From: Neptunicoccus cionae
Lineage (GTDB): Bacteria; Pseudomonadota; Alphaproteobacteria; Rhodobacterales; Rhodobacteraceae
Length of the DNA: 64,000 nucleotides
Assembly: GCF_014643735.1 (NCBI RefSeq)
Contig: NZ_BMKA01000004.1
Location: 62,001-126,000 of the forward strand
Reading direction: 5' to 3'
Part shown: positions 1 through 64,000 of the stretch, piece by piece
Position numbering within the stretch: position 1 is the stretch's first letter
Layout: each line of letters starts with the position of its first letter
Translations under genes and position numbers: made by a program
The notes under the pieces: generated by a model
Told to the model about the DNA's origin: nothing
The model's database searches: none
Seen by the model: only the letters and a program-made list of their open reading frames with translations

Positions 1-620
1 CGGAAGTGGTAAAAGCTTCCAGCTCCACCCCATTGATGTAGTGTTTTTCCATCCATTCCATCGCGGAAACGGATTTGATCTCGCCGTTCTCCAGAACCTC
101 GCAATCATTCAGATATTCGTTCACCACCCCTTCCGGCGACCAGTTGAAGGAATAGCCCATCAGCCCCGTCGGGTTCTGCGGCAACGCCCCGACCCGCATC
201 TTGCAGGACCGGCAGTCATCCAACCGCGCGATCAGATCGGCCCCGACAATCCCGATAAACCCCGGCGCCAATCCGCATTGGGGGGCCATCAAACGGTGAG
301 AGGATTTCGACATCTCCAGAATAGCCTTGGTGGTCGGCACATCTTCGGTCAGATCGAAGTAGTGAATGTCAGCGGCCAGCGCAGCCTTGGCCAGCTTGGC
401 GTTCAGGTTATAGGGCAGACAAGAGAGAACGGCATCGACCTCCTTAAATGCGGCTTTGATAGCGGTTTCGTCTTGCACATCCGTTGCGCGGATCTCAAAC
501 GGCAGTGTGTGGGTTCGGGCGCTTACGTCATGGGCGATGACGGTGAACCCTGCGTCGTGAAGCAGTTCCGCCGCCAGCGTGCCGATTTTTCCCAAACCTA
601 AAACCGCGATTGTTTTCATG
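1..620 (-). CDS. Saccharopine dehydrogenase / lysine 6-dehydrogenase-like protein (partial, C-terminus off window)
   Basis: The first 206 codons of a gene that runs off the left edge can be read from an ATG at 620 on the minus strand. The product begins with a Rossmann nucleotide-binding motif (GLGKIG at residues 8-13). It also carries the stretch APQCGLAPGFIG, typical of saccharopine dehydrogenase and lysine 6-dehydrogenase family members, in which the fold binds NAD(P) and oxidises an amino acid. It diverges from the Lrp/AsnC regulator at 744, an arrangement that often couples an amino-acid catabolic gene to its sensor. A role in lysine or related amino-acid degradation is inference; the C-terminal substrate domain is not visible. 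Confidence 0.75.
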
Positions 621-743
621 ATGTTCTGTCCTTTTATCTTTGGGCGGGACGTCCCGCCGCCTGTGCTTCTGCAAGCAACGTCGAATATTGCGGTGTTAGA
701 AAAAAGATGCGAAGCTACAGCAAATCGTCAACTATTTGGCATA

Positions 744-1196
744 ATGACAAAATCAGTCGAAACGGAACCGGATATGGACGACATAGACCAAAGACTTCTG
801 GCGCTCCTTGGTAAAGATGCCCGTACCAGCGCGAGCGATCTTGCCGCTACGTTAAAGATATCCCGCGGAACGGTGCAGAACCGGATCGGGCGGATGCAGG
901 ATCAGGGGATCATTAAGCGCTTCACGGTAGAGCTTGGGGACGGGCAGCAGGATCAGCAGATTAGTGCCTTTACCCTCATACGTGTAGCTGCGGATGACGG
1001 GAAAGTCGCAATCGCAGCGTTGAAACGGATCGAAGGTGTGATGGATATTTCCACCCTAAGCGGTGAATTTGATCTGGTGGTGGAACTGCGCACCAGCTCC
1101 CTGCGGGAGTTGGACACCCTGCTTGATAAAATCCGTGCGATTAAGGATGTGGCCCAAACCCAAAGCCATATTCGCCTGATGACGGTCGCTCTTTGA
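744..1196 (+). CDS. Lrp/AsnC family transcriptional regulator
   Basis: This protein of about 150 residues has an N-terminal helix-turn-helix beginning at the family-typical DDIDQRLLALLGKDAR, followed by SRGTVQNRIGRM as recognition helix. A C-terminal RAM-like ligand-binding domain includes the SGEFDLVVELR strand. Lrp/AsnC proteins form octamers that sense amino acids. An open frame continues upstream to 579, but that part overlaps the divergent gene and looks non-coding. I chose ATG 744; ATG 774, just before DDIDQ, is also possible and neither has a strong ribosome site. It is divergent from the dehydrogenase at 620 and probably controls it. Confidence 0.85.
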   Translation: MTKSVETEPDMDDIDQRLLALLGKDARTSASDLAATLKISRGTVQNRIGRMQDQGIIKRFTVELGDGQQDQQISAFTLIRVAADDGKVAIAALKRIEGVMDISTLSGEFDLVVELRTSSLRELDTLLDKIRAIKDVAQTQSHIRLMTVAL

Positions 1197-1217
1197 AGTG
1201 ACTTTGCCAGCCGTGCT

Positions 1218-1925
1218 TCAATCGACGCGAAAGACCGTGCCATCGCCTGCATCGCGGATCAGGTCAACGGTGGTTCCGTCCCAGTGGTAATCCAAATGCC
1301 GCGCTTGCACCGGTGCCTCTGCGAGATCGGGGTAAAACAGTCCGGTGCAATCGCCCTCCCCCCGAACGCTCGGGTAGGCGATACCTTGGCCGTCTGCTGC
1401 ACGGATCGCCGCGCCAAAGGCCTGCGCGGCTTGGTAATCTTCAGGGTCAAGAAGCGCATCGGCCGCCTGACCGCGCAGATCGTAAAGGTCGGCACGTACG
1501 TCCAAAACCAATTCGCGGAATTGGGAGGTCCAACCCGCCGGTTGCGCCGTTGCTGCCATGAACCGTGCGTGGTGGTGGATGGTCTCATAAACCGCCGTTT
1601 CAAAGTCCCGCGCCACATAAAGCACACCGCGCTGGCCATCGGAAAAACGGCTGGGCCTGTCGGTGCTGGTATGGGTGAAGGGCGCCATCAGATAGCTCGC
1701 CCCCTGCCCGCCAACGCGCCGGTGTGGCGGTATCAGATCCAGATTACCGATGGTCTCCATCAGGCGGGGGTTGGTCTTTTGTTCTGCCGAGATCAGCAGC
1801 GGCCAGTCTTCAGGGGCGGCGATGTCTTCGAACAGATCAATCGGGGGATAGACGCTGCGGATAATGCGCACCGCACCCTTCCATTCGATCCGGTTGACGG
1901 GAACATCCTGTGGGGTAATCACCAA
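1218..1925 (-). CDS. RES domain toxin of a RES-Xre toxin-antitoxin system
   Basis: The 235-residue protein matches the RES family, named for conserved Arg, Glu and Ser. An Arg-rich segment around PHRRVGGQG, the Glu in AVYETIHHHARF and the Ser in AYPSVR are all visible. Characterised RES toxins are ADP-ribosyltransferase-like enzymes that deplete NAD+ or modify a metabolic enzyme. The start overlaps the end of the upstream antitoxin gene by seven bases, so the two are translationally coupled, as usual for this module. The gene lies tail to tail with the Lrp regulator. The family call is strong; its cellular target cannot be read from the sequence. Confidence 0.85.
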   Translation of the reverse strand: MVITPQDVPVNRIEWKGAVRIIRSVYPPIDLFEDIAAPEDWPLLISAEQKTNPRLMETIGNLDLIPPHRRVGGQGASYLMAPFTHTSTDRPSRFSDGQRGVLYVARDFETAVYETIHHHARFMAATAQPAGWTSQFRELVLDVRADLYDLRGQAADALLDPEDYQAAQAFGAAIRAADGQGIAYPSVRGEGDCTGLFYPDLAEAPVQARHLDYHWDGTTVDLIRDAGDGTVFRVD

Positions 1926-2329
1926 GCTCCGCGCTCTGCGTCTAGGTAGCGGCGCACCCGCATCAGGTCTGTCAATTCACCGCCGAGCATTACGGACAGT
2001 GCAGAACGGCCATTGAACGCTGCGTTGTCCGCTTTGATCCAGTCATAGCCCCGTTGGGGTTCACTAAACAGCAAACGCAGCGCCTTGTGGATACCCAGAA
2101 GGTTGGACAGACGCGCCTTGGTATCGCGGTCCAACCGCCCAAGCTGACCTGCCTTCCAGCGGCGATACGTGCGCACCGGCAGGTCCAGCAGTGTCGCGGC
2201 CTCTTCGTCAATCACGCCCCATTTTTCAAACAGCGTCAGAACCGCGCGCAACATGGCGGCGGCTTCCGCGTTTGTAATCGGGTCAGGCGCAAAATCATGC
2301 GCCTTGGTTTCCAGTTGGTGCAGCGCCAT
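1919..2329 (-). CDS. Xre/MbcA/ParS-type antitoxin (DUF2384)
   Basis: A 136-residue protein with an Xre-like DNA-binding region (LDLPVRTYRRWKAGQ) and the C-terminal DUF2384 antitoxin fold, including RLSNLLGIHKALRLLF and a late ALSVMLGGELTDL helix. Antitoxins of this family insert their C-terminus into the RES active site and repress their own promoter. A strong ribosome site (AAGGAGG) lies seven bases before the ATG at 2329. The promoter and inverted repeat immediately upstream fit autoregulation. It is the first gene of the antitoxin-toxin operon. Confidence 0.85.
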   Translation of the reverse strand: MALHQLETKAHDFAPDPITNAEAAAMLRAVLTLFEKWGVIDEEAATLLDLPVRTYRRWKAGQLGRLDRDTKARLSNLLGIHKALRLLFSEPQRGYDWIKADNAAFNGRSALSVMLGGELTDLMRVRRYLDAERGAW

Positions 2330-2342
2330 AACAGCCCTCCTT

Positions 2343-2378
2343 ATGGCATCATATAGCGCACATCATGCCATTTGGCAA
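2343..2378 (-). promoter_or_regulatory. Promoter and palindromic operator of the RES-Xre operon
   Basis: On the minus strand a -35 box TTGCCA (2373-2378) is followed after exactly 17 bases by a -10 box TATATG (2350-2355). A perfect 7-base inverted repeat, ATGGCAT at 2343-2349 and ATGCCAT at 2365-2371, covers the spacer and both sides of the -10 box. It is well placed for repression by the Xre antitoxin. The ATG is about 20 bases downstream. Confidence 0.65.
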
Positions 2379-2389
2379 GAAGGTAGAGC

Positions 2390-3694
2390 TCAACCCGCTT
2401 TTGCCGCCAATGCTACCGGAGGGTGGTAGGCGTCATAGGCCCGCTGGATCGCGATTTGATCCGCCACATATTTCGCATCATGCCACACGCCCCAGATAAA
2501 GGACGATCCGCGGCGGGATTGCCACGGCAGGCCAACAAAATACACACCACGCTCCGGTGAGACACCGCGCTGGTGGACCGGTTTTCCATTGTCTTCAAAG
2601 GCGTCAATCTCTAGCCAACTGTAGTCCACCGAAAATCCGGTGGCCCAGATGATTGACGTGATACCGGCCTCCGCAAGGTCCAGTTCCTTGATCGGGTCTG
2701 TCAAACAGGCCGGTTCAGGCCAGCATTTACGCTCTTGCGGGTCTTCGGGCAGGTCGATCCCGTGGCGCGCCACATAGGCGTCTGCTTCATCCAGAACCGA
2801 AGCATGGTTCGCATCCCCGAGCGCAACATTCTTTATTAAATCGTTGGCAAAGTGCAGCTTGCCTCCCTCAAACCGCTCTGTTCTTCCGACAAGCTGCATC
2901 CCGCCCGCTGCAAAGCGGCGGAAATCGACAGTTTTGCCGCCCTTCGCCCCGCTCACCGCGATGGTCACATGTTCGGTTCCGGGTCCAGGCGTCTGCATAT
3001 CCCATTTGCCCAGCACGCCGAGCCACCAGACAAAATCCCGCCCGCGATAGCTGCGCGGCGGGCGGTCGTGGGGACCAACAGACAGGTAAACCTGACGCCC
3101 GGAGTCCATCAACTCCTCAGCGATTTGCGCACCGGACGATCCGGCCCCAACCACCATAACAGCTCCTTTGGGCAACTGGTCAGGATTTCGATAATCATGA
3201 GAGTGAATTTGCGTCAAACCCGCGCTTTGCGGCACCAGTTGCGGGATCAGCGGCTTTTGAAACGGGCCAGTGGCCGCGACGATCCGTTTGGTTTCGATCT
3301 GTCCGGCGCTGGTTTCTACCAGAAAGGCAGATCCGTCAGCGGTGCGACGCGCGCGATGAACTTCAACGCCGCAGCGCACAGGGGCGTTGATCTGCTCGGC
3401 GTAATCAACAAAATAATCGGCCACACCTTCTTTCGGGACGAAAGCTTCGGGATCATTGCCGTCAAATTCACGATTGGGAAAACGGTCATGCCATGCGGGG
3501 CCGTTGGCCACGAGAGAGTCCCAGCGAGCGGTGCGCCAGCGTTCAGCGATGCGATCCCGTTCTAGTACTATATGATCCACCCCAAGCGCACCGAGATGTT
3601 CGCTCATGGCGATTCCGGCCTGACCGGCACCAACAACCAACGTGTCTGTCTTTTCTACGGGCATTCCGGCATCCTTCTGTGTCTGGTTTGACAT
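2390..3694 (-). CDS. CzcO-like flavin-dependent monooxygenase / FAD-NAD(P)-binding oxidoreductase
   Basis: The 434-residue protein has an N-terminal FAD motif (VVGAGQAG) and a second nucleotide motif for NAD(P) (VVGAGSSGAQIAEEL) near the middle. The segment RTARWDSLVANGPAWHDRFP is typical of group B flavoprotein monooxygenases. A late ATGF motif (IIWATGFSVDYSWL) and GVYFVGLPWQ complete the family pattern. Such enzymes oxygenate small organic molecules using NADPH and O2; the substrate here is unknown. ATG 3694 is preferred over GTG 3703 because an AGGG lies about nine bases before it. The gene is single, near the toxin-antitoxin pair, and no partner gene gives a clue. Confidence 0.75.
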   Translation of the reverse strand: MSNQTQKDAGMPVEKTDTLVVGAGQAGIAMSEHLGALGVDHIVLERDRIAERWRTARWDSLVANGPAWHDRFPNREFDGNDPEAFVPKEGVADYFVDYAEQINAPVRCGVEVHRARRTADGSAFLVETSAGQIETKRIVAATGPFQKPLIPQLVPQSAGLTQIHSHDYRNPDQLPKGAVMVVGAGSSGAQIAEELMDSGRQVYLSVGPHDRPPRSYRGRDFVWWLGVLGKWDMQTPGPGTEHVTIAVSGAKGGKTVDFRRFAAGGMQLVGRTERFEGGKLHFANDLIKNVALGDANHASVLDEADAYVARHGIDLPEDPQERKCWPEPACLTDPIKELDLAEAGITSIIWATGFSVDYSWLEIDAFEDNGKPVHQRGVSPERGVYFVGLPWQSRRGSSFIWGVWHDAKYVADQIAIQRAYDAYHPPVALAAKAG

Positions 3695-3937
3695 TGGGGG
3701 CACCCTACGGGGCGGACCGGAAGCTGAAAAACAGTAAATCTTGCACCATTGCTTAGGCTGAAACTAAATGAACACGGCCAGCGGGGTGCTGTGCAGTCCA
3801 TCGGGTTAGGCGTTGACTAATCGAGGCTGAGGCACTCCGTACTTTTCGCCACCGGATAATCCCATATTTCTGGGGCCATAGTGCCAAGGAGCGTGGCCGA
3901 CCCCACCCCCACGCCCGCCAGTTGCAGAGGATCTTTC

Positions 3938-4354
3938 ATGGCCCATACACGTATTCGCAAGTTCAACACATCGGACACCTATCCCGAACAACAGCTCGAC
4001 AATGATCTGTGTCAGGCGGTGGTCACTCAGGGTGGCAAAACCGTCTGGCTGCGCGGGCAGTGTCCGCAAAATCTGGATGACGCCAAGAACATCGACAGTC
4101 ATGATCCGGTGGAACAGACCCATAAGGTGATGCAAAACATCCGGCAGCTGATCCAAGAAGCGGGCGGAGAGATGGAGCACCTTGTCAAAGTGGTGGTCTA
4201 CATCACCGATGTACGCCACCGCGAGGCGGTTTACCGCACAATGGGCGAATACATCAAAGGCGTGCATCCGGTTTCCACCGGACTGGTGGTGCAAGCATTG
4301 GCGCGGCCCGAATGGTTGGTCGAAATCGACGGCACAGCGGTGATACCGGAATGA
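3938..4354 (+). CDS. RidA/YjgF/UK114 family protein
   Basis: The 138-residue protein is a RidA-superfamily member, with the typical QNIRQLIQEAGGEMEHLVKVVVYITD core and a closing GLVVQALARPEWLVEIDG strand. RidA trimers hydrolyse reactive enamine/imine intermediates released by amino-acid and amine metabolism. I could not firmly align the catalytic arginine of the RidA subgroup, so it may belong to another subfamily. ATG 3938 follows an AGAGGA ribosome site. Its stop overlaps the next start (ATGA at 4351), coupling it to the DUF1028 gene. Nearby amine-oxidising genes suggest a clean-up role for imines. Confidence 0.85.
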   Translation: MAHTRIRKFNTSDTYPEQQLDNDLCQAVVTQGGKTVWLRGQCPQNLDDAKNIDSHDPVEQTHKVMQNIRQLIQEAGGEMEHLVKVVVYITDVRHREAVYRTMGEYIKGVHPVSTGLVVQALARPEWLVEIDGTAVIPE

Positions 4355-5025
4355 CCTTTTCTCTTGTAGCCCGCTGCCCTGACACCGGAATGTTCGGTGT
4401 CGCCATTTCGTCTTCGTCGCCTGCGGTGGCCGCACGGTGTTCCTATGCCCGCTCAGGGGTGGGGGCGGTTGCCACGCAAAATGTCACGGACCCGAGCCTT
4501 GGGCCCCTAACGCTCGATCTGATGGGTCAGGGGCTTGGGGCGGAAAAGGCGATTGCGCAGGTGCAGGCGCGGGGCAAATTTATCGAGTACCGTCAGGTTC
4601 TGGCGGTGGATTACGAAGGGCGCACGGCGATTCATTCAGGCCCGAACTCTCTGGGTATCTGGACGCAGGCGATGGCCGAAAATGTCGCCTCGGGTGGCAA
4701 TCTGCTTGCCAATGACACAGTGCCCCAAGCGATTGTGGACGGCTACTTAGCAGCGGAAGGGCATATCGGCGACCGTTTGATTGCGGCGATGCGCGCGGGT
4801 CTGGCCGCAGGCGGAGAGGCTGGTCCGGTCCATTCCGCAGGTATGATGATCGTGGATAAGGTTAGCTGGCCGGTCGCCGATCTGCGCTGTGACTGGACCG
4901 ACGATTGCCCGATCGAAAACATCGCAACCGCGTGGGACATCTACAAACCCCAGTTGGACGCCTATGTGCAACGGGCGCTCGACCCGCGCGAGGCACCGTC
5001 CTACGGGGTGCCGGGCGACGATTAA
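4351..5025 (+). CDS. DUF1028 family putative Ntn-hydrolase-fold protein
   Basis: The 224-residue protein starts MTFSLVARCPDTGMFGVAIS and contains GVGAVATQNVTDPSLGP, both hallmarks of DUF1028. The family is related in fold to N-terminal nucleophile hydrolases and is frequently found beside RidA-like genes, as here. The biochemical function is not established. The ATG overlaps the stop of the RidA gene by four bases. A short gap of 94 bases separates it from the LysR regulator. Confidence 0.8.
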   Translation: MTFSLVARCPDTGMFGVAISSSSPAVAARCSYARSGVGAVATQNVTDPSLGPLTLDLMGQGLGAEKAIAQVQARGKFIEYRQVLAVDYEGRTAIHSGPNSLGIWTQAMAENVASGGNLLANDTVPQAIVDGYLAAEGHIGDRLIAAMRAGLAAGGEAGPVHSAGMMIVDKVSWPVADLRCDWTDDCPIENIATAWDIYKPQLDAYVQRALDPREAPSYGVPGDD

Positions 5026-5119
5026 CCCCTGAAAGCCGTGTCTTCCCCTTGCAAAATCCTGCCCGTATAACAGGGGTATACCCGCTGCACACTGCTGCGT
5101 CTAAGGACTAGGAAACCCC

Positions 5120-6070
5120 ATGCTGAGATTCACTCTGCGCCAGCTTGAATATTTCGTGGCCGTTGGCGAAATGGGCAGTATCGCTATGGCGGCTGAAAAG
5201 GTGAACGTGTCCTCGCCGTCAATCTCTGCCGCTGTGAACCAACTGGAAAAAGAGTTCGGCCTGCCGCTGTTCGTACGCCAGCACGCGCAAGGCCTGTCCC
5301 TGACGCTGGCAGGGCGCGAGATGATGAAGCAGGCCAAGCTGGTATTGGATAACGCGGAAAAGCTGGTGGATCTGGCAGCGGATGTATCTGGCAATGTGCA
5401 AGGACCGCTGTCTATCGGCGTGTTGCTGACTTTTGCCCAGATGGTGGTTCCTGCATTGCGGGCCAGTTTTGAGGCGCTGTTCCCCGATGTACGCGTCACC
5501 CAGCACGAACTTGATCAGGCGCAAATCTTCGCCAAGCTGCGGCGCGGTGAAATTGATGTGGCGCTGACCTACGATCTTGATCTGCCAAGCGATTTGAAGT
5601 TTCAGCCGGTGGCGACCTTGCCGCCCTATGCGATTTTGAAACCCGATCACCCGCTGGCCGTGCGCGCCAGCGTCAGTGTCGAAGACCTGCTGCCCTACCC
5701 GATGATCCTGCTGGACCTGCCGTTCAGTTCGGAATATTTCCTGTCGTTTTTTGGCGCCTCGGGCATCAAACCCAAGGTGGCCGAGCGCACGAGGGATATG
5801 GCGGTGATGCGCAGTCTTGTGGCCAATGGTTTTGGCTTTTCCATCGCGAATGTGCGTCCTCTTAATGATCTTTCGCCCGATGGCAAACCGCTGCGCTTTG
5901 TGCCACTGAACGGGGACGCGCGGCCCATGCAAATGGGGCTTCTTGCCTCTAAGGATGCGGACAGTGCCAGCGTGATCCGCGCCTTCATACAGCACTGCCT
6001 GACTGAATACCGTGACGGGAACCTGCCCGGTCTGAATGTAATCGCCAAAGACACCCCCAAGCCGGATTAG
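5120..6070 (+). CDS. LysR family transcriptional regulator
   Basis: A 316-residue LysR-type regulator. The N-terminal winged helix-turn-helix is visible in FTLRQLEYFVAVGEMGSIAMAAEKVNVSSPSISAAVNQLEKEFG; the rest is a periplasmic-binding-protein-like effector domain. It sits between the RidA/DUF1028 pair and the amine dehydrogenase, all on the same strand, so it probably responds to an amine or its oxidation product. A palindrome with LysR-like spacing (ATTAGG-N5-CCTAAT) lies upstream of the potA-like gene at 8369. Confidence 0.9.
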   Translation: MLRFTLRQLEYFVAVGEMGSIAMAAEKVNVSSPSISAAVNQLEKEFGLPLFVRQHAQGLSLTLAGREMMKQAKLVLDNAEKLVDLAADVSGNVQGPLSIGVLLTFAQMVVPALRASFEALFPDVRVTQHELDQAQIFAKLRRGEIDVALTYDLDLPSDLKFQPVATLPPYAILKPDHPLAVRASVSVEDLLPYPMILLDLPFSSEYFLSFFGASGIKPKVAERTRDMAVMRSLVANGFGFSIANVRPLNDLSPDGKPLRFVPLNGDARPMQMGLLASKDADSASVIRAFIQHCLTEYRDGNLPGLNVIAKDTPKPD

Positions 6071-6161
6071 GCGCGTCCTAAGCAGCGGTTTTGCAAGCCA
6101 GACTGTTGCCCGCCAAACGGGGCAGCTACTCTACGCACAATTCCAGCTTCAGGAGGTGCCC

Positions 6162-8231
6162 GTGCGCGATCCCCGTTATGATATTCTGTTCGAGCCGATG
6201 GACATCGGCCCCGTAACATCCAAGAACCGCTTCTATCAGGTGCCCCATTGTAACGGAGGCGGGTATCGCGATCCGTCAGCAGCTGCGGCCATGCGCGGAA
6301 TCAAATCCCAAGGCGGCTGGGGCGTGGTGTTTACCGAACAATGCGAGATGCACCACACTTCGGAAATTACACCCTTCATCGAATTACGTCTGTGGGAGGA
6401 CAAAGACATACCGCAGCTGCGCAAGATGTCTGAGAAGATGAAAGAACACGGTGCGCTGGCGGGTATCCAACTGGCCTATTCCGGTATCAACGGGCCGAAC
6501 CTCTATAGTAAAGAGGTTCCGCTGGCGGTTTCTGCCATGCCAATCCGTACTTTTACCAATGATCCGGTCCAGGCGCGCGCGCTCGATAAATCGGACATTC
6601 GTGACCTGCGCCGCTGGTTTGTGAATGCGGCCAAACGCTCCAAAGACGCAGGCTTTGACCTGATCTGCCTATATGGCGCCCACGGGTTTGGTATCTTTCA
6701 GCATTTTCTAAGCCGCGCCACCAACCAGCGTAGCGATGAATATGGCGGCAGCTTGGGAAACCGCGCGCGGTTTGTGAATGAAGTGATTTCCGACATGCGT
6801 GATGCGGTCGGGGATACGATGGGGATCACCCTGCGGGTCAGCCTAGATGAAACCATCGGTGATCTGGGCTTTTCCAACGCCGAGGTGCGGGATTTCATAG
6901 AGATGAACCGCGACTTGCCGGACCTTTGGGATCTGGCGCAGGGTACGTGGGAAGATTGCTCCGGCCCGTCGCGGTTCAAGGAAGAGGCCGCGCAGGAACA
7001 GCTCGTTCGGGGTATCCATGATCTTACGGACAAACCCATCGTTGGTGTCGGTCGTTTTACCTCGCCCGATGTGATGGCCAAGATGATCCGCAGCGGCACG
7101 CTGGACTTTATCGGTTGCGCCCGTCCCTCTATTGCCGACCCGTTCCTGCCCAAAAAGATCGAAGAAGGCCGGATAGAAGACATCCGCGAATGTATCGGCT
7201 GCAATATTTGCATCACCGGCGATATGACCATGTCCATCAGCCGATGCACCCAGAACCCGACCTTTATGGAGGAATGGCGCAAAGGGTGGCATCCTGAACA
7301 GATGAACGCCAAAGGGAGCAGTTCATCGGTGCTGGTGGTCGGCTCCGGTCCGGCCGGATTGGAGGCAACCCGCGCATTGGCGGAGCGGGGTTATGATGTG
7401 GCACTGGCCGAGGCTAAGACAGTGTTGGGCGGTCGTGTCACCCGCGAACGCCAGCTTCCCGGGCTAAGTGCTTGGGGACGTGTGGTGGATTACCGCGAAT
7501 ACCAGATCAGCCAGAAACCCAACGTGGAAACCTACTTCGACAGCGCGCTTGATGCCGGAAGCATTCTGGAATTCGGCTTTGAAAACATCTGTATCGCGAC
7601 TGGCGCGAAGTGGCGGAGCGATGGGGTATCGCGCCAGCATGTGGTTCCGATGCCTATTAACGAAGATATGCCGGTCTATACGCCGGATCACATCATGGAT
7701 GGTAAAATTCCGTCGGGCAAAGTGGTGATCTATGACGATGATCATTATTATATGGGCGGCGTTCTGGCAGAGCTGCTGGTGAACGCGGGCTGTGAGGTCA
7801 CGATCATTACGCCTTCGGCCTATCTGTCGGACTGGACGGTTAACACGCTGGAGCAACATGCGATCCACAAGAAGCTGGCTGGCATGGGCGTCAATGTGGT
7901 GCTGAACCGTGGCGTCACGCGCATAGAGGCAGATCATGTTGAATCCGATTGCGTCTATACCGGTATGACGCAGGATTACGGCTGCGATGCTGTGGTTATG
8001 GTAGCCAGCAAGCTGGAAGACAACGGGCTGTACCACGACCTGAAAGCGCGGGAGTCTGAATGGGCGGATGCGGGGATCAAATCGGTGAAGATCATCGGGG
8101 ATGCAAATGCGCCCGGACCGATTGCTTGGGCCACATATGCAGGCCACCGCTATGCACGGGAACTGGACGGCGAAGACATCGGGGATGCCCTGCCGTTCCG
8201 CCGCGAAATCACCGAACTGGCGGTGGACTAA
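6162..8231 (+). CDS. Histamine dehydrogenase-like / trimethylamine dehydrogenase-family flavoprotein
   Basis: A 689-residue enzyme with an N-terminal old-yellow-enzyme barrel, a 4Fe-4S site and a C-terminal FAD/NAD-like domain pair (VVGSGPAG). Counting from GTG 6162, Cys30 in PHCNGGG matches the covalent 6-S-cysteinyl-FMN cysteine of trimethylamine dehydrogenase. Cluster cysteines are 344, 347, 350 and 362; YGAH at 171-174 and Asp265 are the expected catalytic residues. The substrate bowl Tyr60/Trp264/Trp355 of trimethylamine dehydrogenase becomes Gln60/Trp263/Asp354, the set reported for Nocardioides simplex histamine dehydrogenase (Gln65/Trp267/Asp358). This points to oxidative deamination of histamine or a similar amine. 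GTG 6162 has a perfect AGGAGG five bases upstream. The amine importer downstream supports the role. Confidence 0.8.
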   Translation: MRDPRYDILFEPMDIGPVTSKNRFYQVPHCNGGGYRDPSAAAAMRGIKSQGGWGVVFTEQCEMHHTSEITPFIELRLWEDKDIPQLRKMSEKMKEHGALAGIQLAYSGINGPNLYSKEVPLAVSAMPIRTFTNDPVQARALDKSDIRDLRRWFVNAAKRSKDAGFDLICLYGAHGFGIFQHFLSRATNQRSDEYGGSLGNRARFVNEVISDMRDAVGDTMGITLRVSLDETIGDLGFSNAEVRDFIEMNRDLPDLWDLAQGTWEDCSGPSRFKEEAAQEQLVRGIHDLTDKPIVGVGRFTSPDVMAKMIRSGTLDFIGCARPSIADPFLPKKIEEGRIEDIRECIGCNICITGDMTMSISRCTQNPTFMEEWRKGWHPEQMNAKGSSSSVLVVGSGPAGLEATRALAERGYDVALAEAKTVLGGRVTRERQLPGLSAWGRVVDYREYQISQKPNVETYFDSALDAGSILEFGFENICIATGAKWRSDGVSRQHVVPMPINEDMPVYTPDHIMDGKIPSGKVVIYDDDHYYMGGVLAELLVNAGCEVTIITPSAYLSDWTVNTLEQHAIHKKLAGMGVNVVLNRGVTRIEADHVESDCVYTGMTQDYGCDAVVMVASKLEDNGLYHDLKARESEWADAGIKSVKIIGDANAPGPIAWATYAGHRYARELDGEDIGDALPFRREITELAVD

Positions 8232-8242
8232 GCGAAAAACAA

Positions 8243-8269
8243 GGCAGGGGACAACATTAGCCCCCTGCC
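8243..8269 (+). terminator. Hairpin after the amine dehydrogenase gene
   Basis: GGCAGGGG (8243-8250) pairs with CCCCTGCC (8262-8269) around an 11-base loop, 12 bases after the stop codon. No clear T-run follows, so it may be a weak terminator or an RNA-stabilising hairpin. Confidence 0.5.
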
Positions 8270-8368
8270 CGCTATGCCACTGATATGCCCAAGGCATTCC
8301 CCTTGGCTGCCGTTTTCAAAGTGACAAATATCAGCGCGTTTCGCCCGGTTTTCGCACATTAATCCGGC

Positions 8369-8385
8369 ATTAGGTTTTCCCTAAT
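8369..8385. promoter_or_regulatory. Palindromic operator candidate upstream of the polyamine ABC operon
   Basis: A perfect inverted repeat ATTAGG-TTTTC-CCTAAT lies 84 bases before the GTG of the ATPase gene. The layout contains the T-N11-A pattern of LysR-type sites. Binding by the upstream LysR protein is inference. Confidence 0.4.
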
Positions 8386-8468
8386 AACGACTGAGGGAGA
8401 CAATTCTTACCAACAGCTTAACCCTCTCTTACAGTCCTTTTCAACACCACCGCCACCGGGGAGCGCCT

Positions 8469-9560
8469 GTGTCTTTAGAAAATCCAAACGCCATTGAAGT
8501 CCGCGAAGCCGTGAAGCGGTACGGCAATTTCACCGCTTTGAAAACCATCTCTCTGTCGATCAAGGACAACGAATTTTTTACCCTTCTCGGCCCCTCGGGC
8601 TGTGGCAAAACCACGCTTTTGCGGATGATTGCAGGGTTTGAGGATGTAAGCGAAGGTGCAATCTTTCTTTATGGCGAGGAAATCGAAGGCCTTCCGCCCC
8701 ACAAACGCCCCGTGAACACGGTCTTCCAGAATTACGCGCTGTTCCCCCATAAAACCGTGCTCGATAACGTGGCGTTTGGTTTGCAAATGCGCGGAAACTC
8801 CAAGGCTGACTCCCGTAAAAAGGCGGGCGAAATGCTGGAACTGGTGCAGCTTTCTCAATTCGCCAACCGCAAGCCTTCGCAACTATCAGGCGGACAACAG
8901 CAAAGGGTCGCGCTGGCCCGTGCGCTTGCGCCCCAACCCAAGGTACTGTTGCTGGACGAACCCCTATCGGCGCTTGATCTGAAGCTGCGCAAAGCGATGC
9001 AGCTGGAGCTGAAGCACCTGCAACGGGAAACCGGCATTACCTTCATATTCGTAACCCACGATCAGGAAGAAGCCCTGACCATGTCCGACCGGATCGCGGT
9101 TATGTCCTCGGGCGAACTGCAACAACTGGGCGACGCCAGAGAGATTTACGAAAGCCCACGCAATATGTTTGTTGCGGATTTCATCGGTGAAACCAACCTG
9201 CTGGATGTGTCCGTGGATCGGATCGAAAGCGGACAGGCGGTGTGTCATCTGGACGGGGGCCATGCGCTGACCTGTCCGGCGATCGAAGACGTTACTGCGG
9301 GATTAAACGTGCACCTTTCCGTGCGCCCAGAGCGACTGATCCTGACCACCGGACCGGATACGGACACCGGAATGAAGGCCACGGTGCGCGAGAATATTTT
9401 TGTCGGGACCGACATCACGACACTGGTGGATCTGGCGGACGGGCCGCAAATCACCGTGCGCACGTCCAATTCCGCACGCGGAAACGAACGCATATTCGAG
9501 CCCGGCTCGCCGGTTTTCGTTAACATGGAGCATGGGGCCGCACGGCTTCTGGTAGACTGA
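8469..9560 (+). CDS. potA: Polyamine-type ABC transporter ATP-binding protein
   Basis: A 363-residue ATPase with Walker A GPSGCGKTT (41-49), signature LSGGQQQRVALARAL (139-153), Walker B LLLDEPLSALD and a C-terminal TOBE-like regulatory domain. The length and C-terminal domain match PotA-type subunits of importers for spermidine, putrescine or related cations. The GTG start follows a GGGGAG ribosome site. The stop overlaps the permease start (TGATG), and the order ATPase-permease-permease-binding protein is that of potABCD. The exact ligand is unknown; the neighbouring amine genes favour a biogenic amine or acetylated polyamine. Confidence 0.85.
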   Translation: MSLENPNAIEVREAVKRYGNFTALKTISLSIKDNEFFTLLGPSGCGKTTLLRMIAGFEDVSEGAIFLYGEEIEGLPPHKRPVNTVFQNYALFPHKTVLDNVAFGLQMRGNSKADSRKKAGEMLELVQLSQFANRKPSQLSGGQQQRVALARALAPQPKVLLLDEPLSALDLKLRKAMQLELKHLQRETGITFIFVTHDQEEALTMSDRIAVMSSGELQQLGDAREIYESPRNMFVADFIGETNLLDVSVDRIESGQAVCHLDGGHALTCPAIEDVTAGLNVHLSVRPERLILTTGPDTDTGMKATVRENIFVGTDITTLVDLADGPQITVRTSNSARGNERIFEPGSPVFVNMEHGAARLLVD

Positions 9561-10489
9561 TGGCAGGCGGCGCAACCTCGGGCGGCAATGCCGTCACTGA
9601 CACCTACAAAGAAGCCCGCAACTGGCTGTTGCTTCCGGCTTGGGTCACTCTCAGCTTTCTGGTGCTAGCACCTGTTTTGCTGATGCTGGTCTATTCCTTT
9701 CTGACCAAAGAGTTCCGTGGCGGCGTGATTTGGGAGTTCTCTCTCGCGGCTTATGACCAGTTCTTCTTTGATCGCGGCTTGTTCGGGGATGATCCGGCGC
9801 AGATCGAGTGGACCTATATCGCAATTTTCTGGCGGTCCATCTGGCAGGCAGGGGCTGCAACGCTCCTCAGCCTCGCGATTGGGTTTCCAACCGCTTATTT
9901 CATCGCCACCCGACCTGAAAAGCAGCGCGTGATATGGGTGTTTCTGATCACCATTCCCTATTGGGTGAACCTGCTGATCCGCACCGTATCCATGCGCTTT
10001 TTGCTCCGTGACGAGGGGCCGTTAAACTCTTTCTTCATGGCAACGGGGCTGGTGGATGGTCCGGTCCATATGATCAACACGAATTTCGCGGTTCAGGTCG
10101 GGCTGTTCTATTCCTACCTGCCATTCATGGTGCTGCCGATCTATGCAGCGGTGGAGCGATATAACTTCACCCTCAGCGAGGCAGCGGCCGACCTTTATGC
10201 CAACAAATGGATCACCCTGCGCCACATTGTGCTGCCAGCCGTGAAGCCCGGTGTGATTGCGGGGTGTATCCTTGTGTTCGTGCCGTCTTTGGGATCGTTT
10301 CTGGCACCTGATCTGCTGGGAGGCGCAAAGAATTTCATGATCGGCTCTTTGATCGAAGAGCAGTTTAAAGGCAACGCGGGCAACTGGCCGTTTGGGGCGG
10401 CAGCCTCGATGATCCTGCTGACGATGGTGCTGATTATTCTGGTGATCTATGCACGGGCGCAGGCCCGCAGCGACAAAGAGGCGGGCTGA
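9560..10489 (+). CDS. potB: Polyamine-type ABC transporter permease (first)
   Basis: A 309-residue inner-membrane permease with about six hydrophobic segments. The binding-protein-dependent transport signature is in EAAADLYANKWITLRHIVLPAVKPGVIAG (EAA loop that docks the ATPase). It has the PotB-type features PYWVNLLIRT and LGSFLAPDLLGG. The start overlaps the ATPase stop by one base. It acts as one half of the membrane channel with the next gene product. Confidence 0.85.
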   Translation: MAGGATSGGNAVTDTYKEARNWLLLPAWVTLSFLVLAPVLLMLVYSFLTKEFRGGVIWEFSLAAYDQFFFDRGLFGDDPAQIEWTYIAIFWRSIWQAGAATLLSLAIGFPTAYFIATRPEKQRVIWVFLITIPYWVNLLIRTVSMRFLLRDEGPLNSFFMATGLVDGPVHMINTNFAVQVGLFYSYLPFMVLPIYAAVERYNFTLSEAAADLYANKWITLRHIVLPAVKPGVIAGCILVFVPSLGSFLAPDLLGGAKNFMIGSLIEEQFKGNAGNWPFGAAASMILLTMVLIILVIYARAQARSDKEAG

Positions 10490-10492
10490 GCG

Positions 10493-11302
10493 ATGGCAAC
10501 ACGCAGTTACGACATAAAATCCTACACCGGCTTCTTGCAGATCACGCTGCTTTGTCTGTTCGTGCTCTACGCGCCATTGATCGTGGTGGCGGTCTACAGC
10601 CTGAACGCCTCGGACTCTATCGCAGTCTGGGAAGGGTTTTCCTTGCGCTGGTATGCAGATGTGTTCACCGGTGCAGAAAGCGCCAAGTTCAAAGTGGCCG
10701 CGCGCAACAGCTTTATCATCGCAATTATCGCCGCGACCGTGGCTACCACAATTGCAACCCTTGCCGCGACTGCGATGGTGCGGGGCGGCAAATTCCGGCT
10801 GCGGGCGTGGTCTTTCGGGCTGATCTCTTTGCCGTTGATGGTGCCTGAAATCGTCACCGCGGTGGCCACGTTGATCTTCTTCAACTCCATCGGATTTGAA
10901 CGCGGTTTGCTGACCATCCTGCTGGCCCATATCGCCTTTTGCATCCCCTTCGCCTACCTGCCGATTTCCGCGCGGATGCAGGGGATTGAGGACACTTACG
11001 AACAAGCCGCCCAAGATCTTTACGCCACCAAACGACAGGCGTTTACCAAAATCCTTCTACCCTTGATGCTGCCCGGCATTATCTCGGGTTATCTGTTGGC
11101 TTTCATCATTTCCCTTGATGATTTCATCATCACCAACTTCGTCAAAGGTGCCGGAGTGGAAACACTCCCCACAGCGATATTCGGGGCGGTGAAGCAGGGG
11201 ATCAAACCCAACATCATGGCTATTTCGACGATGCTTCTGGGCTTTTCGATCCTGATGGTCCTGATTTCGTACCTCGTCAGCAGAACCGATAAAAAATCAT
11301 AA
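10493..11302 (+). CDS. potC: Polyamine-type ABC transporter permease (second)
   Basis: A 269-residue membrane permease with PotC-like features: an N-terminal segment followed by SLNASDS, and an EAA loop in [49 protein letters not shown] is characteristic of spermidine/putrescine PotC. It starts three bases after the potB-like stop. It is expected to pair with the potB-like subunit. Confidence 0.85.
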
Positions 11303-11326
11303 CCAAAACCAACAGTGGAGATAAAG

Positions 11327-12361
11327 ATGAAAAAACTACTCACAAGCACAGCCGCCGCGACGGCGCTTTTGATGGGCGCGTCTGGAGCGCAGGCCGAAGG
11401 CAAACTCGCCATTTATCACTGGTTTGAATACATCCCGCAGGAGCTGTTGGAAAAGTTCAGCGCCGAACATGATGTAGAGGTCATTCTGGACACTTACGAT
11501 TCCAATGAAGCGATGCTGGCCACGCTGAAAGCGGGCGCAATCGGTACCTATGATGTGGCGGTTCCCACCGACTATATGGTGTCCATCCTGATCGGCGAAG
11601 GTCTGGCCGACGAAGTCGCATCAGGCGAGTTGAAAAACATTGGCAACGTGAAGGAATCCTTCACCGATCCGGCCTATGACCCCGGTCTGAAACACTCGAT
11701 CCCCTATCAAGGCGGCACCACCAGCTTTTCCGTAGATACCGCAGAGTATTCCGGTGACATCAACTCAACCGATATCGTCTTTAACCCGCCAGAAGAGCTG
11801 AAGGGCAAGATCAACATCCTCGACAGTCAGGGTGAGGTTCTCGCATTGGCAGCGGTTCACATGGGCATTCCGCAATGCTCCAACGACCGTGAACAGCTCA
11901 AGGCGATGAACGAGATGCTGCAAGCGGCCAAACCGCACTGGGCCTCTTTCAACTCTGACACCGCCAAGGAAGTTCTAGCCGCAGGCGACGTCGCTGTTGG
12001 GATGATCTTTAACGGCTTTGCGGCCAAGGCACGGGAATCTCGTGACACTTTGCAATACGCTTTCCCGAAACAGGGCTGGGTCAACTGGATGGACAGTGTT
12101 GTGCTGCTCAAAGACGCGCCAAACCGTGAAAACGCGCTGAAGTTTATGGATTTCCTTCTGGAACCGGAAAACATCGCAGCGGTCACCAATTATGCGCGCT
12201 ACCGTGATGTTGTTAAAGGCAGTGAGGAATTCCACGATCCTGCCCTTGCAGAAGAACCTGAAGGCAACCCGCCTGCCGGTATCGAAGGCGTGTTTGTGCA
12301 AGCCTGCGACGCAGAAACCCAAGCGGTTTATGACAAGATCTGGACTAACCTGAAGAAGTAA
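11327..12361 (+). CDS. potD: Polyamine-type ABC transporter periplasmic binding protein
   Basis: A 344-residue secreted binding protein. A Sec signal peptide (MKKLLTSTAAATALLMGASGAQA) precedes a PotD/PotF-like domain with IYHWFEYIPQELLEKF and a central GTYDVAVPTDYM. The gene has an in-frame upstream GTG at 11315, but ATG 11327 gives the proper signal peptide and has a GGAG six bases before it. It captures the substrate for the potBC-like channel. A strong hairpin follows the stop codon and would leave this as the last strongly expressed gene of the transporter operon. Confidence 0.85.
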   Translation: MKKLLTSTAAATALLMGASGAQAEGKLAIYHWFEYIPQELLEKFSAEHDVEVILDTYDSNEAMLATLKAGAIGTYDVAVPTDYMVSILIGEGLADEVASGELKNIGNVKESFTDPAYDPGLKHSIPYQGGTTSFSVDTAEYSGDINSTDIVFNPPEELKGKINILDSQGEVLALAAVHMGIPQCSNDREQLKAMNEMLQAAKPHWASFNSDTAKEVLAAGDVAVGMIFNGFAAKARESRDTLQYAFPKQGWVNWMDSVVLLKDAPNRENALKFMDFLLEPENIAAVTNYARYRDVVKGSEEFHDPALAEEPEGNPPAGIEGVFVQACDAETQAVYDKIWTNLKK

Positions 12362-12372
12362 GGTCAAGGGAG

Positions 12373-12403
12373 GGCGCGGATCGGCCAGCAGGCTATCCGC
12401 GCC
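12373..12403 (+). terminator. Terminator-like hairpin after the potD-like gene
   Basis: GGCGCGGAT (12373-12381) pairs perfectly with ATCCGCGCC (12395-12403), followed by TTTCATT. It separates the transporter genes from the acetylpolyamine amidohydrolase and probably gives partial termination. Confidence 0.65.
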
Positions 12404-12427
12404 TTTCATTGCAAAGGAATGAGGGCG

Positions 12428-13465
12428 ATGGAAACGATTTTCACAGAAAAGCACCGGCTGCGGGATGCCAAGAGCGAACTGTTCGGCGGACAGCTTGTCC
12501 AGCCGCACGAGCGGCCAAGCCGCGCTGAATATGTGATCAAACGAGTGCGCGAGGCCAATCTCGGCTTGGTGAGCGATCCCGATGACTTTGGCCTTGATCC
12601 GATCCTCGCCATTCACAAACCGGATTTTGTGGAATTTCTGCAAACGGCTTGGGAGCGCTGGCAGGAGGCGGGTTTCCAAGGGGAAGCTATGCCAACCACT
12701 TGGGTCGGACGTCGGATGTCAGACAAGCGCCCTAGTTTTATCGAAGGACAGGTCGGGTATTACGCGCTCGCCGGAGAAACCAGCATCAGCGGTGGCACGT
12801 GGGAAGCCGCCTATGCCAGTGCGCAAGTTGCGCTGACAGGGGCGGACAGGATCAACAACGGCGCGCGGAGTGTGTTTTCGCTGTGCCGCCCCCCCGGCCA
12901 TCATGCCACGGCAGACATGTTTGGCGGGTATTGTTTCCTGAACAACGCTGCCATTTCGGCCCAACACTATCTGGATACAGGCGGGAAACGTGTGGCGATA
13001 CTTGATGTGGATTTCCACCACGGGAACGGCACGCAAGACATCTTTTATAACCGCGATGACGTGCTGTTTGTCTCGCTCCACGGCGATCCGCTGGAAACCT
13101 TTCCCTACCACCTCGGCCATGCCGACGAAACTGGCGGTGGTGCTGGCGCAGGGTTCAATGTCAACTATCCGATGCCACCCAACACCCCGTTTGAGGTCTG
13201 GCGTTCGGCGCTGGCCAAAGGGTTGGATCGCATCGCGGACTACGCACCAGACGTGCTGATCGTTTCTCTGGGTGTGGATACGTTTGAGAATGATCCCATC
13301 AGTTTCTTTAAACTAAAAAGCGATGATTTCACGACGATGGGTGCGGATATTGCCCGCGCCGGACTGTCGACACAGTTTATTATGGAAGGCGGCTATGACG
13401 TGGAGGAAATCGGCGTTAATGCAGTGAATGTGCTACAAGGGTTTATCGCGGAACAAGGGGACTAG
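12428..13465 (+). CDS. aphA: Acetylpolyamine amidohydrolase (histone deacetylase family)
   Basis: A 345-residue class II deacetylase-fold zinc enzyme that removes acetyl groups from acetylated polyamines. Counting from ATG 12428, the catalytic His158-His159 (PPGHH), zinc ligands Asp195, His197 and Asp284, and Tyr323 fall at the same numbers as in Mycoplana ramosa acetylpolyamine amidohydrolase. The acidic Glu106 and Glu117, which favour cationic substrates in that enzyme, are also present. This identity of numbering supports ATG 12428 over ATG 12419, whose AGGA would be too close. It would deacetylate polyamines brought in by the PotABCD-like importer. Confidence 0.9.
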   Translation: METIFTEKHRLRDAKSELFGGQLVQPHERPSRAEYVIKRVREANLGLVSDPDDFGLDPILAIHKPDFVEFLQTAWERWQEAGFQGEAMPTTWVGRRMSDKRPSFIEGQVGYYALAGETSISGGTWEAAYASAQVALTGADRINNGARSVFSLCRPPGHHATADMFGGYCFLNNAAISAQHYLDTGGKRVAILDVDFHHGNGTQDIFYNRDDVLFVSLHGDPLETFPYHLGHADETGGGAGAGFNVNYPMPPNTPFEVWRSALAKGLDRIADYAPDVLIVSLGVDTFENDPISFFKLKSDDFTTMGADIARAGLSTQFIMEGGYDVEEIGVNAVNVLQGFIAEQGD

Positions 13466-13469
13466 GGTC

Positions 13470-14264
13470 ATGCGCATCGGGGTCTGGCAAGATGAAACAC
13501 CAACGGGCGGCGTGGGTGCTGCACGGCAGGTTGTCGCAACGGCCCTTGCCCAAGCACAGGCAGACGGCGTGGATATCCTCGTTTTTCCCGAATGTTTCCT
13601 GACCGGCTATTACCGCGACGCCGTAGAAGTCGCGCCTTGCGCCTCAGCAGTTACGCAGGATGAGATCGCGGCGCTGCAAATCTTATGCGATGACACCGGC
13701 GTCGCTTTTGTATTGGGCAGTTACCTGCCAACCGATGCAGGCACCAAGAACGTCGCTTTTGTGTTCCGCCCCGCAACCACTGAACCGCTTATCTATACCA
13801 AGCGGGCCTTGTTCGGAGAGTGGGAGCAATCGGTGTTCCATTCGGGCACCACGCCATTGCTGTTCGACTATAAAGACACCCGTTTTGCCGTACTCATCTG
13901 CTTTGATGTAGAGTTCCCCGAACTGGTGCGCGAAGCCGCGCAAGCAGGGGCGCAGGCGGTGCTGGTACCAACCGCACTGATGGCACCGGAGCATTGGGTG
14001 CCAGATATCATCGTCCCCGCCCGCGCGCTCGAAAACAAGCTGACGGTTGCTTACGCCAACCGGATCGGCGTGGAGGGACCGTTGACTTTCATTGGCAAAA
14101 GCCAGATTTCCGGCACAGATCAGAAGGCCCGAGTGGTCCACGGCGAAACCACCACCGGTTTATTAGCTGCGGAGCTAGTAAGCGATACCGATGCGATGGA
14201 CTACATCCACGAGGTCAAAGCCCAGAACCTGCCCCATGTGGGTGGCGCGTCCGGCGATCTATAG
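13470..14264 (+). CDS. Carbon-nitrogen hydrolase (nitrilase superfamily amidase)
   Basis: A 264-residue nitrilase-superfamily amidase with the Glu-Lys-Cys triad: Glu in FPECF, Lys in YTKRALFGEWE and Cys in LICFDVEFPE. Members cleave non-peptide C-N bonds, for example N-carbamoylputrescine or omega-amides. ATG 13470 begins MRIGVWQDE, a normal family start, four bases after the deacetylase stop; the longer open frame from 13428 overlaps that gene. Placement after the acetylpolyamine hydrolase suggests a substrate from polyamine catabolism, such as a gamma-amide or carbamoyl amine, but this is inference. Confidence 0.8.
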   Translation: MRIGVWQDETPTGGVGAARQVVATALAQAQADGVDILVFPECFLTGYYRDAVEVAPCASAVTQDEIAALQILCDDTGVAFVLGSYLPTDAGTKNVAFVFRPATTEPLIYTKRALFGEWEQSVFHSGTTPLLFDYKDTRFAVLICFDVEFPELVREAAQAGAQAVLVPTALMAPEHWVPDIIVPARALENKLTVAYANRIGVEGPLTFIGKSQISGTDQKARVVHGETTTGLLAAELVSDTDAMDYIHEVKAQNLPHVGGASGDL

Positions 14265-14696
14265 CCAAGCCAGTGTCGCTGCAATCAACACCAGATAGCG
14301 GCCCGCTTTGGCGAGGGTAACGAGCAAAAGAAACGGCACCAACGGTTCGCGCATCACGCCAGCCACCACCGTCAAGGGATCACCGACAACGGGCAACCAG
14401 CTTGCGAGCAAGGACCAGCGCCCGTAGCGATGATACCACCCCTGCGCGCGGGTCAGTTGCTGTTCACTGGCCGGAAACCAGCGTTTGTGTTGGAAGGCCA
14501 GCAGGAACCGTCCCAGATACCAGTTGATGACCGCACCCAGCACATTGCCGGTCGTCGCCACCATAAACAACACCGCCACCGAATAGTCCTGCGTCAACAA
14601 CAGCCCCACCAGCGCGGCTTCGGATTGCAAAGGCAGGATCGTTGCAGCAATAAGGGCAGCGCTGAATAGGCCGAGATAAGCAATCATGCGCACCAT
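14259..14696 (-). CDS. YqaA/DedA-like small membrane protein
   Basis: A 145-residue protein with about four hydrophobic segments and the SNARE-associated/DedA-type features GNVLGAVINWYLGRF and LPVVGDPLTVVAGVMRE. It matches the YqaA family of inner-membrane proteins, whose function is not settled but may relate to lipid or proton-dependent membrane homeostasis. Its end overlaps the end of the amidase by six bases on the opposite strand. An internal ATG at 14687 is an alternative start. Confidence 0.75.
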   Translation of the reverse strand: MVRMIAYLGLFSAALIAATILPLQSEAALVGLLLTQDYSVAVLFMVATTGNVLGAVINWYLGRFLLAFQHKRWFPASEQQLTRAQGWYHRYGRWSLLASWLPVVGDPLTVVAGVMREPLVPFLLLVTLAKAGRYLVLIAATLAWL

Positions 14697-14891
14697 CCAA
14701 GAGAGTTATTTACGGTTTCCAACGCCTAGACCTTCGGTTGCCAATTCGGTTCCCAATACCCGCTAACTGCCTGCCATGCCACTAAAACCCAAGACCGTTG
14801 GAAAAGTTATCCACAGGCAAACGGAACCTTTGCCCGCCCAAAGCGTTCTTTCCCCGAGCAGACGTTCATAAAAAACCGGAAAGGTAAGAGC

Positions 14892-15407
14892 ATGGCTTTG
14901 CAGGCGGATTATTCACAGACTTCCCCACGAGACGATAGTTTCGCGGGTTCGGGCTACAACAACAAGCGTAAGACAGACGAAGGCGGCAGCGTGCGTTTTG
15001 CAACACTGGTGGTTGTGTCCACGGGCGTGATGTTTGGCATCATGCATCTGAATTCTTTCGCGCTTGACCATATGCAGGGGGCGCAGACCCTAATGTGGCT
15101 GGCTGTCTATATCGGTGGATCTGCCGCGTTGGTGTCGCTTGGGCTGCTGGCGGGGATTTTCACCCACCCTAAAGCCAACATCGCGATTGTTGCCGGTTCT
15201 TTGTTGGCTTTTGGGATCGGGATCGGGGCGGAACGGTTCAAACCGTCGCCCGAGGCGCTGGCACAGGCTGATCGCGTCAGTCAGGAAACCAAAAGAGCCG
15301 AGAATGTCGCGCACCAAACCCAGATCGAAAAAATCGAAAGCTATGTGACCGGTGCCAATTATAACATGCGCCCGGCACCAACAGGTTCCGCAGCAGTGCC
15401 GGGGTGA
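14892..15407 (+). CDS. Hypothetical membrane protein
   Basis: A 171-residue protein of unknown family. A polar N-terminus of about 35 residues is followed by a segment near 37-55, two closely spaced hydrophobic helices (about 63-85 and 94-110) and a charged, probably helical C-terminal tail (EALAQADRVSQETKRAENVAHQTQIEKIE). A GGAAAGG ribosome site lies before the ATG. It is convergent with the Na/Pi transporter and apparently monocistronic. I do not recognise it. Confidence 0.6.
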   Translation: MALQADYSQTSPRDDSFAGSGYNNKRKTDEGGSVRFATLVVVSTGVMFGIMHLNSFALDHMQGAQTLMWLAVYIGGSAALVSLGLLAGIFTHPKANIAIVAGSLLAFGIGIGAERFKPSPEALAQADRVSQETKRAENVAHQTQIEKIESYVTGANYNMRPAPTGSAAVPG

Positions 15408-15408
15408 T

Positions 15409-17076
15409 CTACTTGTCGAGATCCATCTTTTCGATCAAGCGGGTTTCCAGCAGCTGCCCGCCCCGATACAGGATCGGATAGGCCACTGCCGAGATGTGAC
15501 TGTTAAACTCTTTCAACGCCCGTGTGGTTTCCAGATGAATATCGCTTGATTCAAAGCTCTTGGCGGTGCCTTCGCTTAAACGGCGCAAATGCTTTTTACG
15601 GCTGCTGCGCTCCATCTGGGTCATCTCTGCCTTTTCTTCCAGCAACAGACGAGCACTTGCCAGATCATCTGACACCAGCACGTTTGAGGCAAGTTTCAGG
15701 TTCGCCAGCACCCTTTCATGCATGCTTACCAGCTCTGCCTGTCCGGCCACTGAAAAATTGATCCGATCCTTTTTCTTCTCTTTTGCCAGCGGCAACATCG
15801 TTTTGACAATAATATCGCCAGCCGACTTTAAGGCGATGGCATATTCGGTCAACTCACGAGCCTGTTTGTTCTCTTTCTTGCGCAGGGTGTCGCTCGGGAT
15901 CGCGGCCACATAGTGCCGGATACTGTCGAGCGCACTGTTCAGCGCGTCATCCTCATTTGCGATATAATCGGCGCGGTCGCCGTCGTAAGTACCGTAAATA
16001 TCCATCACCGGCAGCATCATCCCTTCGACAATCTGGGTCATCCGCAGGGCCTCCCGTTTAAGAGAAGCCAGCGCAAGACTTGGGGAGACAGGGGTTTCAT
16101 CATCCAGAACACTGCGATGCAACACGGGGGTGACGTTTTCGGGGTCAAGCTTTTCCGGCAAAAGCCGCAGCATCGGAGCCTCCAAAAAGCGGCAGAACGG
16201 CAGGAAAGCCAGCTGCGCTAGATTGAACGCGATGTGAACATTCACCACAGTTTGCCCCGCCTGCCCACTGCTCAGTACAGCCATGACGGGAAGGTTGTTC
16301 ACCAGTATCAAAGCCAAGATAGCCCAACTGCCCCGTATCACCAGATTGGCAAGCGGCACGCGGCGGGAGCGGGGGGACATGCCACGGCTTAACCACACGG
16401 GGATCACCGAAGAGCCCAGATTTGCCCCAAGCACCAACGAGACGCCGGCCTCGACCGGAACGGCATTCAGGCTGACCAAGGTCACGCACATCAAAACCAC
16501 CGCGAGCGAAGAATGCATCACCAAGGCAAGCGTGGCGCCAACTATGAATGCGGTCACATAATCCTGCGCCAGATAGCCGGCAATCGCGGGCAAGAAATTG
16601 CTGTCGCGGATCGGGTCCATTGTTTCGCGCAGAAAGCGCAGCGCGATCAGGATGAATGCGATCCCCAGAATAATCCGCCCCGCCTGTTTGACGTTCCGGC
16701 TGCTTGAATGGATGAAAGACGCACCCCCAACCGCCAGCAGCAGCGGCACCAACCAATCGAGCGGAAACGACAGGACTTGTATCAACAAGGCAGAGCCGAG
16801 ATCAGCCCCGAGGGTCATAGCCAGCCCCTGCCCAAACCCCAACGCCGCTGTCCCCGCAAATCCAGCGACCAACAAACCGACCGCTGCGGAACTTTGCAGG
16901 ATAATCGCCAGCACCAAGCCGGTGACAGATGCGCCCGTCACATTGGAATTGCGTGTCATTATACGTTGGAACGACGCACCAAAGGCACGCTCGATCCCCG
17001 TGCGCACCAATCGCACCCCATAAAGCAACAGCATGGTTGCCCCAGCGAGGTGTATGATAAAGGAAAGAATAGTCAC
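15409..17076 (-). CDS. Na/Pi-cotransporter family protein with PhoU-like C-terminal domain
   Basis: A 555-residue inner-membrane protein. The two halves of the NptA/YjbB phosphate carrier are marked by the repeated motifs LQSSAAVG and MHSSLAV, about 120 residues apart. A cytoplasmic C-terminal part (about 330-555) is rich in charged helices and resembles PhoU. Such proteins move phosphate, often outward in bacteria, by sodium coupling. The start is GTG 17076 with a poorly placed ribosome site (CGGAG about 14 bases upstream), so the exact start is uncertain. A bidirectional terminator at 17192-17219 separates it from the upstream peptide gene. Confidence 0.85.
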   Translation of the reverse strand: MTILSFIIHLAGATMLLLYGVRLVRTGIERAFGASFQRIMTRNSNVTGASVTGLVLAIILQSSAAVGLLVAGFAGTAALGFGQGLAMTLGADLGSALLIQVLSFPLDWLVPLLLAVGGASFIHSSSRNVKQAGRIILGIAFILIALRFLRETMDPIRDSNFLPAIAGYLAQDYVTAFIVGATLALVMHSSLAVVLMCVTLVSLNAVPVEAGVSLVLGANLGSSVIPVWLSRGMSPRSRRVPLANLVIRGSWAILALILVNNLPVMAVLSSGQAGQTVVNVHIAFNLAQLAFLPFCRFLEAPMLRLLPEKLDPENVTPVLHRSVLDDETPVSPSLALASLKREALRMTQIVEGMMLPVMDIYGTYDGDRADYIANEDDALNSALDSIRHYVAAIPSDTLRKKENKQARELTEYAIALKSAGDIIVKTMLPLAKEKKKDRINFSVAGQAELVSMHERVLANLKLASNVLVSDDLASARLLLEEKAEMTQMERSSRKKHLRRLSEGTAKSFESSDIHLETTRALKEFNSHISAVAYPILYRGGQLLETRLIEKMDLDK

Positions 17077-17191
17077 CTTATCTATATAACTCCGGTTATC
17101 TGGCCTGACCAGCTATGACCTGCCACCTAACCGTTTGTTTTTCAATGCGGGACTTTCAGCCATTACGCGGCAAACGTCCTTATCGCACTAA

Positions 17192-17219
17192 AAAAGCCGC
17201 CCCGAGCGGGACGGCTTTT
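17192..17219. terminator. Bidirectional rho-independent terminator
   Basis: AAAAGCCG (17192-17199) and CCCG pair with CGGG and CGGCTTTT (17212-17219), with one C-A mismatch and a two-base centre. A-run and T-run on the two sides allow termination in both directions. It lies after the 23-residue peptide gene. Confidence 0.8.
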
Positions 17220-17245
17220 GCTGTTTCAAAGGTGAGACCGAGGTC

Positions 17246-17317
17246 TCACACCAGCAGTACCAGCAGAATAACAATCCAAAGCGGGACGCCGATTAACCAT
17301 AGTAGTATCGCACCCAT
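17246..17317 (-). CDS. 23-residue hydrophobic membrane peptide
   Basis: A tiny gene too short for normal ORF calling. The product is MGAILLWLIGVPLWIVILLV plus LLV, essentially one transmembrane helix. A perfect AGGAGG lies seven bases before the ATG at 17317. The stop lies within a GTGAGACC-GA-GGTCTCAC inverted repeat (17232-17249), and a strong terminator follows. It sits 11 bases after a 229-residue membrane protein gene on the same strand, probably in one transcript. The function is unknown. Confidence 0.6.
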   Translation of the reverse strand: MGAILLWLIGVPLWIVILLVLLV

Positions 17318-17328
17318 TTGACTTCCTC

Positions 17329-18018
17329 CTATGTCCAGCGGCCAAAGCGCCCGAAAACGCGGCCTTCGTCACGGTGTTGCCCGCCCATGCCAGCGGCCCA
17401 ATAGGCACCGGCAGCAGCGATCAGCAGGGACGCCCCTGCGATGAATGCGGAAATAACTGAATAAATCCGCGCAGTTTCGGCAGCTTCCTTGGCCTCCGCT
17501 TCGGTCATATCCATCGCAGCTGCGGCTTGTTGCGCGGGTTGTTCGGCAGCAGCTTCTACGTTCACGGCGTCATCCGCTACAGTTGCAACCGCAGTCGACA
17601 CATCGGCCGTTGCCTTTACAGCTGTATCCGCCGTAGAGCCGAGCAGAAACGCCCCGAGCAACAGGGCTACACCCCAAACAGCCAACCCGTGGATGCCGTC
17701 GCGTACAGCAGCTTCGTCGTCGTTTACCGGATCAATCCGGCGACGCATCCGCCCTGCAATATACCCTCCGACCATAAAGCTGGAAATGGTAGTCCAGAGC
17801 ATCCAGGACCCCACCGCAATCATGGATGCCATCGCTGATCCGTCGCCCTCGTAGGGGGAGACCAGTGACAATCCTAGGGCTGCGCCGAATGTGGTGAACA
17901 CAAACGCGATGCCAGATGCGACTACAGCGCCGGCAATAATGGACGACCAGTCCACATAGCTTCCGTCATGCTGGTAGGCGACAGGCGCGGCAGCCAAACC
18001 TTCAGTTCGATCTGTCAT
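17329..18018 (-). CDS. Hypothetical multi-pass membrane protein (possibly PhnA-like annotation group)
   Basis: A 229-residue protein with hydrophobic helices near 25-50, 65-85 and 110-130, an Ala/Val/Glu-rich extramembrane stretch (about 130-190) and a last helix near 195-215. The segment SSIIAGAVVASGIAFVFTTFGAALG followed by GGYIAGRMRRR resembles proteins often labelled PhnA-like in alphaproteobacteria; that label carries no proven function. It lies between two small membrane-peptide genes and near a PRC-barrel gene, suggesting a membrane-stress role by association only. Confidence 0.6.
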   Translation of the reverse strand: MTDRTEGLAAAPVAYQHDGSYVDWSSIIAGAVVASGIAFVFTTFGAALGLSLVSPYEGDGSAMASMIAVGSWMLWTTISSFMVGGYIAGRMRRRIDPVNDDEAAVRDGIHGLAVWGVALLLGAFLLGSTADTAVKATADVSTAVATVADDAVNVEAAAEQPAQQAAAAMDMTEAEAKEAAETARIYSVISAFIAGASLLIAAAGAYWAAGMGGQHRDEGRVFGRFGRWT

Positions 18019-18051
18019 GTGCTTATCCTTTAATTAATTGTTTGGGCGACC

Positions 18052-18126
18052 TCAGCCGAGGCCGAGCAGCGAAAGAACAGCCAGTACAACGACGACCAGT
18101 CCGACAAGATAAATAATTCCGTGCAT
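18052..18126 (-). CDS. 24-residue hydrophobic membrane peptide
   Basis: A second very small gene: MHGIIYLVGLVVVVLAVLSL plus LGLG, a single predicted transmembrane helix. A GGAGAG ribosome site lies six bases before the ATG at 18126. It is 33 bases before the start of the 229-residue membrane protein on the same strand. Short peptides of this type are common and poorly described in the Rhodobacterales; function unknown. Confidence 0.6.
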   Translation of the reverse strand: MHGIIYLVGLVVVVLAVLSLLGLG

Positions 18127-18393
18127 GTTTACTCTCCATTTAGTGGCTACGCCTGAAACGGGCGCTGAGCGCTCGTGGTAAAATAACGCGCCGCTCACAA
18201 AAAAGTTCCCAAAGGTGATTGTGAAGGGGCGCTAAGGCGCGACGCGCGGCGGAAAATCGCAAACCGCGCTGCTGTCGGCGGGTGGGGATCGGTGGGTTTT
18301 TGCCAGTGGTCAAATGCAGAAGGTTAAGCGGGAACAATCTGGGACGGTTGTTCGTTGTGCGGATACTAACGCTTAACAAAGGAGGACTTTCAA

Positions 18394-18747
18394 ATGACGA
18401 CGACTTCAACCAACAGCTTGGTTTCTACCGCAGACGTGAATGGTACAAACGTTTACGGCGCTGACGGAACCAAGATCGGCGCGATTGATCATCTGATGAT
18501 TGATAAGCAATCGGGCAATGTGGCTTACGCTGTAATGGGATTTGGCGGCTTTATGGGGCTCGGAGAGGAACACCATCCCGTGCCTTGGGCCAAGCTGACC
18601 TATGATCCGGCCAAGGATGGCTTTGTCACTGACATTACCGAATTCGAAGTAAAAGGCGCGCCGGAGCGTCATGACACTTGGTATACAGACCGCGATTGGG
18701 AACGCCGCACACATGATCATTATGGTGTGCCGACCTACTGGTTCTAA
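18394..18747 (+). CDS. PRC-barrel domain protein
   Basis: A 117-residue protein with a PRC-barrel fold: VYGADGTKIGAIDHLMIDKQSGNVAYAVMGFGGFMGLGEEHHPVPW is the family core. Stand-alone PRC-barrel proteins are often stress-induced and bind RNA or other proteins. An AGGAGGAC ribosome site precedes the ATG, and a strong terminator follows the stop. It is divergent from the small-peptide/membrane-protein group across a 267-base gap. Confidence 0.85.
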   Translation: MTTTSTNSLVSTADVNGTNVYGADGTKIGAIDHLMIDKQSGNVAYAVMGFGGFMGLGEEHHPVPWAKLTYDPAKDGFVTDITEFEVKGAPERHDTWYTDRDWERRTHDHYGVPTYWF

Positions 18748-18766
18748 TCGAATGTAACCGACCAGT

Positions 18767-18790
18767 AAACGGCCCCCATCGGGGCCGTTT
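18767..18790. terminator. Strong rho-independent terminator between PRC-barrel gene and thiamine operon
   Basis: AAACGGCCCC (18767-18776) pairs with GGGGCCGTTT (18781-18790) over a CATC loop, followed by TTGTTGT. The 10-base stem with flanking A and T can serve both converging transcripts. Confidence 0.85.
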
Positions 18791-18797
18791 TGTTGTG

Positions 18798-19556
18798 TCA
18801 CACCGGACGCAAAGCGCCACCGCCGCCGGCGTAGCGTGATAGTCGGGTTGCCAGCAGGCCCACGGAAATATGCAGCATAACTGTCAGGCAGGCGAGCACA
18901 ATCAGGCTGGCAAACATCAGGTCAATCTTGGCGCGCCCATTGGCCAGCAGCATAAGATAGCCAAGTCCCTTGGACGCCCCGACCCATTCCCCGATCACCG
19001 CACCAATGGGGGCATAAACCGCCGCCAGTTTCAGGCCGGTTCCCAGACTGGGCAATGCGTTCGGGATCTGAATCTGGCGCAGAAACTGATACTTACCCGC
19101 CCCCATGCTTTGCGCAAGATCGCGGTAGCCCTGATCGATACGGGTCAACCCATCATGAAAAGCGGATGTGACAGGAAAGTAGATGATCAACACCGCCATC
19201 ACGATTTTTGATCCCATCCCATAGCCAAACCACAGCGTCAGCACCGGCGCGAGCGCAAAGACCGGCACCGCTTGCGTAAACACAAGGATCGGCAGCATGA
19301 TCCGCTCGGCAGTTCGCGACAGGGCAAGCTGGATCGCCGTCGCCACCCCAAGTAAAGAACCGAACAGCAAGCCAAGCGCCACCTCGCTGGCGGTGACAAG
19401 GGCGTTTTCAGCTATGATAACGCGGCTGTTCCACATCGCCTGTGCGACCCGCAATGGAGATGGCAGAATAAAGTGGGGCGCATCCGTCAGGATCACCAGC
19501 CCCTGCCACAACCCCAGACCAAGCGCGAGGGCGAGCAAAATGTCCAAAAACCTCAT
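18798..19556 (-). CDS. thiX: Thiamine-precursor ABC transporter permease
   Basis: A 252-residue permease of the nitrate/taurine/pyrimidine family with about six hydrophobic segments. The EAA-type loop is in DLAQSMGAGKYQFLRQIQIPNALPSLGTGLK. Together with the ATPase and binding protein of the same operon it forms a ThiXYZ-type importer for hydroxymethylpyrimidine or its formylamino precursor. It is the last gene of the thiamine operon; its start overlaps the ATPase stop by four bases. Confidence 0.85.
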   Translation of the reverse strand: MRFLDILLALALGLGLWQGLVILTDAPHFILPSPLRVAQAMWNSRVIIAENALVTASEVALGLLFGSLLGVATAIQLALSRTAERIMLPILVFTQAVPVFALAPVLTLWFGYGMGSKIVMAVLIIYFPVTSAFHDGLTRIDQGYRDLAQSMGAGKYQFLRQIQIPNALPSLGTGLKLAAVYAPIGAVIGEWVGASKGLGYLMLLANGRAKIDLMFASLIVLACLTVMLHISVGLLATRLSRYAGGGGALRPV

Positions 19557-20278
19557 GCCGCCACCCCGCGCAGGTGATCCAGCAAACGGGACTGACAGCG
19601 AAGCGTTTCAGGATCGCTCAGACCGCGCAGCGGCGGCGTGGAGGGCACCGGCCAACGGGTCGCCCCCTCTGCAGAAAGCACAACAATCTGATCGGCCAGC
19701 CGTGTCGCCTCTGCCGGATCATGGGTGACAAGGAGAACGGTGCGGCCAGCCAGAACCTCTACTGCGAGCTCCTGCATATCCGCCCGTGTACCAGCGTCCA
19801 GCGCCGAAAACGGTTCGTCCAGAAACACCACGGGGCGATCCTCCATCAGGGTGCGTGCAAGGGCCGCACGCTGTCGCATTCCACCCGAAAGGGCAGCAGG
19901 TTTTGCGCCCGCACGATCCGCCAGACCGACCCGCGCCAACAGGGCGTGCGCGCGGTCAAGATCAGGCGATGCACCGCGCAGGCGTGCGCCAATACAGATG
20001 TTTTCAAGCACTGTAAGCCACGGCAACAACAGATCGGACTGCGCCATATATCCGATGCGCCGATCCAGCGGCGCACCGTCACTCGCAACGATGTTGCCGT
20101 CAAACACCCCGCCAGTGTCCAGCCCGAGGATCAACCGCAGGATGGTCGACTTTCCTACACCGGACCGCCCTAAAAGGCAGGTCCACGCACCGGCGGGCAG
20201 CTCCAGTTCGGCTTTGAACAACAACTGCCCGTCCAAATGGTGCTGCCCTGACAGCTTTATCCCCGGCGGCTGGTTCAT
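19553..20278 (-). CDS. thiZ: Thiamine-precursor ABC transporter ATP-binding protein
   Basis: A 241-residue ATPase with Walker A GRSGVGKST, signature LSGGMRQRAALARTL and Walker B VVFLDEPFSALD. It belongs to the same subfamily as nitrate/taurine importer ATPases and is the energising subunit of the pyrimidine importer. Start and stop overlap both neighbours by four bases, so translation is coupled through the operon. Confidence 0.85.
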   Translation of the reverse strand: MNQPPGIKLSGQHHLDGQLLFKAELELPAGAWTCLLGRSGVGKSTILRLILGLDTGGVFDGNIVASDGAPLDRRIGYMAQSDLLLPWLTVLENICIGARLRGASPDLDRAHALLARVGLADRAGAKPAALSGGMRQRAALARTLMEDRPVVFLDEPFSALDAGTRADMQELAVEVLAGRTVLLVTHDPAEATRLADQIVVLSAEGATRWPVPSTPPLRGLSDPETLRCQSRLLDHLRGVAA

Positions 20279-20958
20279 TGCGGGGACAATCCCATCTGCC
20301 AGAAGCCGACTTCAAGTGCTGTGGCTTTGGTAAATCGCGCCTGAACAGCGGCGCGGCGCGGCGAGATTTTTAGATCCCCGATACGCCGCGCGACTGCATC
20401 ATCAAGCATCTCCCCGACCGTCGCACAAACCGCCTGATAGTCGGGGTCCGCATAGGTTGCGATCCATTCGGCGTAGGGCGTATCTGCGGATTTATCCGAC
20501 GCCAGCCGCACCCCGATTTCACCGTAACCCATCACACAAGGGGCAAGCGCCGCGATCAGATCGATGAAATCCCCCTGCACCCCCGCATCCAGCACATAGC
20601 GGGTGTAGGCAAGGTTCGCATCCGCCTCTGCCGCGTTAAACAGGGCGGACTCGTCAATACCCGCGGCGGCGCAGGTTTTCACGTGTAGCGACATCTCGTG
20701 ATTGACCAGGGCATCTACCGTCTGCGCACAAACGCGCATCTCCTGCTGCGTTTCGGATTTCACCACACCCAGCGACCACGCGCGGGCGAAATGCACCAAG
20801 AACACGTAGTCTTGCACCAGATAATGCAGAAAGGATTCACGCGGCAGGCTGCCGTCCTTCAATCCTTCGACAAAGGCGTGGTAAGTGTAGTCGGTCCAAG
20901 TCTGGCCTGCCCCTGTCCGGAGCAGTCCAAAGGTTTTACCATAATCAGCCATACTCAT
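20275..20958 (-). CDS. tenA: TenA family aminopyrimidine aminohydrolase (thiaminase II)
   Basis: A 227-residue TenA protein. The catalytic Cys lies in LAPCVMGYGEIG, and HYLVQDYVFLVHFARAW is the typical early helix pair. TenA hydrolyses aminomethyl-pyrimidine from degraded thiamine to hydroxymethylpyrimidine, which ThiD then phosphorylates. Coupling to the ThiXYZ genes fits salvage of environmental thiamine breakdown products. Confidence 0.9.
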   Translation of the reverse strand: MSMADYGKTFGLLRTGAGQTWTDYTYHAFVEGLKDGSLPRESFLHYLVQDYVFLVHFARAWSLGVVKSETQQEMRVCAQTVDALVNHEMSLHVKTCAAAGIDESALFNAAEADANLAYTRYVLDAGVQGDFIDLIAALAPCVMGYGEIGVRLASDKSADTPYAEWIATYADPDYQAVCATVGEMLDDAVARRIGDLKISPRRAAVQARFTKATALEVGFWQMGLSPQ

Positions 20959-21893
20959 TTCACCGTCACATCAATAGCGATTGCAGAAACAGGATTTTCG
21001 GCTGGGATCAGGTCGGCCTCTTTTAGGAAGCGTTCAAACGCAGCATAGCGACCCGCATCCATTGCAGTGGGGCGCAGCGCGAAACGGGGCACGGTATCCA
21101 CCCAAGCACGGGCGTTCAACTCGTCCTGCAATTCCGCAGACGTAGAGGCAAAAATCTCCCAGCTTTCGGTCGGGTGGTTGACGATGTACTGGGTGGCTTT
21201 CTCGGTCGCGGCCAGAAAACGCGCGATCATGTCCTTGTCCATCGTGTCCGTGTTGGCCACATAGATCAGCTCATCATAGGCGGGCAGGCCCTGTTCCTCG
21301 ACAAAGAAACACTTGCCTTTGACACCTTCGATATCCATCTGGTTCAGCTCAAAATTCCGGTACGCGCCGATGACCGCATCCACCTGACCCGACATCAGAG
21401 ATGGCGACAGGGACCAGTTCACATTCACCAGTTCCACATCATCCAGCGATAATCCGTTGTGGCGCAGGATAGAGCCGAGCACGGCCTCTTCCACGCCGCC
21501 CACGGAAAAGCCAACCTTCTTGCCCGCCAGATCCGCCGGGGATTTGATCGGACCGTCTTCCAGCGCCAGTAGACAGTTCAGCGGCGTGGCCACCAGTGTG
21601 CCAACCCGTTGCAGGGGCAAACCTTCATGGATTTGCAGATGCAATTGGGGCTGGTAGGAAATCGCCAGATCCGCCTTACCTGCCGCAACCATTTTGGGCG
21701 GATCGGAGGGATCAGCGGGCGCGACGATCTCCACTTCCAGATTTTGATCGGCAAAATAGCCTTTTTCCTGCGCCACAATCACCGGCCCGTGGTCGGGGTT
21801 TACGAACCAGTCCAAAAGAAGGGTCATCTTGTCCTGCGCCAGCAAGGGTGAAGCCGTCAGCGAGAACGCCGCAACAAGGGAAGTCAGTTTCAT
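20955..21893 (-). CDS. thiY: Thiamine-precursor ABC transporter substrate-binding protein (NMT1/THI5-like)
   Basis: A 312-residue secreted binding protein. The signal peptide is MKLTSLVAAFSLTASPLLAQ, followed by LLLDWFVNPDHGPVIVAQEKGYF, the usual start of the NMT1/THI5-like domain that binds pyrimidine thiamine precursors. The open frame extends to 21926, but that would overlap thiF; ATG 21893 has an AAAGG ribosome site and the proper signal peptide. It delivers the pyrimidine to ThiX/ThiZ. Confidence 0.85.
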   Translation of the reverse strand: MKLTSLVAAFSLTASPLLAQDKMTLLLDWFVNPDHGPVIVAQEKGYFADQNLEVEIVAPADPSDPPKMVAAGKADLAISYQPQLHLQIHEGLPLQRVGTLVATPLNCLLALEDGPIKSPADLAGKKVGFSVGGVEEAVLGSILRHNGLSLDDVELVNVNWSLSPSLMSGQVDAVIGAYRNFELNQMDIEGVKGKCFFVEEQGLPAYDELIYVANTDTMDKDMIARFLAATEKATQYIVNHPTESWEIFASTSAELQDELNARAWVDTVPRFALRPTAMDAGRYAAFERFLKEADLIPAENPVSAIAIDVTVK

Positions 21894-21897
21894 AAGT

Positions 21898-22884
21898 TTA
21901 CCTTTCGATTTCTGGCGTATCGCCAAGAGCTATTAAAGAGATTTCGCCGTCCCAGTAGGACCGCAGGTGTGTCGCCGCATTCCAGGCCCGCAGGCCGGAG
22001 CGACAGGCAAAAACGGCCCGCTGGCCGGTTAGCGGTTTCGGGTTTTCCGCCGCGAACTGCGCAACTGTAAGGCGCTGCGCGGTGGCGGTGACGGGTGCAG
22101 GTGCCTCGTCCTTGCCACGCAGGTCCACGACAAAATCCGACCTTGCGATCTGCGGCGCGGCGATAAACATCAGGTCCGCGACAGGTTCGGGTGCCATGTC
22201 AAAGCGGAAACCACCGCTGTGAAAACGCTGCATGTCAAAGCTGATCACCTGCCCAAGCGGTGAGGGTTTTTGCCCGATCATCACCCCCAACGCCATTTGT
22301 GCTTGCGCCGCCCCGATCAGTCCCACAACAGGCCCCATCACACCCGCCGTTGCGCAGGTGGCAGCGCGGTCTGGCAGATCAGGAAACACCGCCCGCAGCG
22401 ATGGCGCAGTGCCGCAAAATCCGCCCACATATCCGGCAAAACCAAGCACCGAGGCGCTGATCAGCGGCACACCTTGGCGCAGGCAAATATCCGATAAAAC
22501 ATAGCTGACAGCAAAACTGTCTGCGCAATCCAGCACCAGTGTGCTCTGTCCCACCAGCTCAACCGCATTGTGCGGGTCAAGCACTTTGACAAGGGGAGTA
22601 ACCGTGCAATCCCCGTTCAATCGGCGCATGGTTTCGGCGGCGGCCTCAGCCTTCCATTTGCCGACATCGTCCTGCCGGAACAGAGTCTGGCGATGCAGGT
22701 TCGACAGGGAAACCGTATCGCTGTCCACCAGCCTGATGTTCCCCACTCCGGCACCGACAAGATATTGCAGGACCGGCGCACCAAGCCCCCCTGCCCCGAC
22801 CACAAGAATACGGGCCGCACAGATAGCCGCCTGCCCCTCTGCGCCCACTTCGGGCAGGATCATCTGTCTTTCATACCGGTTCAT
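21898..22884 (-). CDS. thiF: ThiF/MoeB-type sulfur-carrier adenylyltransferase with C-terminal rhodanese-like domain
   Basis: A 328-residue E1-like enzyme. The ATP-binding motif VVGAGGLGAPVLQYL and RQTLFRQDDVG are in the first half. After a linker, the C-terminal part (about 235-328) resembles a rhodanese, with the active-site loop ACRSGLRA. ThiF adenylates the ThiS C-terminus, and the rhodanese Cys may deliver sulfur. ATG 22884 overlaps the thiE stop by four bases (ATGA), which makes it more likely than the longer start at 22902. Confidence 0.85.
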   Translation of the reverse strand: MNRYERQMILPEVGAEGQAAICAARILVVGAGGLGAPVLQYLVGAGVGNIRLVDSDTVSLSNLHRQTLFRQDDVGKWKAEAAAETMRRLNGDCTVTPLVKVLDPHNAVELVGQSTLVLDCADSFAVSYVLSDICLRQGVPLISASVLGFAGYVGGFCGTAPSLRAVFPDLPDRAATCATAGVMGPVVGLIGAAQAQMALGVMIGQKPSPLGQVISFDMQRFHSGGFRFDMAPEPVADLMFIAAPQIARSDFVVDLRGKDEAPAPVTATAQRLTVAQFAAENPKPLTGQRAVFACRSGLRAWNAATHLRSYWDGEISLIALGDTPEIER

Positions 22885-23477
22885 CGGGTGGCTTCCAACC
22901 ACGCGCGAACGCGGTCCTCGGGTCTGGTGTTCAGGGTGATGTCTGTCACCGCCGCCACCACATCTGCCCCCGCGTCAAAGGCACCGGCAGCGCGGTCAAT
23001 GGACATGCCGCCAATGGCAATCAGGGGGGTGTTGCCAATCCGGTCACGCCATTTTGTCAGACGATCCACCCCCTGTTCGTGCCACTTCATCTTTTTCAGA
23101 ATGGTCGGGTAAATCGGGCCAAGGGCGATGTAATCCGGTGTCAAATCCAGCGCGCGGTTCAGTTCTGCCCTGTCGTGGGTGCTGATCCCAAGCCGTAATC
23201 CCACAGCTCGGATGGCGGGAATATCGGCGGTGTCGAGATCCTCTTGCCCCAGATGCAGCCAGTCGCAGCCTTCCTCGATCGCGATTTGCCAGTAATCGTT
23301 GATGACCAAAACGCAGTCGTTCTGTGCGCATACAGTTTTTGCGCATCTAATCTGATGGCGGATTTCGTTGGGAGTTCGATCTTTGATGCGCAGTTGCACC
23401 AGCTTTATGCCAAGAGGCACCAGCCGTTCCAGCCAATCTGCATTGTCAAAAATGGGGTAAAAACGGTCGAGCTTCAT
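22881..23477 (-). CDS. thiE: Thiamine phosphate synthase
   Basis: A 198-residue TIM-barrel enzyme joining the pyrimidine pyrophosphate with the thiazole phosphate. The phosphate- and Mg-binding features [28 protein letters not shown] and a late IAIGGMS are visible. The length is near the normal 200-210. Start and stop overlap both neighbours by four bases. Confidence 0.85.
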
Positions 23478-24247
23478 AACAGAAACGCCTTTCCGATTAC
23501 AGGGGTTGAAGGGGCCGCCATGTCGCGGGGTTCCATTGGGTCCGCAGTGGCGGCCAACTGCCCTGCGCGGATTGCGATGGCGAAGGCTTCGGCCATAGCT
23601 GCGGGGTCTCCGGCCTTGGCGACAGCAGTGTTTAGCAGCACCGCATCAAAGCCCAGTTCCATCGCCTGCGCCGCTTGTGACGGCAGGCCCAGACCCGCGT
23701 CAATCACCAGTGGCACATCGGGGAAGTGGGCGCGCATGGCCCGCAATCCGAACAGGTTGTTCAACCCCAGACCCGACCCGATTGGTGCACCCCAAGGCAT
23801 CAGAACCTCACAACCGGCGTGCAGCAGACGGTCCGCCACAACCAAATCTTCGGTGGTGTAAGGGAAGACCTGAAAACCGTCCTCGGTCAGAATACGCGCA
23901 GCCTCTACCAGTCCGAACACATCCGGTTGCAGCGTGTCTTCTTCTCCTATCACCTCAAGCTTGATCCACTTGGTATCAAACACTTCCCGCGCCATATGGG
24001 CGGTAGTGACAGCCTCTTTCACGCTGTGACAACCCGCTGTGTTGGGCAAGATATGCACGTCCAGCGCGCGGATCATCTGCCAAAAGTCCTGCCCCGCCCG
24101 ATCCTGCCCGCTCTCACGACGAAGGGAGACTGTCGCAACGCTGGCTTGGCTGCGTCGGAACGCATCCGCAAGGATCGCAGGGGACGGATATTGCGCGGTG
24201 CCCAGCATGAAGCCGTTGGCAAGGGTGGTTCCGTAGAAATCGAGCAT
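23474..24247 (-). CDS. thiG: Thiazole synthase
   Basis: A 257-residue ThiG. The Lys that forms the Schiff base with deoxyxylulose phosphate is in WIKLEVIGE, and [30 protein letters not shown] is the C-terminal barrel part. It builds the thiazole ring from DXP, ThiS-thiocarboxylate and dehydroglycine supplied by ThiO. It lies three bases from the thiS stop. Confidence 0.9.
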
Positions 24248-24250
24248 GTC

Positions 24251-24448
24251 CTAGCCCCCCTGCATCGGGGCAAGCACCTCGATCCGGTCGCCATCTTTCA
24301 GGGGTTGCGCAGCCCGTGCAGGGGCAGGCACAAAGTCCCCGTTCACAGCCGTTGCGATTTTCGCGCCAGTAAAGCCCTGTTCATCCAGCAAACCCGCCAG
24401 CACCTCTGCCTGCGTTTCAATCATTGCGCCGTTAAGTTGCAGTTTCAT
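24251..24448 (-). CDS. thiS: Sulfur carrier protein ThiS
   Basis: A 65-residue ubiquitin-like protein ending in the required Gly-Gly (APMQGG), with the family start MKLQLNG and VNGDFVP in the middle. ThiF activates the C-terminus, which then carries sulfur to ThiG. The start overlaps the thiO end by 17 bases. Confidence 0.9.
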   Translation of the reverse strand: MKLQLNGAMIETQAEVLAGLLDEQGFTGAKIATAVNGDFVPAPARAAQPLKDGDRIEVLAPMQGG

Positions 24449-25427
24449 CCATCACCTCCGGAGTTGTCTTGTCAAAAATCCGCTCTGCCACCATTCGCGC
24501 CAGTGCAGGCGCCAGCAGAAAACCGTGCCGGTACAGCCCGTTGGCGCGGATCAGATTGCCGCTCTGGCGGATGCGGGGCAGGTTGTCAGCAAAGGCAGGG
24601 CGGCTGTCGACGCCGATCTCCAGCACCTCTGCCTCGCCAAAAGCGGGGTTGATTGCATAAGCCGCACTTAGAAGTTCCAGCAGGGCGCGGGCGGTCACAT
24701 GCTGGCCCGCTTGCCCTTCGATCATGGTGGCACCCAGCATGAAAATTCCGTCACCGCGGGGTACGATGTACAGCGGGATACGCGGGTGTAGTAGGCGGAT
24801 CGGGCGGGACAGGGACACGTCAGGGCAGGACAGCACCAGCATCTCACCTTTTACGCCGCGCAGGTCCGTAAGATCGGTGCGGGCCTGAAACCCGCGACAG
24901 TCCACCGTCAGTCCTTGGGCAGCATAATCGGCAGGGTCTGCATCGGCCTCAACAAATTCCGCGCCGTCCGCCAGTACGGACTGGCGCAACTGCTGCAAGG
25001 CTTCGCGTGGGGCAAGATGGGCCTCTGTCTCAAAGAACAAACCTTTGGAAAACCGCCCTCCCAGATCAGGCTCAAGTGCTTCTATCTCAGCCCCTGAAAC
25101 TTCGCGAAATCCGGTGGTGCGACGGGCAAAGCGGGTTAGTTCAGCGCGGTCCCGTGACGGCGACACGACCAACGATCCCTGCCGGTGGACCGCTTGCGTC
25201 TTGGCCTGCCACCAAGTGGCCGCTTCCTGTCCCAGACGCACGACTGGTTCCTCGGCACTTTCGCCTTCGCAGTAAGGGGCGAGCATCCCGCCCGCCCACC
25301 ATGAACAGGCCGCTGGACCGGGTTCGCGCTGGCGGTCAATCAGGGTGACACGCGCACCACGATCCAGCAGCGTACGGGCCACGCATAGCCCTGCCACCCC
25401 TGCGCCGATGATGCTGACTTCTGTCAT
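24432..25427 (-). CDS. thiO: Glycine oxidase ThiO
   Basis: A 331-residue FAD amine oxidase of the D-amino-acid oxidase family, with FAD motif IIGAGVAGLCVARTLLDRGARV at the N-terminus and a C-terminal LIRANGLYRHGFLLAPALA segment. ThiO oxidises glycine to the imine used by ThiG, the oxygen-dependent route rather than ThiH. It overlaps thiD by four bases. Confidence 0.88.
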   Translation of the reverse strand: MTEVSIIGAGVAGLCVARTLLDRGARVTLIDRQREPGPAACSWWAGGMLAPYCEGESAEEPVVRLGQEAATWWQAKTQAVHRQGSLVVSPSRDRAELTRFARRTTGFREVSGAEIEALEPDLGGRFSKGLFFETEAHLAPREALQQLRQSVLADGAEFVEADADPADYAAQGLTVDCRGFQARTDLTDLRGVKGEMLVLSCPDVSLSRPIRLLHPRIPLYIVPRGDGIFMLGATMIEGQAGQHVTARALLELLSAAYAINPAFGEAEVLEIGVDSRPAFADNLPRIRQSGNLIRANGLYRHGFLLAPALARMVAERIFDKTTPEVMDETAT

Positions 25428-26233
25428 GTCCAGTATCCGTGAAAATGATGCACCGGACCGTGCCCCGCCCCGATGTAAAGTTGGTCCGCTGGCCTGATCG
25501 CCGCTTGCAAATAGCTGTGCGCCGCTGTCACCGCGCCGGACAGATCAACGCCCTTGGCCAGCTCTGCCGCAATCGCAGCGGAATAGGTGCAGCCTGTGCC
25601 GTGAGTGTTGCGGGTGTGCACGCGCGGAGCAGAGAGGGTGAGCGGACCAGCCCCCTGCCCGATCAGAACGTCTGTGCAGGTGTCGCCGCTGGAATGCCCG
25701 CCTTTCATCAGAACCGCCCGCGGGCCAAGCGCCATCAGGGCCTTCGCCTGCTCTGCCATTGCTTCAGGTGTCTGTGCTTCCGCGGAGCCGAGCAGCGTTG
25801 CAGCTTCGGGCAGGTTCGGCGTCAGTACAGTTGCGAGGGGCAGGATTTTTTCGCGCATCGCATTGATCGCGGCTTCTTGCAGCAGCGCATCGCCGGATTT
25901 TGCAATCATCACCGGATCAACAACGATTGGACCTTGGAAATCAGCAAGCTGCGCAGCCACTGCATCAATAATGCGTGGAGAAAACAACATGCCGAGCTTG
26001 ATTGCGTTCACCGGAAGATCGGCCAGAACCGTCTCGATCTGCGCGGCGACCACATCGGCGGGCACCTCATGTACTGCGCTGACCGCCTGTGTGTTCTGCG
26101 CAGTGATCGCGGTGATCACACTGGCCCCATAAACACCATTGGCGGAGAACGCCTTTAGATCTGCCTGAATGCCTGCCCCGCCACCACTGTCGGACCCTGC
26201 AATGCTAAGCGCTATCGGTGTTTTGCCGGTCAC
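25424..26233 (-). CDS. thiD: Hydroxymethylpyrimidine/phosphomethylpyrimidine kinase
   Basis: A 269-residue ribokinase-fold kinase with SIAGSDSGGGAGIQADLKAF at the N-terminus and the anion-hole motif THGTGCTYSAAIAAEL near the C-terminus. It makes the two phosphorylations that give pyrimidine pyrophosphate. GTG 26233, with GGAGA about nine bases upstream, is chosen; the open frame continues into the TPP riboswitch and cannot be coding there. It is the first gene of the operon. Confidence 0.88.
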   Translation of the reverse strand: MTGKTPIALSIAGSDSGGGAGIQADLKAFSANGVYGASVITAITAQNTQAVSAVHEVPADVVAAQIETVLADLPVNAIKLGMLFSPRIIDAVAAQLADFQGPIVVDPVMIAKSGDALLQEAAINAMREKILPLATVLTPNLPEAATLLGSAEAQTPEAMAEQAKALMALGPRAVLMKGGHSSGDTCTDVLIGQGAGPLTLSAPRVHTRNTHGTGCTYSAAIAAELAKGVDLSGAVTAAHSYLQAAIRPADQLYIGAGHGPVHHFHGYWT

Positions 26234-26307
26234 TGGTCTGTCTCCATCGTTTAACGGGATGACCAGCGAAAAGAAAGGACTGCGGGCGGAGTTCGCCTGT
26301 GCAGTGT

Positions 26308-26391
26308 ACCCGTTCCCTACGCCGGTATGACCCGGATCAGGTTCGACGGGTCGGTGCGAACACCTCTCAGCCCGATGTGGGCTCCCCGACG
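26308..26391 (-). ncRNA. TPP riboswitch (THI element)
   Basis: Read on the minus strand, the leader has GGGGAGCCC, the invariant GGCTGAGAGG core (near 26365-26374), an ACCC helix, the GAACCTGATCCGGGTCATACCGGCG region and a closing GTAGGGAACGG. This is the standard thiamine pyrophosphate aptamer. It lies about 75 bases before thiD and should shut off the whole thiD-to-thiX operon when thiamine pyrophosphate is plentiful. Exact ends are approximate. Confidence 0.93.
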
Positions 26392-26482
26392 GATAAAATT
26401 TGTCTGTGCCAATGGTTAGGACAGTTCGCACCGCCGTGCAATGGGCAATTCGGTCCGATTTTTTGGACCGGTCTTTGGCATG

Positions 26483-27253
26483 TCAGGCGGTCAGACCACC
26501 ATCCACTTTCAGGGACTCCCCTGTGATATAGGCACTGTCATCGGACCCTAAAAACAAGGCCGCTTTGGCCACATCCCACGCGCTGCCCTGCCGGCCCATC
26601 GGCACCATCGCGGCCCGTCTTGCGGCCAGTTCTTCGGGGTCGGTTTTGGAATCCACAAAGGCGGTAACATGGGGCGTGTCGATCACTCCGGGTAGAATCA
26701 CATTGGAACGGATCTGGTAGCTGGCGTTCTCGTGCGCGACAGAGCGGGCAAAGCGTACCAGTGCCATTTTAGAGACCTCATAGGACACATAACTGTAGGG
26801 CGCGGAATACACCGCCGCCAGCGAGGAGACATAGATCAGCGATCCGCTCCCTTGCGCGCGCATCAGCGGCAGAACGGCCCGCGTCATGCGCAAAGCGCCT
26901 GTCAGGTTGATGTCAAAAACGCGGTCCCAATCCGCGTCGGTGGTTTCTAAGACACCGCCCTGCTGGCTGATGCCCACATTATAATCGAGCACATCAAGCC
27001 CGCCCCAAAGCGATTTCGCGCGGTCTGCCACCTGCCCCCCAGCGTCAGGATCGGACACATCCGCCACAGCAGTTTCGGCGATACCACCCTCTTTGCGGAT
27101 CAGGGCTGCGGTTTCCTCAGCGGCCTGCGCAACGCGGTCTACGCACAGCACTTTCGCGCCCTCCCGCGCAAACAGAACCGCCGTGGCCTTGCCGTTGCCC
27201 CACCCAGCGCCAGACGATCCGGCACCGATTATGGCGACCCGTTTGTCTGCCAT
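26483..27253 (-). CDS. Short-chain dehydrogenase/reductase
   Basis: A 256-residue SDR. The NAD(P) motif is unusual: GAGSSGAGWGNGKA carries extra residues compared with the normal TGxxxGIG. The catalytic Ser (YVSSLAAVYS) and YEVSK (Tyr-x3-Lys) are intact, and the C-terminal ITGESLKVDGG is standard. The long open frame to 27637 covers the TRAP gene in another frame; ATG 27253 begins MADKRVAIIG. It is the last gene of the TRAP/ThDP operon and probably oxidises or reduces the imported acid or its product. Confidence 0.8.
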   Translation of the reverse strand: MADKRVAIIGAGSSGAGWGNGKATAVLFAREGAKVLCVDRVAQAAEETAALIRKEGGIAETAVADVSDPDAGGQVADRAKSLWGGLDVLDYNVGISQQGGVLETTDADWDRVFDINLTGALRMTRAVLPLMRAQGSGSLIYVSSLAAVYSAPYSYVSYEVSKMALVRFARSVAHENASYQIRSNVILPGVIDTPHVTAFVDSKTDPEELAARRAAMVPMGRQGSAWDVAKAALFLGSDDSAYITGESLKVDGGLTA

Positions 27254-27258
27254 CCGGC

Positions 27259-28626
27259 TCAATTCCCCAGCACCTTGCTGGGCAGCCACATGGCCAGTTC
27301 CGGTTGCCAGATCAGGATGAACAGCACAGCAACTTGCAACAGCACAAAGGGGATAATCCCGCGATAGATGTCGCGCATTTCCACAAGGTTGCCCGCCGCA
27401 CCTTTCATATAAAATAGGGCAAAGCCAAAGGGCGGCGTCAGGAAAGAGGTTTGCAGGTTCACCGCGACAAGAATGGTAAACCAGTAGACCAGATCCTTCT
27501 TGGCGATGTGATCGCCCAAGTCCATCAGGTCCACGATGGGGGCAAAAATTGGCAGCAGGATCAGTGTGATTTCGATCCAGTCGAAGAAAAAGCCGAGCAC
27601 AAAGACCATGATCATCATCATGAACAACAGCGCCCAATCCCCGAGGTTCAGACTGCGGGCAAGTTCCACAATCAGATCATCCCCGCCCACTTTGCGGAAG
27701 ATGTAGGAAAACGCGGTGGCTGTGGCGAAGATAAAAAACAGCAGTGCGATGGTGCGCAGGGAACTGTCGGTCGCCTCTCCCAGAACGTTCCAAGTGATCC
27801 GTCCACGGATCAGCCCCAGAAACAGCGCAGCAAAAGCACCCACGCCAGAGGCTTCGGTCGGGCTGGCAAAACCGCCGATGATAGAGCCGAGTACGGCAAT
27901 GATCAGGATCAGCGGGAAGGATACCGAAACCAGCGCCTCGCGCCAGAGACCGGTGCGTTCGTCAGTGGTGAGAGCGCGTGGCACCGGCGTTTCGCTCGGG
28001 CGCAGGATCGAACGGGTCACGAGGTAAATCAGATAGATTGCTGCAAGGAACAGACCGGGTAGGAAGGCGGCAACAAAGACTTTGGCAAGGTTCAGGGACA
28101 GCAGGTCCGACATGAATACCAGCATTACCGAAGGCGGGATGAGGATACCGAGTGTCCCCGCACTCGCCACCGTTCCAGTGGCCAAGGGGGCGGAATATCC
28201 CGCCCGCATCATGGTTGGCAGGGCCATCACCGTCAGCATCACAACTGATGCCCCGATGATCCCTGTCGCGGCCGCCAGAATGGTGCCCATCAAAACCACC
28301 GCCAGCGCCAGACCACCTGGCACCCGAACCAGCAGCTTTTGCAGGGTCAGCAACAGGTCTTCGGCAATGCGGGTTTTCTCCATCACAACGCCCATAAAAA
28401 TGAACATGGGCGCGGCCACCAGCACCGCATTGTCAATCACCCCGCCGTAAATCCGCGTCGGTACAAGGGACAGATGCACGAACCGCATCTCCCCCAAAGC
28501 AAGGGCGATAATAGCAAAGATCAGCGTCACAGCCGCCAGCACAATCGGCACTGGCAAGGCCGTAAACAGCCCTGCGATCAGGCTTAGAAACATGATCGCG
28601 GGCAGGAATTCGGTCAGCGTTTCCAT
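27259..28626 (-). CDS. dctM: TRAP transporter large permease (DctM)
   Basis: A 455-residue multi-pass protein of the DctM family, with the family segments PMFIFMGVVMEKT, SAGTLGILIPPSVML and FASPTEASGVGAF. It forms the Na+-driven channel with the small subunit, whose gene overlaps by 13 bases. The ligand is probably an organic acid and cannot be fixed from the sequence. Confidence 0.9.
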   Translation of the reverse strand: METLTEFLPAIMFLSLIAGLFTALPVPIVLAAVTLIFAIIALALGEMRFVHLSLVPTRIYGGVIDNAVLVAAPMFIFMGVVMEKTRIAEDLLLTLQKLLVRVPGGLALAVVLMGTILAAATGIIGASVVMLTVMALPTMMRAGYSAPLATGTVASAGTLGILIPPSVMLVFMSDLLSLNLAKVFVAAFLPGLFLAAIYLIYLVTRSILRPSETPVPRALTTDERTGLWREALVSVSFPLILIIAVLGSIIGGFASPTEASGVGAFAALFLGLIRGRITWNVLGEATDSSLRTIALLFFIFATATAFSYIFRKVGGDDLIVELARSLNLGDWALLFMMMIMVFVLGFFFDWIEITLILLPIFAPIVDLMDLGDHIAKKDLVYWFTILVAVNLQTSFLTPPFGFALFYMKGAAGNLVEMRDIYRGIIPFVLLQVAVLFILIWQPELAMWLPSKVLGN

Positions 28627-29165
28627 AGGCCTCTTTCAAGGAATGTCTGTGTCATCAGATCGGGCCGTTTCAGTGTGGCCAGAATGCGCAGGGCGACTGC
28701 TGTACAACCCGCAATGGTCAGAATTGCGGAAATCGGCACGGCGGATTTGATAATCCAGCGATGGGGCAAGCCGCGTCCGCCGTTTGCGCCTTCGCCCCGC
28801 TCAAACGCGCGGGCCGCAAATTCATAGCCGTACCACGCGATAAACAGGAAAAAGGGGATGACCAGCAGGACAACGACCCAGAACTCCAGCCAGAGCCGGA
28901 AGCGTGGTGTCATCTTGCCTGCAATCACATCAATCCGCACATGGGCGTCGCGCGTATAGGCATACCCAAAGGCAAACACCGCGATGACGCCGTGAAGGTG
29001 CCATTCCAGTTCCTGCAATTTGAATGATCCGGTAGAGAAAAACTTGCGCCCGACCACATCGTACATAATGACGCCAACCAGAACGAACAGCAGCACCGCC
29101 GCCAGCCGTGCGGCCCAGTCGCAAATGGTGGTCAGCGCCGAAGCGATTTTCAGACTGGTGTGCAT
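28614..29165 (-). CDS. dctQ: TRAP transporter small permease (DctQ)
   Basis: A 183-residue protein with four hydrophobic segments and the DctQ landmark MYDVVGRKFFSTGSFKLQELEWHL. It is somewhat longer than minimal DctQ, with a polar loop (RAFERGEGANGGRGLPHRW) typical of the lactate/keto-acid group. It sits between the binding-protein and large-permease genes. Confidence 0.88.
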   Translation of the reverse strand: MHTSLKIASALTTICDWAARLAAVLLFVLVGVIMYDVVGRKFFSTGSFKLQELEWHLHGVIAVFAFGYAYTRDAHVRIDVIAGKMTPRFRLWLEFWVVVLLVIPFFLFIAWYGYEFAARAFERGEGANGGRGLPHRWIIKSAVPISAILTIAGCTAVALRILATLKRPDLMTQTFLERGLWKR

Positions 29166-29228
29166 GTTCCCCCCTTAGGCAAATCCGGTCCGGCAGTTCC
29201 CCCGCCGGACCGGTCTTACATGTGCAGC

Positions 29229-30260
29229 TTACTTCAGGTAGCCGATGTTCTTCCACTCGGAGTAGTCCTTGCGGAAGGTCTGGATGCTTTCCCAAGTGGA
29301 TTTGAAATCCGCATCCGCTGCGGATTTTTCTGCAGCCACTTCGGTCCATGCGGATTCGTAAGCGTCAAGGATTTCTGCTGGCCATTCGTGCACGATCACA
29401 CCGTTTTCGGCCTGCATTTTCGCCAGCGGCTCCAGCTGAACCGCTTCACCTTCGGCCATCGTTTTCAGCACTTGTGCTTCGCAGGCGGTTTCGATGATGG
29501 CGCGTTCCTGATCGCTCAGATCGTTCCATGTATCCAGATTGATAATCACGCTCAGGAAGCTGGTTTGCTGGTGCCAGCCCGGAAAGTAGTAGTGTTTGGC
29601 GTGGTCATACATGCCGACCATGTTATCAAGAAACGGAAAGCCCAGTTCCGCACTGTCAATCGCACCGGTATTCAGCGCGGACATTGTATCGGCCAGACCC
29701 ATAGACTGGGCTTCTACCCCCATCTTGCCCATAACAGACGCGCCCAGACCGAAGAACCGCATCTTCTTGCCCTTCAGATCGTCCAGCGTTTTGATCTCGT
29801 CGCGGAACCAACCCGATGCTTCGGGCACCAGTGTGGAACAGTGGATTGTTTTAATGTTGTATTGAGACTCGGTCATTTCGGACCATTTGTCCTGACCACC
29901 GCCATAATACCACCAAGCGGCGTATTCCTTGATGTCAGGACCGAAAGGGAAAGTGGTAAACAGCGGCGCGGCAGGCACTACGCCTTCTGCAAAGCCGATG
30001 GAATACCACGAGCTTTCGACAGCGCCTGTGGAAACGGAATCCCAGACCTCGCCCGTAGAGACAATTTCACCCGGTGCTTTCACGTCGAACTTGATGCCGC
30101 CTGCCGTCAGCGTGTCTACCCGTTCGGATACATCCCAGGCCGGCTTGCCCAGCAACGGCAGGGACTGTGGGAAAATCGACTGCATTTCGATGTCCTTGGC
30201 CCCTGCTGTTCCGGCCAATAATGCGGTGGCACAGGCCACCATGGTAAAGTTACGTTTCAT
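29229..30260 (-). CDS. dctP: TRAP transporter substrate-binding protein (DctP)
   Basis: A 343-residue secreted protein with signal peptide MKRNFTMVACATALLAGTAGA. The DctP features SSWYSIGFAEG and ETKTLDDLKGKKMRFFGLGA-type core are present, including a conserved Arg in KMRF that normally binds the carboxylate of the ligand. A GGGAGGAG ribosome site precedes the ATG. It probably binds a 2-oxo or hydroxy acid, given the partner ThDP enzymes. Confidence 0.88.
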   Translation of the reverse strand: MKRNFTMVACATALLAGTAGAKDIEMQSIFPQSLPLLGKPAWDVSERVDTLTAGGIKFDVKAPGEIVSTGEVWDSVSTGAVESSWYSIGFAEGVVPAAPLFTTFPFGPDIKEYAAWWYYGGGQDKWSEMTESQYNIKTIHCSTLVPEASGWFRDEIKTLDDLKGKKMRFFGLGASVMGKMGVEAQSMGLADTMSALNTGAIDSAELGFPFLDNMVGMYDHAKHYYFPGWHQQTSFLSVIINLDTWNDLSDQERAIIETACEAQVLKTMAEGEAVQLEPLAKMQAENGVIVHEWPAEILDAYESAWTEVAAEKSAADADFKSTWESIQTFRKDYSEWKNIGYLK

Positions 30261-30305
30261 ATTGATCTCCTCCCAATCAAATAAAAGTTGTTAATCTATC
30301 GTGTA

Positions 30306-32042
30306 TCAGGCCACACGGTCGCCTTTCTTCACTTGCACCGTCCGGTTGTCCACGGCGGGCAGCATCTTTGCCGGATCGCGCGTGACCATCACGTCAATAA
30401 CGCTTGGTCTGTCGGTTTCCGCAAAAGCCTCTTTCAGCGCGTCTGCCAATTTCGACGGGTCCTCTACCCGAATACCGTGACAGCCCATCGCATCGGCCAG
30501 TTTGGCGTAATTCGTTTCCGCCAGATCAGAGCTTTGGTAATTCCCTTCCCCGTACATAAGGTGTTGCAGCGCCTTTACATATCCCGAAGCCGCGTTGTTC
30601 ACGACAATCACTGTCACACCCAGCTTCATTCGCCGCGCTGTTTCCAGCTCTCCGAGCACCATGTTAAACCCGCCATCGCCGGTCAACCCCACAACCACCG
30701 CATCGCGGTTGGCAAGCTGAGCGCCCATCGCACCGGGCAAACCGTACCCGATAGAGGCAAACCCGCGATCCGGTACAAACGTGCGCCGCGCTTTTTTAGA
30801 GTTGAACAGCAAACCACCCCAATGGGCCGCAAATCCACCATCGGCAATCAGGTGGCCATCTTCGGGCAGGTGGTTGTTCAGCTCGGTGATCAGGCGGGCC
30901 ATATTGATTGGCGTTTCTTCGGAATAAAGCCGCTCTGCTGCGACCTCATCGTGCCAGACTTTCATCTTGGCAGGGATTTCGGCAAGATAGCTTTCCCGCG
31001 TTTTGCGCTGTTCAGCGGCTGAACCGGAAAGCGCATCGCACAGATCGTCCAACCCTTCCCGCGCATCTCCCCACAGCTTTACAGTCGGCTGATAGGTGCG
31101 GCCCATTTCTTCAGGCACATTGTCCAGATGGATCACCGTCTGGCCCTTGGTCGGGATGGTAAACCGCTTGGTGGCAATCTCGCCCAGCTTGCACCCTGCG
31201 ACAATGATACAATCAGACGCTGCGATCAGATCATTGGCAATCCGGTCATAGCGCCCGAACAGCCCTGCCGACAGATCGGAGGTGCAGGCAATCGCGCCCT
31301 TACCGCTCATGGTGTGGGCAACGGGGATGGCGTTTTCTTGCGCAAAGCGGGTGACGGCTTCGGTCGCTTGGGAAATATGGATGCCACCACCGCACAAAAG
31401 GATCGGGCGTTTGGCAGCGGCAATCAGGTCTGCGGCCTTAGCCAGCGGTTCCGCCGCAGGACGACACCGTATCGCGGGGGCGGATTCATGGGCGGGATCT
31501 ACCGCAAAATCGGACTCCTCAAATCCATAAAGCCCGTGGGCGATGTCTTCGGGCACATCGACAATCACCGGACCGGGGCGGCCTGATGTTGCAACCTCAA
31601 AGGCGCGGCGCATGATTTCGGGGATGCGCTGGATCGCCTCGACCCGCAGCAATTCCTTGCAGGCGGGGCGCAGGATGGACACCTGATCGGTTTCCTGCGT
31701 CATATTCTTGCCCGCGTGATCGCGCTGTGCATCGCCAATGATCGCAACCATCGGGCTGCCCGCATTGAGCGCCTCAACCAGTCCGGTCACAAGGTTCGTC
31801 GCCCCCGGCCCAAGCGTGGCATCCACCAGCCCAACACGGCCAGACACTTTGGCATAGGCGTCTGCTGCAAACACCGCGCAGCGTTCGTCGTTGATCAGGT
31901 TGTGATCCAGCCCCAGCCGCCGCGCCGCATCGTAAAACGGCAGCAACTGGAAGCCGCCCATGCCAAACATCGGCCCCGCGTTATGGGCCAGCAGCATCCG
32001 GACGAGCGCTTCGCCCCCTGTCATTTCATTGGTATTACTCAT
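30306..32042 (-). CDS. Thiamine-diphosphate enzyme of the acetolactate synthase / decarboxylase family
   Basis: A 578-residue ThDP enzyme with three domains. The N-terminal PYR domain holds the catalytic Glu in NDERCAVFAADAYAK, and a central domain begins ILLCGGGIH. The C-terminal PP domain has the ThDP motif GDGGFNMVLGELETA followed by VNN. Members include acetolactate synthase, glyoxylate carboligase, sulfopyruvate decarboxylase and benzoylformate decarboxylase. No regulatory subunit is beside it, so a catabolic lyase or decarboxylase is more likely than amino-acid synthesis. It overlaps the E1 beta gene by four bases. Confidence 0.82.
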   Translation of the reverse strand: MSNTNEMTGGEALVRMLLAHNAGPMFGMGGFQLLPFYDAARRLGLDHNLINDERCAVFAADAYAKVSGRVGLVDATLGPGATNLVTGLVEALNAGSPMVAIIGDAQRDHAGKNMTQETDQVSILRPACKELLRVEAIQRIPEIMRRAFEVATSGRPGPVIVDVPEDIAHGLYGFEESDFAVDPAHESAPAIRCRPAAEPLAKAADLIAAAKRPILLCGGGIHISQATEAVTRFAQENAIPVAHTMSGKGAIACTSDLSAGLFGRYDRIANDLIAASDCIIVAGCKLGEIATKRFTIPTKGQTVIHLDNVPEEMGRTYQPTVKLWGDAREGLDDLCDALSGSAAEQRKTRESYLAEIPAKMKVWHDEVAAERLYSEETPINMARLITELNNHLPEDGHLIADGGFAAHWGGLLFNSKKARRTFVPDRGFASIGYGLPGAMGAQLANRDAVVVGLTGDGGFNMVLGELETARRMKLGVTVIVVNNAASGYVKALQHLMYGEGNYQSSDLAETNYAKLADAMGCHGIRVEDPSKLADALKEAFAETDRPSVIDVMVTRDPAKMLPAVDNRTVQVKKGDRVA

Positions 32043-33013
32043 GCGGGTTCGTTCTCCATCATGTCTTGCGCGGCTTTTGCAATCATCGGTGCAGTCACAC
32101 GCATCTGGTCTTCAAGGTTTGGCGCATAGGCAATCAGCCCGCGCGGACTGCCCAGACGTTTGGGCAGGGCTTTCATCGGAATATTCTGAGCTACGGTGGC
32201 CACCACTTCGGCACCGAAACCGGCGACAGACACCGCTTCATGGGCCACCAGCAAACGTCCGGTCTTGCGCACGCTGTCAAATACCGCCGCCTTGTCCCAA
32301 GGCCAAAGGCTGCGCAGGTCGATCACCTCGGCCTCTATCCCCTGATGGGCGAGCGTTTCCGCCGCCTCGACACACACATTCGCGGTATGGGACCAAGAAA
32401 CCAGCGTTACATGCCGACCGGAACGGCGCAGGGCGGCCTTGCCGAAATCGACAGCGTGGTTTGTGTCCACCTCCCCTTCGGAAGCCCAGATGTTTTTGTG
32501 TTCCAGATACACCACCGGATCATCACAGGCGATGGCGGCCTTCATCATCGAATAGTTATCCTGCGGCGTGGCCGGACAACAGACGACAAGACCCGGAATA
32601 TGGGTGTACCAGCTTTCCAGAGATTGCGAATGTTGAGCTGCCGAGGACCGCCACATGCCCATAGGCTTGCGGATCACCATCGGCGCGCGGCTTTGGCCGC
32701 CGAACATGAAACGTGCCTTGGCGATTTGGTTCACCAGTTCGTCGGTGGCACAAAGCGCGAAGTCCGCAAAGCGCATTTCCACAATCGGCCGCGTTCCCGC
32801 CATTGCTGCACCAAAGGCCGCGCCCATGATGGCGGCTTCTGAAATCGGCGCATCGGAAATCCGCTGCGGCCCGAATTCTTCAACCAGTCCGGTGTATTGT
32901 TTGAACACACCCCCACGGCCCAGATCTTCCCCTACGCACCAGACTGTAAGATCGTCGCGCATGGCTTCTGCGACCGCCAGCTTCGCGGCATCGGCATAAC
33001 TCATCACAGGCAT
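32039..33013 (-). CDS. 2-oxoacid/acetoin dehydrogenase E1 beta subunit
   Basis: A 324-residue transketolase-type beta subunit, with GVFKQYTGLVEEFGPQRISDAPISEAAIMGAA containing the Glu that protonates ThDP, and EMRFADFALCATDELVNQIAK. It pairs with the E1 alpha gene upstream, sharing one base. These are like the AcoA/AcoB subunits of acetoin dehydrogenase or the branched-chain/pyruvate E1. No E2 or E3 gene is next to it, so the E1 could work alone or share an E2 from elsewhere. Confidence 0.85.
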   Translation of the reverse strand: MPVMSYADAAKLAVAEAMRDDLTVWCVGEDLGRGGVFKQYTGLVEEFGPQRISDAPISEAAIMGAAFGAAMAGTRPIVEMRFADFALCATDELVNQIAKARFMFGGQSRAPMVIRKPMGMWRSSAAQHSQSLESWYTHIPGLVVCCPATPQDNYSMMKAAIACDDPVVYLEHKNIWASEGEVDTNHAVDFGKAALRRSGRHVTLVSWSHTANVCVEAAETLAHQGIEAEVIDLRSLWPWDKAAVFDSVRKTGRLLVAHEAVSVAGFGAEVVATVAQNIPMKALPKRLGSPRGLIAYAPNLEDQMRVTAPMIAKAAQDMMENEPA

Positions 33014-34008
33014 CAGAACGCCTCCTGCAGGGGGGAGCCGATGTCTTGCACATCAGCGAAAGCGGTTTCATCGGCAGGCCATGGTGCCGATCGGGCCGCG
33101 TCAAGAGCGCGGTCCATTTCGGCATGGGCCTCTTTCGCCAAAGCGTCCAGTTCCGCGCTCGGCACTCCCGCCGCAACCAGCGCTTCACGCTGGCGGGCGA
33201 TGGGACATGTGGTGGCTTGCATCCGTTCTGCCTCCCCTTCAGGGCGGTAGGTGGCGGGATCGAAATAGGTGTGGCCGCTGATCCGGTAGGTCTTGGCCAT
33301 CAGGAATTCCGGCGTGCCGGTTTCGCGGATGCGCGCAGTGATCTCTGCTGCAGTTGCCGCCAGAGTTGTCACGTCATTGCCATCCGCTTCGGTGGTGCGC
33401 AACCCAAGCGCACGGGCACGGTCCGCGATGTTGCCAGAGGTCATGTCACTGGTCAGGGTCGATGCGGAATACTGGTTGTCTTCGCAGACAAACAGGATCG
33501 GCAGATTAAACACGCCCGCCCAGTTCACCCCTTCCAGAAACGGCCCGCGATTGGACGCGCCGTCCCCAAAGAAACAGACCACGATCTGATCCCCACCGAG
33601 CAGTTTAATCCCGTGGGCCGCCCCCGCCGCGATGGTGATATTGGCACCGACAACGCCGTTTGCGCCCAGCATCCGAACACCGAAATCCGCGATGTGCATG
33701 GACCCGCCTTTGCCGCCGCAACATCCCCCTTCGCGCCCCAGAAGCTCCTTCATCATGGCATCCGCCTGCGCCCCTTTGGCCAGCGTATGGCCGTGGCCGC
33801 GATGGGTGGACAGGATGTAATCATCCCGCCGCAGGGTTTCGATCACTCCGGTGGCAACAGCTTCTTGCCCGATCGACAGATGGATCGCGCCAAGCACCAG
33901 TTCCTCGTCTATCGCCGCGCTGCGGGCGGTTTCCTCAAACGCGCGAATCCGCTCCATCATGCGCAAACGCGCCAGCCCCGCCTCTCGGTCGAAATTTGAC
34001 AGGCTCAA
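33013..34008 (-). CDS. 2-oxoacid/acetoin dehydrogenase E1 alpha subunit
   Basis: A 331-residue alpha subunit. The ThDP-binding motif is GDGASNRGPFLEGVNWAG, continuing to VCEDNQYS; DYILSTHRGHGHTLAKG and GGKGGSMHI are typical of the AcoA/PdhA family. It contacts ThDP and together with E1 beta forms the active heterotetramer. It is preceded by the IclR regulator with a four-base overlap. Confidence 0.87.
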   Translation of the reverse strand: MSLSNFDREAGLARLRMMERIRAFEETARSAAIDEELVLGAIHLSIGQEAVATGVIETLRRDDYILSTHRGHGHTLAKGAQADAMMKELLGREGGCCGGKGGSMHIADFGVRMLGANGVVGANITIAAGAAHGIKLLGGDQIVVCFFGDGASNRGPFLEGVNWAGVFNLPILFVCEDNQYSASTLTSDMTSGNIADRARALGLRTTEADGNDVTTLAATAAEITARIRETGTPEFLMAKTYRISGHTYFDPATYRPEGEAERMQATTCPIARQREALVAAGVPSAELDALAKEAHAEMDRALDAARSAPWPADETAFADVQDIGSPLQEAF

Positions 34009-34784
34009 AATAACCCCTCCTGATCCAATATCGTGAATTTATCAGAGAGCACCTCTACCTCGCGGCGCAGCAGCGGGATCAATTCCCCCTCAATACGCTC
34101 CGTGCTCATCCGCTCGTTAATCGCTCCAATGCCGAAGGCCGCGCAGACCCGACCGCTTTTGGTCAGGATCGGAAGGCCGACCGCACTCATGCCTTGAACC
34201 GGAATAGACGGGTTCAACGCGTAACCCAGTCCATGAAAATCCTCGGCCAGCGCTTCGACCTTTTCCGGTGTATAATTATACTCTGCCATCCAAGCCACAT
34301 TTGCCCGTGCCGCCGCGCGGCGTTTGGGTTTGTCCGTGACCGCATAAAGCGCCTGACCGGAGGCACCGACCCCAAGGGGCAAACGGCTGCCCGCGTCCAG
34401 CGTCAGTGTGCGGATTGGAAACGCGCCGAGTTCGCGACAGACACAAATCGACGCTGCACCTTCGGGGGCAGACAGAAACACAGTATCCTCACAGGCATCC
34501 GCAATCCGGCGCATGCTGCGTTTGGCCAGTGCTGCCAGATCAGACCGGTTTGCCACCCGCGCAAGGGACGCCAGCGCATGGCCGAGGTGATACTTCCGCG
34601 TGTCGGGGTCCTGATACACATAGTTCACCGCCAAAAGTGATGCGAGCACGCGATGGGTTGTGGTCTTGGTAAATTCGGTCTGTGCCATGATCTCGGTCAG
34701 GCTCGCCCCGAGGGGCTGGGACGCCAGCGCGCCAAGCACATTGCGTGCACGGGCAATAGAGCCTACCGGCGCTTCCAACGACAC
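34005..34784 (-). CDS. IclR family transcriptional regulator
   Basis: A 259-residue IclR protein. The N-terminal winged helix has LTEIMAQTEFTKTTTHRVLASL, and the effector domain has PEGAASICVCRELG and SRLPLGVGASGQALYA. The GTG start has GGGGAGGG six bases before it. It is the first gene of an eight-gene operon running to the SDR and probably controls it. Confidence 0.9.
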   Translation of the reverse strand: MSLEAPVGSIARARNVLGALASQPLGASLTEIMAQTEFTKTTTHRVLASLLAVNYVYQDPDTRKYHLGHALASLARVANRSDLAALAKRSMRRIADACEDTVFLSAPEGAASICVCRELGAFPIRTLTLDAGSRLPLGVGASGQALYAVTDKPKRRAAARANVAWMAEYNYTPEKVEALAEDFHGLGYALNPSIPVQGMSAVGLPILTKSGRVCAAFGIGAINERMSTERIEGELIPLLRREVEVLSDKFTILDQEGLF

Positions 34785-34875
34785 TACAATCCCTCCCCAT
34801 TCCTTTTATCGGAACCTTTGTTTTGATAATAGGAATATATTGCCTACACCTGTCAAACGAATTATCTTCTGGAAC

Positions 34876-35667
34876 ATGATTTCTGGACTACGATTCTATG
34901 ACTCGATTACCGATGCTGATGCAGATGCGCAGGGGCGGATCGGGATCAGCGGCTCTCACGGCGGGATGTTTGCCGCCGCTTGTGCATCCCGTGCAGGACT
35001 GCGCGCGGTTATTTTGAATGATGCCGGTAAAGGCCTGAATGACGCAGGTATTGCGGGAATAAGGGCGCTGTCGGATCAGGGGATGGCAGGATGTGCCGTA
35101 GACTGTATGAGCGCGGAAATCGGTTCGGCGCAGGACAGTTATGACAACGGAATAATTTCATATGCCAATCCGGTGGCCCAGCGTTTGGGGATTATAACCG
35201 GACTGTCAGTTAAAGACGCTACGAAACTGCTGTCCGAAGCACCAGAACCGGCCGGAATGATGGAGGCTGTTCCAGAAGAAAGCGATGTCGTCACCGTGCA
35301 CGGTCTTGAAGTTCTGTGCGTAGATTCAGCCTCCCTTATAACAGCCAAGGACGCCGGGCGCATCATTGTGACGGGCTCCCACGGGGGACTGATCGGCGGC
35401 AATCCGGCCCGCGCCTGTAAGGCGGAGGCACGGTTCATCAGCTTCTCGGACGCCGGGATCGGCAAAAACAATATTGGTTTATCGCGTCTGCCCGCGCTCG
35501 CCCGGCGTACCATTGCCGCGGTAACTTTGGACTGTCACAGCTGCGAGATCGGCAACAGCGCATCCGCACTGGAAACCGGCGTAATCAGCGCCGCCAATCA
35601 GACCGCAGCGGACTACGGAATCTGCGCAGGGATGACCTTAAAGGATGCGATCCGCCGGTTGGGTTAG
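34876..35667 (+). CDS. Unrecognised protein with an internal domain duplication
   Basis: A 263-residue protein made of two copies of the same unit, residues about 9-119 and 150-260, separated by a Glu/Pro-rich linker. Both copies share GSHGG (26-30, 167-171), a DAGxG loop, DCxSxEIG (76-83 in copy one), GxIS.AN and GI..G...KDA. Spacing between the copies is 141 residues. Ser-His-Gly-Gly plus Asp, Cys and Glu could form catalytic or metal sites. There is no signal peptide. It is divergent from iclR and its stop overlaps the end of hpaI by four bases. The start ATG 34876 has a weak ribosome site; a TTG near 34840 is an alternative. I do not recognise the family. Confidence 0.6.
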
Positions 35668-36443
35668 CCCTTCCGCAGGGTACCCGCACGCTCTGCACTG
35701 GCCCGCATATTTCGTGCGAACAGGGTCACATCGATGTCGGTTGCGATGAAAGTTGCCCCCAAATCACGGCATTTTTCCTGTAATTCGGTATCAAGGGTCA
35801 GGATACCCGCCGCTTTACCGCTGTCGACGATCCGTTCCATCGCATCCAGCACAGCCGTTTTCACCGCTGGCGCACCGGCCTGTCCGATGTAGCCCATATC
35901 CGCCGCCAGATCGGACGGACCGATGAACACGCCATCCAGACCCTCCACTGCAAGAATGTCATCCAGCGCCTCCATACCCTTCTGGTTCTCCACCTGCGCC
36001 AACAGGCAGATTTCATCGCGGGCAGTGGTCAGATAATCCGCGATCCCCGAAAAATCTGACGCACGGGCGAGCGCTGATCCTACACCGCGCAAACCGTGGG
36101 GCGGGTAGGTCACAGCCGCCACCAGTTCGCGCGCCTGTTCGGCTGTTTCCACCATCGGCACCAGCAGGCTTTGCGCGCCTGCATCCAGAAGCTGTTTTAT
36201 CATCCAGACCTCGCCAATCGGCGGACGGACCACAGGATGGGCGGGACGCCCCGCGATCACCTGCAACTGCGCCACAATGGAGCGCAGGTCGTTTGGCGCA
36301 TGTTCCCCGTCAATCAGCAGCCAGTCAAACCCTGCTCCGGCACTGATCTCGGCGATATAGGGGTCGGCCAGCCCGAGCCAGCAGCCGATTTGCGGGTCGC
36401 CGTCTTTGAGGGCCTGTTTGAACGTGTTTTTCGGGGCTGGCAT
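35664..36443 (-). CDS. hpaI: HpcH/HpaI aldolase (4-hydroxy-2-oxoheptanedioate aldolase)
   Basis: A 259-residue class II pyruvate aldolase. The family residues appear in [43 protein letters not shown] and [10 protein letters not shown], where metal and pyruvate are bound. It splits 4-hydroxy-2-oxoheptanedioate into pyruvate and succinic semialdehyde, the last step of the homoprotocatechuate pathway. It is the last gene of the hpa operon, 11 bases after hpaH. Confidence 0.88.
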
Positions 36444-36454
36444 GGGGGAAATTC

Positions 36455-37255
36455 CTATTCAAATGAAACGCTGACAGAGCCGAAATCGGCAAAATCCGCT
36501 GTAATTCTTGACCCAGATGGACATTCAACGGGCCGGATAAAGCTGCCGGACAGGATGATCTGCCCCGGTGCGAGGCTTTGACCGTATTGCGCCATGCGAC
36601 GGGCGAGCCAGACAACGCTTTCTACCGGATCGTTCAGAACCCCTGCTCCGAGTCCGGTTTCCTCAACCTCATCGTTGCGCGAAGTGATCGCCCCGACCCA
36701 GCGCAGATCGAAGGCATCCACCTTGTGGCGCTGCGCCCCAAGAACAACTCCGGCGTTGGCGGCATTGTCGCTAATGGTATCAAACACCTTGCGGGTCTGC
36801 CCCGTTTCCGGATCGGCGCGCAATATGCGGGTGTCTAGGATTTCCAACGCTGGAGCCACGTAATCCGTTGCTGCCAGCACATCATCGCGGGACACATCCG
36901 CGCCACCGATTGCGGATTTCAGCACAAACGCGATTTCTGTTTCGATGCGCGGCTGAATAAAGCGGCCCTTTGGCACGACTGCACCATCCGCAAAAACCAT
37001 ATCGTCAAACAGAATGCCACTGTCGGGAATATCAATGTTCAGCGCTGATTGCATCGCCTTAGAGGTCAGACCAATTTTCCAGCCGACAACCGAGCGCCCC
37101 TGTTCCAGTTTCGCACGATAAATCGCGTTCTGGATCGCATAGGCGTCATCCATACCCATTTCGGGAAACTGTTTAGTCAGCAGACCGATCTGCGTGCCGG
37201 AGGCCTCGGCCTGCAACAAATCAGCCGCCGCCCTTGCGTGGTCTTCAGGGGTCAT
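36455..37255 (-). CDS. hpaH: 2-oxo-hepta-4-ene-1,7-dioate hydratase
   Basis: A 266-residue hydratase of the MhpD/HpaH family, with [24 protein letters not shown] and LDTRILR, where the acidic residues bind Mg2+. It adds water to the oxoheptenedioate to give the substrate of HpaI. It overlaps the next upstream gene by four bases. Confidence 0.88.
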
Positions 37256-38106
37256 TGCGCTTCATCCTCGATCAAATTGCGCAGGGTGCCAATGGTGTTC
37301 ACCTCTACCTCTACCACGTCACCGGGTTTCAGGAACTGCGGCGGGTCGAGCCGTGCGCCCGAGCCTGTTGGCGTGCCGGTGACGATAACATCGCCGGGCT
37401 GCAGGGTCATAAACGTAGAGATGTATTCGATCTCGCGCCGGATCGGGTGCATCATGCGGGACAGCACATCGTCCTGACGCACCTCTCCGTTAACGCGAGT
37501 GATGATGCGGGCGTCATCCAGTTGGGCTGCGTCCGTGAAGGGCACCAGCCACGGCCCGATTGCTCCGGAATTGTCCCAGTTCTTGCCTTGGGTTACATTG
37601 AACTTCGCGTGGCGCACCCAGTCGCGGATGGTGCCTTCATTACAGATCGTCAGCGCTGCAATATGGTCGTACGCATCCGCCTGCGAAATCCTGCGGCCGC
37701 CCTTGCCGATCACAATCGCAACTTCCCCTTCATAATCGAGCTGCGGACTTTCTGGCGGACGGATCAACGGGCGGTCATGGCCTGTGAAACCGCTGGCGAA
37801 ACGGGGAAACAGCGACATATATTTTGGCTGTTCGGACCCGTCTTTATATTCCGCGTTCCGGTCGGGAAAGTTCACCCCGACGCACAGGATACGCGGCGCA
37901 TTGGGCAGAACCATTTCGAACTGATAATCGGTATGGCTCGGCGTGCGTCCCTGCGCATCCTCGGCCAGTTCGCCCAGTCCGCCAGCTTTGATCGCGTCCA
38001 GCAGTGTCGGCCACTCCGGGAAGGTGTCGTTCAAAGGGATCATTCCGGCGTCTGTCACTGCGCCGTAAAATGTTCCACCCTCGGCAGTATAGGTTGCAAA
38101 ACGCAT
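37252..38106 (-). CDS. hpaG: Fumarylacetoacetate hydrolase-family protein (HpaG-type decarboxylase/isomerase)
   Basis: A 284-residue FAH-family protein with CVGVNFPDRNAEY, YEGEVAIVIGKGGRRI and VTGTPTGSGARLDPPQFLKPGDVVEVE. The metal-binding acidic residues are in the YEGEVA motif. E. coli HpaG is a two-domain protein of about 430 residues; this is the single-domain length. In this operon it should decarboxylate and isomerise 5-oxopent-3-ene-1,2,5-tricarboxylate. ATG 38106 follows GAGGA at normal spacing and gives the usual MRFATYT start; ATG 38121 overlaps the dioxygenase stop and is the alternative. Confidence 0.82.
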   Translation of the reverse strand: MRFATYTAEGGTFYGAVTDAGMIPLNDTFPEWPTLLDAIKAGGLGELAEDAQGRTPSHTDYQFEMVLPNAPRILCVGVNFPDRNAEYKDGSEQPKYMSLFPRFASGFTGHDRPLIRPPESPQLDYEGEVAIVIGKGGRRISQADAYDHIAALTICNEGTIRDWVRHAKFNVTQGKNWDNSGAIGPWLVPFTDAAQLDDARIITRVNGEVRQDDVLSRMMHPIRREIEYISTFMTLQPGDVIVTGTPTGSGARLDPPQFLKPGDVVEVEVNTIGTLRNLIEDEAQ

Positions 38107-38117
38107 GTCTGGGGTCC

Positions 38118-39101
38118 TCATGGTGCGATGATGGGGCTGGCTTGAATGTCAGAGTCGCGTGTCTCGGCGCCGACAAAATTGGTGCCATGTTCAAACCAGC
38201 TGCGCGGTGCAGCCGCACCCCAAAGGGTCTGGCGTTGCGGGTCTTTCAAATCCCATTTGATCGGCTCCATATCGGGATCGACCGTCTGGTAATCCGAACA
38301 GTAGATTTCGATCCGGTGCCCGTCCGGGTCCAGAATATACAGGAAGAAGGCATTGGAAATTCCGTGCCGCCCCGGCCCCCGCTCGATGTTGTCCACATAA
38401 CCCGTGGTCGCCATCAGATCCAGCAGGTCGATGATGTTCAGCGGTGTCGGCACCCAGAACGCAACATGGTGCATCCGCGGTCCGGTGCCGTTGGTAAAGG
38501 CCATATCATGCACGCCGCCCTTGCGGTGCATCCATGCTGCCCAAAGTTTCTTGCTCTCGTCGTCCTCGGTGTATTCCGTCACGCGGAAACCGAAATCATT
38601 GTAGAACGCAACCGAGGCATCCACATCCGGTGAGAAACAGTTAAAGTGGTCAATCCGCAAAGGTTTCACCCCGCGATAGAGCGCGTATTTCTGGTGGATA
38701 GGCTCCAAACGGTCCATCTTGTGATAGAACTCCAGCGGAATGCCGATGTTGTCAGATGTCAGCAATGTGCGGCCTTGATAGGGACGTTCCACCCATTCAG
38801 TCGGGCGACCTTTGGCCTTGAAATAGGTTTCAGCCTTATTCAGATCTTCTTCGTCAAAAGTCTTAAAGCCCATCACCTCAACCGTGCCGGGCTGGTCGGA
38901 TTTTTGCAGGATAATGCAGTGATGGCCCCGCTCCTCCATCGCGCGCAGATAGACGTGCGTATCGCTCTCGTCCGTTACCTGAAGCCCGAGGATTTCAGTG
39001 TAAAACGTCTTGGAGGCCGCTAGATCCTTGACGTTCAGGCACGCATGGGACAGGCGGATCGTATTAAAGTCGGGGTAAAGGTTTGGTGCAGGTACAGGCA
39101 T
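38118..39101 (-). CDS. hpaD: 3,4-dihydroxyphenylacetate 2,3-dioxygenase (extradiol, VOC fold)
   Basis: A 327-residue type I extradiol dioxygenase with two VOC halves, RLSHACLNVKDLAASKTFY and RIDHFNCFSPDVDASVAFY. The metal ligands are consistent with His in RIDHFN, His in MHHVAFWV and Glu in HRIEIYCSDY. It opens the ring of homoprotocatechuate between C2 and C3. Its start shares one base with the hpaE stop. Confidence 0.88.
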   Translation of the reverse strand: MPVPAPNLYPDFNTIRLSHACLNVKDLAASKTFYTEILGLQVTDESDTHVYLRAMEERGHHCIILQKSDQPGTVEVMGFKTFDEEDLNKAETYFKAKGRPTEWVERPYQGRTLLTSDNIGIPLEFYHKMDRLEPIHQKYALYRGVKPLRIDHFNCFSPDVDASVAFYNDFGFRVTEYTEDDESKKLWAAWMHRKGGVHDMAFTNGTGPRMHHVAFWVPTPLNIIDLLDLMATTGYVDNIERGPGRHGISNAFFLYILDPDGHRIEIYCSDYQTVDPDMEPIKWDLKDPQRQTLWGAAAPRSWFEHGTNFVGAETRDSDIQASPIIAP

Positions 39102-40612
39102 CAGTTTGCTCCCAGTTTGGTGATTTTATGCTGTCCGGTGGCGAAACCGATGTGTTTTTGTTCCATGTAGAATTCAAACGACCAGTCGCCGCCATCACGC
39201 CCGATGCCGCTGGCTTTGACGCCGCCGAACGGGGTTGGCAGGTGGCGCACGTTTTCCGAGTTTACCCAGATCATGCCCGCCTCCAGCTTGTTGGTAAAGC
39301 GCAGGGCACGGGTCAGATCGTTGGTCCAGACATAGCCGGTCAGTCCGTAGGGAATGTCATTGGCAATCTGCAACGCTTCTTCTTCGGTGCTGAAAGGAAT
39401 AGAGGTCAGGACCGGACCAAAGATTTCCTCTTGTGCGATCCGCATCTGGTTTGTGGCCTGTGTGAACAGCGTCGGGCGCACGAAATAGCCCTCTTCGCCG
39501 ACAACCTCGCCGCCAGCGGCGACTGTCGCGCCGTCTTGTTTGGCGATGTCAAAATAGCTGGTGACCTTGTTGAAATGTACCTCTGTCACCAGAGGCCCGA
39601 TTTCTGTTGCAGGGTCGAGCGGATGGCCCACTTTGATCCGGTTCACCCGTTCGATCAGCTTTGCCTCAAACTCTTCACGGATGGTGTCTTGGATCAGCAG
39701 GCGGGAGGAGGACGTGCAGCGCTCGCCGTTGATCGAATAGATCATGAAAATCGCAGCATCAAGCGCACGGTCCAGATCGGCGTCGTCAAACACGATAACA
39801 GGGTTCTTACCGCCCAGCTCCAGATGGTTGCGCTTCAAAGTGTCCGCACCTTGTTTGGTGATCAGACTACCGGTGCGGCTTTCCCCCACAAAGGCAATCG
39901 CCTTGATCTTGGGATGCTCGCACAGCGCCTTGCCTGCCTCTTCGCCAAAGCCGTTCACCGTGTTCAGAACACCCGGCGGAAGTCCGGCTTCCTCTGCGAT
40001 TTCCACCAGCAGGCGGGCCGTTAAAGGCGAGGCTTCGGCGGGTTTGTGCACCACAGTGCAGCCTGCCGCCAGTGCCGGAGCGATCTTCCAAGTGGACAGC
40101 ATAAACGGCGTGTTCCACGGCGTAATAACGCCTACGGGACCGATCGGCACGCGGGTGGTGATATTCATCAGGGTCGGGGATTGCAGGTGCTGCCCGTCCC
40201 GCGCTTGCACCACCTGATCGGCAAAGTAGCGGAAGTTTTCAGCCCCGCGCAGGGCGGCTTTGGACATGAATTTGTAGGCCTGTCCGGTATCCCAGCATTC
40301 GCACAAGGCGATTTCCTCGGCCCGCGCTTCGATGCCTTCGGCAATGCGGATCAGGATTTTCTTACGCTCCAGCGCAGGCAGATCACGCCAATCCGCAAAC
40401 GCATCATGGGCCGCGTTCGCTGCCTTGTCGATGTCAGCCGCATTTCCTTCGGCAACATCACATATCACGCTTTTATCAACGGGGGAGGTGGACTGAAACA
40501 CACCGGCACTTCCGTCCGTGTCTGCGCCACCAATCCGGTTCTTGATCCCCGTGTCGCGGAACCGCTGCAGATAGCTTTCAAGCTTATGGATGTTATCGTC
40601 GCGTGCAGTCAT
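39101..40612 (-). CDS. hpaE: 5-carboxymethyl-2-hydroxymuconate semialdehyde dehydrogenase
   Basis: A 503-residue aldehyde dehydrogenase. The catalytic Cys is in INGERCTSSSRLL and the general base Glu in LELGGKNPVIVFDDAD; NAD-binding GESRTGSLI is present. It oxidises the ring-cleavage semialdehyde to the carboxymethyl-hydroxymuconate acid. ATG 40612, with GAAGGA before it, is preferred; the open frame upstream to 40681 overlaps hpaF. Confidence 0.9.
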   Translation of the reverse strand: MTARDDNIHKLESYLQRFRDTGIKNRIGGADTDGSAGVFQSTSPVDKSVICDVAEGNAADIDKAANAAHDAFADWRDLPALERKKILIRIAEGIEARAEEIALCECWDTGQAYKFMSKAALRGAENFRYFADQVVQARDGQHLQSPTLMNITTRVPIGPVGVITPWNTPFMLSTWKIAPALAAGCTVVHKPAEASPLTARLLVEIAEEAGLPPGVLNTVNGFGEEAGKALCEHPKIKAIAFVGESRTGSLITKQGADTLKRNHLELGGKNPVIVFDDADLDRALDAAIFMIYSINGERCTSSSRLLIQDTIREEFEAKLIERVNRIKVGHPLDPATEIGPLVTEVHFNKVTSYFDIAKQDGATVAAGGEVVGEEGYFVRPTLFTQATNQMRIAQEEIFGPVLTSIPFSTEEEALQIANDIPYGLTGYVWTNDLTRALRFTNKLEAGMIWVNSENVRHLPTPFGGVKASGIGRDGGDWSFEFYMEQKHIGFATGQHKITKLGAN

Positions 40613-40622
40613 GATGTGTCCT

Positions 40623-41012
40623 TCAGTTGGCAGCGGGCATGTGATCGCGGATGGTGCCGCATTTGGGGGAGAGTGCCCCATCTATGTCGCGCATTTCAGC
40701 AGAGAGCGCGATGGAACGGGTCGCCATAACAGGGGCGAGGAAGTCTTTCGCGGCAGAGAAAATGCGTGCGATGGCGTCTTGTTTAACGTCAGCCGCGCGG
40801 CCTTCGCGCAGGCGCACAGACAGATCAACAAATCCGTGTTTTGGATCGCCGTCCGCAATTGCGTAGTGATCCACACGGATCGCACGCACACGAATACCTG
40901 CCGTAGGGAAGGTATCAATCGCAGAAGCCGTGGCGCGGATCGTTTCGCACAGGGCGCCCATATCCACGACGTCTTCGAGATTGCCGGAGTATTCGATATG
41001 AAAATGGGGCAT
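40623..41012 (-). CDS. hpaF: 5-carboxymethyl-2-hydroxymuconate delta-isomerase
   Basis: A 129-residue tautomerase-family protein whose mature start is MPHFHIEYSGNLED; the N-terminal proline after Met removal is the catalytic base. The length is normal for HpaF (about 125). It isomerises carboxymethyl-hydroxymuconate. It is the first gene of the hpa operon, 10 bases before hpaE. The longer open frame starting at 41069 is rejected because it would bury the proline. Confidence 0.88.
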   Translation of the reverse strand: MPHFHIEYSGNLEDVVDMGALCETIRATASAIDTFPTAGIRVRAIRVDHYAIADGDPKHGFVDLSVRLREGRAADVKQDAIARIFSAAKDFLAPVMATRSIALSAEMRDIDGALSPKCGTIRDHMPAAN

Positions 41013-41196
41013 GATAGTCCTTAATGCGTTAATGATTGCGTTGTTAATTAATCGGCATCTCACTGTCAACCCTTGGTGCCCCTTATCCGCCTACGAAGAT
41101 TTAGCCCTGACAGGCAACCAACACCGGACTGCGACAAATTTTCCGCAGTTTTTTGCCTGAAAATCAGTTGTCCAGCTTGACCCTCCCCCACTGGAA

Positions 41197-41212
41197 GCCC
41201 CCATATGGGGGC
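41197..41212 (+). promoter_or_regulatory. Perfect palindrome over the start codon of the copper-locus peptide
   Basis: GCCCCC-ATAT-GGGGGC forms a 6-base stem with a four-base loop that contains the ATG at 41205. In RNA it would hide this start, and if ATG 41214 is used it would cover the ribosome site. It may act as a translational switch or a DNA-binding site. Confidence 0.4.
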
Positions 41213-41573
41213 AATGAAACCAGTAATCTGCCTCATACTCAGCCTTGTGCTGGCACTCACGGCCCTAGTCGCCCCTTCGGAGGTGCGCGCATCTGCGCCC
41301 GCCGTTGAGATGGCGCAAATGGATCACGTTGATGCCGCCAAAACCAGTGCAGAGTGTATTGGATGCGATCCCACGCAAGCAGATCAGATTGCAAATTGCA
41401 ACGATGGCTGTGCGACGAACTGCATGGCAGGGGGCACCGGCGCTTGCACGCTCGGCGAGGGTCTGTCGTTTCCCACCGCCGCGCCAGACACGCAAATACA
41501 GGCAGGTGAAGGGCCTAAACTTTCTGGGATGGCCGCCCCGCCAGAACCGTTTCCGCCAAAAGCCTCTCTTTGA
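41205..41573 (+). CDS. Small secreted cysteine-rich protein of the copper locus
   Basis: A 122-residue protein with an N-terminal hydrophobic signal (VICLILSLVLALTALVAPSEVRA) and a mature part containing six Cys in ECIGCDP, IANCNDGCATNCMAGGTGAC. The C-terminal third is Pro/Gly-rich. It matches the size and pattern of exported metal-binding or disulfide-linked peptides, but I do not recognise a family. It is followed on the same strand by a multicopper oxidase gene, suggesting a copper role. ATG 41214 is an alternative start. Confidence 0.55.
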   Translation: MGAMKPVICLILSLVLALTALVAPSEVRASAPAVEMAQMDHVDAAKTSAECIGCDPTQADQIANCNDGCATNCMAGGTGACTLGEGLSFPTAAPDTQIQAGEGPKLSGMAAPPEPFPPKASL

Positions 41574-41661
41574 ACCTGACACCGCCGCCCCTTTGGGTAG
41601 CAATCAATCGCGCGGCTTCAATGCTGAACGCGCGCATCTATGACAGTTCAAGGACGACCAC

Positions 41662-43086
41662 ATGTTGACGACCCCATTTCTAAACAGGCGACAGTTTCTC
41701 GCCTCCGGCGCGGCCTTTGCCGCCTCCACAAAAATAGCCGCTGGTGCAACGGCCACATCGACGGGAAATCCCATCACGCTACGCGCTGCAACTGGCCAAG
41801 CTGCCCTGCGCCCTGCCCCTTTCGGTTTGACGCCGGTTTGGCATTACAACGGCGCAGTTCCGGGTGCAGCAATTCGCGTGCGCCAAGGCGAGCGACTGCG
41901 CATCGAAGCGCAGAACGATTTGCCCGAAGACACCACGATCCATTGGCACGGCATCCGCACCCCGAATGCAATGGATGGCGTGCCGGACCTGACACAGGCC
42001 GCGATTCCGGCAGGTGGAAAATTCCTTTACGAATTTGACGTGCAGGACGCAGGAACATTCTGGTATCACCCGCACCACAACAGTTCAAAGCAGGTTGGTC
42101 ACGGGCTATACGGACCTTTGATTGTGGAAGAACACGACCCGATAAAAGTAGACCGAGACCTGACATGGATGCTGGACGACTGGCGTCTGACAGAAGGCGG
42201 CGAGATCGCAGGCGGGTTTGGTTCCATGCACGACGCCGGCCATGGCGGGCGGATGGGCAACACGGTCACGATCAACGGCAAAATGCCCGACCGCCTCGCG
42301 GTGAAAACCGGAGAGCGTATCCGGCTGCGGTTGATCAATGCCGCCAACGCACGGATATTCGGGTTGGACTTTGGCGCGTTATCGCCAATTGTCATTGCAA
42401 TCGACGGGCAGCCGGTGAGCCCCCATGCACCAGAGAGTGGCGTGGTTGTTATCGGACCTGCGATGCGCGTTGATCTGGTTTTGGATATGTCCGGCAAACC
42501 CGGTGAAGCGCTGCCCGTGCAGGATGTGTTTTACAACCGGATGGAATACAAACTGCTGGATTTCGTCCATGATGCCACGCTGCTGCGCAGCACTGTGCCG
42601 GATTGGTCGATAGAGCTTGCACCTAACCCGCTGTCCGAACCGGATCTCGCCACTGCCACGCGGCACGAAGTGATTTTTAACGGCGGCATGATGGGTCAAG
42701 GCATGATGGGGGGCGGTATGATGTCCATGATGAACCAGATGCGGCAAGGCAACATGTGGTTCATTAACGGCGTCGCAGCCAAGGGTCCGGTGAAGGAACC
42801 GTTTTTGAAGCTCGCACAGGGGACGTCCCATATCCTCAGCATGGAAAACCGTACCGCGTGGCCCCATCCGATCCACTTCCACGGTCACAGCTTTCGGGTG
42901 ATTGCCCGCAACGACCAGCCCACGCGTTTTAAGGAATGGCAGGACACTGTCATGATGGCCCCCAAAGAAAAGGTAGATATCGCCTTTGTGGCGGACAATC
43001 CAGGCGACTGGATGTTCCACTGTCATATTCTGGAACATCAGGCCGCCGGTATGATGGGCGTAATCCGTGTCGGTGCCGAAGCCTAG
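41662..43086 (+). CDS. Multicopper oxidase (CueO/CopA-like, Tat-exported)
   Basis: A 474-residue three-cupredoxin oxidase. The Tat signal is NRRQFLASGAAFAAS. Copper ligands are in HWHGIR (94-99), WYHPHH (135-140), HPIHFHGHS and HCHILEHQAAGM near the end. A Met-rich stretch (GMMGQGMMGGGMMSMMNQM) near 350 resembles the CueO Cu(I)-binding insertion. It likely oxidises periplasmic Cu(I) to the less toxic Cu(II). A DUF411 protein gene follows 62 bases later. Confidence 0.88.
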   Translation: MLTTPFLNRRQFLASGAAFAASTKIAAGATATSTGNPITLRAATGQAALRPAPFGLTPVWHYNGAVPGAAIRVRQGERLRIEAQNDLPEDTTIHWHGIRTPNAMDGVPDLTQAAIPAGGKFLYEFDVQDAGTFWYHPHHNSSKQVGHGLYGPLIVEEHDPIKVDRDLTWMLDDWRLTEGGEIAGGFGSMHDAGHGGRMGNTVTINGKMPDRLAVKTGERIRLRLINAANARIFGLDFGALSPIVIAIDGQPVSPHAPESGVVVIGPAMRVDLVLDMSGKPGEALPVQDVFYNRMEYKLLDFVHDATLLRSTVPDWSIELAPNPLSEPDLATATRHEVIFNGGMMGQGMMGGGMMSMMNQMRQGNMWFINGVAAKGPVKEPFLKLAQGTSHILSMENRTAWPHPIHFHGHSFRVIARNDQPTRFKEWQDTVMMAPKEKVDIAFVADNPGDWMFHCHILEHQAAGMMGVIRVGAEA

Positions 43087-43148
43087 ATCCCGACCAATCC
43101 AACATGAATTCCGCCGGACACCACCGGCGACAGATAAGGAAACTGAAG

Positions 43149-43628
43149 ATGAAATTCGAAATCACCAAAAAGCGCGGCCTATCCTTAATGGGAACAGCGG
43201 CGGCGTCCCTCGCAGTCTACACCTTTGTTGCAATCGGAAGCGGTTCCTCTCCGGTCGCAGCGCAGGAGGTTAAACTTTATAAAGACCCGTCCTGTGGCTG
43301 CTGCGAAGTCCACGGAGAGTACCTGCGCGAACATGGTTTTGAGGTAGAGATCATCCCAACCCATGACCTGAGCGAGATCAACCGCAAGGCCGGTGTCGCT
43401 GAAGGTTTGCAGGGTTGCCACACGGCCATTATCGGAGATTACGCAGTAAGCGGCCACGTCCCTGTCAGTGTGATCGAACAAATGCTGGCAGAAAAACCGG
43501 ACATCTCTGCGATTTCCCTGCCCGGCATGCCGCAAGGGTCTCCGGGGATGGGGGGCACCAAACAGGAACCCTTCACCGTCTACAGTATGAAGGACGGCGG
43601 CGCCCCACAGGTCTATGCCGTAGACTAA
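43149..43628 (+). CDS. DUF411 family copper-related protein
   Basis: A 159-residue protein with an N-terminal signal/anchor (residues about 10-40) and the family motif KDPSCGCCEVHGEYL, whose Cys-Gly-Cys-Cys is likely to bind metal. It also has GVAEGLQGCHTAIIGDYAVSGHVP. DUF411 proteins are commonly found with copper oxidases and copper exporters. ATG 43149 follows AAGGA; the frame continues upstream only into the oxidase gene. A hairpin follows its stop. Confidence 0.85.
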   Translation: MKFEITKKRGLSLMGTAAASLAVYTFVAIGSGSSPVAAQEVKLYKDPSCGCCEVHGEYLREHGFEVEIIPTHDLSEINRKAGVAEGLQGCHTAIIGDYAVSGHVPVSVIEQMLAEKPDISAISLPGMPQGSPGMGGTKQEPFTVYSMKDGGAPQVYAVD

Positions 43629-43636
43629 CCAAGCTC

Positions 43637-43663
43637 GGACCGGCGATGTTGGATTGCCGGTCC
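43637..43663 (+). terminator. Hairpin after the copper genes
   Basis: GGACCGGC (43637-43644) pairs with GCCGGTCC (43656-43663), followed by TTC and a mixed T-rich run. It probably ends the copper transcript before the arsenate genes. Confidence 0.6.
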
Positions 43664-43753
43664 TTCAAACCACCTTGTTTGTCACAATAGTTTTACATAT
43701 CCATGCGATAAACTCCGCGCAGGCGGATGGCGGATCAGGAATGGATTGAAACA

Positions 43754-44752
43754 ATGACAACCTATGCAATTAACGGCTTGGGCCGGATGGGGAAACTGGC
43801 GCTGCGCCCGCTGCTGGAACAAGGGGCGGAAATCGCGTTTGTGAATGATGCAGAGGGCGATCCCGCCATGCACGCCCATCTGCTGGAATTTGACTCCGTT
43901 CATGGCCGCTGGAACGCCGAGATTTCTGCGGATGACACTTCAATAACCATTGACGGAACGCGAATCCCCGTCACCAAGACCCGCAAGCTCGAAGACTTGC
44001 CACTGCACGGTGTCGATGTGGTGATCGACTGCACGGGCGCCTTCAAGACCGAGGCAAAACTGTCCCCCTATTTTAACGCTGGCGTGAAAAAAGTTGTTGT
44101 CTCGGCGCCTGTAAAGGACGGACAGACCGCCAACATTGTCTATGGCGTGAACAACGATACCTACGATCCAGCGACCCACAGCATCGTCACAGCGGCGAGT
44201 TGCACGACTAACTGTATTGCGCCTGTGGTAAAGGTTCTTCTGGAAGGGATCGGAATCAAGCATGGTTCCATCACCACGATCCACGATGTGACCAACACAC
44301 AAACAATCGTCGATCGCCCCGCCAAAGACCTGCGGCGGGCGCGTTCTGCCCTGACCAATCTGATCCCGACGACCACCGGATCCGCCACGGCGATCACGCT
44401 GATCTACCCCGAACTGAAAGGGAAGCTGAACGGCCACGCTGTCAGGGTGCCGCTGCTGAATGCGTCTCTGACCGACTGCGTTTTTGAACTGGAGCGTGAA
44501 ACCACAGCGCAGGAGGTGAACGCCCTGTTCCAAGCCGCCGCTGACGGCCCGCTGAAAGGAATCCTTGGATATGAAACGCGGCCTTTGGTGTCTTGTGACT
44601 ATACAAACGACACCCGCAGCACGATTATTGATGCACCGTCCACGATGGTGGTGAACGGCACGCAGGTCAAAATTTATGCGTGGTATGACAATGAATACGG
44701 CTATGCGCATCGTCTGGTGGATGTGGCGCTGATGGTGGGTGTTGGACTGTGA
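43754..44752 (+). CDS. gapdh: ArsJ-associated glyceraldehyde-3-phosphate dehydrogenase
   Basis: A 332-residue GAPDH with NAD motif [15 protein letters not shown], catalytic Cys150 in ASCTTNC and His177 in TIHDVT. Beside arsJ it is expected to use arsenate in place of phosphate, making 1-arseno-3-phosphoglycerate. It starts [14 protein letters not shown] 43727 is an upstream alternative. The stop overlaps the GTG of arsJ by three bases. Confidence 0.9.
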
Positions 44753-46014
44753 CACGGGCGGCCGGATTTTCCGCCTATATAACGGTCACGGCGGCCTATT
44801 GGGCGTTTATGCTGACAGACGGTGCACTGCGGATGCTGGTGCTTTTGCACTTTCACACGCTCGGGTTTTCGCCGGTGCAGTTGGCTTACTTGTTCGTCCT
44901 TTACGAAATCGCAGGCGTTGTCACCAATCTGTCGGCGGGCTGGATTGCGGCCCGTTTCGGGCTGACCTCCACGCTATATGCAGGGCTGGCTTTGCAGGTG
45001 GTCGCCTTGCTCGCGCTGACCCAACTGTCGCCCGGTTGGTCGATCACGGCCTCGGTTGTTTTTGTGATGCTTGTGCAGGGGCTTTCAGGTGTGGCCAAGG
45101 ACCTGTCAAAGATGAGCGCGAAGAGCGCTGTCAAAGTGTTGGCACCGGCGGGGGACAGCAACCTGTTTCGCTGGGTGGCGGTGCTGACCGGTTCCAAAAA
45201 CGCGATAAAGGGCGCGGGTTTTCTGCTTGGGGCGGCCCTGTTGGGGTTGGCCGGGTTTACGGTTTCGGTGCTGGCAATGGCTCTGATCCTGTTCGTCATC
45301 CTGATCGCCACACTGGTCGCCATGCCAAAGGGCCTGCCCGCAGGGCGGCGCGACGCAAAATTCGTCGAGGTCTTTTCCAAGAACCGCAACATCAACTGGC
45401 TGAGTGCCGCGCGCCTGTGCCTGTTTGGCGCCAGAGATGTCTGGTTCGTGGTCGGCATCCCGATCTATTTCTACGCAGTCCTGTCCGACGGCACCGAGGC
45501 AAGCAACCGCGCCGCCTTTTTCACCATCGGCAGTTTCATGGCAATCTGGACCATTCTTTATGGTGTCGTACAGGGCAGCGCCCCGCGCATCCTGAACGCC
45601 TCGGCCCGTAACAGATCAGAGCTGCTGGCGCTGGCGCAAAAATGGGTCGGAATGTTGTGTGTCGTTCCCGCAATACTTGCGTTGTTGATTTGGCTGGCGA
45701 AGGAACCTGCGCCAACTCTCACAGTAATTGTCGTGCTCGGCCTGCTGGTCTTTGGCGCGATCTTTGCCGTGAACTCCGCACTGCATTCGTTCCTGATCCT
45801 TGGCTTTACCAATACGCAGCGGGTGACGATGGATGTGGGGTTCTATTATATGGCCAATGCGGCGGGGCGTCTGGTGGGAACGCTGTTGTCAGGGATCACT
45901 TACCAGCTTGGCGGCATAGCGATGTGTCTGGCCACAGCCGCGCTGATGCTGGTTCTCAGCTGGCTGGCGACAGGACAACTGCGCGACGGGGAGAGCGAAC
46001 AGGCGATCCCCTAA
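44749..46014 (+). CDS. arsJ: Organoarsenical efflux MFS transporter ArsJ
   Basis: A 421-residue major-facilitator protein with about 12 hydrophobic helices. The ArsJ landmarks [26 protein letters not shown] and [18 protein letters not shown] are present. It exports 1-arseno-3-phosphoglycerate made by the GAPDH partner, which gives arsenate resistance. No arsR or arsC gene is adjacent. The GTG start overlaps the gapdh stop. Confidence 0.93.
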
Positions 46015-46038
46015 GGTTCGCCCGTTCGCTGGTTTTTT

Positions 46039-46824
46039 TCAGGCGAGCGTTGCTTTCACACTGCCCAAGCCCGACATGGAAACCTCGATCTCTCCGGTGC
46101 CCTCGTGGTGCCAGATCGGGCTGTGGGTTCCACACATCACAATCTGTCCCGCTTCCAGCGCAAAGCCCCGCGAGGCCAGATGATTGGCAAGCCAAGTCAC
46201 AGCTGTCAGCGGATCTTGGGGCGCTGCACCGGTCACATCGTGCTGCACCTCTCCGTTTATGCGCAAAACGGTGCGGATCGCATCCGTGTCCAGTGCTTCG
46301 GGCGGAACACCCGGCCCGCCCGTGACAGCGCCGACGTTCGATATATTCTGCGCGATAGCGTCGGGAATATGGGCGTTCGGCATATCCGTTTGCCGCATAT
46401 CAAGCAGTTCCAGCCCCGGCACAAACCGGTCAATTGCTGCAGCAACCTGCGCTGCGGTGAAAGGCGTATCACCGGGCACGAGCGTGTCTTTCATCACCGC
46501 GACAATTTCCGGCTCAAAGGCGAACTGGGCGTAATCAGCCGCCTTCAACTCCACCCCCGTTTCCTGTCGTTGCTTGCTGAACACCCGCCCTGTGGCCGGT
46601 TCTTTCAGCTTGAAACGCTCCATCAGCACTGCGGAATTTGCAGCAATCTTCCAACCGGCAACGGGACCACGGACGTCAGGGGCCTGAAGATGACCCGTCA
46701 AAATGTCCTGAATCTCATAGGCGGACTCCACCGAACGGGGCGGAGTCTCGCTATAGGGCTTGAACGGTGCGCCGGATTGCACGTCCTTCAGAATATTCTC
46801 AGCGACTTTTTCGCTTAGTGTCAT
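46039..46824 (-). CDS. 2-keto-4-pentenoate hydratase-family protein
   Basis: A 261-residue protein of the MhpD/HpaH hydratase family, with VAGWKIAANSAVLMERFK, FEPEIVAVMKDTL and VTWLANHLASRGFALEAGQIVMCGT. It is a distant paralogue of the hpaH product in this window and belongs to another operon. It overlaps the next upstream gene by four bases. The substrate is unknown; pairing with a hydroxypyruvate-isomerase-like gene suggests a sugar-acid or ring-fission route. Confidence 0.78.
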   Translation of the reverse strand: MTLSEKVAENILKDVQSGAPFKPYSETPPRSVESAYEIQDILTGHLQAPDVRGPVAGWKIAANSAVLMERFKLKEPATGRVFSKQRQETGVELKAADYAQFAFEPEIVAVMKDTLVPGDTPFTAAQVAAAIDRFVPGLELLDMRQTDMPNAHIPDAIAQNISNVGAVTGGPGVPPEALDTDAIRTVLRINGEVQHDVTGAAPQDPLTAVTWLANHLASRGFALEAGQIVMCGTHSPIWHHEGTGEIEVSMSGLGSVKATLA

Positions 46825-47600
46825 GTCAGCATCCTTTTGAATTCGGGCATCCAGTCCAGCCCCTCTGTCGTCTTGTGCTTCGGGTTATACTCTGCCGAGA
46901 CCTCGCCGTTATAACCGGTTTCGCGCAAGGCTTGCAGCGCCGCTGCAAAATCGACGGTGCCGGTGCCTGGTTCATTACGGCCTGGCGTATCGGCGAATTG
47001 CACATGCCCGATCCGCGCACCGGCCCGCGTGATCGCTTCGGGCAGGTCCGGTTCAGTGATCGCCATGTGGTAGAAATCAAATTGCAGCGCAAGATTGGGA
47101 TGGGACAGGTCCTCTAACAGCGCAAGCGGTTCGGAGAGTCCGGTTAGAAAGAACCCCGGAACATCGTTACGATTAACCGGTTCTATCATTACCTTGACGC
47201 CGATTTCTGCCATGACATCCGCGGTGTAGATAAGATTGTCTCTCAAAACCGTAAGACATTCTGCCCGTGAAGCCCCTTCCGGCGGCCGTCCAGCCAGTAC
47301 GTTAACTTTACGCACCTGCAACGTCTCTGCCTGCTTCGCGCAGCTTTGCACCGCCGCGCGGTAGGCGATTTGCTGATCCGGCAAACAGGCCAGCCCCACC
47401 GCATCCCCCGGTCCGCGTGGCACGTTGATCAGCGTCACCGGCATCCCGCTTGCAGCACTGGCGGCGGCGATTTCGGCTGTTTCTTCAGGCGCTGGAAACT
47501 GGATTTCCACCCCTTCAAACCCGGCCTGACCAGCAGCGGCCAGCCGCTCGACCAAGGGCAGTTCGGTGAACATCATAGAGATGTTGGCGATCAGTTTCAT
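46821..47600 (-). CDS. hyi: Hydroxypyruvate isomerase-like TIM-barrel protein
   Basis: A 259-residue xylose-isomerase-fold protein with GFEGVEIQFP, MIEPVNRNDVPGFFLTG, LQFDFYHMAI, HVQFADTPGRNEPGTG and GYNGEVSAEYNP. The acidic and His metal ligands are at the expected places. Members interconvert hydroxypyruvate and tartronate semialdehyde, or act on related sugar acids. It diverges from ilvD; the GarR-like reductase on the other side would reduce tartronate semialdehyde. Confidence 0.82.
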   Translation of the reverse strand: MKLIANISMMFTELPLVERLAAAGQAGFEGVEIQFPAPEETAEIAAASAASGMPVTLINVPRGPGDAVGLACLPDQQIAYRAAVQSCAKQAETLQVRKVNVLAGRPPEGASRAECLTVLRDNLIYTADVMAEIGVKVMIEPVNRNDVPGFFLTGLSEPLALLEDLSHPNLALQFDFYHMAITEPDLPEAITRAGARIGHVQFADTPGRNEPGTGTVDFAAALQALRETGYNGEVSAEYNPKHKTTEGLDWMPEFKRMLT

Positions 47601-47698
47601 AGCAAATCCTCGAATTCAATATTGACACAAAACGGGATTCGGGTGTCTTGTTCAAGAATAAACCTTCTACTTTGCAACTTTCTTTGAGGTTCCTTCCA

Positions 47699-49423
47699 AT
47701 GGCGTCCAATCCTAAAAAGCCCCTCCGCTCGCGTATTACGACTGACGGGTTGGACCGCAGCCCCCATCGAGCTTTCATGCACGCCATGGGGCTCGATGAT
47801 GCAGCGATTGCCAAGCCGATGGTCGGGGTTGTCAGCCAGAAAGGGGAAACGACCCCCTGTAACATGACCCATTACACGCAGGTCGAATACGCCAAGGAAG
47901 GCGTGACAATGGCAGGCGGCACCCCGCGGGAGTTCACGACGATCTCTGTGTCCGATGGTGTCGGGATGAACCACGAAGGCATGAAGTTCAGCCTTGTCAG
48001 CCGCGAATTGATCGCCGACAGCATCGAAGCCGTGATCCACGGCCACGCCTATGACGGGGTGGTTGGCTACGGCGGCTGTGATAAAACCTTGCCCGGTGTG
48101 ATCATGGGAATGGTGCGCTGCAATGTGCCTTCTGTGTTTGTTTACGGCGGGTCGGCTTTGCCGGGGCGTTTTCAGGGCCGTGATGTCAGCGTTCTTGACA
48201 CATACGAAGCCGTGGGCGCGGTGCAGGCCGGTACGATGACCCATGACGAGTTGACCCAGTTGGAAGAAGCCTGCAAACCCACTATCGGGTCTTGCGCAGG
48301 CCAGTTCACGGCCAACACAATGGCGATGGTGTCAGAAGCATTGGGACTGACCGTGCCGAACTCCTCTATGATCCCCGGTGTCTATTCCGAGCGTAAGGGC
48401 GTTGGCCACCGCGCCGGTGCGCTGGTGATGGATATGATCGAACGGGGCGGTCCCCTGCCCCGTGACATTGTCACCCGCAAGGCACTGGAAAACGCCTGCG
48501 CGATTGTGGCGGCGACGGGCGGGTCCACCAATACGGCGCTTCATATCCCAGCCATCGCGAACGAGGCTGGCATTCCTTTCACCGCCGATGATGTGGCCGA
48601 AGTGCTGCAACGGACGCCTTTCATCGGCAACCTGCGTCCGGGTGGGAAGTATCACGCGAAGGATGTCTACGAAATCGGGGGCGCCCATGTGGTGATCAAA
48701 GAACTGATCGCGCATGGTTATATGCATGGTGACACGCTGACAGTTACAGGCCGCACCCTTGCCGAAGAAGTTCAGGACGCACCGGCACCGGACGGAGAGA
48801 TCATCCGCCCTGTGAAAGATGCGATCATGGACTCCGGTGGTGTTGTAGTGCTGAAAGGCAATCTTTGTCCCGACGGTGCTTTGTTGAAAGTGGCCGGATT
48901 GAAATCCCTGACCTTCACCGGAACGGCCCGCGTTTTCGAAAGCGAAGACGATGCGGTGGAGGCGGTACACACTCGCGACTATAAAGAAGGCGAAATTCTG
49001 ATCGTGCGCAATGAAGGCCCCGTCGGCGGGCCGGGCATGCGTGAAATGCTGGGCCTGACGGCGCTGATTTACGGTCAGGGCATGGGCGAGAAAGTCGCGC
49101 TGCTGACAGACGGTCGGTTCTCGGGCGCAACACGGGGCATGTGCATCGGTCACGCGGCCCCCGAAGCGGCCACCGGCGGACCGATGGGTCTGGTTCAAAA
49201 CGGCGATACAATCACAATCGACGGCGCGGCAGCTACAATCACTCTTGATGTTTCGGATGCCGAACTGGATGAGCGGCGCAAAAGCTGGCGCGCACCGGAA
49301 ACCCCCCATAAGGCAGGGTTGTTGTCGAAATACGCCGCCACCGTTGGACAGGCCCATGAAGGCGCTGTGACGCACGCGGGCAATGCGCAGTGGCCGGCAT
49401 CCCGCAGAAAAGGAATGGAATGA
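47699..49423 (+). CDS. ilvD: Dihydroxyacid dehydratase / IlvD-Edd family dehydratase
   Basis: A 574-residue Fe-S dehydratase. Cluster cysteines are consistent with Cys in [13 protein letters not shown] and [27 protein letters not shown] and [13 protein letters not shown] are the C-terminal family motifs. The family covers 2,3-dihydroxyacid dehydratase and sugar-acid dehydratases. The surrounding genes (TRAP transporter, GarR, Hyi) make a sugar-acid role as likely as branched-chain amino-acid synthesis. ATG 47699 follows GAGG; the open frame from 47648 is poor. Confidence 0.82.
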
Positions 49424-50310
49424 TGCAACATACGCCAACCGTCGGATATATCGGAACAGGCCTGATGGGCGCTCCAATGGCGACCCGTCTGATTGATGCA
49501 GGCTATGAGGTGACGGTCTGGAACCGCACTGCTGCCAAGGCACAGCCGCTGGTGGAAAAAGGCGCAAAGCTGGGCCAAGACGCGGCAGATGTTGCGGCCC
49601 GTTCGGACATCGTCTTCATGTGTTTGACCGACACCAAAGCGGTAGAGGCCGCTGTTTTCGGGGAAAACGGCGTGGCAAGCGGCGCGAAGCGGGGATCGGT
49701 TCTGGTTGATTTTTCATCTATCCAACCGGACGCAACCCGCAGCATGGGGGAACGCCTGAAAGATCAGGCCGGTATGGATTGGATCGACGCGCCTGTGTCT
49801 GGCGGCGTTCCGGGGGCCGAGGCAGGCACGCTGGCGATTATGGCCGGTGGCGAACAGGAGGTTTTCGACAGGGTTGAAAACGTTGTGTTGAAAATGGCCG
49901 CGCGTTTCACCCTGATGGGGCCGGCGGGGGCGGGCCAGACCACCAAGCTGTGCAATCAGGTGATTGTCGGGTGTACCATGAACATTCTGGCCGAGGCCGC
50001 GCGTCTTGCCACCAATGCAGGGGTCGATGCGAACCGCCTGCCCGAAGCGCTCGCCGGTGGGTTTGCCGATAGCAAACCGTTGCAGATTTTCCTGCCCCGT
50101 ATGGTCAATGCCCAGCACGAACCACCTTTGGGGCATGTGGAGACCATGCTCAAGGATCTCGATTCCGTTTGCGAACTGGCAAAATCCTGCGGCTCGCCTG
50201 TGTTGTTCTCGGCACTCGCTGCAGAACAGTTCCGCTTGCTGAGCGCGCGGGGCGGCAAAGAAGCCGATGCGCTGGAAATTTACAAACTGAGCGGGCCAAG
50301 CAAGCTTTAA
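49420..50310 (+). CDS. garR: 2-hydroxy-3-oxopropionate reductase / 3-hydroxyisobutyrate dehydrogenase-family enzyme
   Basis: A 296-residue beta-hydroxyacid dehydrogenase with NAD(P) motif [32 protein letters not shown] and the catalytic Lys in [11 protein letters not shown]. It likely reduces tartronate semialdehyde to glycerate. The ATG at 49420 overlaps the ilvD stop; ATG 49423 is equally possible. It is followed by a TRAP transporter operon. Confidence 0.83.
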
Positions 50311-50364
50311 CAGGGCGCGAAAAACAGGCATCATCGATTTATTAAGACAACAAGGGAGAGTGAA

Positions 50365-51411
50365 ATGAAAATATTAGCAACTTGGGGACTGGCGCTTGCG
50401 ATGGCAGCCAGTTCACTTCCAGCCATGGCGCAGGATACGAAAACCATACGTGTCGGATCGTGGCTTCCACCGCATCACCTGATCGTATCGGGCATCCTGA
50501 AACCGTGGGCTGCCGCGATTGAGGATGAAACCGGCGGGTCGCTGAAGTTTGAGATTATGACATCTGCGCTCGGCCCGCCCCCTGCGCAATTCGATCTACT
50601 GCTCGATCAGGCGTTTGACGTGGGTTACGGCGTATCCGGCCACAACGCGGGCCGTTTCCCGCTGACGCAAGTAATGGACCTGCCGTTCATGTCCCCCGAT
50701 CCGTGGGCCGGCTCTGCTGCTTCATGGCTCACCTATGAAAAATATGGTGCGGATTACGGTGAACACGACGGCGCCCATGTGGTTGGCCTGTTCACCCACT
50801 CCAACCCGAATATCAACATGGCCAAAGGTCGGGTTGATACGCTTGAAGACCTCAAAGGCAAAACCATTCGTGTGGGTGGCAATGTGACGGGCCGGATCAT
50901 GTCCGAACTGGGCGCGTCCCCCGTGCAACTGCCCCCGACCGAAGCACAAACCGCAATGTCGCGCGGCGTTGCGGACGGGATTACCTTCCCGTCTGAATCC
51001 ATCGACTTCTTCGGCATCACGCCGGTTATTTCATCCATCACCCGTGTTCCGGGTGGTCTCTATACCGATACTTTCTGGGTGGCCTTCAATCAGGACACTT
51101 GGGACGGGCTGAGCGAGGCTGAACAGGCAGCGGTCAACAAACACTCCGGCATGGCGATTGCGATGCTGTCAGGGTTCGCATGGACCAATGGCGACAAGCA
51201 CGGTGAAATGAAGCTGAACGAGAAGGGTGTTGAATTTGTCACCCTACCCGAAGCCGATGTGACCAAAGCCCGCGAGACGTTGAAACCGCTGGAAACTGAA
51301 TGGCTCGCGCTCGCCAAGGAAAAGGGTTTCAATGGCGAGGAAATCCTGTCCTACGCCCGCGCAATGGTGCAGAACTACCGCGCGGACACCGAAGTGAACG
51401 TGGTTAAGTAA
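50365..51411 (+). CDS. dctP: TRAP transporter substrate-binding protein (DctP, second)
   Basis: A 348-residue secreted protein with signal peptide MKILATWGLALAMAASSLPAMA. It has the DctP core VDTLEDLKGKTIRVGGNVTGRIMSEL, with the conserved Arg in TIRVGG, and AVNKHSGMAIAMLSGFAW. A GGGAGAG ribosome site precedes it. Its ligand is probably a carboxylate or sugar acid. It is separated from dctQ by a hairpin that would raise its level over the membrane subunits. Confidence 0.88.
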   Translation: MKILATWGLALAMAASSLPAMAQDTKTIRVGSWLPPHHLIVSGILKPWAAAIEDETGGSLKFEIMTSALGPPPAQFDLLLDQAFDVGYGVSGHNAGRFPLTQVMDLPFMSPDPWAGSAASWLTYEKYGADYGEHDGAHVVGLFTHSNPNINMAKGRVDTLEDLKGKTIRVGGNVTGRIMSELGASPVQLPPTEAQTAMSRGVADGITFPSESIDFFGITPVISSITRVPGGLYTDTFWVAFNQDTWDGLSEAEQAAVNKHSGMAIAMLSGFAWTNGDKHGEMKLNEKGVEFVTLPEADVTKARETLKPLETEWLALAKEKGFNGEEILSYARAMVQNYRADTEVNVVK

Positions 51412-51419
51412 GACACAAC

Positions 51420-51448
51420 AGACGGCGCCGGTTCATTGGGCGCCGTCT
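51420..51448 (+). terminator. Hairpin between dctP and dctQ
   Basis: AGACGGCGCC (51420-51429) pairs with GGCGCCGTCT (51439-51448), followed by GACCTTTTT. A 10-base stem and near T-run suggest partial termination or mRNA stabilisation. Confidence 0.75.
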
Positions 51449-51473
51449 GACCTTTTTCCAAGCCGAGACAGTA

Positions 51474-51986
51474 ATGACACCTGCAATCTCCGTCTTCGAC
51501 AGGCTTTGCCTTGCCCTTGCATGGCTGTCCGGCCTGATCGCCTTTTTCGTCATGTCCGTGACCTTCATCGGGGTCGTGATGCGTTACGGTCTGCGCAGTC
51601 CTTTGATGGGCGGTTTTGAGATGATCGAGATCGGCATGGGCCTGATGGTTTTCACGGCTGTCCCGCTGATGATCCGGCGGCGCAGCAATATCACCGTCAC
51701 CATTCTGGTAGACCGGTTTCCGCCCGCACTGCTGCGGGCTACCGGTTTTATCGCCGATATGACCGGCGCTGTTTTGATGGGCTTCATTGCATGGCGGGTC
51801 TGGTTACAGGGGGAACGGTTGCTGCGCTATAACGAGGTGACAATGGAACTGCGGGTGCCCAAGGGGCTGATCGCGCAGGGCATGTCCGTCTTGCTGGTTG
51901 TCGCTGCGCTGGCTTTTCTGCTGTGCGCGGTTGAGGCCTTCATGCGCAACCGTCCTGCAACTTCAGACCATCCGGGGAGCCTGTAA
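51474..51986 (+). CDS. dctQ: TRAP transporter small permease (DctQ, second)
   Basis: A 170-residue membrane protein with four hydrophobic segments and a DctQ-like GVVMRYGLRSPLMGGFEMIEIGMGLMVF core. It shares one base with dctM. Confidence 0.87.
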   Translation: MTPAISVFDRLCLALAWLSGLIAFFVMSVTFIGVVMRYGLRSPLMGGFEMIEIGMGLMVFTAVPLMIRRRSNITVTILVDRFPPALLRATGFIADMTGAVLMGFIAWRVWLQGERLLRYNEVTMELRVPKGLIAQGMSVLLVVAALAFLLCAVEAFMRNRPATSDHPGSL

Positions 51987-53287
51987 TGGGAGTTTGGGAA
52001 ATCGCAGCGATCTCTTTTGGCGGGGTCTTTGTGCTGATGATGGGCGGGATGCCTATTGCGCTGGCCATGCTGCTGGTTGGGCTTTCGGGCATCTGGATCA
52101 ACCTGTCGGAACGCACCGCGATGGGGATGATCGGGCAACTGCCAATCAACGCCACCATGTCCTATGAACTATCAGTGCTGCCGATGTTCATCCTGATGGG
52201 TGTTTTTGTGACACGAGCACGGATGTCCGAAGACCTCTACCGCCTGTGCCACGGTTTTGTCGGCCACATGCGCGGCGGGCTGGCGGCGGCGACAATCCTT
52301 GCCTGCGGCGGGTTTTCCGCGCTCAGCGGGTCATCCCTTGCAACGGCGGCCACAATGGCCAAAGTGGCGGTGCCGGAAATGCGCCGGTACGGGTATAAGG
52401 ATGGGTTCGCGGCTTCGGCTGTGGCGGCGGGGGGCACACTTGGCATCCTGATCCCGCCTTCTGTGATCCTTGTTCTATACGGCATTGCGACCGGTACGGA
52501 CATCGGTTCCCTATTTATTGCAGGTATCATTCCGGGTATCCTTGCGATCCTACTTTATCTGGCGGCAATCCGCGTTGCGGCCCAATTGGACCCTGCACGC
52601 GCGCCTGCTGCGCCCCGTGTCGGCTGGGACATTCGCTTACGCTATCTGCGCAGCGTCGGGCCGATCCTGTTGCTGTTTATCGGTATTATCGGCGGACTTT
52701 ACAAAGGCGTCTTCACCCCGACAGAAGCAGGCGGAGTGGGCGCGACCGGCGCACTGGCCTTTGCCCTGTGGCGGCGTTCGCTATCATGGCGCGATATGGT
52801 GGAGTCTCTGGTGGAAACGGTCCAGACCACTGCCAGCCTGTTTCTGGTGCTGATCGGCGCATTGGTCTTTTCGAACTACATGAACCTGATCGGCCTGCCC
52901 GGCGCCCTGTCCGATCTGATCACCTCTTTAGGGTTGGGACCGACGGCAGTTATTCTGGCGATCCTGGTGATCTACCTTTTTCTGGGCATGTTCATGGAAA
53001 GCCTTTCCATGATCCTGCTGACCATCCCGATCTTCTTTCCCATTGTCACGCAACTCGGCTTTGATCCGGTCTGGTTCGGCATCTTCGCGGTGATGGTCAC
53101 CGAACTGTCCCTAATTACGCCGCCCGTGGGGTTGAACCTATTCGTGATCAAATCGGTGATCGACGACCTATCTGTCGGCGAAATGTACCGTGGCATCATG
53201 CCCTTCGTACTGGCGGACCTTCTACGGATTATCATCATTATCGGCTTTCCTTGGATCGTTATGGTGCTGCCGGAACTGGCGCGGTGA
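51986..53287 (+). CDS. dctM: TRAP transporter large permease (DctM, second)
   Basis: A 433-residue multi-pass permease of the DctM family, with PMFILMGVFVTRARMSEDLY, SALSGSSLATAATM, AAGGTLGILIPPSVIL and FTPTEAGGVGA. Together with DctPQ it forms a Na+-coupled carboxylate importer. The stop overlaps the possible GTG start of the MarR gene. Confidence 0.9.
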   Translation: MGVWEIAAISFGGVFVLMMGGMPIALAMLLVGLSGIWINLSERTAMGMIGQLPINATMSYELSVLPMFILMGVFVTRARMSEDLYRLCHGFVGHMRGGLAAATILACGGFSALSGSSLATAATMAKVAVPEMRRYGYKDGFAASAVAAGGTLGILIPPSVILVLYGIATGTDIGSLFIAGIIPGILAILLYLAAIRVAAQLDPARAPAAPRVGWDIRLRYLRSVGPILLLFIGIIGGLYKGVFTPTEAGGVGATGALAFALWRRSLSWRDMVESLVETVQTTASLFLVLIGALVFSNYMNLIGLPGALSDLITSLGLGPTAVILAILVIYLFLGMFMESLSMILLTIPIFFPIVTQLGFDPVWFGIFAVMVTELSLITPPVGLNLFVIKSVIDDLSVGEMYRGIMPFVLADLLRIIIIIGFPWIVMVLPELAR

Positions 53288-53289
53288 GC

Positions 53290-53829
53290 ATGGTTAAACA
53301 GCAAAACCCGACGCCCCCCGAAGATGCGCCTCTAAAATACGGGGCGGATGTTGCGCCAGACAGTGCCTCTATTGATCAGGGCATGTTGCAGGATTTCATG
53401 GGCATGTATCTGCGCCGTGCCTATGAAGTCGCCTATGAAGATTTTCGCAGGCGGCTTGGCAAGGACGCGATGCAGCCGGGGCATTTCACCATCCTGACAC
53501 TGATCGTGCGCAATCCCCGCATCAGCCAGACGCAGATCGGTACGGCCTCGGCGCGGGACAAGTCGAGCGTGACCAAAGCCTTGCGGTCTATGGAGGATGC
53601 GGGACTGATCCAGCGTCTGCGATCCGGCAGTGACCGGCGCATTCATCTAAGCATTGCGACCGAAGAAGGCATCGCAATGCAGGCACAGATGGAGACCGAA
53701 GCCGCCGCCCACGTCAAAGCCTTGCACGATGCCATCGGGCCGGAGCGCTACGATGCGTTTCTGACGACGATGAAAGACATGATCCGCACGCTGGAAGAGG
53801 CCGCCTGCCAGAATGACCATAAGCAATAA
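53290..53829 (+). CDS. MarR family transcriptional regulator
   Basis: A 179-residue MarR protein with winged helix: HFTILTLIVRNPRISQTQIGTASARDKSSVTKALRSMEDAGLIQRL and the wing GSDRRIHLSI. It is downstream of the second TRAP operon and probably controls it or the neighbouring ilvD-garR genes. ATG 53290 is used; GTG 53284, overlapping the dctM stop, is possible. The protein has an acidic/Pro-rich extension at the start. Confidence 0.86.
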   Translation: MVKQQNPTPPEDAPLKYGADVAPDSASIDQGMLQDFMGMYLRRAYEVAYEDFRRRLGKDAMQPGHFTILTLIVRNPRISQTQIGTASARDKSSVTKALRSMEDAGLIQRLRSGSDRRIHLSIATEEGIAMQAQMETEAAAHVKALHDAIGPERYDAFLTTMKDMIRTLEEAACQNDHKQ

Positions 53830-53854
53830 ACCGGCACGGTTCCCCGCGCCGGTT
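53829..53854 (+). terminator. Terminator after the MarR gene
   Basis: AACCGGC (53829-53835) pairs with GCCGGTT (53848-53854), followed by GTTTTTATC. It ends the MarR transcript and faces the convergent RuBisCO-like gene. Confidence 0.75.
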
Positions 53855-53865
53855 GTTTTTATCTG

Positions 53866-54996
53866 TCAGGTCGCGGAAAGGGCCGTTCGCATTTCGCGGA
53901 TCGCATCCCCGATGTCATCGCCATAGCGCAACAGGCTGCCGCCCAGCAGATAGACGCAATCCTCGCCGTAGTGGGACATCATATCCCCAAGCCGGTCGAG
54001 CGACATGCCGCCACCCGGACTTGGCAGGATCGCAGGGCCGGCACCATTTTCCGCACGGCATGCATCTACAATCGAACTGCATTCGTCCTTGGAGAACCCG
54101 AACCGCCCGCCATAATTGGGGAAGACCGAAATATCGGCCCCCGCCATCCGCATCAGCTGGCCAAACAACATCCCGTGGCTGTAGCCGTGATCGGGTGACA
54201 GAACGTAAGGCCCCAAATGGCTCGGGTGGGCCATGATCGGCAGGCCGAAATCCGCATCCTGTGCCAGCCGGTTCATCGCATCAAAGCCGAACAGACCGGG
54301 GATCAACAGAATACCAGTCGCCCCTGCGTCTTTGGCATAATACGCCAGATCACGTACCTGATCGCCGTGGCCGCCAATGCTCGCGAAATAGAGAGCGCGG
54401 CTGGTGTCGCCCTGATCCGCCCGTTCGCGATTGGCCTGTTGAACCGCTGCGGCGCAGGCTTTGACCCGTTCCTTGAACGGTGCTGCATCCTGATTGGACA
54501 GTCCGTGGTCCTCTTTCACGATATCCGCACCGGCAACCGCCGTCAGGTAACACAACCGCGCAAGGGTTTCGGACGAACTGCCCTGCGGCTTGATCACAGG
54601 ACAGACATAGCCCCCCGATTTGCGCCCCGTCAGTTCACGCAAGCCCGTCGCACCGAACCGCGCACCGGGGAACCGTTCCGCCAGAGCACCATTGGCCTTT
54701 AGGTCGATGGCCTTCACACCGCGCAGGATAGAGGCGTTGCCAAGGATCACATTCAGCAGTTGAGGCAGCTCTCGCCCCACCGCATCCATGTGATACCCGA
54801 TCCGCCCGACCCAGACGCCATTGCCACAGGCCGTGACCGCCTCGACCCGACCGAGCACTGTATCCTCGACATAGCCCGTAGGAACCACATCGCGCGGGAT
54901 TTCGACTGTGTCTTCCAGCGCAATCGCTTCGGCGCGGGCCATTGCATCCGCGTCATCCTCTGCAACGATCCGGTAGGTTACAGTAAAGCGGTCCAT
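53866..54996 (-). CDS. RuBisCO-like protein (form IV)
   Basis: A 376-residue large-subunit homologue of RuBisCO. It keeps a Lys in VIKPQG (Lys136, like spinach Lys175), the carbamylatable Lys161 and Asp163 (KEDH, for KDDE) and the phosphate-binding GGG (328-330) and GG (352-353). It changes others: second Lys of KPK to Gln, Glu204 to His164, the HIHR region to HPSH, and the loop-6 Lys to Arg/Gly (NYGGRFG). CO2 fixation is therefore unlikely. It probably performs enolase/isomerase chemistry on a sugar phosphate, as the Rhodospirillum rubrum protein does on methylthioribulose-1-phosphate. It precedes no stop-coupled gene and converges with MarR. Confidence 0.88.
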   Translation of the reverse strand: MDRFTVTYRIVAEDDADAMARAEAIALEDTVEIPRDVVPTGYVEDTVLGRVEAVTACGNGVWVGRIGYHMDAVGRELPQLLNVILGNASILRGVKAIDLKANGALAERFPGARFGATGLRELTGRKSGGYVCPVIKPQGSSSETLARLCYLTAVAGADIVKEDHGLSNQDAAPFKERVKACAAAVQQANRERADQGDTSRALYFASIGGHGDQVRDLAYYAKDAGATGILLIPGLFGFDAMNRLAQDADFGLPIMAHPSHLGPYVLSPDHGYSHGMLFGQLMRMAGADISVFPNYGGRFGFSKDECSSIVDACRAENGAGPAILPSPGGGMSLDRLGDMMSHYGEDCVYLLGGSLLRYGDDIGDAIREMRTALSAT

Positions 54997-56000
54997 TACA
55001 GACCCTCGGCCTTGGCCAGCGAATGCACCGCGTCAACACGGGCTTCCGCCAGATCGGTTTCGGTAATGCCAAGCTTTTGACCCAGCAAATCCTCAACCCC
55101 TTGGGTCAGTGCCAGCGCGTCCAACCCGTAGTAGCGCATCAGATAGGCACGGCTGCCCCCGTGGGCATAGGTGTCTTTTAACCCAAGACGGCGCAGTTTC
55201 TTGCCAACACCGTTATCCGCCATGACCTCTGCCACCAGAGACCCGATGCCCCCTTCGGTGACGTGGTTTTCCAGCGTAATCACCCCGCCTTTCACCGCAT
55301 TGATATGGTCAAGGATCGCTTCGGCGTTGAAAGGTTTGATGGTGTGCAGATGCAGGTGACGCACGGAAACGCCTGCCGCTTCCAACGCTTTGGTTGCACG
55401 CATGGCTTCTTCGGTGGTGATACCGGCGGTGACGATCAGCACATCATTGCCAAGGCTCAGCTCGCGCATTTCACCGACCTTGATCGGCGTGTCGAACAGG
55501 CGGGGCATGGAGCCGCGCAGCACGCGGCAATAGACCGGACCGTCGATGCTGTCGGCAGCTTCACAGATGCTCTCCACTTCGGTTGCGTCGCCGGTTTCAA
55601 GGATCGTCATATTCGGCATGGAGCGCATGACCGAAATATCCTCAATAGCCTGATGGGTCATGCCGCCCGGTGTCGTGATACCCGGCAAGAACCCCATAAT
55701 CCGCACCTTGCGCCGTGGATAGGCAATCGACGCCATCAACTGGTCATAGGGACGACGATAAGTGAAAACGCCAAAGGTGTGGATAAACGGACGATACCCA
55801 GCGAGTCCCAACCCGCCGCAAAAGCTCATCATGTTTTGCTCGGCCATTCCCATAGACAGGAACTGGTCGGGGTGGTTGTCGCGGAATTTGTCGATCTCGC
55901 AAGATGATGTCAGATCCGCAGAGATACACAGAACCTCGGGATTGGCGAGTGCGTGTTTTTCAAAAGCCCGCTCGTAGGGGCGGCTTACCATTTCTACCAT
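54996..56000 (-). CDS. Transketolase C-terminal subunit
   Basis: A 334-residue half-transketolase carrying the Pyr and C-terminal domains. The catalytic Glu54 is in SMGMAEQNMMSFCGGL, and GGVITLENHVTEGGIGSLVAEVM is the C-terminal motif. It pairs with the N-terminal subunit gene 14 bases upstream and shares one base with the RuBisCO-like gene. Split transketolases of this kind often act in specialised sugar catabolism (for example apulose-4-phosphate) rather than in the pentose cycle. Confidence 0.87.
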   Translation of the reverse strand: MVEMVSRPYERAFEKHALANPEVLCISADLTSSCEIDKFRDNHPDQFLSMGMAEQNMMSFCGGLGLAGYRPFIHTFGVFTYRRPYDQLMASIAYPRRKVRIMGFLPGITTPGGMTHQAIEDISVMRSMPNMTILETGDATEVESICEAADSIDGPVYCRVLRGSMPRLFDTPIKVGEMRELSLGNDVLIVTAGITTEEAMRATKALEAAGVSVRHLHLHTIKPFNAEAILDHINAVKGGVITLENHVTEGGIGSLVAEVMADNGVGKKLRRLGLKDTYAHGGSRAYLMRYYGLDALALTQGVEDLLGQKLGITETDLAEARVDAVHSLAKAEGL

Positions 56001-56014
56001 TTTAACGGCTCCGG

Positions 56015-56956
56015 TCAGTGTGCGTAGTCGATGGGATCAACACCCAGCGAGTCTGCGATTGAGATGTTCATGCGGGCGCGTTCCTCTTCGGATTTGAAAC
56101 GCACATAGTGAAGACGCGGAAAACGTTCTTCCAGAATGGGCATGGCGTGGAACGGGTTGGAGTTGGCCAGAATGATCAGGGGTTTCCCGTCATGTTTCGT
56201 CTTGGCCGCCTCGCGCATGTCGTTGACATTATGGGCGTCTACCTCGACCACTACAGCGCCGAAGTTTTCCATCTTGGTTTTTATGTCACCCACTTCCATG
56301 ACGGAATCCATCGCCCCGTCACATTGCTGGCGGTTCACATCCATGATCGCTTTGACGTTGTCTATCCGGTGGTGCGCACAGCACTGGATCGCTTCCCAAG
56401 TCTGGCCTTCCTGCACTTCGCCGTCAGACATATAAACCCAGACGCGCCCCTTCTCGCCCTTACGCTTACGCGCCCAAGCCAGACCTGCGGCAGTAGACAA
56501 ACCAATGCCCAGCGTGCCGTTATGCACCTCCATGCCGGGGCTGTGCTCTGCACCGATCATTTCAACGCTGGAGCCGTCCTTGTTAAACATCTCCAGCCCC
56601 TCAGCCGCCATACGGCCTGTTTCGATCAGCGTGGCATAGGCCACCAACGCGTAGTGCGCTGGGGCAATGAACAGACGATCATACTCCGGTTCAAACGGAC
56701 CGTTATATCCGGCTCCGGTGTGATAATCTGGATTGTCCGCATGGGGAACGCCCTCAAACGGTTTCGGGATCATCGGCAAAGTTGGCGCGCCGAGGTTCAG
56801 TTCCTCATTATAAAGCCAAGCCAGTTGTTCGGCAGAGGAGCAGGCCTGCGACAGATACCCGCCATTGTTGCGCATCGCATGTTCAAACACGCGGCGGCGG
56901 ATTCCAAGGGCAATGTCTTCGGTGGTTCGTTCGTTCTTCACGGCAATATTCCACAT
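56015..56956 (-). CDS. Transketolase N-terminal subunit
   Basis: A 313-residue half-transketolase carrying the PP domain. The ThDP motif is SDGEVQEGQTWEAI (177-190), and AEHSPGMEVHNGTLGIGLSTAAGLAWA is typical. It has an unusual extra region (about 60-90, GVPHADNPDYHTGAGYNGPF) before the FIAPAHYALVAY motif. ATG 56956 has only a weak ribosome site. It lies upstream of the C-terminal subunit; 264 bases separate it from the transporter genes. Confidence 0.87.
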   Translation of the reverse strand: MWNIAVKNERTTEDIALGIRRRVFEHAMRNNGGYLSQACSSAEQLAWLYNEELNLGAPTLPMIPKPFEGVPHADNPDYHTGAGYNGPFEPEYDRLFIAPAHYALVAYATLIETGRMAAEGLEMFNKDGSSVEMIGAEHSPGMEVHNGTLGIGLSTAAGLAWARKRKGEKGRVWVYMSDGEVQEGQTWEAIQCCAHHRIDNVKAIMDVNRQQCDGAMDSVMEVGDIKTKMENFGAVVVEVDAHNVNDMREAAKTKHDGKPLIILANSNPFHAMPILEERFPRLHYVRFKSEEERARMNISIADSLGVDPIDYAH

Positions 56957-57220
56957 TGGCCGGCGCGGGGGGCCGACAGGTTTAAAAGGAAATTCGGTTG
57001 GTCGGTTTCGGGGCGAAAGAGGCGGTTAGATCACCACCGCTTTACGCAGAAAAACACATGCAAAGGGGCGCAGCGCGAACGATCTCGCAACGGCGCACGG
57101 ATGGGCGGTTCGCTGGAAAATGCTGGGCGCAGTGGTCTGGACAAGGCAGATACCCTTTGGGTGTTAAGATGGTCGTTAGAGGCACCGGCCCGCCGTGACA
57201 GCGGGCCGGTATAGATCGAT

Positions 57221-58261
57221 TTAGCGTGCTGGAAGTGGCATCCAGTCCGTCATCGCAACATCTGCATGCTGGAATTGTGGCATCTTGGCGCCCAGTTCTT
57301 CCATGTTGCTAACGTCTTGTTCATTCAGGAAATCCTGCGTGATCAGGGTCGGTGGAACCACAACGGAGTTGCCGGGGTTTTCGCCGGTCAGCAGCAGGGC
57401 CAGCGTGCGCACGGAAACCTCACCCACAACGGACGGGTTGGTGGCAACAGTCGCAACCCAAGCGGAATCCGGTTCCCGCATGGCGGAAATATCGGCGGTA
57501 GAGACATCGGCAGAATAGATTTTGATATCCTGTGTCAGACCGGCCTCATCCACCGCGATTTTCACCCCTTTGGCGAATTCGTCAAACGGCGCAAACATCA
57601 CGTTGATGGTCGGGTTGGCTTGCAGAATGGAACGGGCTTGGTTCGCAACCGCATTGGCAATCGGATTGTCGAGCGTGCCAAAAACAGCCGCTTCCTTGAT
57701 GCCAGGATTGGCCTGTTTCACTTCTTCCCAAGCCACATCACGACGGTCCAGCGGTGCGATGCCGGGAACATAAACGTAACCGGCGGTAAAGTCGGTGCCG
57801 TTATCTTCAATCGCCTGATCGAGCGCCAGTTTACCCAGCATATAGTCGGACTGCTCTATCTGTGGGATCGCTGCGTTTTCTACATCTACGTCAAACGCAA
57901 CAACCTTGATGCCCGCATCCACAGCGCGCTGTGCAGCGTCTTTCATGGATTCAGTCAGACCGTGCTGAATGATGATCCCGTCCACGCCAAGGGCGATGGC
58001 CTGATCGACCATATCCGCCTGCAATGCTGCGTCCTGACGGCTGTCAAACACCCGAAGATCCATGCCAATTGCGGCCGCCTGTGATTCCACGCCAGACAGG
58101 TAAGACTGGAAGAAATCGCCTGTGGACAGGTAACGCACCAGCGCGATTTTTACGTCCTCCGGCTTGTCCAGAGGGGCTGGCATATCCGCGAATGCGGTGC
58201 TGCCCAGACCTGTGGCAAGGGCTGCAAGCCCTGCGAATTTAATAAAATGACGTCTCAACAT
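57221..58261 (-). CDS. Ribose-type ABC transporter periplasmic binding protein
   Basis: A 346-residue secreted binding protein of the ribose/galactose family. A Tat-like start (RRHFIKFAGLAALATG) leads to a type I periplasmic fold with ALVRYLSTGDFFQSYLSGVESQA, DGIIIQHGLTESM and VVAFDVDVENAAIP. ATG 58261 with GGGAGG is chosen over an upstream start in the permease gene. It captures the sugar for the importer; the ligand is likely a pentose or 5-modified pentose given the mtnK/mtnA neighbours. Confidence 0.85.
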   Translation of the reverse strand: MLRRHFIKFAGLAALATGLGSTAFADMPAPLDKPEDVKIALVRYLSTGDFFQSYLSGVESQAAAIGMDLRVFDSRQDAALQADMVDQAIALGVDGIIIQHGLTESMKDAAQRAVDAGIKVVAFDVDVENAAIPQIEQSDYMLGKLALDQAIEDNGTDFTAGYVYVPGIAPLDRRDVAWEEVKQANPGIKEAAVFGTLDNPIANAVANQARSILQANPTINVMFAPFDEFAKGVKIAVDEAGLTQDIKIYSADVSTADISAMREPDSAWVATVATNPSVVGEVSVRTLALLLTGENPGNSVVVPPTLITQDFLNEQDVSNMEELGAKMPQFQHADVAMTDWMPLPAR

Positions 58262-58283
58262 GATTTTTCCTCCCATCAGTTGA

Positions 58284-59306
58284 TTAGGTTTTTCCACCGG
58301 AACCGCGCTTGGCGCTCAGGTAGAAGGTAAAGACAAGCGCAATCACAAGAACCGCGCCTTTCACGAAATCCTGTGTGTAGTAAGGCGCGTTCATCATGGT
58401 CAGCCCTTGCAAAAGGATACCCACAAACAGCGCACCGACAGCGGTGCCAAAGGCATTGGGACGCGCCGCGCCAAGCACCGCAAACCCGATCAAAGCCGCT
58501 GCCACACTGTCGAGCAACAGATTGTTACCGCTGGCAATATCGCCACGCCCCAGACGCGCCGCCAACAGGATGCCCCCGATAGAGGCCGTTACGCCGGAGA
58601 TCATATAGGCAGCGATTTTGTAGCGGTTCACATTTGCACCAACCAAGGCCGCCGCACGCTCGTTAGAGCCGATCGCATACATCAACCGTCCGTGACGGGT
58701 CAGTTCCAGAAACACCCAAATGGCAAGGGCGGTGATCAGGAAGATGACAACCGGAACCGGAACCAGACGTTCGACCACCATATCAAACCGGTGACGGCCA
58801 AGCCACAGGAACGCTTGGGAAAACGCGCCTTCAGCGACACTGCCGTCAGGCAGTTTCATGCCGGTTGCGATGGAATTGCCCTGTGTCGGTATCCGTTGCA
58901 AACCGATCAGCAGGAACATCATTCCCAAGGTTGCCAGCAGGTCCGGCACCTTGAACTTCACAATCAGCAGGCCGTTGATCAGCCCGACAACAGCGCCCAT
59001 GAATAGACACAGCATCACCGCAGAAAACGCCGACATTTCAAGGATCACCATCGCATAGGCAGACAACATCAGCGAAGTTGTCGCCACAGACCCAATTGAC
59101 AGATCAAACCCATCCACCACCAGCGTACAGGTCACACCAAGCGCCAGAATCCCCGTGATCGCAACGGATTGAAGGATAAAGGCCGCCGACCGCGGAGAGG
59201 CAAATCCGCTGGCGGACAGGCTGAAATACAGCACCAGCCCCATCAGAAGGATCAAAAAGCCGAAGCGGATCGCAAAGTTTAGGATTTTCTCGTTATTCAT
59301 AGTCAA
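58284..59306 (-). CDS. Ribose-type ABC transporter permease
   Basis: A 340-residue RbsC-like permease with about eight hydrophobic segments. The family marks GFDLSIGSVATTSLML and AGSNERAAALVGANVNRYKIAAYMISG (here GSNERAAALVG) are present. It forms the channel of the importer; start overlaps the ATPase gene by four bases. Confidence 0.87.
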   Translation of the reverse strand: MTMNNEKILNFAIRFGFLILLMGLVLYFSLSASGFASPRSAAFILQSVAITGILALGVTCTLVVDGFDLSIGSVATTSLMLSAYAMVILEMSAFSAVMLCLFMGAVVGLINGLLIVKFKVPDLLATLGMMFLLIGLQRIPTQGNSIATGMKLPDGSVAEGAFSQAFLWLGRHRFDMVVERLVPVPVVIFLITALAIWVFLELTRHGRLMYAIGSNERAAALVGANVNRYKIAAYMISGVTASIGGILLAARLGRGDIASGNNLLLDSVAAALIGFAVLGAARPNAFGTAVGALFVGILLQGLTMMNAPYYTQDFVKGAVLVIALVFTFYLSAKRGSGGKT

Positions 59307-60811
59307 TTCGCCTGTGTTTGGGCGTCTTTGGCCCCTGAGACCTGCGCAATCAGCGCATCAAGGTCGATGTTTGAGTTTTCATGGGTGCCAACAATCGCGC
59401 CTTCGTGCAGCACGATGATCCGGTCCGCAATTTCCAGCGCTTCGTCGAGTTCGGCCGCGAACACCAGCGTGGCGCGCCCCTTGGCGGTGGCGCGTATGTG
59501 GCGGCCAATGTCGCGGCGCGCGCCGATGTCCACACCTTGAAACGGTTCATCCAGCAACAACACGCGGCTGTCTTCCAGCAACCAGCGACCGATCATAACC
59601 TTCTGCTGGTTACCCCCAGACAGGGTGCCAATGCCGTCCTGATCAGACTGACATTTGACGCCGATCTGTTTAATCATATCCGTCGCCGCCCCGCGTTGTT
59701 TGCGTTTACTAAGCAGGGACAGGCGGCTGAAACTGCCCAGAAACGGCAGTGTCATATTGTTCGCGATATCAAAATCAGGGATCACCGCATTGGTGCTGCG
59801 GTCTTTGGAAGACATGAAAACCCCCGCCGCAACCGCTTGGCCAGCCGAGGCTGGCGCATAGGGCTGGCCGTCAATCCGCAACTGCCCCGTCTTCACCGGC
59901 TTCTGTCCGAAAATCATATCCGCAAGCTGGCTTTTGCCACTGCCCAGCAGTCCGGTGATGGCGACGACTTCCCCATCATGGGCAGAGAAACTGACCGGCG
60001 TGTCGCTGCCATCCAGCATCACGCGCTCTACTTCCAAAATAGCCGACCCACCGGAGGCAACGTCGATATTCACATCCGTCATCCGATGCCCGAGCATCGC
60101 CGTAACGGCACCATCGTAGTCCAGCGGCGCCTGATCGAAAACGCCGGAAATCTTGCCATCCCGCATACAGACGATCCGGTCGGCAATGCGGCGGATATCG
60201 GACATGCGGTGAGAAATATAAAGAATGGCCACGCCTTGTTCGCGCAACCGGTCCAGCAGCGCAAAAAGGCGCTCCGCCTCAGAGGCTGACAGGGATGACG
60301 TGGGCTCATCCAGAATAAGAACTTTGGGGTCATAGGCCATAGCGCGGGCAATGGCGATCATTTGGCGATCCGCAACGGACAGGTCAGACACCCGCGCCCG
60401 CACATCCAGATCAAGCCCCATATTATCGGCCACCTTACGCGCTGCCACCCGCAAGGCGCGATCCCGCACCAGCAAGCTTGCACCGTGCTCTGTCAACCGG
60501 TTCAGCATCAGGTTCGTGGCTACATCAAGATCGGGAATCACACCGTCATCAATGGACTGGTGGACTGTCACAACACCGCGCGCAATCGCGTCTGCAGCAT
60601 CCGCAGGATCAAAGGGCTGCCCTTCCAGCGTCATGGTACCAGCGTTCGCGCCCTGAAACCCGCAGAGGATTTTCACAAGGGTGGATTTACCAGCACCATT
60701 GGCCCCCATCAGGACCACTACCTCGCCAGAATCCAGATCCAGATCAATACCGCGCAATACATGATTGCGGCCGAAAGACTTCTCCAGTCCTCTGATTTCA
60801 CAGGCTTTCAT
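59303..60811 (-). CDS. Ribose-type ABC transporter ATP-binding protein (double ATPase)
   Basis: A 502-residue RbsA-like protein with two ATPase domains. The first has MGANGAGKSTLVKIL and LSVADRQMIAIARAM with LILDEPTSSLSASE. The second has a shorter Walker region (ITGLLGSGKSQLADMIF), LSGGNQQKVMIGRWL and LLLDEPFQGVDIGARRDI. ATG 60811 starts MKACEIRGLEK; the longer frame reaches into the promoter region. It is the first gene of the leftward operon that continues through the permease, binding protein, transketolase and RuBisCO-like genes. Confidence 0.88.
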   Translation of the reverse strand: MKACEIRGLEKSFGRNHVLRGIDLDLDSGEVVVLMGANGAGKSTLVKILCGFQGANAGTMTLEGQPFDPADAADAIARGVVTVHQSIDDGVIPDLDVATNLMLNRLTEHGASLLVRDRALRVAARKVADNMGLDLDVRARVSDLSVADRQMIAIARAMAYDPKVLILDEPTSSLSASEAERLFALLDRLREQGVAILYISHRMSDIRRIADRIVCMRDGKISGVFDQAPLDYDGAVTAMLGHRMTDVNIDVASGGSAILEVERVMLDGSDTPVSFSAHDGEVVAITGLLGSGKSQLADMIFGQKPVKTGQLRIDGQPYAPASAGQAVAAGVFMSSKDRSTNAVIPDFDIANNMTLPFLGSFSRLSLLSKRKQRGAATDMIKQIGVKCQSDQDGIGTLSGGNQQKVMIGRWLLEDSRVLLLDEPFQGVDIGARRDIGRHIRATAKGRATLVFAAELDEALEIADRIIVLHEGAIVGTHENSNIDLDALIAQVSGAKDAQTQAN

Positions 60812-60885
60812 GCTTTTTCCCAGATCTTGTTTTTGAGTCCGCCAAACCGAGGCACGCCCCTTCGATAGTAAGCATTTCAACAGTT

Positions 60886-60931
60886 GTCAAATCATTTGTC
60901 TATTGACTAGTTCACTTTCCGTCGCGATAAA
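60886..60931 (+). promoter_or_regulatory. Promoter and palindromic operator of the mtnK operon
   Basis: A -35 box TTGACT (60903-60908) is followed after 17 bases by GATAAA (60926-60931), a good sigma70 promoter; the ATG of mtnK is 29 bases downstream. Just upstream lies CAAAT-C-ATTTG (60888-60898), a perfect inverted repeat within GTCAAATCATTTGTC. This is in the intergenic region shared with the divergent ABC operon, so a SorC-type regulator bound here could control both directions. Confidence 0.55.
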
Positions 60932-60959
60932 CACCACAGGAATAACGGGAGACTTCGGG

Positions 60960-62216
60960 ATGGAGAACGCGAATTACACGGCCCTGACGCCAGAGACACT
61001 TTCAACACGTCTGGTCGCCCTTCCGGCGGTCACTGAACGGCTCGGCACGGATGCGGAAAGCTGGCAGGTTAAGGAAGTTGGCGACGGCAATCTGAACCTT
61101 GTATTTATCGTGCAAAGCGATCAGGGCAGCATTATCGTAAAACAAGCGCTGCCTTATGTGCGCCTTGTCGGAGACAGCTGGCCACTGCCGCTTTATCGCG
61201 CTTATTTTGAATATCATGCCCTGACCCGTCAGGCCGCCCGCGATCCGGGAACTGTGCCGGAGATTTACCATTTTGACGAGGATCAGGCGCTGATCGTGAT
61301 GGAATTCCTCTCCCCCCATGTGATCCTGCGCAGCAAGCTGATTGCCGGTGAAAAAGTCGACGATCTCGGCGCGTTCTGCGGCAAATACTGCGCCCGCACG
61401 GCGTTTCGCGGCTCCGAACTGTCGATGACATCCGCCGATAAAAAGGCCGATGTCGGGTTGTTCGCTGGCAATGTGGAAATCCCCGCCATCACCGAAGGGT
61501 TGGTTTTTACCGACCCGTACTTTGAGGCAGAGCTGAACAATCACACCCCCGAACTGGAACCGGTGATCAACGAGCTGCGCAACAACATAGAACTTAAGCG
61601 GATGGCGCAGGTGATGCTGACGAAATTCGCGTCCAACACGGAAACGATGGTCCACGGCGATCTGCATTCCGGATCTATCATGGCGACACAGTCGGAAATC
61701 CGCGTTATTGATCCCGAGTTTGCACAATACGCGCCGCTGGGGTTTGATATCGGGATGCTGACCGCAAATTACCTGATGGCCTATTTCAGCCAGCCCGCCC
61801 ATCGGGGGACCGATCTGGAAGCTTATCAAGACTGGATTCTGAGCGTGATCACCGAATGTTGGTCCAGCTTTGAGGCAGAGTTCCGCCACCTTTGGAATAC
61901 CGAACGCACCGGCATGTTATTTCCTAAATCCCTGTTTGAAGATCAGGGCCACAGTTCCGAAACAGCCTGTGACGGTGTTCTGGCGGACATCTGGCAGGAC
62001 GCGTTGCGGTTTTGTGGCATTGAAATGCACCGCCGTTGCCTGTCGCTGGCCCATAATGCGGATTTTGAAACCATTGAAGACACCACCGTTCGCGCGCCGC
62101 TTGAGGCCCGCAACCTGCAAATGGGCGCAGAACTGGTGCTAAAAACCGATACACTGAAAGATGCCAAAGCGCTGATCGCGCTGGCACGGACATTTAACGC
62201 AAGGAACATCCTATGA
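60960..62216 (+). CDS. mtnK: S-methyl-5-thioribose kinase
   Basis: A 418-residue kinase with MtnK motifs GDGNLNLVF (41-49), [10 protein letters not shown] with the ATP-binding Lys61, VHGDLHSGS (231-239) and the DPEF metal site (251-254, [17 protein letters not shown]). It phosphorylates C1 of 5-methylthioribose; homologues can also accept 5-deoxyribose-type sugars. ATG 60960 follows GGGAGACTTCGGG. It overlaps mtnA by four bases. Confidence 0.92.
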
Positions 62217-63310
62217 AAGTAAACGGCACCCATTACCGCTCTTTGTGGTGGAATGCACAGGATGACGTGCTGGAGATCATCGACCAGCGCTCCCTGCCGT
62301 ATGAATTTATCACTCAGCAAGTGAAAACGCTGGAGGATTTTGAAGACGCGATCGTGGAAATGCGTGTGCGTGGTGCGCCTCTGATCGGGGCGACGGCCGC
62401 CTATGGCATGGCGCTGGCGTTAAAGCTGGACGCCTCGGATGCCCATATGGATGCAGCGTGGGAGCGGTTGAATGAAACCCGCCCCACTGCGATCAACTTG
62501 CGTTGGGCTTTGAACCGTTGTCGCGAGGCAATGCGCCCCCTGCCCGAAGCAGAGCGTGCGGCGGCAGCTTTACAGCTTGCCCATGACATCGCGGATGAAG
62601 ACGTGGAAATCTGCCGCCAGATCGGGGAACACGGGTTGAAATTGATCCGTGAAATCGCCGCGAAAAAACCGGCCGGTGAACCTGTCCGCTTGCTGACCCA
62701 CTGTAACGCAGGCTGGATTGCGACTGTGGACTGGGGCACTGCCACAAGCCCGATGTATCACGCCCATGACGCCGGAATCCCGCTGCACGTCTGGGTTGAT
62801 GAAACCCGTCCGCGCAACCAAGGGGCATTGACCTCTTGGGAATTGGGTAGCCACGGTGTACCACATACCTATGTGACAGATAACGCCGGAGGCCATTTGA
62901 TGCAGCACGGACAGGTCGATATGGTTATTGTCGGCACCGACCGCACCACGCGGCGGGGCGATGTGTGCAACAAGATCGGCACCTATCTCAAAGCACTCGC
63001 CGCCCATGATAACGGGGTTCCGTTCTATGTGGCTCTGCCCTCTCCGACCATCGACTGGACCGTGGATGACGGCGTGGCCGAGATCCCGATCGAGGAACGC
63101 AGCCCGCGCGAGACCACCCATATTCAAGGCACGATGGAAGACGGTTCGATCGGTGTGGTTCAGGTCACGCCCGAAGGCACACCGGGGGGCAATCCTGCCT
63201 TCGACGTGACGCCGAACCGGCTGGTCACAGGTCTGATCACCGAACGGGGCGTATGCGAGGCGACACCCGAAGGGCTCGCTGCGTTGTTCCCTGAAATGGC
63301 AGGCGCCTAA
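62213..63310 (+). CDS. mtnA: S-methyl-5-thioribose-1-phosphate isomerase
   Basis: A 365-residue isomerase of the MtnA/eIF2B-alpha family. It has [14 protein letters not shown] early, catalytic Cys164 in LTHCNAG and Asp243 in [11 protein letters not shown]. It converts 5-methylthioribose-1-phosphate to 5-methylthioribulose-1-phosphate, the substrate of the R. rubrum-type RuBisCO-like protein. A hairpin spans its stop and the following GTG start. Confidence 0.93.
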
Positions 63311-63322
63311 AAGTGGCGCCTG
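63300..63322 (+). promoter_or_regulatory. Hairpin across the mtnA stop and regulator start
   Basis: CAGGCGCC (63300-63307) pairs with GGCGCCTG (63315-63322) over a seven-base loop that holds the mtnA TAA (63308-63310) and most of the regulator GTG (63313-63315). Ribosomes finishing mtnA would open it, so expression of the regulator may depend on mtnA translation. Confidence 0.4.
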
Positions 63323-64000
63323 CGTCCGCCTCCTCTGCGCGTCCGGGCGTTGATTCAGCCGGACGCGGATCGCGGCAGGACGATCTTATCATCGAGGCCG
63401 CATGGCTTTATTTCCATGACGGGTTGAACCAGAACGAAATCGCCAAGCGGCTCGATGTCAGCCGCGCCTCTGTGGTTAATTATCTCGCCGAGGCCCGCCG
63501 CCGCGATTATGTGCGCATTACGCTGGACAGCGATGTGTTTCGCAACAACCGGCTGGCGTCCGAATTGCGAGCGAAATTCGGGCTGGTTGATGCGCTGGTG
63601 GTGCCCGAGGACGGCAGTTCACAACAACGCTCCGCAGAGCGGGTGATCCGCGCAGCATCTGATTGGTTGCCCCATCTTCTGGAACCCGGCGATCATCTGG
63701 GCATCGCATGGGGCGAAACGATTTACCGGCTGGCCCAAATCGCGCCGAAACTAATGATGGACGATCTGACGATTGTGCAGTTGTTGGGCTCGAAACCCTC
63801 TGAAATCGGCTTTGCGGCAGAGAACTGTGCAGCAACGCTGGCGCAACGGTTTAGCGCCTATTGCGCCAATCTGCATGTGCCGCTGATGCTGTCCACGGCA
63901 GAGTTATGTGAGCAATTGAAGGCCGAACCGATGGTAGCGGCGCAGCTTAAAATGGTGACAGATTGCAAGAAAGTGATCTTTGCCGCAGGCACCACCGACC
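63313..64000 (+). CDS. SorC/DeoR-type sugar-binding transcriptional regulator (partial)
   Basis: The first 229 residues of a regulator that runs off the window. An N-terminal helix-turn-helix (GLNQNEIAKRLDVSRASVVNYLAEA) is followed by a sugar-phosphate-binding domain: LLEPGDHLGIAWGETIYRLAQ and a ribose-isomerase-like VIFAAGTTD. SorC members bind a phosphorylated sugar as effector. The GTG start has no clear ribosome site and depends on the hairpin at 63300. It probably regulates the mtnK-mtnA operon and the divergent ABC/RLP operon. Confidence 0.85.
   Translation, partial: MAPASASSARPGVDSAGRGSRQDDLIIEAAWLYFHDGLNQNEIAKRLDVSRASVVNYLAEARRRDYVRITLDSDVFRNNRLASELRAKFGLVDALVVPEDGSSQQRSAERVIRAASDWLPHLLEPGDHLGIAWGETIYRLAQIAPKLMMDDLTIVQLLGSKPSEIGFAAENCAATLAQRFSAYCANLHVPLMLSTAELCEQLKAEPMVAAQLKMVTDCKKVIFAAGTTD

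Follow-up and report, generated by a model that had tools for sequence, protein, structure and literature searches.

Cells in general produce methylthioadenosine (MTA) as a by-product when they use SAM, and to our knowledge its sugar is recycled through MtnB-D, a cupin, or an aldolase. In the MTA-isoprenoid shunt of Rhodospirillum rubrum and Rhodopseudomonas palustris, MtnA and a RuBisCO-like protein (RLP; RLP1 in R. palustris) are combined with a cupin methylsulfurylase, and the route ends in 1-deoxy-D-xylulose-5-phosphate (DXP) and methanethiol. R. palustris RLP1 converts 5-methylthioribulose-1-phosphate (MTRu-1-P) to 1-methylthio-D-xylulose-5-phosphate (MTXu-5-P) and MTRu-5-P in a 3:1 ratio (PMC5893883). 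The DHAP shunt for 5-deoxyribose or 5-methylthioribose (MTR) consists of a kinase, an isomerase, and a class II aldolase. An Escherichia coli version allows 5'-deoxyadenosine and MTA to serve as a carbon source (PMC10986504), and kinase-isomerase-FucA-like clusters, some with transporters, have been described in which the kinase and isomerase homologs use 5-deoxyribose (PMC6079011). Among split transketolases are Carboxydothermus ChTK and the sulfofructose transketolase SqwGH, the sulfo-TK pathway enzyme that works by transfer (PMC11659671).

We analyzed a window of 64,000 nucleotides from Neptunicoccus cionae, a relative of marine species. Its minus strand carries genes for an RLP (53866..54996; PF00016, 47.7 bits), for TktC, the C-terminal half of a split transketolase (54996..56000; PF02779, Transket_pyr, and PF02780, Transketolase_C), for TktN, the N-terminal ThDP/metal-binding half (56015..56956; PF00456, Transketolase_N), and for a sugar ABC importer made up of an RbsB-type periplasmic sugar-binding protein (57221..58297; PF13407, 118 bits), an RbsC-type permease (58284..59306; PF02653, 137 bits), and an RbsA-type ATPase (59303..60880; ABC_tran in two stretches). 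Diverging from these on the plus strand are mtnK, of the 5-methylthioribose kinase family (60903..62216; TIGR01767, 465 bits against a cut-off of 275), mtnA, encoding 5-methylthioribose-1-phosphate isomerase (62213..63310; TIGR00512, 430 bits against 279), and a SorC/DeoR-type regulator gene that is incomplete at the window end (63313..64000; PF04198, 103 bits). Positions and profile matches agree with this arrangement, which a preliminary description had read from the sequence. Overlaps of 1-14 nt occur at RLP/TktC, sugar-binding protein/permease, permease/ATPase, and mtnK/mtnA. The ATPase probably starts at 60811, with an MKACEIRG start common to the related locus L009, and mtnK probably starts at 60960. 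Judged by the sequence and a close relative's starts, the control region from which the two operons diverge spans about 60812..60959; a scan of this spacer returned no inverted repeat and no sigma-70-like site, which says little.

The locus resembles the MTA-isoprenoid shunt in having MtnA and the RLP catalytic residues. It differs in that the cupin methylsulfurylase is absent and a split transketolase is present instead, and in its dedicated sugar ABC importer, MtnK, and SorC regulator; MtnK provides, with MtnA, an MTR entry over cut-off for both enzymes. The best PDB match of the window RLP is 3qfw, which is also the best match for a cupin-linked RLP, and its K136, K161, D163, and H164 are the same as in cupin-type RLPs. 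The first three are invariant across 80 Tkt-linked and 24 cupin-type RLPs (23 with a visible cupin, plus L094, which ends at a contig end), and H164 differs in one. The cupin-type proteins form one clade (SH-aLRT 100) with the window RLP outside it in a quick tree with long branches flagged, and identity to one cupin-type member is 31%. We infer that the window RLP may be an isomerase converting MTRu-1-P to MTXu-5-P. Two other assignments were dropped, namely an OiaX-type RLP of the D-apiose/oxo-isoapionate pathways (NF042437, 53 bits against a cut-off of 700) and an MtnW-type RLP, the DK-MTP-1-P enolase of Bacillus (TIGR03332, 131 bits against 514; NF007095, 178 against 409).

We surveyed 75 RLP loci, drawn from samples of 385, 390, and 397 genomes with flanks of about 1.5 kb. 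The split transketolase (TktNC) is adjacent in 47, the cupin methylsulfurylase in 22, and both in none. The remaining six comprise four remote RLPs (23-27% identity), L094 at its contig end, and L138, a window-type RLP without Tkt that gave the same result in 19.5 kb as L164. Four RLP matches came without a locus: L170 showed neither Tkt nor cupin, and the other three were left out. From the transketolase side, we compiled 117 distinct TktC loci (80 from a TktC scan, 32 fetched via RLP, and 5 from plasmids). The scan loci represent the 80 best among 465 relatives, with less similar contexts under-sampled; gene contexts were mapped by tblastn, and locus types were assigned by identity cut-offs of our choosing. 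A cupin is found in 0 of the 117, so the cupin absence noted in the preliminary description holds. RLP is present in all 61 loci with mtnA (35 of 35 among the 80 scan loci), and it directly follows TktC in 76 of the 79 loci that contain it. In a sample of 385 genomes of the same class, the TktC clade is found in three (at least 532 bits; next match 297), exactly those three with a Tkt-linked RLP.

The RLP-transketolase association is well beyond chance. Since RLP and TktNC occur as a unit in place of RLP and cupin, the transketolase is naturally read as the enzyme following RLP, as originally suggested. The gene combination is also found repeatedly, with mtnK, mtnA, and RLP together in 53 of the 117 TktC loci, and RLP or a xylulokinase-like gene lies beside TktNC in 109. 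Counting against our main reading are 15 Tkt loci that, by the chosen thresholds, have RLP without mtnA (one with mtnK; L006 with its own xylulokinase-like gene), and eight with neither RLP nor kinase. Several loci without mtnA, or without RLP and kinase, are short contigs. Within the 80 best of 465 relatives, the TktC clade is represented by many Rhodobacterales and Rhizobiales.

The best PDB match of TktC is the split transketolase 6yaj, and that of TktN is 6yak. TktNC is like ChTK and SqwGH in its two-chain architecture, ThDP-binding residues, and catalytic Glu. Residues were matched by sequence alignment only, with same-genome copies counted and the outgroup L007 left out; on this basis, D178 and N208 of TktN are each kept in 167/167, and TktC retains the catalytic Glu E54 (169/169), S33 (168/169), and R162 (169/169). 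The difference from ChTK and SqwGH lies in the donor site. Human H110 and yeast His103, which we take to be the histidine contacting the donor C1-OH of transketolase, correspond to I134 of TktN, and Ile is found there in 122 of 122 covered loci. In TktC, L105 and G112 replace human H416 and D424 (169/169 each). Ile at 134 also occurs in one other TktN-like segment, and of 27 further TktC-like proteins, 12 share L105. The pattern suggests an altered donor site with the ThDP machinery kept. All 12 genomes searched encode a full-length transketolase at another place, and a housekeeping role for TktNC was therefore ruled out. A viral origin was dropped, as no TktC relatives were found in viral_contigs.

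We propose, with a probability of roughly 0.6, that TktNC has taken the place of the cupin known from the MTA-isoprenoid shunt and splits MTXu-5-P into glyceraldehyde-3-phosphate (G3P) and a C2-S unit. The gene content, the exchange of cupin for TktNC, the conserved RLP active site, and the changed donor site are what the sequence offers for this proposal. The locus would take up and degrade MTR, the sugar left from methylthioadenosine. MtnK would phosphorylate it to MTR-1-phosphate, MtnA would isomerize this to MTRu-1-P, and RLP would shift the carbonyl to give MTXu-5-P, the predicted RLP product here as in the MTA-isoprenoid shunt. TktNC, in the place of the cupin of the Rhodospirillum pathway, would attack C2 of MTXu-5-P with its ThDP, split C2-C3, and free G3P, so that the products would be G3P and a C2-S unit rather than DXP and methanethiol. 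Phosphoketolase expels water, and Xsc (sulfoacetaldehyde acetyltransferase) expels sulfite, from the ThDP-bound unit. By analogy with this chemistry, in which a ThDP-enamine whose beta-carbon bears a leaving group gives acetyl-ThDP, the bound C2-SCH3 could expel methanethiol, leaving acetyl-ThDP and then acetyl-phosphate or acetate; alternatively, protonation would give methylthioacetaldehyde. The substrate, the cleavage by TktNC, and what becomes of the C2 unit are predictions.

Related loci point to a sulfur (or nitrogen) substituent. In L012, a TktNC 94-95% identical to that of the window has no RLP and adjoins a Zn-dehydrogenase, a xylulokinase-like kinase, and a BisC-type S/N-oxide reductase. 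BisC is present in 30 of 30 xylulokinase-type Tkt loci without RLP, and the RLP and xylulokinase settings of TktNC interchange at least 12 times in a quick tree with long branches flagged. Nine RLP+Tkt loci also contain BisC (3/8 with mtnA and RLP without mtnK, 2/3 with kinase and RLP, and 4/15 with RLP only). It occurs in 0 of 53 mtnK+mtnA+RLP loci, the window's own type, and therefore the sulfur clue comes from sister contexts. The two routes could converge on a xylulose-5-phosphate substituted at C1, with methylthio as the most likely substituent. The preliminary description had left the substrate as either 5-methylthioribose or 5-deoxyribose; BisC in the sister contexts favors the former. 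A tentative extension, which we hold to be possible rather than probable, is that TktNC is a new ThDP enzyme, a C-S-cleaving "methylthio-phosphoketolase" yielding G3P, methanethiol, and acetyl-phosphate or acetate from MTXu-5-P. It would form the common core of modular thiosugar pathways. These would be supplied either from methylthioribose and methylthioadenosine through MtnA-RLP or by dehydrogenase-xylulokinase-sulfoxide-reductase modules, the substrates of the latter possibly being marine pentoses or pentitols that carry an oxidized methylthio group.

The absence of a class II aldolase had been part of the initial case, and that of mtnB part of its proposed check. MtnB scores over cut-off in none of 23 genomes, a set that excludes the source genome. 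The aldolase claim was not confirmed. In L009 (Neptunicoccus sediminis), L010, and L011 (Amylibacter cionae), the closest relatives among the matches listed (TktC 99-100% identical), sorC overlaps at its end with a FucA-like class II aldolase gene (L009:1040-1738, PF00596, 183 bits); identity to the L009 aldolase is 91-100%. Because the window ends inside sorC, the missing aldolase was an edge artifact, and this exit is probably also present in the window's locus, where it would probably be a second outlet for the ketose-1-phosphate on which RLP would act. The locus could then be a DHAP shunt with RLP-TktNC as an accessory for a minor side product or epimer, a reading we regard as unlikely. 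The shunt shares mtnK, mtnA, and the transporter, its precedents are described above, and the aldolase of the closest relatives alone could suffice for degradation. Of 25 related mtnK-mtnA-ABC loci, nine lack both RLP and Tkt (six of these have a class II aldolase), an arrangement the preliminary description had held against its pathway, and one that in part counts against our main reading too, since the backbone works without them. As RLP and Tkt are missing together in those nine, we read them as an optional exit module. Among full mtnK+mtnA+RLP+Tkt loci, 31 of 53 have the aldolase; however, none lies within the flank in 22, nor in seven of the eight mtnA+RLP loci without mtnK, and these would need RLP-TktNC as their only exit unless an aldolase is encoded elsewhere in the genome. 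Relative to the DHAP shunt, RLP and TktNC would be an added second exit.

Two further readings were considered. If the substrate were 5-deoxyribose, RLP would make DXP and TktNC would cleave it to G3P and acetaldehyde or an acetyl unit. The described 5-deoxyribose-using homologs and the lack of BisC in window-type loci agree with this. Nucleoside phosphorylase (7/8) and a deaminase-like gene (5/8) in the mtnA+RLP loci without mtnK indicate entry from a nucleoside and fit a methylthio or 5-deoxy substrate alike; the L001 deaminase-like gene matches the 5'-deoxyadenosine deaminase model at 301 bits against a cut-off of 522, and falls below the cut-offs of all 25 models listed for it. The BisC counts in xylulokinase-type and mtnK-less loci instead argue for a sulfur (or nitrogen) substituent, and DXP, a biosynthetic precursor, would be wasted; we regard 5-deoxyribose as quite improbable. 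Least probable of all, in our estimate, is that TktNC is a true transferase, passing C2-SCH3 to an aldehyde acceptor or using normal donors with an aldolase-derived aldehyde. Its transketolase fold and ThDP site, and the precedent of SqwGH, allow for this. Against it, all covered members have Ile at the position of the presumed C1-OH-contacting His and Gly at that of D424. Genes for a 1-methylthio ketose product were not seen, and in seven mtnA+RLP loci TktNC occurs with no class II aldolase within the flank.

If cleavage of MTXu-5-P by TktNC is correct, it would be a new way, relative to the open-access literature, to recycle a common sulfur-containing waste sugar. Without needing oxygen, it would supply methanethiol and central carbon in the form of G3P and perhaps acetyl units. 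One branch of RLPs and one clade of split transketolases would gain a function. The cleavage would also bear on whether ThDP enzymes other than Xsc can break C-S bonds through beta-elimination, and point to unrecognized thiosugars as nutrients. Universal methionine salvage differs from this background, its MtnB and MtnD both being missing over cut-off in the 23 genomes (weaker matches in 19/23 for MtnB and 1/23 for MtnD); a cupin is present in 1/23. O-acetylhomoserine sulfhydrylase, found in 23/23 and commonly elsewhere (9/14 control genomes over cut-off), could capture methanethiol as in the MTA-isoprenoid shunt. Among the neighbors of TktNC, with the unnamed ones covered by a sample, no conserved gene for handling acetyl-phosphate, acetate, or methylthioacetaldehyde was found, which counts against our proposal. 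An AMP-ligase near Tkt in L050, considered as a C2-handling gene, scores as a long-chain fatty-acyl-CoA ligase and is an ordinary neighbor. In L080, a sulfite-oxidase-family gene is present.

Profile searches of the window confirmed the genes of the preliminary description, with their coordinates and strands. MtnK and MtnA both scored above their family cut-offs. The best PDB match of the RuBisCO-like protein (RLP) was 3qfw, which we take to be R. palustris RLP1, and assignment as MtnW or OiaX was rejected. Among the matches listed, the nearest relatives of the locus were found in Neptunicoccus sediminis (L009), a Rhodobacteraceae metagenome-assembled genome (MAG; L010) and Amylibacter cionae (L011), with identities of 99–100% for TktC, 90–92% for RLP and 86–89% for MtnK.

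The RLP search covered 385 genomes from the class as a whole and two order-level sets, 390 genomes from the order to which the L009 genome belongs and 397 from that of the genome carrying locus L069. Matches were detected in 21 genomes of the class (E up to 1e-30) and in 25 and 33 genomes of the two orders (E up to 1e-60). Across the 75 RLP loci compared (L089–L163, flanks of about 1.5 kb), the split transketolase genes TktC/TktN adjoined RLP in 47 and a cupin did so in 22, with no locus containing both. One further cupin-type RLP is truncated by a contig end. Neither partner was found in five loci, four with remote RLPs and one (L138) with a window-type RLP that also lacks Tkt across 19.5 kb. 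A quick tree places all 24 cupin-type RLPs in a single clade with a support of 100 and has one switch between cupin and Tkt. K136, K161 and D163 are unchanged across 80 Tkt-linked and 24 cupin-type RLPs; H164 is identical in all 24 cupin-type proteins and replaced in 1 of the 80 Tkt-linked ones. The RLP of L006, a Vibrio nigripulchritudo plasmid locus, has Asp at this otherwise conserved position. L164, the 19.5-kb version of the Tkt-free locus L138, encodes at 5722–11790 an RLP 64% identical to that of the window; its neighbours are sugar ABC genes and a gene resembling sugar-acid dehydratases, which scored below cut-offs.

In published assays, R. palustris RLP1 converts 5-methylthioribulose-1-phosphate to 1-methylthioxylulose-5-phosphate (MTXu-5-P) and methylthioribulose-5-phosphate at 3:1, and the R. 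palustris cupin acts after RLP1 with release of methanethiol (PMC5893883). Because of its position and the enzyme preceding it, TktNC, the two transketolase halves together, is in the cupin's place. We class the route as similar to the methylthioadenosine (MTA)-isoprenoid shunt, differing in its last enzyme (TktNC here, the cupin there). Acting on MTXu-5-P, TktNC would yield glyceraldehyde-3-phosphate and a ThDP-bound 2-methylthio-1-hydroxyethylidene unit. This unit could expel methanethiolate to leave acetyl-ThDP or, alternatively, be protonated to methylthioacetaldehyde. Expulsion would parallel the departure of sulphite in Xsc and of water in phosphoketolase. It seems the more attractive since the aldolase exit already yields methylthioacetaldehyde, after which, in E. 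coli carrying the DHAP shunt, the sulphur accumulates as 2-methylthioethanol (PMC10986504). A pathway pairing transketolase with RLP, methylthioribose, methylthioxylulose or MTA/methanethiol was not found in the open-access library searched; promiscuous 7-deoxysedoheptulose formation is described in PMC8102628.

To survey genomic settings, we pooled 80 scan loci (the best 80 of 465 TktC relatives), 5 loci from plasmids and a further 32 retrieved via RLP, giving 117 distinct TktC loci. In this set, TktN immediately precedes TktC in 114 of 117 loci and RLP immediately follows TktC in 76 of the 79 that bear it. The combination mtnK+mtnA+RLP occurs in 53 loci (ABC ATPase in 52, BisC-type S/N-oxide reductase in none) and mtnA+RLP without mtnK in 8, which contain purine nucleoside phosphorylase (PNP; 7/8), a deaminase-like amidohydrolase (5/8) and BisC (3/8). 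A xylulokinase-like kinase without RLP is present in 30 loci, all with a BisC-type gene, along with Zn-dehydrogenase (22/30), aldolase/4-epimerase-family (19/30) and sulfatase (14/30) genes. The remainder have kinase and RLP (3 loci, BisC in 2), RLP only (15, BisC in 4) or neither kinase nor RLP (8, BisC in 2). Among the best 80 of 465 alone, the six types number 30, 5, 28, 3, 6 and 8. None of the 61 mtnA-bearing loci of the full set lacks RLP, and RLP accompanies mtnA in 35/35 of the scan loci with mtnA.

When 115 TktN+TktC pairs were placed on a quick tree, settings with mtnA and settings with the kinase interchanged at least 12 times, compared with a mean of 27.6 and a minimum of 22 in 200 shuffles. 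Among the matches listed, the nearest relative of the window TktNC outside its own close group is kinase-type (L012, 94–95% identity). Since the enzyme is so conserved across the two settings, TktNC should act on the same kind of substrate in both, and a 1-substituted xylulose-5-phosphate is a possible end point of either route, MtnA-RLP or the xylulokinase-like kinase. The presence of the oxide reductase points to a thioether as the substituent; an amine is another possibility. The BisC-type proteins of L001 (a Ponticoccus plasmid locus) and L002 scored 901 and 845 bits against TIGR00509 (S/N-oxide reductase), below the cut-off of 1018, and the best structure match of the former is DMSO reductase.

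Several loci had additional features. A taurine-type binding protein is encoded in 11 of the 30 kinase-type loci without RLP (L002, L003 and similar), and a formylglycine-generating-enzyme-like gene in 9 loci (e.g., L088:1555–2511). In the gammaproteobacterial plasmid locus L006 (8054–12673), TktN-TktC-RLP is accompanied by sugar ABC genes and a xylulokinase-like kinase. Acidobacteriaceae MAG loci L080 and L084 contain RLP (about 40% identical to that of the window), a regulator, TktN and TktC; in L080 these are followed by a molybdoenzyme of the sulphite-oxidase family, which scored 140 bits against the SorA model (cut-off 600). L057, from Enemella evansiae TN21-6 (labelled Actinomycetota), is near-identical to L001 (BisC 96%, PNP 96%), reflecting either recent transfer or contamination.

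MtnB was above cut-off in 0 of 23 TktNC genomes. A class II aldolase lies in the flank examined in 31 of the 53 mtnK+mtnA+RLP+Tkt loci and was not detected in the other 22. Its absence cannot be claimed for the window, because the window ends inside sorC. The order mtnK-mtnA-sorC-aldolase is found in L009, L010 and L011, the aldolase ORF overlapping the end of sorC by 4–43 nt. The L009 aldolase (L009:1040–1738; Aldolase_II, 183 bits) is FucA-like (FucA model 231 bits, cut-off 264; PDB FucA, E 1.5e-58), and the MtnB model scored 69, under its cut-off of 137.

The preliminary description had held that the pathway idea would fail if homologous loci kept mtnK/mtnA without RLP and tkt, and this objection is borne out in part. 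MtnK matched in 26 of 244 genomes of the order, 16 of them among the genomes with an RLP match and 10 not. Such loci, with the ABC importer and mtnK-mtnA and neither RLP nor Tkt in 19.9 kb, occur in 9 of those 10; the tenth has a remote MtnK (40%). The nine carry a FucA-like aldolase (5), an aldolase/SDR (1) or no detected class II aldolase (3; L266–L268). This shows a common import-and-activation backbone with exchangeable exits, RLP-TktNC being one, and does not disprove the role proposed for RLP-TktNC. By eye, L268 (14395–16571) has RbsD-like, ribulose-phosphate-3-epimerase-like and LsrF/DhnA-like aldolase genes.

Genome-wide, the 23 TktNC genomes yielded no MtnD above cut-off, a cupin in one (Roseiarcus), MtnA in 19, MTA phosphorylase above cut-off in 12 and O-acetylhomoserine sulfhydrylase in all 23. 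MtnA is missing from four genomes (G008, G009, G010, G014), the ones whose TktNC loci are of the kinase type. The three closest genomes yielded no mtnA other than that of the locus and encode an MTA phosphorylase elsewhere, so MTA formed by the cell itself probably also leaves by way of the RLP-TktNC locus.

Active-site residues were assigned by aligning profiles with human transketolase and with the split transketolase of Carboxydothermus (PMC7661550). TktN I134 and Y34 align with human H110 and H37, and TktC L105, G112, R162, S33 and E54 with H416, D424, R474, S345 and E366. Where covered, and counting several copies per genome, I134 (122/122), Y34 (121/121), L105, G112 and E54 (169/169 each) and S33 (168/169) are conserved. 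Among 27 other TktC-like proteins, none has Gly at 112 and 12 have Leu at 105. We take H110 to be yeast His103, and likewise assume the roles and yeast names of the other aligned residues. His103 of yeast transketolase contacts the donor C1-OH and is reportedly the subject of a mutagenesis paper cited in PMC3352088. The phosphate site, whose motif is treated in PMC11659671 (section 22), is only partly confirmed in TktNC, because human R318 has no exact counterpart (S6 is aligned, with R7 next to it).

Outside the locus, ThiD-like kinase and DAO-type oxidase genes (24432–26431, minus strand) occur together with a TPP riboswitch (26297–26398, minus strand, 79 bits) and probably make up an operon for thiamine synthesis. 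The riboswitch falls within the 5′ portion of the longest ORF, which puts the true start of thiD at an internal position. A second ThDP enzyme (30306–32042, minus strand) has three TPP_enzyme domains in an acetolactate-synthase-like architecture. Adjoining the RLP-TktNC locus, a possible sugar-acid operon (47648–53829, plus strand) encodes an IlvD/EDD dehydratase, further ORFs, a relative of TRAP-like large permeases and a MarR regulator; relatives of these genes are also present in L009–L011.
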